Shown one piece after another: positions 1 to 33,359 of a stretch of 33,359 nucleotides of DNA (within the stretch, counting starts at the first letter, position 1; every line of letters begins with the position of its first letter). The stretch lies in the NCBI GenBank assembly GCA_003209225.1, contig QCRZ01000011.1, forward strand, positions 1 to 33,359, written 5' to 3'. Made by a program: the position numbers and the translations under genes. The stretch comes from Pelagibacteraceae bacterium AG-464-B04 (lineage in GTDB: Bacteria > Pseudomonadota > Alphaproteobacteria > Pelagibacterales > Pelagibacteraceae). The notes beneath the pieces were generated by a model. That model was not told where the DNA came from. It did no database searches and saw only the letters and a list, made by a program, of their open reading frames with translations.

Positions 1-1248
1 TATTCAATATTCAGTTTAATAAAAAATACTTTTACCAATCATCAGAACTGGAAGTTGGCCTGGAAGGATCCGGAACCAAAAAAGGAGTATGATGTTATAA
101 TAATTGGTGGAGGAGGGCATGGGCTAGCAACCGCATATTATCTTGCCAAAGAACATGGAATAACCAATGTTGCTATATTGGAGAAGGGTTGGATAGGAGG
201 AGGCAATGTTGGAAGAAACACAACAATACTAAGATCTAATTATATGTGGGATGCTAATGGGCTTTTTTATGAATATGGAATGAAGCTTTGGGAAAATCTA
301 TCTCAAGAATTAAATTATAATGTCATGTACTCTCCTAGAGGAATTATTAATCTTGCCCATTCAGACGCCCAATTAAATGTATATGCACGTAGAGGAAATT
401 CTATGAGGTTAAATGGAATTGATGCTCAAATGTTAAACAGAGAAGAGCTAAAAAAAAAAATTCCTTTTGCAGATTTTTCTTCTTCGGCTAGATTTCCAAT
501 TTTTGGTGCTTTAATGCAGCCAAGAGGTGGAACAGCCAGACACGATGCTGTTGCATGGGGATACGCAAGAGGAGCTGATGATCTAGGCGTAGATATAATT
601 CAACATTGTGAAGTTACAGGATTTGATATTCAAAATGGAAAAATCATAGGAGTACGAACATCTCGTGGAGATATTAAAACAAAAAAGATAGGATTATGTG
701 TTGCGGGTAGCACTTCCTTATTGGCAGAAAAATTAGAAATGAAACTGCCTATTGAATCTCATGTCCTCCAAGCCTGTGTATCAGAACCTGTAAAACCTTT
801 TCTTGATAATGTAGTAACTTTTGGCGCTGGCCACTTTTATTGTAGTCAATCAGACAAAGGTGAAATGGTTATGGGCGGAGATTTAGATGGTTACAATAGT
901 TATGCACAAAGAGGAAATCTTCCAACGCTGCAACATGTATTATCTGAAGGTGTTGCTATGTTTCCTAATCTAAGTAGGTTAAAAATGTTAAGAACTTGGG
1001 GAGGTATCATGGATATGTCCATGGACGGCTCTCCTATTATTGACAAAACACATATTGAAGGAGTTTATTTAAATTGTGGTTGGTGTTATGGAGGATTTAA
1101 AGCAACTCCAGTGTCGGGATTTACTTTTGCTTATACAATTGCTCAAAATAAGCTTCACTATTTAAATTCAAAATTTCGTTTAAATAGATTTAATACCGGT
1201 CATCTTATTGATGAAAAGGGTGTAGGAACAAAAACTTGGATAGGATAA
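1..1248 (+). CDS. soxB: Sarcosine oxidase beta subunit, 5'-truncated by window edge
   Basis: The ORF-track start at 55 is an internal TTG; the frame is open to base 1 (YSIFSLIKNTFTNHQNWKLAWKDPEPKKEYDV...), matching the usual SoxB N-terminus. GGGGHGLATAYYLAKEHG dinucleotide motif; GGTARHDAVAWGYARGA with the His expected to carry covalent FMN. Followed by soxD, soxA, soxG. Confidence 0.95.
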   Translation, partial: YSIFSLIKNTFTNHQNWKLAWKDPEPKKEYDVIIIGGGGHGLATAYYLAKEHGITNVAILEKGWIGGGNVGRNTTILRSNYMWDANGLFYEYGMKLWENLSQELNYNVMYSPRGIINLAHSDAQLNVYARRGNSMRLNGIDAQMLNREELKKKIPFADFSSSARFPIFGALMQPRGGTARHDAVAWGYARGADDLGVDIIQHCEVTGFDIQNGKIIGVRTSRGDIKTKKIGLCVAGSTSLLAEKLEMKLPIESHVLQACVSEPVKPFLDNVVTFGAGHFYCSQSDKGEMVMGGDLDGYNSYAQRGNLPTLQHVLSEGVAMFPNLSRLKMLRTWGGIMDMSMDGSPIIDKTHIEGVYLNCGWCYGGFKATPVSGFTFAYTIAQNKLHYLNSKFRLNRFNTGHLIDEKGVGTKTWIG

Positions 1249-1251
1249 TAA

Positions 1252-1518
1252 ATGTTAGAAATTAAATGTCCTTATTGCGGCAAAAGATCACAAAATGAAT
1301 TTTCATATGGTGGAGACGCTAGTGTTAAAAGACCAGATTTAGAAAAAGAAATATCAGATCAAGATTGGGATAATTTTGTTTATTTTAGAAATAATCCACG
1401 AGGAAAACATTCAGAGTTATGGCAACATATTTCAGGTTGTAGACAGTGGTTTAAAGTTTCAAGAGATACTGTTTCACATGAAATTTTTAAAACAGCAAAA
1501 TTGAATGAGGAATTATAA
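1252..1518 (+). CDS. soxD: Sarcosine oxidase delta subunit
   Basis: 88 aa, CPYCGKR N-terminus and H..GCRQWF C-terminal Zn-ligand pattern typical of SoxD; located between soxB and soxA. Confidence 0.95.
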   Translation: MLEIKCPYCGKRSQNEFSYGGDASVKRPDLEKEISDQDWDNFVYFRNNPRGKHSELWQHISGCRQWFKVSRDTVSHEIFKTAKLNEEL

Positions 1519-1523
1519 TTAAT

Positions 1524-4520
1524 ATGACCCAAAGTTATCGATTAGAAAATATTGGTTACATAAATAGAGATAGGAAAATTTCATTTAGGTTTAACGGAAG
1601 AAAATATTTTGGTTACAAAGGCGATACATTAGCATCGGCATTGCTTGCAAATGGCGTTCATCTTGTAGGTAGAAGCTTTAAATATCATAGACCTAGGGGA
1701 TTTCTAGGTGCTGGGGTTGATGAGCCTAATGCTAAAGTTCAATTATATAAGGAAAATAACACCGAACCAAATGCTAACGCAACAGAAGTTGAGCTAGTAG
1801 AAGGACTTATTGCAAAAAGTCAAAATTGTTGGCCTTCTGTTTCTTTTGATTTTGGTGCAATCAATAATTTATTAGGTAAATTGTTTCCAGCTGGTTTTTA
1901 TTACAAAACATTCATGTGGCCTAAAAGTTTTTGGTATAAAATTTATGAACCTATTATAAGAAAAGCAGCAGGCCTTGGTATAGCTCCTCTTAAACCTGAT
2001 CCAGATAGATATGAACACAAGTATGAATATTGTGATATTTTGGTAGTTGGTTCAGGACCATCAGGTTTATCAAGCGCACTATCAGCAGCAAAAAATGGAG
2101 CTCGAGTTATTTTAGCTGAAGACAAACCCAGATTTGGAGGAAGTTTATTAACCGACGAGGTTACAATTGGAAATAAAAAAGGAAAAGAGTGGGCAGATGA
2201 AATAATTTCTCAACTTAAATCAATGCCAAATGTTATTGTAAAAAAAAGATCTCAGGTCTTCGGATATTATGATCACAATATGATGGTAATGTGTGAAAGA
2301 ACAAAAGATCATATAGAAAATCCAAATGAATTTACTCCAAGACAAAAACTTTGGTACATACGAGCAAAAGAAGTAATTGTTTCGACAGGATCTATAGAAA
2401 GACCGATTACATTTGGCAACAATGATAGACCAGGGATATTGTTAGCATCTGCAGCCAAAGAATATATGAAGGTCTATGGAGTTCTTGTTGGCAGGAAACC
2501 AATAATATTTACTAATAATGATAGTGCATATGATACAGCGATCGAATTTAAAAAAAATGGAATTAATCCTTTAGTTCTCGATACAAGATTAGATTCAGGT
2601 AGCTCAGTAGTTGCTGAAGCGAAAAGTTTAAATATTAATATTAAATTTTCTTACGGAATAGCAAATGCAAAAGGTTATTTAAAAGTTAAATCTGCTACTA
2701 TAGGAAAATTAAATAGCGATAGATCTAGTTTTGAAAAATTAGAAAATATTACTTGTGATTGCATTTGTGTTTCTGGTAATTGGACACCCACTGTTCATTT
2801 AACATCACAATCAGGAAATAAATTAAAATTTAATGATGCTATTGATGCATTTACTCCAAATGAATCACGACAGAGCGAAACCACAGTTGGGTCTGCAAAT
2901 GGATCATTTACATTAAAAAAATCATTAGAAGAAGGATTCACAAAAGGCTTTGAATTGTCAAAAAAAATAACTAGTAAAAATGAAAAAAGCGTTTCCCCTC
3001 ATTCTAATGAAAGAAGTTATGATCAACATGATAAAATTTGGTGTATGCCACTTCCAAAAAATAAACATTATAAGAGATTTTTAGATTTTCAAAATGATGT
3101 AGCTGTTTCAGATATAGAGTTGGCTGTACGTGAAGGATACAGATCTATCGAACATGTAAAAAGATATACAACATTAGGTATGGCAACAGACCAAGGAAAG
3201 ACAAGCAATTTAAATGGGATGCAACTAGTATCCAATATTGAAAACAAAGTAATCCCTGAAGTTGGTCACACAACCTTTAGACCACCTTATACTCCTATAA
3301 CAATCGGAGCCATTGTTGGAAGAGAAGTTGGAAAACATTATCGTGCAACAAGAAAATCACCAATGCATGAATGGCATGAAAAAAATAAAGCTGTATTTGT
3401 TGATGCGGGATTATGGCTAAGACCAAGATATTATAAAAAGGGAGAAGAAACATTATTTGAAGCATCAAAACGTGAAGCAAAAAATGTAAGAAAAAATGTT
3501 GGAGTGTGTGATGTTACATCTCTTGGAAAAATCGATATAAAAGGTACAGATTCAGCTGAATTTTTGAACAGAGTTTATACGAATGCTTGGATGAAATTAC
3601 CAATTGGTAAAGCTAGATATGGAGTAATGTTAAGAGAGGACGGAATAGTTTTTGATGATGGAACCACAACCAGAATAGCAGAAAATCACTATCACATGAC
3701 AACTACAACAGCACAAGCTGCAAACGTTTTATCACATTTAGAATATTACCTGCAAGTTGTTTGGCCAGAATTAGATGTAAATGTTTTATCCACAACCGAA
3801 CAATGGGCTGGTGCAGCTTTAGCAGGACCAAATTCAAGAAAATTATTAAGTAAGCTTTTCCCGAATATTGATGTTTCAAATGAAAATTTTCCTTTTATGG
3901 GTTACAAAGAATCTGAATTATTCGGTGTTCCTGCTAGAATTTTTCGAATTTCATTTTCAGGTGAGTTAGCTTACGAAATTAATGTTGAGTCAAATTATGG
4001 AGTATCTATGTGGAAAAAAATAATTGAATTAGGTAAAGAAGTGAATATTGAGCCATATGGCACAGAAGCACTTTCTACTTTAAGAATAGAGATGGGTCAT
4101 GTTGCTGGTTCTGAAATTGATAATAGAACTATAGCTTCTGATCTTTCATTAGAAGGGATGCTAAGCAAAAAGAAAGATTTTATAGGTAAGAGATCATTAT
4201 CTAGGGAAGCTTTTACAAATCCAAATAGAGAAAAAATTGTTGGTGTAGTTCCGGTTGATAAAAAAACAATGATTCCTGAAGGCTCGCATTTAGTAAAAGA
4301 TAGCAATGCATCTTTGCCAAACCCTAAACTTGGGCATATTTCAGCTTCATGTTGGAGTGTAGAGCACAATAATCCTTTTTCATTAGCGATACTTAAAGAT
4401 GGAAAAAATAAAATAGGTGAAAAACTTTATGCACTTTCTCCATTGAAAAATAAAAGTATTCCTGTAGAGATAATTTCGTCACATTACGTTGATCCTAAAG
4501 GAGAAAGAGCAAGATCATGA
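1524..4520 (+). CDS. soxA: Sarcosine oxidase alpha subunit
   Basis: 998 aa; N-terminal ferredoxin-like segment (GDTLASALLANGVHLVGRSFKYHRPRG), NAD/FAD motif VVGSGPSGLSSALSAAKNGARV, C-terminal GcvT-like domain. Confidence 0.95.
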   Translation: MTQSYRLENIGYINRDRKISFRFNGRKYFGYKGDTLASALLANGVHLVGRSFKYHRPRGFLGAGVDEPNAKVQLYKENNTEPNANATEVELVEGLIAKSQNCWPSVSFDFGAINNLLGKLFPAGFYYKTFMWPKSFWYKIYEPIIRKAAGLGIAPLKPDPDRYEHKYEYCDILVVGSGPSGLSSALSAAKNGARVILAEDKPRFGGSLLTDEVTIGNKKGKEWADEIISQLKSMPNVIVKKRSQVFGYYDHNMMVMCERTKDHIENPNEFTPRQKLWYIRAKEVIVSTGSIERPITFGNNDRPGILLASAAKEYMKVYGVLVGRKPIIFTNNDSAYDTAIEFKKNGINPLVLDTRLDSGSSVVAEAKSLNINIKFSYGIANAKGYLKVKSATIGKLNSDRSSFEKLENITCDCICVSGNWTPTVHLTSQSGNKLKFNDAIDAFTPNESRQSETTVGSANGSFTLKKSLEEGFTKGFELSKKITSKNEKSVSPHSNERSYDQHDKIWCMPLPKNKHYKRFLDFQNDVAVSDIELAVREGYRSIEHVKRYTTLGMATDQGKTSNLNGMQLVSNIENKVIPEVGHTTFRPPYTPITIGAIVGREVGKHYRATRKSPMHEWHEKNKAVFVDAGLWLRPRYYKKGEETLFEASKREAKNVRKNVGVCDVTSLGKIDIKGTDSAEFLNRVYTNAWMKLPIGKARYGVMLREDGIVFDDGTTTRIAENHYHMTTTTAQAANVLSHLEYYLQVVWPELDVNVLSTTEQWAGAALAGPNSRKLLSKLFPNIDVSNENFPFMGYKESELFGVPARIFRISFSGELAYEINVESNYGVSMWKKIIELGKEVNIEPYGTEALSTLRIEMGHVAGSEIDNRTIASDLSLEGMLSKKKDFIGKRSLSREAFTNPNREKIVGVVPVDKKTMIPEGSHLVKDSNASLPNPKLGHISASCWSVEHNNPFSLAILKDGKNKIGEKLYALSPLKNKSIPVEIISSHYVDPKGERARS

Positions 4521-5098
4521 CACCTTTATCAGCATTAAACAAATTACATCAAAAAGGATTATTTGGTGATTATAAAAATAAAAATGAAATAATATCTGTA
4601 TCAGAATTAAAAAATTTAAAAATTATACAAATATTTCATTACAGAAAGTCAAATATAAAAATTTCTTCAATTAATTTAGATAATATAAAATTTCCAGAAA
4701 ATTCAATGCAGGTAAATTCAAATGACGAAACAAGAATTCTTTGGAATGGTCCAAATAATTGGCTGATAATCTCAAAAAATAAAGATATTTTAAAAAAAAT
4801 TAAAAAAAAATGTGATGATAAAAATTTTGCAGTAACTGATCTTTCACACTCAAGAACTGTAATTGAATTAAAAGGAAACAATTCTAAAGAAATTTTAAAA
4901 AAAGGTTGTCCAATAAATTTTAATGAATTTAAATTAAATAATTGTGCCAATTCAGTTTTTCATGGCATTACTATAACTATCGATATGACCGACGAAAATC
5001 TTGAAACTTTAAGAATTCTTGCTCTAAGAAGTTTCGGGGAATCTTTGTACCATGGCATTACAGATGCTTGTCTTGAAGATGGTTATCAAGGGATTTAA
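4517..5098 (+). CDS. soxG: Sarcosine oxidase gamma subunit
   Basis: 193 aa; ATGA overlap with the soxA stop; SoxG-like pattern (WNGPNNWLIIS..., DLSHSRTVIELKG); operon position. Confidence 0.88.
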   Translation: MTPLSALNKLHQKGLFGDYKNKNEIISVSELKNLKIIQIFHYRKSNIKISSINLDNIKFPENSMQVNSNDETRILWNGPNNWLIISKNKDILKKIKKKCDDKNFAVTDLSHSRTVIELKGNNSKEILKKGCPINFNEFKLNNCANSVFHGITITIDMTDENLETLRILALRSFGESLYHGITDACLEDGYQGI

Positions 5099-5103
5099 TA
5101 ATT

Positions 5104-5733
5104 TTACTTAATTACTTCTGCTAAACATAGCCACGCATTAACATCTTTGCTTGCTATATAATCAGATTTAAAAAATTCTTTAACCGACCAAGATTTATTA
5201 TCTTTTAGATCTTTTATTTTTTTATCAAATCCGTATTTTTCATAAATACCCTCGTTTATTGTGAAGCAAATTAAACCTTTATTCTTGGTTATTCTTATAA
5301 ATTCATTTAATGCATGTGGTTTTACATGCCCAAATGTAAAAGTTCCTACACACATTACCGCATCATAACTATTATCTTGAATGTTTATTTTTTGATTCAA
5401 ATCTATCTTTGATATTTTTTGGTATAAACCTTGGGGAACTAAATCCAGCAATGATTGAGATAAATCAGCACCATCATAATATTGATATCCAAATTTTTTT
5501 AATTCAACTCCTACTAAGCCAGTTCCACAACCAGCATCAAAGATTTTAATATTTTTATTTTCAGCATGCTTTTTAAAAACCTCAACAGCTTCTTTGGGAC
5601 CAGAGTATTTCCAATCAAGCATGTCTTGGTCATACTTATTTTTAATACCCCATTCATCATAATACTTCATGACTTCATCTGTGGTCTTTAATTTATAAAT
5701 AGGTATTTTATTTCCAACGTCTTTTTGTGCCAT
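5104..5733 (-). CDS. Class I SAM-dependent methyltransferase, METTL27/WBSCR27-like
   Basis: 209 aa; YYDEWGIKNKYDQDM, FDAGCGTGLVGVELKKFGY, GLYQKISKIDL, YDAVMCVGTFTFGHV pattern. Confidence 0.75.
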   Translation of the reverse strand: MAQKDVGNKIPIYKLKTTDEVMKYYDEWGIKNKYDQDMLDWKYSGPKEAVEVFKKHAENKNIKIFDAGCGTGLVGVELKKFGYQYYDGADLSQSLLDLVPQGLYQKISKIDLNQKINIQDNSYDAVMCVGTFTFGHVKPHALNEFIRITKNKGLICFTINEGIYEKYGFDKKIKDLKDNKSWSVKEFFKSDYIASKDVNAWLCLAEVIK

Positions 5734-5822
5734 AAGTTTAAACTATCAACAATATTAATTATTAACAATTATATTTTCAAATTAGCTAAAATATGATTAG
5801 CTTTAAAAAGAGTAAAAAATAT

Positions 5823-6869
5823 ATGTCAAAAAATTTAATAGAAAGACTTAATGAAGGACCAGTTCTTTGTGCAGAAGGATACCTTTTTGCAATGGAACGA
5901 AGAGGCTATTTGCAAGCTGGATCTTTTGTTCCTGAAGTTGTTTTAGAAAATCCAGAAGTTGTTTCACAATTACATAGAGAATTTATTAGAGCTGGTAGCG
6001 ATGTTGTGCAGGCATTTACTTATTATGGACACAGAGAAAAATTAAGAATAATAGGAAAAGAAAAACTTCTTGAACCGCTTCAAAAAAATGCTCTAAAAAT
6101 TGCAAAAGATGCCCGAAGTGAATTTAAAGATTTAGATTTAATGGTTTGTGGTGATGTAGCAAACACAAACATTTATGACCCAAAAGACAAAAAAAGTCTT
6201 GTTGAGTGCCAAAAAATGTTTGAGGAGCAGGTTGCATGGGCAAAAGAAGCAGAAGTTGATTTTATCATTGCCGAAACAATTACTTGGGTTGAAGAAATGA
6301 AAATCGCACTTAAAGTTATAAAAGATGCTGGACTAATTGCTGTTTGTAACTATGCATTTAGACGAGATGGCAAAACAAGAGAAGGTATTTCACCGGGCGA
6401 AGCATGTAAAGTTTTAGAAGATAATGGCGCTGATGTTGTTGGATTAAATTGTTTTAGAGGACCTAAAATGACTATAAAACTTTTACCTGAAATCAGAAAA
6501 AGTGTATCGTGCCATGTTGCAGCATTGCCTGTACCTTACAGAACAACAGAAAAAGATCCTGGTTTTTTAAATCAAACCGACGAAGGCTGTGATTGTATTC
6601 CAGGAGGTAACGCTTTTCCTGTTGCGTTAGATAATTTATATTGTAATAGATTTGAAATGGGCGAGTTTGCAAAAGAGTGTGCTAGTAAAAAAATAAATTT
6701 TATAGGAATTTGTTGTGGTGCCGAACCTCATCATGTAAGAGAAATGTCCGTTGCACTTGGCAGAAAACCAATTTCTTATAAATATTACCCTGATATGTCG
6801 AAACATTATGCACATGGTACAGATAAAACTTTAAAAAAACTTAATACTGACGCAGCCAAAACGTTATAA
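5823..6869 (+). CDS. bhmT: Betaine-homocysteine S-methyltransferase family protein
   Basis: Homocysteine S-methyltransferase fold: GPVLCAEGYLFAMERRGYLQAGSFVPE, AETITWVEEMKIALKV, GLNCFRGP, GICCGAEPHHVREM (Zn Cys pair). Track start 5793 lies within a leader hairpin; ATG 5823 preferred. Confidence 0.87.
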   Translation: MSKNLIERLNEGPVLCAEGYLFAMERRGYLQAGSFVPEVVLENPEVVSQLHREFIRAGSDVVQAFTYYGHREKLRIIGKEKLLEPLQKNALKIAKDARSEFKDLDLMVCGDVANTNIYDPKDKKSLVECQKMFEEQVAWAKEAEVDFIIAETITWVEEMKIALKVIKDAGLIAVCNYAFRRDGKTREGISPGEACKVLEDNGADVVGLNCFRGPKMTIKLLPEIRKSVSCHVAALPVPYRTTEKDPGFLNQTDEGCDCIPGGNAFPVALDNLYCNRFEMGEFAKECASKKINFIGICCGAEPHHVREMSVALGRKPISYKYYPDMSKHYAHGTDKTLKKLNTDAAKTL

Positions 6870-6878
6870 ATTTAGTTG

Positions 6879-9296
6879 ATGGAAACACATGCTAAAGTAG
6901 TTGTTATTGGTGGTGGAGTAGTTGGTTGTTCTATTCTTTTTCATTTAGCAAAGTTTGGTCTTAAGGATTGTATTTTACTTGAAAGAAATGAATTAACCTC
7001 AGGTTCATCATGGCATGCAGCTGGCTCTGTGCATGCTATTTCTTCTGACCCAAATATTTCTAAATTGATGGCTTATACTATTAAACTTTATAAAGAAATC
7101 GAAGAGACGTCAGGACATTCAGTTGGATTTAAACCCAGTGGTGGTTTTTATTTAGCTTCAAACGAAGCTTGGCACGACTACCTAAAAAGAGAGAGATCAA
7201 AAGCAAGATATATGGGGTTAGATCAAGAATTTATTTCACTTGAGGAAGTAGTTAAAAAACATCCATTAATTAACCCAAAACACTATTTAGCTGCACTTTG
7301 GGACCCTATAGATGGCGAGGTAGATCCTTCAGGGGTTACTTACGCATATGCAAAATCTGCAAAAGTTCATGGAGCAAAATATTATACTCATACACCAGTT
7401 CTAGAAACTAACCAAAAAAACGACGGGACATGGGAAGTAGTAACAGAAAAAGGAAATATAAATGCAGAAATTATAATAAACGCTGGAGGGCTTTGGGCTA
7501 GAGAAGTTGGTAAATTAGCTGGTCTTAATTTGCCAGTGCAGCCTATGGAACATCACTATTTAATTACAGAGACAATACCGGAAATAAAAGAGAGAAAAAA
7601 TGAACCAAGGCTGCCAATAGGAACTGATTTTGAAGGAAATATCTATTTTAGACAAGAAGCTTATGGCATGTTACTAGGAACCTACGAATTTAAATCTACA
7701 CCGTGGCAGATAAAAAAAACACCAGTTAACTTTGGTCATGAATTATTAGAGCCTAAATTAGATAATATTCAAGATCGGCTAGAAGTTGGTTTTAAAAGAA
7801 TACCTGCTTTAGAAAAAGCTGGAATAAAAAATATCGTTAATGGACCTTTTACATTTGGTCCTGATGGAAATCCACTAATAGGACCTGTTCCAGGAAAAAA
7901 AAATTATTGGGTAGCCGTTGGTGTAATGGCAGGTTTTTGCCAAGCTGGTGGGGTAGGCAAATCTATTGCTGAATGGATTATTGATGGAGAACCATCAATT
8001 GATGTATGGGCTATGGATGTAGCACGGTTTGGAAATTATGCCTCACCACAATATGGAACCATAAAATCTTCTGAGAATTATGAACGAAGATTTATTATGA
8101 CTTTTCCAAACGAAACTTTACCAAAAGGAAGAAAACAAAAAACTACTGCTTTGTATGATCGATTAGTAGCCAGAGGAGCTGTTATGGGGGATGTTTTTGG
8201 TTTAGAAAATGCTTTATGGTTTGCAACAAATATTAAAAATGCATACGAGGAACCAACCTTTAAGCGTTCACGTTCTCATGATTATGTGAACGAAGAAGTT
8301 GAAGCTGTGAGAACTGCAGTTGGTGCGACTGAAATAGCAAATTTTGCAAAACATGAAATAACTGGACCAGGTTCAAAAAAATTTCTAGATTATGTTTTAG
8401 CAGGAAAAATACCAAAACCTGGAAGAATTATATTAACTCCCATGTTAACTCCAAAAGGAAAATTATATGGGGATTTAACTGTTGCCTGCTACAACAAAGA
8501 AAAATATATTATATATGGATCCGGTGTTGCACAAGAAATGCATCGAAGATGGTTTGAAAAATACTTACCTAAGGAAGGTGTAAATTATAAAAATCGCTCT
8601 GATGATTTTCATGGAATTGCTATATCGGGACCCAATTCACGTAAATTATTATCTCGAATATCCAGAGATGATGTTTCTGCAGAAGTTTTAAAATTTAGAG
8701 ATACAAGAGAAACATTTGTTGGGGGAGTGCCAGCTATTTTAAATAGAATATCTTTTTCAGGGGAGTTAGGATATGAAATTTATGTAGCTCCTCAATTTCA
8801 GTTAAAATTATTCGAGGAAATTGAAGCAAACGGAAAAGATCTAGGACTTAAGCTATATGGAAATCGAGCTTTAATGTCTTTAAGATTAGAAAAAAATTGG
8901 GGTGCTTGGACACTAGATTATAGACCTGATTTTACGGCAAGTGAGTCAGGCTTAGATTCTTTTATATATTGGGATAAAGATTTTGTTGGTAAAGAGGCAG
9001 CTTTAAATGAAAAAAAAAGGGGTCCTGAAAAAAAACTTGTTACAATGATTGTTGAAACAGATGATGTAGATGTCACAAATGACGAGGCTATTTTAAGAGG
9101 TAAAAAATGTATAGGTTACGTAACTTCGGGAGGTTTTGCACATCATATTAAAAAAAGTATAGCGTTTGGGTATGTGCCATTAGAATTTTCAAAACATGAA
9201 ACAGCTTTAGATATCGAAATAAATGGTAAAATTTATAATGCCAAAGTTTCTGAAAAACCTTTATACGACGCTAATGGTGGACGAATGAGAGTTTAA
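6879..9296 (+). CDS. Dimethylglycine dehydrogenase-like FAD oxidoreductase with C-terminal GcvT domain
   Basis: About 805 aa; VVIGGGVVGCSILFHLAKFG, LTSGSSWHAAGS (flavinylation-type His), GPFTFGPDGNPLIGP, C-terminal GcvT domain. Track begins at TTG 6876; ATG 6879 preferred. Confidence 0.85.
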   Translation: METHAKVVVIGGGVVGCSILFHLAKFGLKDCILLERNELTSGSSWHAAGSVHAISSDPNISKLMAYTIKLYKEIEETSGHSVGFKPSGGFYLASNEAWHDYLKRERSKARYMGLDQEFISLEEVVKKHPLINPKHYLAALWDPIDGEVDPSGVTYAYAKSAKVHGAKYYTHTPVLETNQKNDGTWEVVTEKGNINAEIIINAGGLWAREVGKLAGLNLPVQPMEHHYLITETIPEIKERKNEPRLPIGTDFEGNIYFRQEAYGMLLGTYEFKSTPWQIKKTPVNFGHELLEPKLDNIQDRLEVGFKRIPALEKAGIKNIVNGPFTFGPDGNPLIGPVPGKKNYWVAVGVMAGFCQAGGVGKSIAEWIIDGEPSIDVWAMDVARFGNYASPQYGTIKSSENYERRFIMTFPNETLPKGRKQKTTALYDRLVARGAVMGDVFGLENALWFATNIKNAYEEPTFKRSRSHDYVNEEVEAVRTAVGATEIANFAKHEITGPGSKKFLDYVLAGKIPKPGRIILTPMLTPKGKLYGDLTVACYNKEKYIIYGSGVAQEMHRRWFEKYLPKEGVNYKNRSDDFHGIAISGPNSRKLLSRISRDDVSAEVLKFRDTRETFVGGVPAILNRISFSGELGYEIYVAPQFQLKLFEEIEANGKDLGLKLYGNRALMSLRLEKNWGAWTLDYRPDFTASESGLDSFIYWDKDFVGKEAALNEKKRGPEKKLVTMIVETDDVDVTNDEAILRGKKCIGYVTSGGFAHHIKKSIAFGYVPLEFSKHETALDIEINGKIYNAKVSEKPLYDANGGRMRV

Positions 9297-9450
9297 TTGC
9301 ACTAATAGTAATTTTTTAAGCACATTTTCGAAAATAAGTGATTTGATTTAATTCAATTTCAGGTTGTTTTTTTTTTGGTTACATTTGTTCATCTAATGTG
9401 TTTAATTTAATGCACTTAAATAAATTAATTAACCAAAAGGAACAATAACA

Positions 9451-10473
9451 ATGAAATATATAAAAAAATTGTCTATTTCCATATTGTTCGCGTTAGGATT
9501 TACTTCTTTTAATGTAAATGCAAACGCTTATGACTGTGGAAAAGTAGTTATGGCAGACATGAATTGGGCTTCGGCTTCGTTGATGGCCAATGTAGATAAA
9601 ATTATTCTTGAAAAAGGTTGGGGTTGTGAAGTTGAGTTAATCCCAGGAGCAACGATGCCAACTTTTGCGTCAATGAATGAAAAAGGAGCGCCAGATGTTG
9701 CTGCTGAGCAATGGGCAAATGCTGTAGCTAATCCTTTAGCAAAAGCAGTAGGAGAAGGTCGTTTACATATAGCAAACGAAGCGCCTATAAAAGGTCTTGG
9801 TGAAGGATGGTGGGTAACACCGGGCACACTAAAAAGACACCCTGAGTTAAAAACTGCTTTAGATATTTTAGCTCATCCAGAATTATTTCCAGATGCAGAA
9901 GATTCTTCAAAAGGTGCATTCGTTGGTTGCCCTGCAGGTTGGGGTTGTCAATTAGCAAATGCTAATCTTTTCAGAGCTTTCGAAATGGAAAATAAAGGTT
10001 GGGTATTAGTTGATCCTGGTTCTGCGGCAGGACTTGATGGTTCTATAGCTAAAGCAGCTGAAAGTGATAAAAATTGGTTTGGCTATTATTGGAATCCGAC
10101 AGCAATCATAGGTAAATACGGTATGGTGCCAATGGATTTTGGAGTTCCATTTGCTGGATCTGAAAATTGGGATGGCTGTATAGTAAAACCAGAACAAGAA
10201 TGTGCTGATCCAAAACCATCTGCATGGACACAGTCAGTTGTTAATACGGTAGTTACAGATAAATTTAAAAAAAATGCTGGAAAACACGTTATGAAATTTT
10301 TATCTAAACGAACGTATCCTGGAGAAGTTATGAACGCTATGCTTGTTTATATGCAAGACGAACAAGCTGAGGGCGCTGATGCAGCTATACATTTTTTAAA
10401 GAATCATGAAGACGTATGGACTGCTTGGCTTGGAGATGCTGTAGGAAATAAAGTTAGACAAGGAATTAAGTAA
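9451..10473 (+). CDS. proX: Glycine betaine/proline-type ABC transporter substrate-binding protein
   Basis: 340 aa; signal peptide; OpuAC/ProX-type fold (DMNWASASLMANVDKIILEKGWGCEVELIPG, EGWWVTPG, WFGYYWNPTAIIGKYGM). Followed by proW and proV. Confidence 0.92.
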   Translation: MKYIKKLSISILFALGFTSFNVNANAYDCGKVVMADMNWASASLMANVDKIILEKGWGCEVELIPGATMPTFASMNEKGAPDVAAEQWANAVANPLAKAVGEGRLHIANEAPIKGLGEGWWVTPGTLKRHPELKTALDILAHPELFPDAEDSSKGAFVGCPAGWGCQLANANLFRAFEMENKGWVLVDPGSAAGLDGSIAKAAESDKNWFGYYWNPTAIIGKYGMVPMDFGVPFAGSENWDGCIVKPEQECADPKPSAWTQSVVNTVVTDKFKKNAGKHVMKFLSKRTYPGEVMNAMLVYMQDEQAEGADAAIHFLKNHEDVWTAWLGDAVGNKVRQGIK

Positions 10474-10498
10474 GAGACTTTGATTATTTAAATTTTTT

Positions 10499-10535
10499 AA
10501 CAAACCTATTAACTAAAAATGTTAGTAGGTTTGTT
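10499..10535 (+). terminator. Strong intercistronic hairpin between proX and proW
   Basis: aacaaacctattaac (10499-10513), loop taaaaat, gttagtaggtttgtt (10521-10535): 15-bp stem with one G-U wobble; no long U-tract, so attenuator/mRNA stabiliser is as likely as a terminator. Confidence 0.6.
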
Positions 10536-10560
10536 ATGTGTATCATATAAATAGGTAAAA

Positions 10561-11445
10561 ATGGATTTTTTTGCTGACTTTCCCACAATGGAACGCCAAG
10601 ATTTGCGCGATTTTAAAAAATTCATAGATTTTGCTTTTAGATCATTTGCACGTACTTATGGCGATGCTATTGAGTCTTTTTTTCATCCACTGTTAATGTT
10701 TTTAGTTTGGTTAGAAAAACTAATGATAAACACACCTTGGCCAATAGTTATTATGGCTATTGCAGGATTAGCTTGGTTGGGTTCAAGGAGCTGGAAATTA
10801 GTTTTGGGAACGATCATCTCATTTTTAGTTATCGGATATTTTGGAATGTGGAAAGATACAATGGCAACAATGGCAATCATTGCAGTTGCTACAATCGTAT
10901 GTATTGGTGTTGGTATACCTTTTGGAATACTAATGGCACGATCAAATCGTATACAATCAATAATAACTCCAGTTTTAGATGTAATGCAAACAATCCCAAG
11001 TTTTGTTTACTTAATTCCAATACTTATGCTTTTAGGCATTGGTAAGGTACCAGGTCTTATTGCTGTTTGTATTTATGCAATTCCTCCTATTGTACGCTTA
11101 ACAAACCTAGGAATTCGTGAGGTAGATAAAGAAGCTTTGGAAGCTATAGATGCATTCGGTGCTACAACATGGCAAAGATTAACAAAAGTTCAAATTCCTC
11201 TTGCTTTACCAACTATTTTTGCTGGTGTTAACCAAACTATTATGATGGCACTCGCAATGGTAGTTATTGCTTCTATGATAGGAGTTAAAGGTTTAGGAGT
11301 GCCCGTGCTTCGTGCAATATCAAATCAATACTTAGCGCTGGGATTAATGAATGGGTTAGCCATTGTAGCATTAGCTATTATATTTGATAGGGTTTGCCAA
11401 CACTATGGAAAAAGAATTCAAAAACATCGAGAAGGCAAACATTAA
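10561..11445 (+). CDS. proW: Glycine betaine ABC transporter permease
   Basis: 294 aa multi-TM; IPFGILMARSNR, DVMQTIPSFVYLIPILMLLGIGKVPGLIAVCIYAIPPIVRLTNLGIREV (EAA-type motif region). Confidence 0.93.
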   Translation: MDFFADFPTMERQDLRDFKKFIDFAFRSFARTYGDAIESFFHPLLMFLVWLEKLMINTPWPIVIMAIAGLAWLGSRSWKLVLGTIISFLVIGYFGMWKDTMATMAIIAVATIVCIGVGIPFGILMARSNRIQSIITPVLDVMQTIPSFVYLIPILMLLGIGKVPGLIAVCIYAIPPIVRLTNLGIREVDKEALEAIDAFGATTWQRLTKVQIPLALPTIFAGVNQTIMMALAMVVIASMIGVKGLGVPVLRAISNQYLALGLMNGLAIVALAIIFDRVCQHYGKRIQKHREGKH

Positions 11446-12467
11446 TGAGCGCAATCAAAATTAAAATTGATTCCTTATATAAAATTTTTGGAAAAAATCC
11501 TAAGGAAGCGATTGAGCATGTAAAAAGTGGTATTGGCAAAGATGAGCTTTTAGAAAAACATAATCATGTCTTAGGACTTCAAGATATTAATCTTGATATA
11601 TATGAAAAAAATATTCAAGTAATTATGGGTTTATCTGGATCTGGAAAATCTACTTTAATCAGACATATTAATCGCCTTATAGAACCTACCGAAGGGAAAA
11701 TCAAAGTAGATGAGTTTGATGTTATGGATTATGACAAAAATGCTTTAAGAAAATTTAGAAGGCAAAAAACTGCAATGGTTTTCCAGCGTTTTGCTTTAAT
11801 GCCTCATCTTACTGTTATTAAAAATGTTTGTATTGGATTAGATATGCAAGGAATTAACCCTGATGAAAGTAAAAAAAGATCAAAACATTGGATTGAGAAA
11901 GTTGGCTTAAATGGTTACGAAGAAAGGTACCCACAACATTTATCAGGTGGAATGCAACAACGTGTTGGACTTGCTAGAGCATTAACCAATGATGCGGATA
12001 TTCTATTAATGGATGAAGCCTTTAGTGCTTTAGACCCTTTAATTAGAAAAGATATGCAGGACATACTTTTAAATCTTCAATCTGAACTAAACAAAACAGT
12101 AGTCTTTATTACCCATGATCTAGATGAAGCTTTGAAGTTAGGTGATAGAATAGCAATACTCAAAGATGGTAGAATGGATCAAGAAGGTTTGCCAGCAGAT
12201 ATTTTATTAAACCCAAAAACAGATTATGTAAAAAGATTTGTAGAAGATGTAAATCGCCCCCGTGTTCTTAGAGCAAAAAATATTATGGAAAAAGTAAACG
12301 GACAAGATCTATCGAACGCTATTATAGTTGATGAAAATGATTTTATTGAGTCCTTTATAGACAAGGTTCTCATAAAACAACCATCCATAATTATAGTAAA
12401 AAATAAAGAAAATAAAGGTGAGGGGTATATATCTCCACAAAGACTTTCTAATATTTTAAAAAAGTAA
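11445..12467 (+). CDS. proV: Glycine betaine ABC transporter ATP-binding protein
   Basis: Walker A GLSGSGKST, signature LSGGMQQRVGLARAL, Walker B ILLMDEAFSALDPLIR. ATG at 11445 overlaps the proW stop (TAATG); track start 11394 is too early. Confidence 0.93.
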   Translation: MSAIKIKIDSLYKIFGKNPKEAIEHVKSGIGKDELLEKHNHVLGLQDINLDIYEKNIQVIMGLSGSGKSTLIRHINRLIEPTEGKIKVDEFDVMDYDKNALRKFRRQKTAMVFQRFALMPHLTVIKNVCIGLDMQGINPDESKKRSKHWIEKVGLNGYEERYPQHLSGGMQQRVGLARALTNDADILLMDEAFSALDPLIRKDMQDILLNLQSELNKTVVFITHDLDEALKLGDRIAILKDGRMDQEGLPADILLNPKTDYVKRFVEDVNRPRVLRAKNIMEKVNGQDLSNAIIVDENDFIESFIDKVLIKQPSIIIVKNKENKGEGYISPQRLSNILKK

Positions 12468-12483
12468 CTTATATTGATTTAAT

Positions 12484-13467
12484 ATGAGTGAAATAAAAAA
12501 TTACCGAATAGATAATCTTCAATACTGTAATTGGTCTAAAGAAATATTCAAAATAAACAACGAAGCTAAATTAGATGCGGTTCAAGTAACAATTGCTTAC
12601 CACGAGAATTTTGATGAAGTTAAAAAAAACATAGAAATTTGGAATAAGTACTTTAAAGATTATAAAGATTTAATTTTTCAAGGAAAAACATTTCGAGATA
12701 TAGAAAAAGCAAAATTGGATAATAAAACAGCAATTTTTTTTGGTTTTCAAAATTGCTCTCCTATCGGAGATAATATCGGTTTAGTTGAAGAAATCCATAA
12801 ATTAGGAATAATTTTTATGCAACTAACTTATAACAATCAATCTTTATTAGCTACAGGTTGCTACGAAGAAAATGATAGTGGAGTTACAAGAATGGGAAAA
12901 GAAGTTATCAAGGAAATGAATAGATTGGGAGTTGTGGTAGACATGTCCCACTCAGCGGAAAAATCTACATTAGATGCAATTAAGATATCTTCTAGGCCCA
13001 TAGCAATCACGCACGCTAACCCATCTTTTTGGTTTGAAGCAAAAAGAAATAAATCAAACGAAGTTTTAAAAGCATTAGCAAAATCTGGTGGAATGATTGG
13101 GCTTTCCTTATATCCTCATCATTTAAAAAATAAATCAAATTGTACTTTAGAAAGTTTTTGCGTAATGGCAGCAAAAACTGCAGATCTTATAGGAGACAAA
13201 CATATAGGAATAGGATCAGACCTTTGCATTGGACATCCTAACTCAGTTGTTGAGTGGATGAGAAACGGAAAATGGACAAAAACAAAGGACTATGGAGAGG
13301 GAAGTTCTTCAGATGCAAATTTTCCTAAACAGCCTAGCTGGTTTGAAGATGCAAGAGGATTTAAAAATTTAGAACAAGGTTTAAAGAAAGTAGGATTTCA
13401 AGATGCTGAAGTAAATGGCATACTAGGAAATAATTGGTATAATTTTTACCAGGGTATAAATATTTGA
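12484..13467 (+). CDS. M19 (renal dipeptidase)-like protein with degenerate metal site
   Basis: 327 aa; M19 features VVVDMSHSAEKSTLDAI, IAITHANPSFW, KHIGIGSDLCIG; lacks N-terminal HxD and has Q in FFGFQN where classical members have Glu. Confidence 0.75.
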   Translation: MSEIKNYRIDNLQYCNWSKEIFKINNEAKLDAVQVTIAYHENFDEVKKNIEIWNKYFKDYKDLIFQGKTFRDIEKAKLDNKTAIFFGFQNCSPIGDNIGLVEEIHKLGIIFMQLTYNNQSLLATGCYEENDSGVTRMGKEVIKEMNRLGVVVDMSHSAEKSTLDAIKISSRPIAITHANPSFWFEAKRNKSNEVLKALAKSGGMIGLSLYPHHLKNKSNCTLESFCVMAAKTADLIGDKHIGIGSDLCIGHPNSVVEWMRNGKWTKTKDYGEGSSSDANFPKQPSWFEDARGFKNLEQGLKKVGFQDAEVNGILGNNWYNFYQGINI

Positions 13468-15134
13468 GTGATTTAAATATAAAATTTAGAGATCCTAGCG
13501 AAGTAATGAAACTTTCAAGATTAGGATCGTTTCATCAGTCTAAACTTTCTTTTTTAAGAAGTTTTATTAGAGAATTTAAAGACTGGGATTATAAAAGAGA
13601 TTTATTTGATTTAGATAAAAATGGTTATGGTACAGCAGTTTATTCATTTAGTAAAAATGAAAGAAACTATTCTCTAGTTTGTTTTGCACAACATATCAAC
13701 TCAGAAGAAAGATCAGATAGAGTTATAGCAACAAAATGGGATGCCGCCTTTGTTTTGCATGATGGCATTCCAACTAAAGAAGATATAAGGCGTTTAAGAG
13801 ATAACGTACCTAAACAAGAAGTGGGACGCGTATCATATAAGGAGCTTACTTTATCCAGAGCTAATAAATCAGTAAGAGCATTTGACCATGTGGTTGAATA
13901 TTTAAGCTTAGGAAAACAACCTGATAAGAATTTATTAAATAAAGTTGGATATTTATATCGCACAACTGCCGTTTATGGATCAGGAAAATTTGGTTTAGCT
14001 GATCGTTTTAGAATTAAAGATAGAAAAGAAATTTATGGCCCATTTAGGTTGGAAATGATGTTAGTTTATTTAGTTAGACAGTTTACCTTTGACCAAGTTA
14101 ATCATATAGCTAAATTTAAAAATCCAACAAAAGCAGTCGAGCTAGACATAGATATTGCAAGAAATTTAGGAATTGGTAATTCTACAGGACTGGGTATGGC
14201 ACCTTTTATTGTTAACCATCCAACACTTTTACATAATTGGATTTTTTGTAGAGAAAAAGCGTTAAAAGAAATTAGATCTATAGAAAAGGTTAATGTTAAT
14301 GATTTAAATATTTTTAAAGATTGTCTTATTAAGTCAAAAGTTAGTATAAATACTTGGTTAACTGACAGCGATTATCAAAATCATAAAATTAATTCATTAA
14401 AAGTAGATTTAACTAAATTTGATCAATATTTAGAAAAAGAATGTTCAGTGAAAAAAAAATATCTATGGAATTCAATTTATATTTGGTCTGCAAAAAATCT
14501 TAAAGATGAATGTTTAGAATATATAGTTTCTATGATGATGGAACCTTATGACAAAATAATTGACCCTTTAATCAATAATATGAGCTCAGAAGAAGATGAG
14601 TATTTTACAATCCCTGCAGATAAAAAAGTTTCAGATCTTAAAATAATTTTAGAAAATAATTATAAATCAATTATAAAAATTGATTTTAGCAAAAAAGATA
14701 GTACATTTAATTTTTGGTTTATTTCAAAAAATAAAGAAGAACCTCGTGTCGCTAATAGATACGAAGAACATGGGGCTGAACTAGAGCAGCCCTTAGCTAT
14801 AGCTAGAGATATCAAAAAACTTTATGAAAAAATAATTAAAACAAAACAAACAAGTTCAATTGCGGATTTTTTATTAAATAATGATGACGTAAGGCATGTA
14901 GTTAGAAGAGCTTTTATTGTTGATCAATTTCCATATTCCGAAATTCAAGATAATACAATTGGCGCATCATTGGTTCCAATTGATATGTTAAGACTAAAAC
15001 TTTCTTTTTTTGGGGCTGTTAAATTTGATCCTAGATCAGATAAATGGCTAAGGATAAACATGTATCAAGGAGCTCCATTGTCCCATGAAATGAAAAATTT
15101 CAATGATACTTGGGTATATAATGTTATTAATTAA
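13464..15134 (+). CDS. Conserved hypothetical protein, function unknown (556 aa)
   Basis: Long ORF with a TTG start overlapping the upstream stop (TTGA); co-directional with the M19-like gene and the DUF3726-like gene. No domain confidently recognised. Confidence 0.8.
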   Translation: MSDLNIKFRDPSEVMKLSRLGSFHQSKLSFLRSFIREFKDWDYKRDLFDLDKNGYGTAVYSFSKNERNYSLVCFAQHINSEERSDRVIATKWDAAFVLHDGIPTKEDIRRLRDNVPKQEVGRVSYKELTLSRANKSVRAFDHVVEYLSLGKQPDKNLLNKVGYLYRTTAVYGSGKFGLADRFRIKDRKEIYGPFRLEMMLVYLVRQFTFDQVNHIAKFKNPTKAVELDIDIARNLGIGNSTGLGMAPFIVNHPTLLHNWIFCREKALKEIRSIEKVNVNDLNIFKDCLIKSKVSINTWLTDSDYQNHKINSLKVDLTKFDQYLEKECSVKKKYLWNSIYIWSAKNLKDECLEYIVSMMMEPYDKIIDPLINNMSSEEDEYFTIPADKKVSDLKIILENNYKSIIKIDFSKKDSTFNFWFISKNKEEPRVANRYEEHGAELEQPLAIARDIKKLYEKIIKTKQTSSIADFLLNNDDVRHVVRRAFIVDQFPYSEIQDNTIGASLVPIDMLRLKLSFFGAVKFDPRSDKWLRINMYQGAPLSHEMKNFNDTWVYNVIN

Positions 15135-15136
15135 TT

Positions 15137-15742
15137 ATGCAGTCACTTAGTGAAATTGACACAACATCAAAAAGAGCATCTAAGGCTGCTGGTTTTTCTT
15201 GGGGTATCGCAGAAGAAATAGGTAAAGCTATTAGAAATTTAGAACTATTTGGTTTACCAGGCATTATAAATTTAAATTTATATTTAAAAAAAATAAAAAA
15301 AAAACACCCTGAAAAGTTAAAAAAAATAGAGAAAGAAAATAAAAATAAAGAATTATGTCCAATTTATTGTGGTGTTGCTTTTTTAGATCAATGTAAGCAT
15401 TTAGAAACTTTAAGAACTATTAAATTTTATAATATTAACTATCCTATGTTAATCTTACCTTTTGTCAGTAAAGCCTCTGAGATTTTGGGAAAAAAAATAT
15501 TAATACAGTATAATAAATCTAGTTTTCTTGTTAATTTTAATAAATCCATTTTATCTAAAAATATAGAAACACAAATTGTCACCTTAGCTAATGAGATTAG
15601 TATTGTTTTTTTAGAAAATAAAAATTCATTTTCGGATCAAGAATGGAAGGAGATTTATAAGCTTTCCGAAGAAACTTTCGTTGAAGAGTCTGAAAGTTTA
15701 AAAACAAAAGGTGCTGGTGCTGGTCTAACCGATAACGATTAG
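15137..15742 (+). CDS. DUF3726-like protein
   Basis: 201 aa; SLSEIDTTSKRASKAAGFSWGIAEEIGKAIRNLELFGLPGI N-terminus and GAGAGLTDND C-terminus recalled as typical of DUF3726. Confidence 0.65.
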   Translation: MQSLSEIDTTSKRASKAAGFSWGIAEEIGKAIRNLELFGLPGIINLNLYLKKIKKKHPEKLKKIEKENKNKELCPIYCGVAFLDQCKHLETLRTIKFYNINYPMLILPFVSKASEILGKKILIQYNKSSFLVNFNKSILSKNIETQIVTLANEISIVFLENKNSFSDQEWKEIYKLSEETFVEESESLKTKGAGAGLTDND

Positions 15743-15761
15743 TAAAAAATATTTTTTTAGG

Positions 15762-15801
15762 GTGTGTCATCTTGATACAATCAAGTGTGTCAACTTGTTA
15801 C
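15762..15801. repeat. Tandem direct repeat (two 17-bp units, 23-bp period) upstream of the pseudoazurin gene
   Basis: gtgtgtcatcttgatac (15762-15778) and gtgtgtcaacttgttac (15785-15801), 15/17 identical. Confidence 0.75.
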
Positions 15802-15836
15802 AGAAAAATTCTTGTAAATTTTAAATTAAAGATTAT

Positions 15837-16316
15837 ATGAACGCTATGAATAAATCTTTAAAAAAAATAAAATCTTTATTTTTAACTATAACTTTATTTT
15901 TTATCTTAATGTTATCAGCTTTATCTATTTCATTATCAGCTTTGGCAGCAGATCAAACAGTTGAGATGCTTAATAGACTGGAAAAAGAAAATATGGTTTT
16001 TTCTAAAAAAATTGTAAAAATTGATGAAGGTGATACGGTTTTTTGGAAAGCAACAAAACCTGGACATAATGTGGAATTTATTAAAGGTGGAGTTCCAGAA
16101 GGTGTGACCAAATTTAAATCTGCTATAAGTAAAGATACTGAGTATAAATTTGAAATCCCAGGTATTTATGCGTACTGGTGTACCCCTCACAAAGGTATGG
16201 GTATGATAGGTTTTGTTGTTGTTGGTAATGATAAATCTAACTTAGAGTCAGTAAAAAAAATTAAGTACATGGGTATGTCAAAAAAAATTGCTATAGAACT
16301 TATTAACTCTTTGTAA
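15837..16316 (+). CDS. Pseudoazurin-family cupredoxin (periplasmic blue copper protein)
   Basis: Signal peptide (...LSALAAD); Cu ligand pattern PGHNVEF ... YWCTPHKGMGMIGFVVVG. Confidence 0.88.
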   Translation: MNAMNKSLKKIKSLFLTITLFFILMLSALSISLSALAADQTVEMLNRLEKENMVFSKKIVKIDEGDTVFWKATKPGHNVEFIKGGVPEGVTKFKSAISKDTEYKFEIPGIYAYWCTPHKGMGMIGFVVVGNDKSNLESVKKIKYMGMSKKIAIELINSL

Positions 16317-16322
16317 TTAAGT

Positions 16323-16532
16323 TTACATATTTTTAAATTTCATTAACTTTCTATGCTTAGTTAGTCTACCTCTTATTCTCTTGCGCCATAAAATGTAACT
16401 ATTTTTTTTAAGATTTTTTCTCATAATGCTAATAACTTCTTTTTCAGAAAAACCAACTTTTTTTTTAATTTCATCAAATGAAATTTTATCTGACCAAGCC
16501 ATTCCTATAACATCGTATTTTTTATTTTTCAT
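16323..16532 (-). CDS. DUF2805 / TIGR03643-type small protein
   Basis: 69 aa; VIGMAWSDKISFDEIKKKVGFSEKEVISIMRKNLKKNSYILWRKRIRGRLTKHRK. Confidence 0.75.
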   Translation of the reverse strand: MKNKKYDVIGMAWSDKISFDEIKKKVGFSEKEVISIMRKNLKKNSYILWRKRIRGRLTKHRKLMKFKNM

Positions 16533-16533
16533 T

Positions 16534-17199
16534 TTATTTAAAATTTTTACTTACGAAATAAATTCCAATAGCTACCGCAGGACCAATGCCCAAGGCGAAT
16601 ATAATTGTGCCTAAACCAGCAGTACCACCTAGTAACCACCCAAAAAAAACAACCATTACTTCTATTGTAGATCTTACTAGAGCTATTGGTTTTCCCGTCA
16701 TTTTTTGAAGGCCTGTCATTAATCCATCTCTTGGACCTGGACCTAAATTAGCAATTAAATAAAACCCACTTCCTAAACCAGTTATTAAAACTCCGATTAT
16801 AATTTGTATTACTTTAAATTTATAATTTTCAGGGTTAGGCAAATACGGTAGCGCATAATCTAAAACTAAAGCAACAATAATTGCATTTAAAATTGTACCA
16901 ATACCAGGTTTTTGTTTTAAGGGAATCCATAATATTAAAACAATAAAACTCACCAAAATAGTGCACCAGCCAATAGAATATGAACTATGAATTGATAATC
17001 CTTCAGCTAATACGGTCCAAGGACTTACACCTCCACCAGAGGCAAGCAAAAGAGTTTCTCCTAGGCCAAATAAAAATAAACCAATTATTAAAAATATTAG
17101 AGTTTTTATTTTTGGTTTAATATTTAACGGCCTTTTTGAACTCCAGGAAGTTTTAGGGATTTTTTTAATTAAGCTTAAAATTGAAAATAATTTCATCAA
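16534..17199 (-). CDS. YczE/YitT-like integral membrane protein
   Basis: 221 aa multi-TM; LFLFGLGETLLLASGGGVSPWTVLAEGLS, GSGFYLIANLGPGPRDGLMTGL. Confidence 0.7.
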   Translation of the reverse strand: MMKLFSILSLIKKIPKTSWSSKRPLNIKPKIKTLIFLIIGLFLFGLGETLLLASGGGVSPWTVLAEGLSIHSSYSIGWCTILVSFIVLILWIPLKQKPGIGTILNAIIVALVLDYALPYLPNPENYKFKVIQIIIGVLITGLGSGFYLIANLGPGPRDGLMTGLQKMTGKPIALVRSTIEVMVVFFGWLLGGTAGLGTIIFALGIGPAVAIGIYFVSKNFK

Positions 17200-17221
17200 T
17201 TAGCATTAAAAATATTGAATA

Positions 17222-19051
17222 TTAAATAGTTTGAGAGTTATTTTTGGACATTTTTTTTCTCTCATGGTGATCCAGGTACTTTTTTCGAAGTCTTAAATGC
17301 TTAGGAGTTACTTCTAAAACTTCATCTTCATTGATATATGCCATTTTTTCTTCAAGACTCATTCGGCGCGGAGGTGTTAATACTACGTTTTCATCAGTTC
17401 CCTGAGTTCTCATATTCGTTAATTTTTTTCCTTTTAAAAAATTTACTTCTAAATCATTATCTCTAGTATGTTCTCCACAAATCATTCCTTTATATACTTC
17501 TGTATTATGACCAATAAACATTTCACCTCTATCTTGAAGATTAAATATTGCAAAAGCTACTGCTGGTCCTGTTTCCATAGAAATTAGAGCTCCATTTATC
17601 CTTCCCGTAATTCCTGATCTAAAAGATCCATAAGAATGAAAAGTTCTATTCATTACGCCAGTACCACGGGTTTGTGTCATGAATCTTGACTGATATCCTA
17701 TTAACCCTCTTGAGGCCGCATGAAAAATTAAACGTTTTTTACCAGCTCCAGCATCTATCATATTAATCATTTCAGCTTTACGTTTATTCATATTGTCTAT
17801 AATTTTAGAAGCAAATTCAGCATCTAAATCTATTGTAACTTCTTCTATTGGCTCTGTTTTATTTCCATTATCATCTTTTTTGAAAATAACTTTGGGACGA
17901 GAAACTGTAAGTTCAAAGCCTTCTCTTCTCATTGTTTCAACTAAAACTCCTAATTGTAACTCTCCACGGCCACTGATTTCAAAAGAATCTTTATTTGTAT
18001 TTTCAGAAAAAGTTATACCAACATTATTTTCGTCTTCAGCTAACAAACGCTCTCTAATTTGAGTAGAAGTTAGTTTAGTTCCATCAATTCCAGCTAAAGG
18101 AGAGGAGTTTACACTTATATTTATTGACATAGTAGGAGGATCAATCGGAGTGCTTGGTAAAGGTGTTTCAACATTAAGATCACAAATAGTATCTGAAACA
18201 GTGGCTTTAGTTAGTCCTGCAATAATTACAATATCTCCAGCTACAACTTTTTCAACAGGAACTTTTTTTGTTCCTTCAAATCTCAACAATTTAGTCAATC
18301 TACCAACGTCAACTTTTTGACCATCTAAATTAATAGCTTTAACATTTTCATTAATATGAGCTGTTCCTTGGCCAACGCGACCTACCAAGCATCTTCCCAA
18401 AAAGCTATCAGCATACAAAAGGGTAGTTAGCATGGCAAAAGGTTTTTCTATTTCAACTTTTGGAGGAGGAACATGTTTTAAAATTAAATCTAATAAAGTA
18501 TGTAAATTTTCTCTTGGTTGATCTAATTCTTTTACAGCCCATCCATCACGTCCTGAAGCATAAAGAATAGGAAAATCTAATTGTTCATCAGTTGCCCCAA
18601 GTGCAACGAACAAATCAAAAACTTCATCAATAACTTCTTTTGGTCTAGAGTCAGACCTGTCAATTTTATTTATAATTACTATTGGTCTGAGGCCTTGTGC
18701 TAAAGCTTTTTTCATTACAAAACTAGTGCCAGGAAGACATCCTTCAGCAGCATCTGTTAGCAAAATAACACCATCTGCCATATCAAGTACCCGCTCTACT
18801 TCACTTGAAAAATCTGAATGACCTGGTGTATCAATAATATTAATTTTTGTATCTTTCCATTTTATAGAAGCAGGTTTTGCAAGAATTGTAATCCCACGCT
18901 CTTTTTCAAGGTCACCACTATCCATAACTCTTTCTTCAACTTCTTGATTATCTCTCCATAATCCACTTTGTTTCATAATGGAATCAATCAAAGTAGTTTT
19001 TCCATGATCAACATGGGCAACTATAGCTATGTTTCTAATATTTCTAGACAT
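17222..19051 (-). CDS. typA: Ribosome-associated GTPase TypA/BipA
   Basis: 609 aa; NIAIVAHVDHGKTTLIDSIMKQSG, DTPGHSDFSSEVERVLDMADG, NKIDR, BipA-specific C-terminal region. Confidence 0.96.
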   Translation of the reverse strand: MSRNIRNIAIVAHVDHGKTTLIDSIMKQSGLWRDNQEVEERVMDSGDLEKERGITILAKPASIKWKDTKINIIDTPGHSDFSSEVERVLDMADGVILLTDAAEGCLPGTSFVMKKALAQGLRPIVIINKIDRSDSRPKEVIDEVFDLFVALGATDEQLDFPILYASGRDGWAVKELDQPRENLHTLLDLILKHVPPPKVEIEKPFAMLTTLLYADSFLGRCLVGRVGQGTAHINENVKAINLDGQKVDVGRLTKLLRFEGTKKVPVEKVVAGDIVIIAGLTKATVSDTICDLNVETPLPSTPIDPPTMSINISVNSSPLAGIDGTKLTSTQIRERLLAEDENNVGITFSENTNKDSFEISGRGELQLGVLVETMRREGFELTVSRPKVIFKKDDNGNKTEPIEEVTIDLDAEFASKIIDNMNKRKAEMINMIDAGAGKKRLIFHAASRGLIGYQSRFMTQTRGTGVMNRTFHSYGSFRSGITGRINGALISMETGPAVAFAIFNLQDRGEMFIGHNTEVYKGMICGEHTRDNDLEVNFLKGKKLTNMRTQGTDENVVLTPPRRMSLEEKMAYINEDEVLEVTPKHLRLRKKYLDHHERKKMSKNNSQTI

Positions 19052-19054
19052 TAT

Positions 19055-19095
19055 AATCGGTTCTTATAGCTTAATTTTAAAAATAAGGAACGATT
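19055..19095 (-). promoter_or_regulatory. Imperfect hairpin in the typA leader
   Basis: Arms aatcggttcttat (19055-19067) and ataaggaacgatt (19083-19095), 11/13 complementary, ending 3 nt from the typA start codon. Confidence 0.4.
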
Positions 19096-19200
19096 AAATT
19101 GGATCATTTTTTCTTATTTAAGGTACTATTTTAACAAAAATATTAATTAAATTTGCTCCTATTTGTTTGCAAAATTTAAAAGAAAGGATAGTTTTATAGC

Positions 19201-20637
19201 ATGCTTAATAAAAAAAATTTTTATATTAATGGACAGTGGGTTGCCTCAAAAAACTCAAAAGAAATTCAAGTAATAGATCCTGCAACTGAGAAAAATTGTG
19301 CAGTTATATCGTTAGGAGGCACTGATGATGTTAATGCAGCGGTTGTTGCTGCAAAAAAAGCTTTTGAAAGTTGGGGATTTTCATCAAAAGAAGAAAGAGT
19401 TGAATTGTTAGAAAAACTTTATGTAGTTTACAAAAAAAGATGGGCTGAAATAGCAGAAGCTATTACTTTAGAAATGGGTGCTCCAAAAGACTTTTCATCA
19501 CAACTTCAAACAGGAACTGGTGCAAGTCATATAAAATCTTTTACTGGATATTTAAAAGAATTTAAATTTGAGAAAATACTTGGTGAGCATGCAAAAAACC
19601 AAAATATTTTATATGAACCAAAAGGAGTTTGTGCACTAATTACTCCTTGGAATTGGCCAATGAACCAGGTTTGTCTAAAAGTAATACCGGCACTTGCAGC
19701 CGGTTGTACGATGATATTAAAACCATCAGAATTAGCACCTTTATCATCCATGATACTTGCTGAAATGATCGATGAAGTAAAATTTCCAGCTGGAGTTTTT
19801 AATTTAGTAAACGGCGATGGAGCGACGACAGGCAATGCTCTTACTAGTCATCCAGATGTAAACATGATTTCATTTACAGGATCTACTAGAGCAGGTGCTT
19901 TAATTTCTCAAAATGCAGCAAAGGACTTTAAAAGAATAAGTCTAGAGTTAGGGGGAAAAGGGGCAAACATTATATTCAAAGATGCAGACCCTGAGGCCGT
20001 TGAAAGAGGAGCTTTAAGATGTTTTAGAAACTCTGGACAATCTTGTAATGCTCCGACAAGAATGTTGGTTGAAAAATCAATGTATAGCGAAGCTGTAGAA
20101 AGAGTAAAAAATTTTGCTAATAAAACAAAAGTTGATTTACCAGAAAAAGAAGGTGATCATATTGGTCCGGTAATCTCCGAGACTCAATATAATAAAATTC
20201 AAACATTAATTAAAAAAGGAATAGAAGAGGGGGCAAAATTGGTTGCCGGAGGGGCTGGAAAACCAGAGGGTTTAGAAAAAGGTTATTTTGTTAAGCCCAC
20301 AGCTTTTGCTGATGTTAACAATCAAATGGAAATTGCTAGAACAGAAATCTTTGGACCTGTTTTGTCAATTATTCCTTTTGAAACAGAAGAAGAGGCAATC
20401 AAAATTGCAAATGATACACCTTATGGTCTTACAAATTATATTCAAACCCAAGACCAGAAAAAAGCAAATAGAGTTGCAAGAAAATTAAGATCAGGAATGG
20501 TTGATGTTAACGGCGCAGGCATAGCAGTCGATGCTCCATTTGGAGGTTACAAACATTCTGGGATTGGCCGTGAAGCTGGTGCTATCGGAATAGAAGAATT
20601 TTTAGAAGTCAAAACAGTTGGTGGCTGGAACGACTAA
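19201..20637 (+). CDS. NAD(P)-dependent aldehyde dehydrogenase
   Basis: 478 aa; ITPWNWPMNQVCLKVIPALAAGCTMILKPSE, SFTGSTRAG, ISLELGGKGANIIF, FRNSGQSCNAPTR catalytic Cys. Confidence 0.93.
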   Translation: MLNKKNFYINGQWVASKNSKEIQVIDPATEKNCAVISLGGTDDVNAAVVAAKKAFESWGFSSKEERVELLEKLYVVYKKRWAEIAEAITLEMGAPKDFSSQLQTGTGASHIKSFTGYLKEFKFEKILGEHAKNQNILYEPKGVCALITPWNWPMNQVCLKVIPALAAGCTMILKPSELAPLSSMILAEMIDEVKFPAGVFNLVNGDGATTGNALTSHPDVNMISFTGSTRAGALISQNAAKDFKRISLELGGKGANIIFKDADPEAVERGALRCFRNSGQSCNAPTRMLVEKSMYSEAVERVKNFANKTKVDLPEKEGDHIGPVISETQYNKIQTLIKKGIEEGAKLVAGGAGKPEGLEKGYFVKPTAFADVNNQMEIARTEIFGPVLSIIPFETEEEAIKIANDTPYGLTNYIQTQDQKKANRVARKLRSGMVDVNGAGIAVDAPFGGYKHSGIGREAGAIGIEEFLEVKTVGGWND

Positions 20638-20643
20638 CTAATT

Positions 20644-20841
20644 TTACCTTTTATTTTTAATAATTTTATTCCAAGCTAGTTCATATAAAATATAAACAAA
20701 AACGCTCACAACAACTAATACTATACTAAAAGTTAGCGATCTCACCCAACTACCAAACCATATATAAGATAGTATTGAAATCCATGATAAACCTATAATT
20801 TGCCAAATAATTGCTTTGTAAAATAATTCTTTCTTATCCAT
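20644..20841 (-). CDS. DUF2061-like small membrane protein
   Basis: 65 aa; KAIIWQIIGLSWISILSYIWFGSW ... YILYELAWNKI; GGAG RBS upstream of its ATG. Confidence 0.6.
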   Translation of the reverse strand: MDKKELFYKAIIWQIIGLSWISILSYIWFGSWVRSLTFSIVLVVVSVFVYILYELAWNKIIKNKR

Positions 20842-20989
20842 AAAAACTCCTTTTTAATTTTTAAATAACGTCTAAAAAATAAAAGGATTTTTTATTGATC
20901 GGTACTGTAGATAGCTTTAACGAAGAGAGAGCAATTCCAATTATGATGGAAGTTAAATATCATTGCTAAAATTAGAATTGATTTATTGC

Positions 20990-22219
20990 TCATGCTTTAA
21001 TTTTTTTTATTCTACTCCCTACACCATACTCTTCTTTTTTATTAAAATCTTTACTATTTAATTTAGAAAGTTCTTTAATTCTAAGGCCATTAGTATCTAT
21101 AGTAGGTGAGCCATTTTTTATCATTCCTTGATGTCTAGAATACACTGCTTTCTTTTTATTAACCTGATGGGGTTGGAAATCATCAATATCTTCTATTTTT
21201 AATTTATCTCCAATATGAATAAAACCAGCTTTGGCTGCGTCATTCATCAAATCTAATCCTTTTTTTGTTCTAATAATTGCGGCGTTGAAACCTTCATCTT
21301 CTCCTTTAGGTGAACCACCTCTCCAAGTATCCAAAGCAGCTACGTCTGCGCTTTCACCAATGGCGTCGGGACATATTTTACATCTGAAAGGAACTCTCCA
21401 TGTAGATTCTTCTCCCCAAAAAGAATTATATTCTCTATCATATTCACGGCCATCTTTTGTTTTGATGTACATTCTGCCAGGATTTCCAAATCCTCTATAT
21501 CTAAAGATAGACAATTCATCTTCTTTAACCTTAAAGCTTTCAATAAAATCTTGCGCTTTTGTAAATTCTGCAAAGCCTCCACAGACTAAGGTTAGCAAAT
21601 ATTTACAAAGTTCGTTTACTCTAGAATCAGTTTTAGATAGCAGTCTGATTGCACTGATATCACAAGGTTTACCAACAAAAGCAAAAGGTTGGTTTAAATC
21701 AAGCGCTTCATGAAATCTGTCCAAAGGTGCTGCGGGTCCATACCTTGATCTACTTTCACCGCCTAAAAGTTCTTCTTTATTATAACTAAATTTACACAAA
21801 CTACGCATCGGTTTTTTTGGATCAGCAGCTGTATGCATAATAAATTTAACTTTTTTAGATTCGAGCAAGTAAATGGATAAGCCATTGAGCAAACCACCTG
21901 TCGAACTTTCAAATCTTATTTTTTTATCAGTAGACCAGGTATAACAAAGAGATAAATAATAACCCCAAACAAGATTATGTTTAGTACTTTGATCAACGTT
22001 TTCTTTTGGAAGACCCTCAACAATCGTGCCAGGACAAACATTACGTATTTTTTCAAATATTTCTGGTGTAATTTTACTGATTTCCTTTGGTTCAAGTCTT
22101 CCCTTTGAGGTCATAGAAATTTCAATTTTATCTTTCCCAGTAATACTTTGACAAAGGCCACAACCAATGCAAAGACCATTATCAACTATATCTGACAGTT
22201 GATTTACTGAACGATTCAT
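20990..22219 (-). CDS. FrhB-like (coenzyme F420 hydrogenase/dehydrogenase beta subunit family) Fe-S oxidoreductase
   Basis: 409 aa; GLCIGCGLCQ, FESSTGGLLNGLSIYLLE, GKPCDISAIRLL, FRCKICPDAIGESADVAALDTWRGGSPKGEDEGFNAAIIRTKKG. Confidence 0.82.
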   Translation of the reverse strand: MNRSVNQLSDIVDNGLCIGCGLCQSITGKDKIEISMTSKGRLEPKEISKITPEIFEKIRNVCPGTIVEGLPKENVDQSTKHNLVWGYYLSLCYTWSTDKKIRFESSTGGLLNGLSIYLLESKKVKFIMHTAADPKKPMRSLCKFSYNKEELLGGESRSRYGPAAPLDRFHEALDLNQPFAFVGKPCDISAIRLLSKTDSRVNELCKYLLTLVCGGFAEFTKAQDFIESFKVKEDELSIFRYRGFGNPGRMYIKTKDGREYDREYNSFWGEESTWRVPFRCKICPDAIGESADVAALDTWRGGSPKGEDEGFNAAIIRTKKGLDLMNDAAKAGFIHIGDKLKIEDIDDFQPHQVNKKKAVYSRHQGMIKNGSPTIDTNGLRIKELSKLNSKDFNKKEEYGVGSRIKKIKA

Positions 22220-22225
22220 TAAAAA

Positions 22226-22963
22226 TTAATTTTTATAAGACGGATCAATTTTTTCACACTTACGCTTTAATGCGGGCCATTCATTTATTCCAGGTGCAAA
22301 AGCTTCATATTGTTTTTGAGATTGTTCCCAAAAAGTTTTTTCTGCATAATCCAATTTGAGACCAGAACCTTGTGCATTGACTGCAACTTCACACATGCGG
22401 ATTGCATAATACATATTCATAAAAGCTTCTCCTGCAGTTTCGCCCACAGTAAGCAATCCATGATTACGCATAATTAAAACTTTATTGTCACCAAGATGTT
22501 TCGCAATTCTATGTCTTTCATCAATATCAACTGAAAGACCTTCCCAATCATGATAGCCAACTTTACCATAAAGCATTGAAGAATCTTGAACTAAGTGAGG
22601 TATACCATCTTTAAGTGCTGTAGCTGCAAGTGCAGTCGGTGGGTGAGTATGAAATACAAATTTATTTTTTGGATGGTTTAAATGAACCGCACTATGAATA
22701 ACAAATCCCGCAGTATTAACATCTGAAGGACCCTCTATAACTTTACCGTTTTCATCTACTTTAATAAGATTTGATGCTGTTACCTCTTCGTACAAAAGTC
22801 CAAAACGATGCATAAAAAAAGTGTGATCAGTACCAGGAGTTCTAGCTGTTATATGATTCCACACAGTATCATCCCACCCCATCATGTGAGTAAGACGATA
22901 CATGGCAGCAAGATCAACCCTTACTTCCCATTCTTCAGCACTAATATCGTTTCGTATATTCAT
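22226..22963 (-). CDS. Class II aldolase/adducin family protein
   Basis: 245 aa; WNHITARTPGTDHTFFMHRFGLLYEEVTASNLIKVD, FHTHPPTALAATAL, IMRNHGLLTVGETAGEAFMNMYY. Confidence 0.88.
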   Translation of the reverse strand: MNIRNDISAEEWEVRVDLAAMYRLTHMMGWDDTVWNHITARTPGTDHTFFMHRFGLLYEEVTASNLIKVDENGKVIEGPSDVNTAGFVIHSAVHLNHPKNKFVFHTHPPTALAATALKDGIPHLVQDSSMLYGKVGYHDWEGLSVDIDERHRIAKHLGDNKVLIMRNHGLLTVGETAGEAFMNMYYAIRMCEVAVNAQGSGLKLDYAEKTFWEQSQKQYEAFAPGINEWPALKRKCEKIDPSYKN

Positions 22964-22965
22964 GT

Positions 22966-23817
22966 TTAGTCAGCTAAGCCGTCTGGTCTAGCTTTATTTC
23001 TTTCTATATGAATTGGTAATACTTTTCCATATATAGCTTTTGAATGTTCAGGAGTATTTACTCTCCAAGGATCCAAAACATAAGCCGGTATACAAAGGTA
23101 TCTGGAATGATTTCCTTCTATTTTTGTAACACGATGAAGTGTAAATCGTCCTTTAAATATTTGAAGGTCACCTGGTTCTAATTTTAATTGACGAACTCTT
23201 TTACGGTCTCCATCAAGTACTTTTTTAACTTCTTCCAAATTTTCATTTCCTGGTTCGCGTATGTTTGGGCAATATTCAAATATTCCACCTTTCTCAGGTT
23301 TTTGTATCATGAAACTTAAAGTAAACTCACAACTATCGAAATGCCATGGAAGAATACCGTCTGGTTTCATAACATTATAAGCGTGACAAGCTAAAGGATC
23401 GGCCCATCGATAAATTGGCGACATTCCAAGACAAGCGGACACAAAATTTAAAAGTTCATCTTGTTCATAAAGAAATTTCATCTCTGAATCTTTTGGAAAA
23501 ACATCCGAGTTTAAATATCCATTATAACGATCCATAAATATTCTTTTTGGATGATCTTTAGGTAAGGAAGGATCGTCTTTTGAATATAAATATGCGTTTA
23601 TATTTTGTTTTGACATATAAACTTCATCGAGTTGTTTTTCTAACTCTGTATTCATTATTTTTAAAGAATTGGGTAAAATAAAATTAGGAATAGTAACACA
23701 ACTAAACTGATCTAAATCACTTTTACATTTTTTTATTAATTCTTTTATTGATGGAGAATTTAAATCTTGGATTGGATATTTTTTAAGATCGACAATAGTT
23801 TCTAATCTATTATTCAT
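22966..23817 (-). CDS. 2-oxoglutarate/Fe(II) oxygenase-like (PhyH/ArpA-like) protein
   Basis: 283 aa; HxD in LPWHFDSCEFTLSFMIQ, distal His/Arg in FTLHRVTKIEGNHSRYLCIPAY. Confidence 0.7.
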   Translation of the reverse strand: MNNRLETIVDLKKYPIQDLNSPSIKELIKKCKSDLDQFSCVTIPNFILPNSLKIMNTELEKQLDEVYMSKQNINAYLYSKDDPSLPKDHPKRIFMDRYNGYLNSDVFPKDSEMKFLYEQDELLNFVSACLGMSPIYRWADPLACHAYNVMKPDGILPWHFDSCEFTLSFMIQKPEKGGIFEYCPNIREPGNENLEEVKKVLDGDRKRVRQLKLEPGDLQIFKGRFTLHRVTKIEGNHSRYLCIPAYVLDPWRVNTPEHSKAIYGKVLPIHIERNKARPDGLAD

Positions 23818-23823
23818 TTTTAA

Positions 23824-25059
23824 TTACAAATCTTCTAATGGATGATGAGACATTAACTCAAGTCCATTTTCGCCAACTAAATATTGTTGTTCTAGTTTTA
23901 CTCCTTCTTTACCACTGACTTTTCCGATGTAAGATTCAACTGTAATAGTCATATTTTTTTCAAAACAACCTTCTCTTTGACCACCATCAGTTGGGTATCT
24001 TATCATTGGCCATTCATCACAAAGACCGATTCCGTGAACCATACATGAATATCTATTTCCATAATATTCTTCTGGAAGTTTCCATGATTTTTCAGTGAAT
24101 TCTTTAAAAGACGTTCCAGGTTTTATTAATCTAGAATTATGGTTTATATGTTCAACAGCCATTAAATATAATTTTTTCTGCTCTTCATTAAATTTGTGGC
24201 TTTCAACAAAAGAACGAGAAATATCTGCACAATAACCGTAAGGGCCAACCATATCAGTATCAAAAGATACCATTTCTCCACTTTGAATAATTTTGTTGCT
24301 ACTTTCTTGCATCCAAGGATTTGTTCTTTGACCTGAAGATAAAATTCTGCATTCAATCCATTCACCACCATGTTCAATATTAGTTTTGTGTAAGATCGAC
24401 CAAAGCTCGTCTTCAGTCATTCCTGCTTTTAATTCTTCTCTCATTTTGTTAATGCCAATTTCGCAAACCTCAATTGCAGCTTTCATGCATTTTAGCTCAT
24501 CTGGTGATTTAATGACTCTAGCTTGTTCAAGAACCAATTTAGCATCAACTACCTCAATTCCTACATTATTCAAAGCTGTTACAGCAGGACCATTAACAAC
24601 ATCAATCGCTATTTTTCTATTTTTAAAGAATGAATTAGATAAATCTTTAATTTCATTAATCCATTTTTTCAATTGGGTTCCCGCTTGATCTCCATTACTA
24701 AAATAATCCCAAGTTATTGCAGGCCTTATTTCATCAATCAAATTTAAGTGTTTAGATAATCCCTCACAATTAAAATATTCATAAAGAATTATAGGTCCGT
24801 TAACAGGCACAAAACAATAACGAGTTAAATTATGCATATTATAAACGCTCATGTTAACCGTATCTAGTGCATATCTAACATTAACAGGGTCAAATAATAT
24901 ACAAGCTTCAAGATTATTTTTTTCTAACTCTTTTTTTACTCTATCTAATCTATAAGATCTAAGTTTAGTAAAATCTATTTCATCTTCTTTTAATCTTTTC
25001 TTTGTTATAAAATTTGAAAGAGGTTTTGTATTCGGGGAAATTTTTCTTTTAAACTTCAT
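23824..25059 (-). CDS. M24 (creatinase/aminopeptidase P fold) protein, DddP-like
   Basis: 411 aa; FDPVNVRYALDTVNMSVYNMHN, GGEWIECRILSSGQRTNPWMQES, SFDTDMVGPYGYCADISRSF, MVHGIGLCDEWPMIRYP, TVESYIG, KLEQQYLV resemble the DMSP lyase DddP, with its metal ligands and CDEW Asp present. Confidence 0.72.
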   Translation of the reverse strand: MKFKRKISPNTKPLSNFITKKRLKEDEIDFTKLRSYRLDRVKKELEKNNLEACILFDPVNVRYALDTVNMSVYNMHNLTRYCFVPVNGPIILYEYFNCEGLSKHLNLIDEIRPAITWDYFSNGDQAGTQLKKWINEIKDLSNSFFKNRKIAIDVVNGPAVTALNNVGIEVVDAKLVLEQARVIKSPDELKCMKAAIEVCEIGINKMREELKAGMTEDELWSILHKTNIEHGGEWIECRILSSGQRTNPWMQESSNKIIQSGEMVSFDTDMVGPYGYCADISRSFVESHKFNEEQKKLYLMAVEHINHNSRLIKPGTSFKEFTEKSWKLPEEYYGNRYSCMVHGIGLCDEWPMIRYPTDGGQREGCFEKNMTITVESYIGKVSGKEGVKLEQQYLVGENGLELMSHHPLEDL

Positions 25060-25060
25060 A

Positions 25061-26257
25061 TTAAACCAGATTGGTTGCTATCCATTTATGAAAATGATGA
25101 GTAGGATTATCCATAACAGGTGAAAAATTACCACCATTATAGGAAGGTGAATTTCTTCCTTCTTGCATTCCCTCGATAATACCTACATCTTCTGACTGTA
25201 CACCATGCCAAAGTTTCATATTCTGTTTTCTTAAATTTTTGAATTTTTTTGAGTTAGCAGCTGCATTTCTTACATAATAAATTTCCATATGCTCAATAGT
25301 AAATTCATGATTAACTGGTTCCAGCCAATAAGCATAATAGTGATCTTTATGTATTCCAAGCATTACGTTTGGAAAGAGAGCAACATACTCAGCAATATTT
25401 AATTTATCTTTTGGCCAGTTTGGAAAACATGGAAATTTAAGTTTACCTTTAAATCTTGGATTGTAAACAACAGTACCTTGTCCAGCAAATCTATTAGGCA
25501 AACCTTCGATGTGATAATGATCACTAATTTTAGAGTAAGAATTTAATCCTGGATGCACCCATGGAAGGTGATAGCTTTCACAATAATTTTCAATTGCAAA
25601 CTTCCAATTACATTTGGCTGTTAATTTAAAATAACCAAAATCTTTTGAATGTTGAATCAATTTTTGATCTTTTTCTGACCAAAATTTAGACCAACGATCT
25701 TGTAAAGGTTTAATATATTGTTCAAAAGGAATCTCATTATTAGAAATGTTTACCATAATCATGTCTAGCCAAAGATATGAACGAATTTCTTTAAGTCCGC
25801 TTTTATCTTTATTAAAATCTTTAGATTCATGCTTGTTCATTCCACCCAAATGAGGAGTAGCTACTAGCTTTCCTTCAAGATTATAGGACCAAGAATGATA
25901 AGGGCATCTTAATAGATTTTTAATAGAACATTTTTTTTGTAGAATTCTATAACCTCTGTGACTACAAACATTGTGATAAACTCTAATTTGATTTTTATTA
26001 GTTCTTAATAAAATCAAAGGAATTCCTAGCAAATCAAAAGGTTTTGCGTCCCCTAGATTGGGAATTGAGCTAGCAACACCAACAACTACCCACTTATCTT
26101 CAAATATTTTTTTTCTCTCTATATATGTATATTCTTTGCTATTATAGCATTCATTAGGAAGGCCATGAGCTTTACTAATAGGTTTGTTTACAACATCAAG
26201 TTTTTCTTTATTTATAATGTCATAAATATTTCCGTGACCATTAGCCTTCGAATTCAT
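25061..26257 (-). CDS. Rieske non-heme iron oxygenase alpha subunit (quaternary-amine-type group)
   Basis: 398 aa; Rieske CSHRGYRILQKKCSIKNLLRCPYHSWSY (CxH-x17-CxxH), mononuclear iron region WKFAIENYCESYHLPWVHPGL with bridging Glu, distal Asp in GVQSEDVGIIEGMQ. Confidence 0.88.
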   Translation of the reverse strand: MNSKANGHGNIYDIINKEKLDVVNKPISKAHGLPNECYNSKEYTYIERKKIFEDKWVVVGVASSIPNLGDAKPFDLLGIPLILLRTNKNQIRVYHNVCSHRGYRILQKKCSIKNLLRCPYHSWSYNLEGKLVATPHLGGMNKHESKDFNKDKSGLKEIRSYLWLDMIMVNISNNEIPFEQYIKPLQDRWSKFWSEKDQKLIQHSKDFGYFKLTAKCNWKFAIENYCESYHLPWVHPGLNSYSKISDHYHIEGLPNRFAGQGTVVYNPRFKGKLKFPCFPNWPKDKLNIAEYVALFPNVMLGIHKDHYYAYWLEPVNHEFTIEHMEIYYVRNAAANSKKFKNLRKQNMKLWHGVQSEDVGIIEGMQEGRNSPSYNGGNFSPVMDNPTHHFHKWIATNLV

Positions 26258-26295
26258 ATTAAAAAACCTAACATTTTAATATGAATAGGCAATAG

Positions 26296-26309
26296 ATTTC
26301 AGTTGAAAT
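26296..26309. promoter_or_regulatory. 14-bp palindrome in divergent intergenic region, candidate operator
   Basis: ATTTCAgtTGAAAT between the divergent Rieske and MTHFR-like genes. Confidence 0.35.
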
Positions 26310-26351
26310 TTCTGGACATCCCCATAGTTACGCTGGTATATCCCGGTGATT

Positions 26352-27080
26352 ATGAATTTTTCATTAGAGATTACTATAAAGACTGATCTATCAGACCTGC
26401 CTAAGGTAAAAGATGTATATATTACGATGTTACCCGGTGATGATTTTAAAATGGTAGCAAACAAAGCTAAAGAATTGGCACAATCAGGTTTTAATCCAGT
26501 GCCTCATTTTCCAGCACGATCAATAAAAAATATGGCTGAATTAAAAGATTTTGTGAATAGAAGTAAAGATGGAGGCATAAAACAAGCTCTTGTAATAGGG
26601 GGTAGTGCGCAACCTGTTGGAGATTTTCATTCTTCTCTCCAGTTATTAGAGACAGGATTATTCGAGGGGTTGAAGATAGGAATTGCTGGACATCCAGATG
26701 GGTCCCCTGATATATCCGACTCAGATTTAGAAAAAGCTATGATTAGTAAAAAACCTTATGCAGACTATATAGTTACTCAATGGTTATTAAACACCAATTC
26801 TATAGCTGAGTTTGTTTCTAAACAAACGTTACCAGTTCATGTGGGAATTACTGGGCCTTTAAAAATAAGCAGTTTGCTTAAATTTGCTAATATTGTTGGG
26901 GCAAAAAATTCTATTAATTTTCTTAAATCTAACGCAACAAAAGCTATAGATTTATTAAAACCAAGAGACCCAAATAACATAATAGAAAAACTTAAAGGAA
27001 AAACAGAGAATTTTCATATTTATACTTTTGGCGGTCTAAAAGAAACTAACAAATGGTTAATGGAGAATAATTATGCCTAA
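26352..27080 (+). CDS. Methylenetetrahydrofolate reductase-like protein
   Basis: About 242 aa; SLEIT, GFNPVPHFPARS, KQALVIGGS, KIGIAGHPDGSPD, YIVTQ, LPVHVGITGP follow the MetF fold order. ATG 26352 with ggtga upstream preferred over GTG 26346. Confidence 0.75.
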   Translation: MNFSLEITIKTDLSDLPKVKDVYITMLPGDDFKMVANKAKELAQSGFNPVPHFPARSIKNMAELKDFVNRSKDGGIKQALVIGGSAQPVGDFHSSLQLLETGLFEGLKIGIAGHPDGSPDISDSDLEKAMISKKPYADYIVTQWLLNTNSIAEFVSKQTLPVHVGITGPLKISSLLKFANIVGAKNSINFLKSNATKAIDLLKPRDPNNIIEKLKGKTENFHIYTFGGLKETNKWLMENNYA

Positions 27081-28512
27081 AAAAAAGAAAAAAAATAAAT
27101 TAAAAAAAAAGAAAAAAGCAAAATTAATATTATTAAAAAACAATAAAACTGAAAAAGTTAATTATGATAAAGTAAAACATGCTACATCAGTAGATCAATC
27201 TGATAGAATGGTTCCTTATAATTTAAGACAAAGTGGCCCAACTAAAGTAGAGCTGTTGATTTCAACAAGAGTTAGAAAATCACCGTATTGGCATTTGTCA
27301 ATGAAAGCAGGCTGTTGGAGAGCAACTGTTTATAATCGTGTTTACCATCCCAGAGGTTATGTAAGACCTGAAAAAGGAGGAGCCATGGTTGAATATGCGG
27401 CAATTAAGAATCATGTAACCATGTGGAATGTAGCTGTTGAAAGGCAAATTCGAGTTAAAGGACCAGATGCAGAAAAGTTTACAGATTACGTAATAACGCG
27501 TGATGCAACTAAAATTTCAACAATGAGAGGTCGTTACGTTATTCTTTGCAATAACAAAGGTGGCGTTTTAAATGATCCAGTTTTACTAAGAGTAGCTGAT
27601 GATGAGTTTTGGTTTAGTTTATCTGATTCTGATATTGGAATGTACTTACAAGGTGTTAATGCTGATAAAAGATTCAATGTAGAAATAGACGAAATAGATG
27701 CGTGCCCGGTTCAAATACAAGGTCCTAAATCAAAAGCATTAATGAATGATTTAATTGGAGATCAAGTTGATTTAGACAATATGCCTTTTTATGGTTTGGC
27801 CGAAGCTAACGTAGGAGGTAGAAGCTGTGTGATTTCTCAATCAGGATTTTCTGGTGAGGCCGGATATGAAATTTATCTTCGTGATGCCACTTTATATGCA
27901 GAAGACATGTGGAATGCAGTGCTTAAAGCTGGAAAAAAACATAAATTAATGGTTATTGCGCCAGCTCATCACAGAAGAATCCAAGCAGGAATATTATCCT
28001 GGGGTCAGGATATGGATAATGAACATAATGCTTTTCAATGTAACTTGGGTTATCAAGTTTCTTTATCAGGAAAAGGTCAATGGGATAAAAAAACTGATTA
28101 TGTCGGTAAAGAAGCTTTAGAAAAAATGAAGAATGAAATTATTAATGGAAAAAAACCTTACAAACTTCAACTTGTAGGTTTGGAATTGGGTGGAAAACCA
28201 ATAGAAGAGTATGCACCAGACTTTTGGTTAATCTCAGATGTCAAAGGAGGGGGTAAACCAATTGGTTATATTACTTCACCCTGGTATCATCCAGAGAAGA
28301 AGAAAAATATTGCTATGGGTTATGTTCCTTACGAAGGACACAAAAATTCAAAAGGATTTCCTACTGGTAATTTTGGTAAAAAATATAAAGTACACTTGCC
28401 AAAAAAATATTCTAGTAAACCCGTTGATGCAGTTGTTGTGCCAATACCGTTTACTCAATCATTTAACGCAAATACTAGGGAATCAGAAGTTTTAGCTACT
28501 TTGAATAAATAA
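27073..28512 (+). CDS. GcvT/DmdA/LigM-like THF-dependent methyltransferase with Lys-rich N-terminal extension
   Basis: 479 aa; TVYNRVYHPRGY, VTMWNVAVERQIRVKGPDAEKFTDYV, VLNDPVLLRVADDEFWFSLSDSDI, PVQIQGPKS, SGFSGEAGYEIYL. Starts within the 3' end of the MTHFR-like gene with a GGAG RBS. Confidence 0.82.
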   Translation: MPKKKKKNKLKKKKKAKLILLKNNKTEKVNYDKVKHATSVDQSDRMVPYNLRQSGPTKVELLISTRVRKSPYWHLSMKAGCWRATVYNRVYHPRGYVRPEKGGAMVEYAAIKNHVTMWNVAVERQIRVKGPDAEKFTDYVITRDATKISTMRGRYVILCNNKGGVLNDPVLLRVADDEFWFSLSDSDIGMYLQGVNADKRFNVEIDEIDACPVQIQGPKSKALMNDLIGDQVDLDNMPFYGLAEANVGGRSCVISQSGFSGEAGYEIYLRDATLYAEDMWNAVLKAGKKHKLMVIAPAHHRRIQAGILSWGQDMDNEHNAFQCNLGYQVSLSGKGQWDKKTDYVGKEALEKMKNEIINGKKPYKLQLVGLELGGKPIEEYAPDFWLISDVKGGGKPIGYITSPWYHPEKKKNIAMGYVPYEGHKNSKGFPTGNFGKKYKVHLPKKYSSKPVDAVVVPIPFTQSFNANTRESEVLATLNK

Positions 28513-28531
28513 TTAATTTTTTTAAAAGCTT

Positions 28532-29068
28532 ATGTTTGATGAATTCACTAAAATTATTTTTAGATCGATAAAACTAGACAAATCTTTATATAAGGATCCA
28601 AATACTTTTGGAGAATTTTCCTTATACTATGCTGGAATAATAATGGTTTTGGATGGATTAGCAAGCGCGACTGCATTAAGTAATATTTATAAGACCAACA
28701 TCATTTTATCAGGCGCAACATCTTTGATTAATTGGTTGGTATGGGCATTATTGATATACGTAATAGGAATCAAATTATTTCCTGACCAAAATACAAAATC
28801 TAATTTTAAAATAACTTTAATTACCGTAGGTATTGCGCATGCGCCAGGCCTATTTAGATTCTTTGCTTTGGTACCAGAATTTGTAGTACCAATTATTTTT
28901 TTAACTCAGTTTTGGATTTTTGCTTCATTATTAGTTGGTATTAGAGAAATATTAAATTATAAAAGTAACTTAAAATCAGCTGGAGTTATAATCATTGCCT
29001 TTCTAGTTATTGCAATTGTTTCACTTTCATTTGTAATGGAAAAAATAAATTCTTTGCCAGTAAATTAG
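28532..29068 (+). CDS. Yip1-like integral membrane protein
   Basis: 178 aa with several hydrophobic segments; layout resembles YIP1-family proteins. Confidence 0.5.
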   Translation: MFDEFTKIIFRSIKLDKSLYKDPNTFGEFSLYYAGIIMVLDGLASATALSNIYKTNIILSGATSLINWLVWALLIYVIGIKLFPDQNTKSNFKITLITVGIAHAPGLFRFFALVPEFVVPIIFLTQFWIFASLLVGIREILNYKSNLKSAGVIIIAFLVIAIVSLSFVMEKINSLPVN

Positions 29069-29075
29069 TTGTACT

Positions 29076-29543
29076 ATGATAAAAAATTTTTTTTTACTAA
29101 TATTTTTGTTTGTTTTCACAACTTCATCAAGTTTATCTAATGAATTTTTAAAACCAAATATTAAGTATAAACCGCTTGACGTTGTTAAAATCCAACTAAG
29201 TGCACTAAAAAGTAATGATGTACCTTATAAAAATGCAGGGATAAAACAAACATGGGAATTTGCTCACCCTTCTAATAAAAAATTTACTGGCCCTCTTCCC
29301 CGTTTCATTAAACTATTAAACAGGAAAGGATATAATATTTTATTAAATCACGTTAATCATGAAATTGTAGAAGTTTTTAAATCTGAGAAAAAATTTATTT
29401 ACGAGGTAACAGTCTTAAATTCAGAAAAATATTTTTTTAAATATAACTGGGAAGTCGAAAAATATAAAGACGGTGGATATTTGAATAATTGTTGGTTAAC
29501 TACTGCTGTTTCTTTACCTAAGTCGATTGGAAGCTCTATTTAA
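29076..29543 (+). CDS. DUF4864-like exported protein
   Basis: 155 aa; signal peptide; VVKIQLSALKSNDVPYKNAGIKQTWEFAHPSNKKFTGPLPRFIKLLN. Confidence 0.6.
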   Translation: MIKNFFLLIFLFVFTTSSSLSNEFLKPNIKYKPLDVVKIQLSALKSNDVPYKNAGIKQTWEFAHPSNKKFTGPLPRFIKLLNRKGYNILLNHVNHEIVEVFKSEKKFIYEVTVLNSEKYFFKYNWEVEKYKDGGYLNNCWLTTAVSLPKSIGSSI

Positions 29544-29786
29544 TTATTCATTTTTAGCCGGAATTATTTTTCCATCTTTAACTTTAGGGGGAAAATATTT
29601 TGTATCTGGTGAAATATGACTAAAATACCTAAAAAATATAAGTATTAAAATAAGAAAAATAACACTTGCAATGGACAGTTTTAAGACAGGAACTTTTTTC
29701 TTCTCAAGCTTTAGTAGATAAACAGTAAAATAATATCCCAAAAAAGGTGAAACGATTGCAAGTAAAAGTATAATTTTTTTAATCAT
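29544..29786 (-). CDS. Small two-TM membrane protein of unknown function
   Basis: 80 aa, two hydrophobic segments, fills the gap between 29543 and the next promoter region. Confidence 0.45.
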   Translation of the reverse strand: MIKKIILLLAIVSPFLGYYFTVYLLKLEKKKVPVLKLSIASVIFLILILIFFRYFSHISPDTKYFPPKVKDGKIIPAKNE

Positions 29787-29855
29787 TTTAAATCTAAACT
29801 TGACCTATTATATCCTTCCATTTAGATATTACCAAAATTAAAGCATATTTTTTTT

Positions 29856-32288
29856 ATGAAAAAAAAAACAAAGGTAGTGGTAATAGGTGGGGGAGTCGTT
29901 GGTGTTAGTATGCTTTACCATCTAGCAAAAAAAGGATGGTCCGATGTAGTTTTGGTAGAAAGAAAAGAATTAACCTCAGGATCAACATGGCATGCTGCAG
30001 GATTATTACCCTTATTTAATATGAGTTATTCCGTTGGTCAGCTACACAAGTATGCTGTTGATTTGTATAAAACCTTAGAAAAAGAAACAGGTAAATCAGT
30101 TGGTTTTAGTGTTGTTTCAAATATCAGGTTAGCACAAACAAAAGAACGTATGGATGAATACCACCAGTACGCAGGAGTTGCGCAAACAATTGGTGTTAAA
30201 GTTAATTTTCTAAAACCAGAACAAGTAAAAGAAATTTGGCCTTTAGTAAATACCGAAGGTTTAGTTGGAGCTATACAGCATCCAGAAGATGGATATATTC
30301 AGCCCGCTGATGTTACCCAGGCGTTGGCAACAGGTGCAAGAAATAGAGGTGCGGAGATTTATCGTAGTACAAATGTTTTGGCAATTAAACAAACTAAAGA
30401 TGGGTGGGTAGTTAGTACAGATAAAGGAGATATTGAATGTGAACATGTAGTTTCATGTAGTGGAAATTTTGCTCGGCAAACTGGACAAATGGTTGGATTA
30501 GATATTCCTGCAATTCCTGTAGAACATCAATATATTGTTACAGAACCTCATCCCGAAATTCAAAAAAGAAAAAAAGAAAATAAACCAGAAATGGGAGTTC
30601 TTAGAGATAGTGATAACTCCTGGTATATGCGTGAAGAAGCTGGAGGTTTACTTTTAGGTCCTTACGAAAAAGGTGCACCTGCTTGTTATGTTGATGGACC
30701 TTCAAAAGATAGTGAATATGAATTATTTCAAGAAGATCTAGATCGATTAGCTCCTCACATTGAGGGAGCAATTAAAAGAGTACCTGCATTTGGAGAGGTA
30801 GGAGTCAAAAAAGTTTATAATGGTGCGATTTGTTATACGCCAGATGGAAACCCTATCGTTGGACCTGCGTGGGGTTTAAAAAATTTTTGGATAAACGAGG
30901 GACATAGTTTTGGAATTACAGCAGCTGGTGGTGCTGGTTGGCAGCTTGCTGAATGGATTGTGGATGGAGAACCTACAGTAGATATGCTTGGTGTGGAACC
31001 AAGAAGATATGGAGATTACGCAACAAAATCTTACTTGGTAAAAAAAAATGAAGAAGCTTACGAAAATGTTTTCGTTATTCATTATCCAGATGAAGAAAGA
31101 CCAGCTGGTAGACCTTTAAGACAAGCTCCATGTTATGATAGATTAAAAAAATTGGGTGCAGTTTTTGGTCAAAAATTTGGTTGGGAAAGAGCCAATTTTT
31201 TTGCAACTGACGGAGCAAAACAAGAAGATGATTGGTCATTTAGAAGATCTAACTGGTTTAAATCTATCGAAAAAGAATGCAAAAATGTTCGAGAGAATGT
31301 CGGATTGTTGGATATGACAGCATTTGCAAAATGTAGAATTAAAGGACCAAAAGCTGAAGAATTCTTAAATAGATTAGTTGCTAACAAACTCCCAAAAAAG
31401 ATAGGAAGAATTAATCTTTGTCATGCTTTAAATACTAAAGGAGGTGTCCATTCAGAATTTACTATAATGAGAGAATCTGAAAATAGTTTTTATTTAGTAT
31501 CGGCTGGAGCTTTTCAAAGATTAGATCATGATTGGATTAATAAATGGATGCCAAATGATGGTACGGTTCAGTTTGAAAATTTAACTAACAGCAAAGGTGT
31601 TCTAGTAATATCAGGACCTAAAGCCAGAGATTTAATGCAAAGAGTTTCTAAGACTGATTTTTCTAATGATAAATTTAAGTGGCTAAGTGGCCAAAATATA
31701 AATATTGGGTTAGCTCCATGTAATGCTATGAGAGTTAACTTTGTAGGAGAACTAGGTTGGGAATTACATCATCCTATTGAATATCAAAATCATATATTTG
31801 ATAAATTAATGGCTGCTGGCAACGATTTAAACCTTAAACCTTATGGCATAAGAGCAATGAATAGCTTAAGGATTGAAAAATCTTATAAATTGGTTGGAAC
31901 GGAATTATCTATCGAGTACTCACCTTACGAATCGGGATTAGATAGGTTTGTTCATCCCAATAAAGGAGATTTTATTGGTCTTGCGGCATTGAATCAGTGG
32001 AGAGAAAAAGGTTTTTCAAATAAATTAGTTACAATGGAAGTTCACGAAGTTACCGATGCAGATGTTTTGGGAAATAATCCAATTTATAATAATGGAACTG
32101 TTGCTGGAAGAGCAACAGGAGGAGATTTTGGTTTCCGATTAAATAAATCTATAGCTTTAGGTATGGTTAAGCCTGATCTCGCTAAAGTTGGTCAAAAATT
32201 AGAAATTGATATATTGGGAAAAATGCATAAGGCGTCAGTACTTGAAGAATCACCTTACGACCCAGAAAACAAATTATTAAGATCTTAA
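29856..32288 (+). CDS. Dimethylglycine dehydrogenase-like FAD oxidoreductase with GcvT domain (second paralogue)
   Basis: 810 aa; VVIGGGVVGVSMLYHLAKKG, LTSGSTWHAAGLLP, GAICYTPDGNPIVGPAWG, GcvT C-terminal domain; directly followed by etfB. Confidence 0.86.
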   Translation: MKKKTKVVVIGGGVVGVSMLYHLAKKGWSDVVLVERKELTSGSTWHAAGLLPLFNMSYSVGQLHKYAVDLYKTLEKETGKSVGFSVVSNIRLAQTKERMDEYHQYAGVAQTIGVKVNFLKPEQVKEIWPLVNTEGLVGAIQHPEDGYIQPADVTQALATGARNRGAEIYRSTNVLAIKQTKDGWVVSTDKGDIECEHVVSCSGNFARQTGQMVGLDIPAIPVEHQYIVTEPHPEIQKRKKENKPEMGVLRDSDNSWYMREEAGGLLLGPYEKGAPACYVDGPSKDSEYELFQEDLDRLAPHIEGAIKRVPAFGEVGVKKVYNGAICYTPDGNPIVGPAWGLKNFWINEGHSFGITAAGGAGWQLAEWIVDGEPTVDMLGVEPRRYGDYATKSYLVKKNEEAYENVFVIHYPDEERPAGRPLRQAPCYDRLKKLGAVFGQKFGWERANFFATDGAKQEDDWSFRRSNWFKSIEKECKNVRENVGLLDMTAFAKCRIKGPKAEEFLNRLVANKLPKKIGRINLCHALNTKGGVHSEFTIMRESENSFYLVSAGAFQRLDHDWINKWMPNDGTVQFENLTNSKGVLVISGPKARDLMQRVSKTDFSNDKFKWLSGQNINIGLAPCNAMRVNFVGELGWELHHPIEYQNHIFDKLMAAGNDLNLKPYGIRAMNSLRIEKSYKLVGTELSIEYSPYESGLDRFVHPNKGDFIGLAALNQWREKGFSNKLVTMEVHEVTDADVLGNNPIYNNGTVAGRATGGDFGFRLNKSIALGMVKPDLAKVGQKLEIDILGKMHKASVLEESPYDPENKLLRS

Positions 32289-33038
32289 ATGAAAATTTTA
32301 GTCGCTATCAAAAGAGTTATTGATTACAACGTTCAAATTAGAGTGAAAGAAGATGAAACAGGAGTTCACACTGATAACGTAAAAATGTCAACCAATCCTC
32401 CAGATGATAATGCAATAGAAGAAGCGGTAAAACTTAAAGAAGCAGGCAAAGCAAAAGAGGTGATAGCTGTAACTATAGGGGGAGAAAAATCTCAAGAAAC
32501 AGTTCGTAAAGCTTTAGCAGTTGGGGCCGATAGAGGAATTCATGTAAAGTCAGAAAATTATATAGAACCTTTAGGTATATCTAAAATTCTAAAAAAAATT
32601 GTAGAAAAAGAAAAACCTGATCTTGTTTTTATGGGAAAACAAGCAATCGATGATGATTGTAATCAAACAGGCCAGATGCTATCTGCAATTTTGGGTTGGT
32701 CACAAGGAACATTTGCTTCAAAAATTGAATTAAAAGATAAATCCCTACATGTAACCAGAGAAGTTGACGAAGGGTTAGAAACAATAGAAATAAACCTACC
32801 AGCTATTGTTACTTGTGATTTAAGACTTAATGAACCACGTTATGCTTCACTTCCAAATATTATGAAAGCTAAGAAAAAACCAATAGAACAATTAATTGCT
32901 AAAGATTTGGGCGTAGATATTTCTAACCGAATTCAACAGATAAAAGTAGAAGAGCCTCCAAAAAGAAAAGGCGGAATAAAAGTTTCGAGTGTTGCGGAAT
33001 TGATCAGTAAACTTAAAAATGAGGCAAAAGTTATTTAA
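32289..33038 (+). CDS. etfB: Electron transfer flavoprotein beta subunit
   Basis: 249 aa; [87 protein letters not shown]. Confidence 0.96.
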
Positions 33039-33359
33039 TGTCAGTTTTATTGATAGCAGAACATGATAATTTAAAATTAAAAGCTTTTACATTAAATGCA
33101 ATTAATGCCGCTTCAAAAATAGATTCCGATATTCATATTTTGGTTGCAGGAAATAGTTGTGAAAAGGTTGTCAAAGAATCTGCCTGTATTCCAAAAATTA
33201 AAAAAGTTTTACATTCAGATTCTTTAATTTACGAGAATCATTTAGCTGAAAATTTAACACCCCTAATAGTTAAATTAGCAGAAGGATATACTCACATAAT
33301 TAGTTCTGCTAACACATTTGGAAAAAATTTAATGCCAAGAGTTGCGGCTTTACTAGACA
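33038..33359 (+). CDS. etfA: Electron transfer flavoprotein alpha subunit, 3'-truncated by window edge
   Basis: ATG at 33038 overlaps the etfB stop (TAATG); [28 protein letters not shown]...HILVAG; open to the end of the window. Confidence 0.92.
   Translation, partial: MSVLLIAEHDNLKLKAFTLNAINAASKIDSDIHILVAGNSCEKVVKESACIPKIKKVLHSDSLIYENHLAENLTPLIVKLAEGYTHIISSANTFGKNLMPRVAALLD

Follow-up and report, generated by a model that had tools for sequence, protein, structure and literature searches.

The M19-fold protein encoded in the window, by which we mean the whole 33,359-nucleotide stretch of SAR11 (Pelagibacteraceae) DNA analysed here, is probably a repurposed enzyme of small-molecule catabolism, perhaps of homarine breakdown, rather than a peptidase. 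This reading is adopted because the loss of half of its metal site is fixed across relatives and because the gene always occurs with two partner genes whose annotations carry no function. The protein lacks half of the binuclear metal site, namely the HxD motif and the bridging Glu, as well as the catalytic His; the residues found there instead are mostly fixed (Leu, Gln, Tyr). The M19 gene, a gene for a 556-aa protein and a DUF3726 gene are contiguous in the window and form one unit. The source genome comprises 0.97 Mb in 50 contigs and is 63% complete. The genes of the window that are needed here are:

55–5098, + strand: SoxBDAG-like operon (sarcosine oxidase family), found near the cassette in 16 of 33 SAR11 loci
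9451–12467, + strand: OpuAC-type ABC transporter, an optional neighbour (binding protein 9451–10473, permease 10561–11445, ATPase 11394–12467)
12484–13467, + strand: M19-fold protein with a non-canonical 'Q/Y' active site, ATG start, 327 aa
13464–15134, + strand: 556-aa protein, near-constant partner, whose start overlaps the M19 stop (13464–13467)
15137–15742, + strand: DUF3726 protein of 201 aa, constant partner, two bases after 15134
19201–20637, + strand: aldehyde dehydrogenase, which in some SAR11 loci comes immediately after DUF3726

The open reading frame at 12484–13467 matches the Pfam family PF01244 with 244 bits (cut-off 26, E 2.9e-72) over residues 27–321, in agreement with a sequence-only reading that had assigned an M19 protein with an altered metal site to exactly these coordinates. 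Its product is the sole M19 protein detected in the 63% complete assembly. Among solved structures, its best relative is PDB 2I5G, named 'amidohydrolase' (E 5.9e-56, residues 8–321); for the canonical dipeptidases 3ID7 and DPEP1, the E-values are about 1e-17 to 1e-18. Against orthologues of 84–88% identity, dN/dS is about 0.07–0.08, and the gene is thus under strong purifying selection. One-off decay of the site is ruled out by 169 relatives with the same site together with the dN/dS of about 0.07, and for the same two reasons the gene is not a decaying one.

In the M19 membrane (renal) dipeptidase DPEP1, H20 and D22 are the metal ligands of the HxD motif, E125 is the bridging Glu and H152 is the catalytic His. 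H198 and H219 form the second-site His pair, R230 binds the substrate carboxylate, and D288 serves as catalytic base and ligand. The equivalents of H20, D22, E125, H152, H198, H219, R230 and D288 in the window M19 are L12, Y14, Q89, Y116, H156, H177, R188 and D246:

12517–12525, + strand: L12-x-Y14, in place of the canonical H-x-D (H20, D22); from family alignment and motif
12748–12750, + strand: Q89, replacing the bridging Glu E125 in the motif FFGFQN; Gln in 169/169, DPEP1 alignment
12829–12831, + strand: Y116, replacing the catalytic His152 (LTYN, LTHS in DPEP1); Tyr in 169/169, DPEP1 alignment
12949–12951, + strand: H156, the retained H198 equivalent, motif MSHS; family alignment
13012–13014, + strand: H177, the retained H219 equivalent, motif ITHA; family alignment
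13045–13047, + strand: R188, the retained R230 equivalent; family alignment
13219–13221, + strand: D246, the retained D288 equivalent, motif GIGSD; family and DPEP1 alignments

The pairing of H20/D22 with L12/Y14 was taken from the family alignment and the motif, because the DPEP1 match begins downstream of those positions; farther along that match, query residue 246 lies opposite chain residue 288. The barrel fold and H198, H219, R230 and D288 are common to the window M19 and DPEP1/3ID7, whereas H20, D22, E125 and H152 are replaced in the former, which therefore has no binuclear site of the known kind. The sequence-only reading had already seen that HxD is absent from the N-terminus (IDNLQYCNW), that Gln takes the place of the bridging Glu in FFGFQN, and that the His, His and Asp of MSHS, ITHA and GIGSD remain. 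All three observations hold, although the replacement of His152 by Tyr116 had been overlooked. The alignment with DPEP1 and PA5396-type proteins, which it had proposed as a check, places replacements at E125 and H152 and gives a site identical to that of 2I5G. The 169 family members compared come from SAR11, roseobacters, rhizobia, Vibrio, Pseudomonas and Burkholderiales and include PDB 2I5G. Among them Leu is present in 168, the Y14 position is variable, and Q, Y, H, H, R and D are each invariant.

This altered site is absent from canonical M19 proteins of the same class, and 'Q/Y' M19s are common in Alphaproteobacteria. A further 40 alphaproteobacterial M19s, hand-picked so that their proportions are no estimate of natural frequency, divided into HxD/E/H (13), HxD/E/W (6), no HxD/E/Y (6), no HxD/Q/Y (13) and single patterns (2), and all 40 retained H-H-R-D. 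In this set, the loss of HxD accompanies Tyr and mostly also Gln. The six proteins that retain Glu but lack HxD and carry Tyr at the His152 position (L229, L234, L235, L255, L256 and L261) are possible intermediates between canonical and Q/Y forms, judging by their residues. Clades with the same Q/Y site have quite different neighbours, namely dgcAB, ethanolamine ammonia-lyase or hydantoinase genes, and thus the site alone does not fix the substrate. A Q/Y M19 of Azospirillum (L122, 8001–8930) lies near ethanolamine ammonia-lyase genes and one of Salipiger (L124, 8001–8918) near hydantoinase/oxoprolinase genes, which suggests that the class may serve several amine or amide pathways. The class already has a solved structure (2I5G) and many unnamed members; our literature search found no published description of it.

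PDB 2I5G, which we take to be a PA5396-type M19 protein, shares with the window M19 the fold, full-length similarity and the identical site L/x/Q/Y/H/H/R/D. Identity between the PA5396 type and the window type is about 31–35%. Phylogenetic analysis of 97 M19 proteins separates the window clade, joined by distant relatives from rhizobia (100/97), from the 2I5G/PA5396 clade (100/99). Genomes with close relatives of 2I5G carry the order M19–DUF5943–DgcA–DgcB, in which DgcA is an Oxidored_FMN protein and DgcB a DUF3483 protein, and the arrangement pepD_hp_dgcAB_fixAB is described in Vibrio natriegens and P. aeruginosa (PMC12093977). The statement in the sequence-only reading that PA5396-type genes sit beside dimethylglycine demethylation genes was accordingly accurate. 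The window M19, in contrast, is accompanied by the 556-aa protein and DUF3726, with no DUF5943 or DgcAB alongside. From the tree clades and the differing partners, the analogy is true of a cousin but fails for the window M19, and orthology with PA5396 is ruled out on the same grounds. Identity of the 556-aa protein with the dgcAB-linked PA5397-type gene is also ruled out, the latter encoding a DUF5943 protein of about 180 aa. A search for literature on PA5396 or 2I5G, including metal content or activity of 2I5G, found none.

The partner genes are tied closely to the window-type M19. The 556-aa gene adjoins it in 80 of 80 SAR11-type loci, and the complete M19–556-aa–DUF3726 core is present in all 33 SAR11 loci with full flanks. 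In a class sample of 289 genomes, the window-type M19 occurs in 39 and the 556-aa gene in 39, with both in 37 (expected 5.3; hypergeometric P 7e-42, with genomes counted as independent and phylogeny uncorrected). The two genes lie at most 2.5 kb apart in 33 of these 37 genomes. No relative of the 556-aa protein was found by sequence in Pfam, NCBIfam or PDB. Its AlphaFold2 model (pLDDT 77, pTM 0.82) matched no PDB fold at E 0.001 or better, making it a candidate for a new family or fold. In Foldseek, the DUF3726 model (pLDDT 88) hit Ldh_2 dehydrogenases at probabilities reaching 1.0 and E about 0.01–0.02, and hhalign aligned its N-terminal 52 columns with Ldh_2 (E 2.8e-4, probability 41%). From these matches, DUF3726 is likely to be a shortened protein remotely related to the Ldh_2 dehydrogenase fold (malate/ureidoglycolate/piperideine-2-carboxylate).

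Other genes around the core are optional. The sequence-only reading had noted that the M19 gene adjoins a betaine transporter, which is correct in the window (9451–12467). An OpuAC betaine-type transporter is near the cassette in only 13 of the 33 fully flanked SAR11 loci, and a fixed link as a general rule is thereby ruled out. Together with this transporter, the window carries BHMT (5793) and a DMGDH-like enzyme (6876) upstream; BHMT and DMGDH are near M19 in only 11 of the same 33 loci. The SoxBDAG-like operon could be an N-methylglutamate dehydrogenase rather than a sarcosine oxidase. The aldehyde dehydrogenase at 19201–20637 is a possible, though not conserved, member of the cassette. The aldehyde dehydrogenase and Ldh_2 of the cassette are missing from most SAR11 loci, and neither Ldh_2 nor the roseobacter-type aldehyde dehydrogenase was found in the source genome at 63% completeness. 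Farther downstream, a second cluster (20990–28512) contains genes for FrhB-like, class II aldolase, HalD-like, DddP-like M24 (360 bits, where the DddP cut-off is 600), GbcA-like Rieske oxygenase and GcvT-like proteins. It is partly conserved in two other loci (L040 and L041) and possibly represents another osmolyte pathway.

Fuller cassettes are found in other bacteria. Ruegeria TM1040, Sulfitobacter, Vibrio, Pseudomonas MPC6 and Aminobacter carry LysR–aldehyde dehydrogenase–M19–BCCT–556-aa–DUF3726, in some cases followed by Ldh_2. The transporter varies among BCCT, OpuAC-type ABC and SBP_bac_8-type ABC. RidA-type imine/enamine deaminase genes adjoin the cassette, and Ldh_2 or RidA is often part of it outside SAR11. 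The cassette aldehyde dehydrogenase scores highest against 2,5-dioxovalerate (ketoglutarate semialdehyde) dehydrogenases, below the family cut-offs. In Ruegeria, the cassette adjoins a SoxBDAG-like operon and an AraC-type regulator, an arrangement resembling the mgd-tmaR pair of R. pomeroyi (PMC13390433), with Sox and Mgd not distinguishable here. The pSymB locus of Sinorhizobium holds distant copies of the M19 (40%) and 556-aa (24%) proteins. The cassette of Pseudomonas sp. MPC6 (L117) is carried, along with a Rieske oxygenase and one more aldehyde dehydrogenase, on a predicted conjugative plasmid and may therefore move horizontally.

The make-up of the cassette (LysR, aldehyde dehydrogenase, transporter, RidA and Ldh_2) would fit a pathway for a pyridinium betaine, with homarine as the best candidate. 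Homarine is N-methylpicolinate, an algal compound. Ferrer-Gonzalez et al. (2026) reportedly described a homABCDER operon of five genes and a regulator, present in Rhodobacterales and SAR11, with N-methylglutamate as the product. Compared with the operon so reported, the Rhodobacterales cassette has a matching make-up and SAR11 has mainly the three-gene core. By this match, the cassette may be the hom operon, and the M19/556-aa/DUF3726 genes may already have been described as part of homarine catabolism. The modelled resemblance of DUF3726 to the Ldh_2 fold, of which piperideine-2-carboxylate reductase is a member, would also count for a homarine-type pathway. N-methylglutamate dehydrogenase participates in homarine catabolism, according to PMC13390433, which cites Nat Microbiol 2026;11:1531. 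No mention of homarine or of the cassette genes was found in the Ruegeria literature examined.

Our leading but tentative proposal, held at a little under even confidence, is that the window M19 is a hydrolase of the M19 fold, no longer a dipeptidase, which cleaves a C–N bond in an intermediate arising from an N-methylated pyridinium or another betaine; the best candidate pathway leads from homarine to N-methylglutamate. A loss of metal ligands of this kind has a counterpart in E. coli NagA, a mononuclear amidohydrolase that lacks the HxH of the first metal site. Both proteins have lost the first metal site and kept the second-site His pair and Asp, but the window M19 has Gln for the bridging Glu and belongs to another subfamily with another substrate. 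It would hold at most one metal ion (at His156, His177 and perhaps Gln89) or none. Asp246 would act as the base activating water, Tyr116 would take over from His152, and a carboxylate would be held by Arg188. The bond cleaved would be that of an N-formyl group or a cyclic enamide/lactam in a carboxylated intermediate. On the way from homarine (C7) to N-methylglutamate (C6), one ring carbon has to leave, plausibly as formate, and cleavage of an N-formyl intermediate by the window M19 would account for it. A carboxylated substrate ending as a glutarate is suggested by the invariant Arg and by the dioxovalerate-type aldehyde dehydrogenase, which fits because the oxidation of a five-carbon semialdehyde to a glutarate would need such an enzyme.

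The same cassette and type of hydrolase might serve a different N-methylated substrate, such as trigonelline or another pyridinium or cyclic betaine. The changing transporters (BCCT, OpuAC-type or SBP_bac_8-type ABC) and the distant M19 and 556-aa copies on pSymB favour this, but the marine, SAR11-rich spread and the aldehyde dehydrogenase fit the homarine route well, and we consider another substrate unlikely. A role in glycine betaine/dimethylglycine demethylation, of the sort that PA5396 may have next to dgcAB, is suggested by BHMT, the DMGDH-like enzyme and the transporter directly upstream in the window, and by the dgcAB-linked relatives (PMC12093977). However, BHMT and DMGDH recur in only a third of the SAR11 loci, the clade and the partner (556-aa instead of DUF5943) differ from the dgcAB type, and the BHMT, DMGDH-like and SoxBDAG-like enzymes of the window already cover the demethylation steps, which makes this role a quite unlikely one. 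The sequence-only reading had favoured a non-peptidase role in this metabolism. Its first half stands, a non-peptidase role being likely; its second half, the betaine or dimethylglycine link, is weak, possible but not the best reading.

Two further explanations concern catalysis itself. That the protein is a scaffold or non-catalytic subunit for the 556-aa and DUF3726 proteins would agree with the lost canonical ligands and the nearly invariant gene order. However, Q, Y, H, H, R and D, which a scaffold would not need, are the same throughout the 169 proteins, even in clades without the 556-aa partner, and we regard such a role as very unlikely. The protein could also be a true dipeptidase with a single metal ion, given its peptidase fold and retained Arg and Asp. 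With HxD, Glu and His152 all replaced, and with the gene linked to small-molecule transporters and oxidoreductases rather than to peptide uptake, this is highly improbable.

A wider proposal, which we hold to be rather doubtful, is that the large Q/Y branch of M19, hitherto annotated as dipeptidases, is a distinct class of one-metal or metal-free C–N hydrolases of N-methylated carboxylates, and that its SAR11 member would form, with the new-fold 556-aa protein and the Ldh_2-like DUF3726, a new module for N-methylpyridinium ring opening. If the cassette is indeed for homarine breakdown, the window M19 may supply a hydrolytic step; if it is not, an undescribed pathway remains. The three-gene core, two of whose proteins have no assigned function, gives SAR11, which ranks among the most abundant bacteria of the ocean, a testable catabolic function. 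Many 'membrane dipeptidase' proteins of marine and soil Alphaproteobacteria share the altered site, and their annotation is probably wrong.
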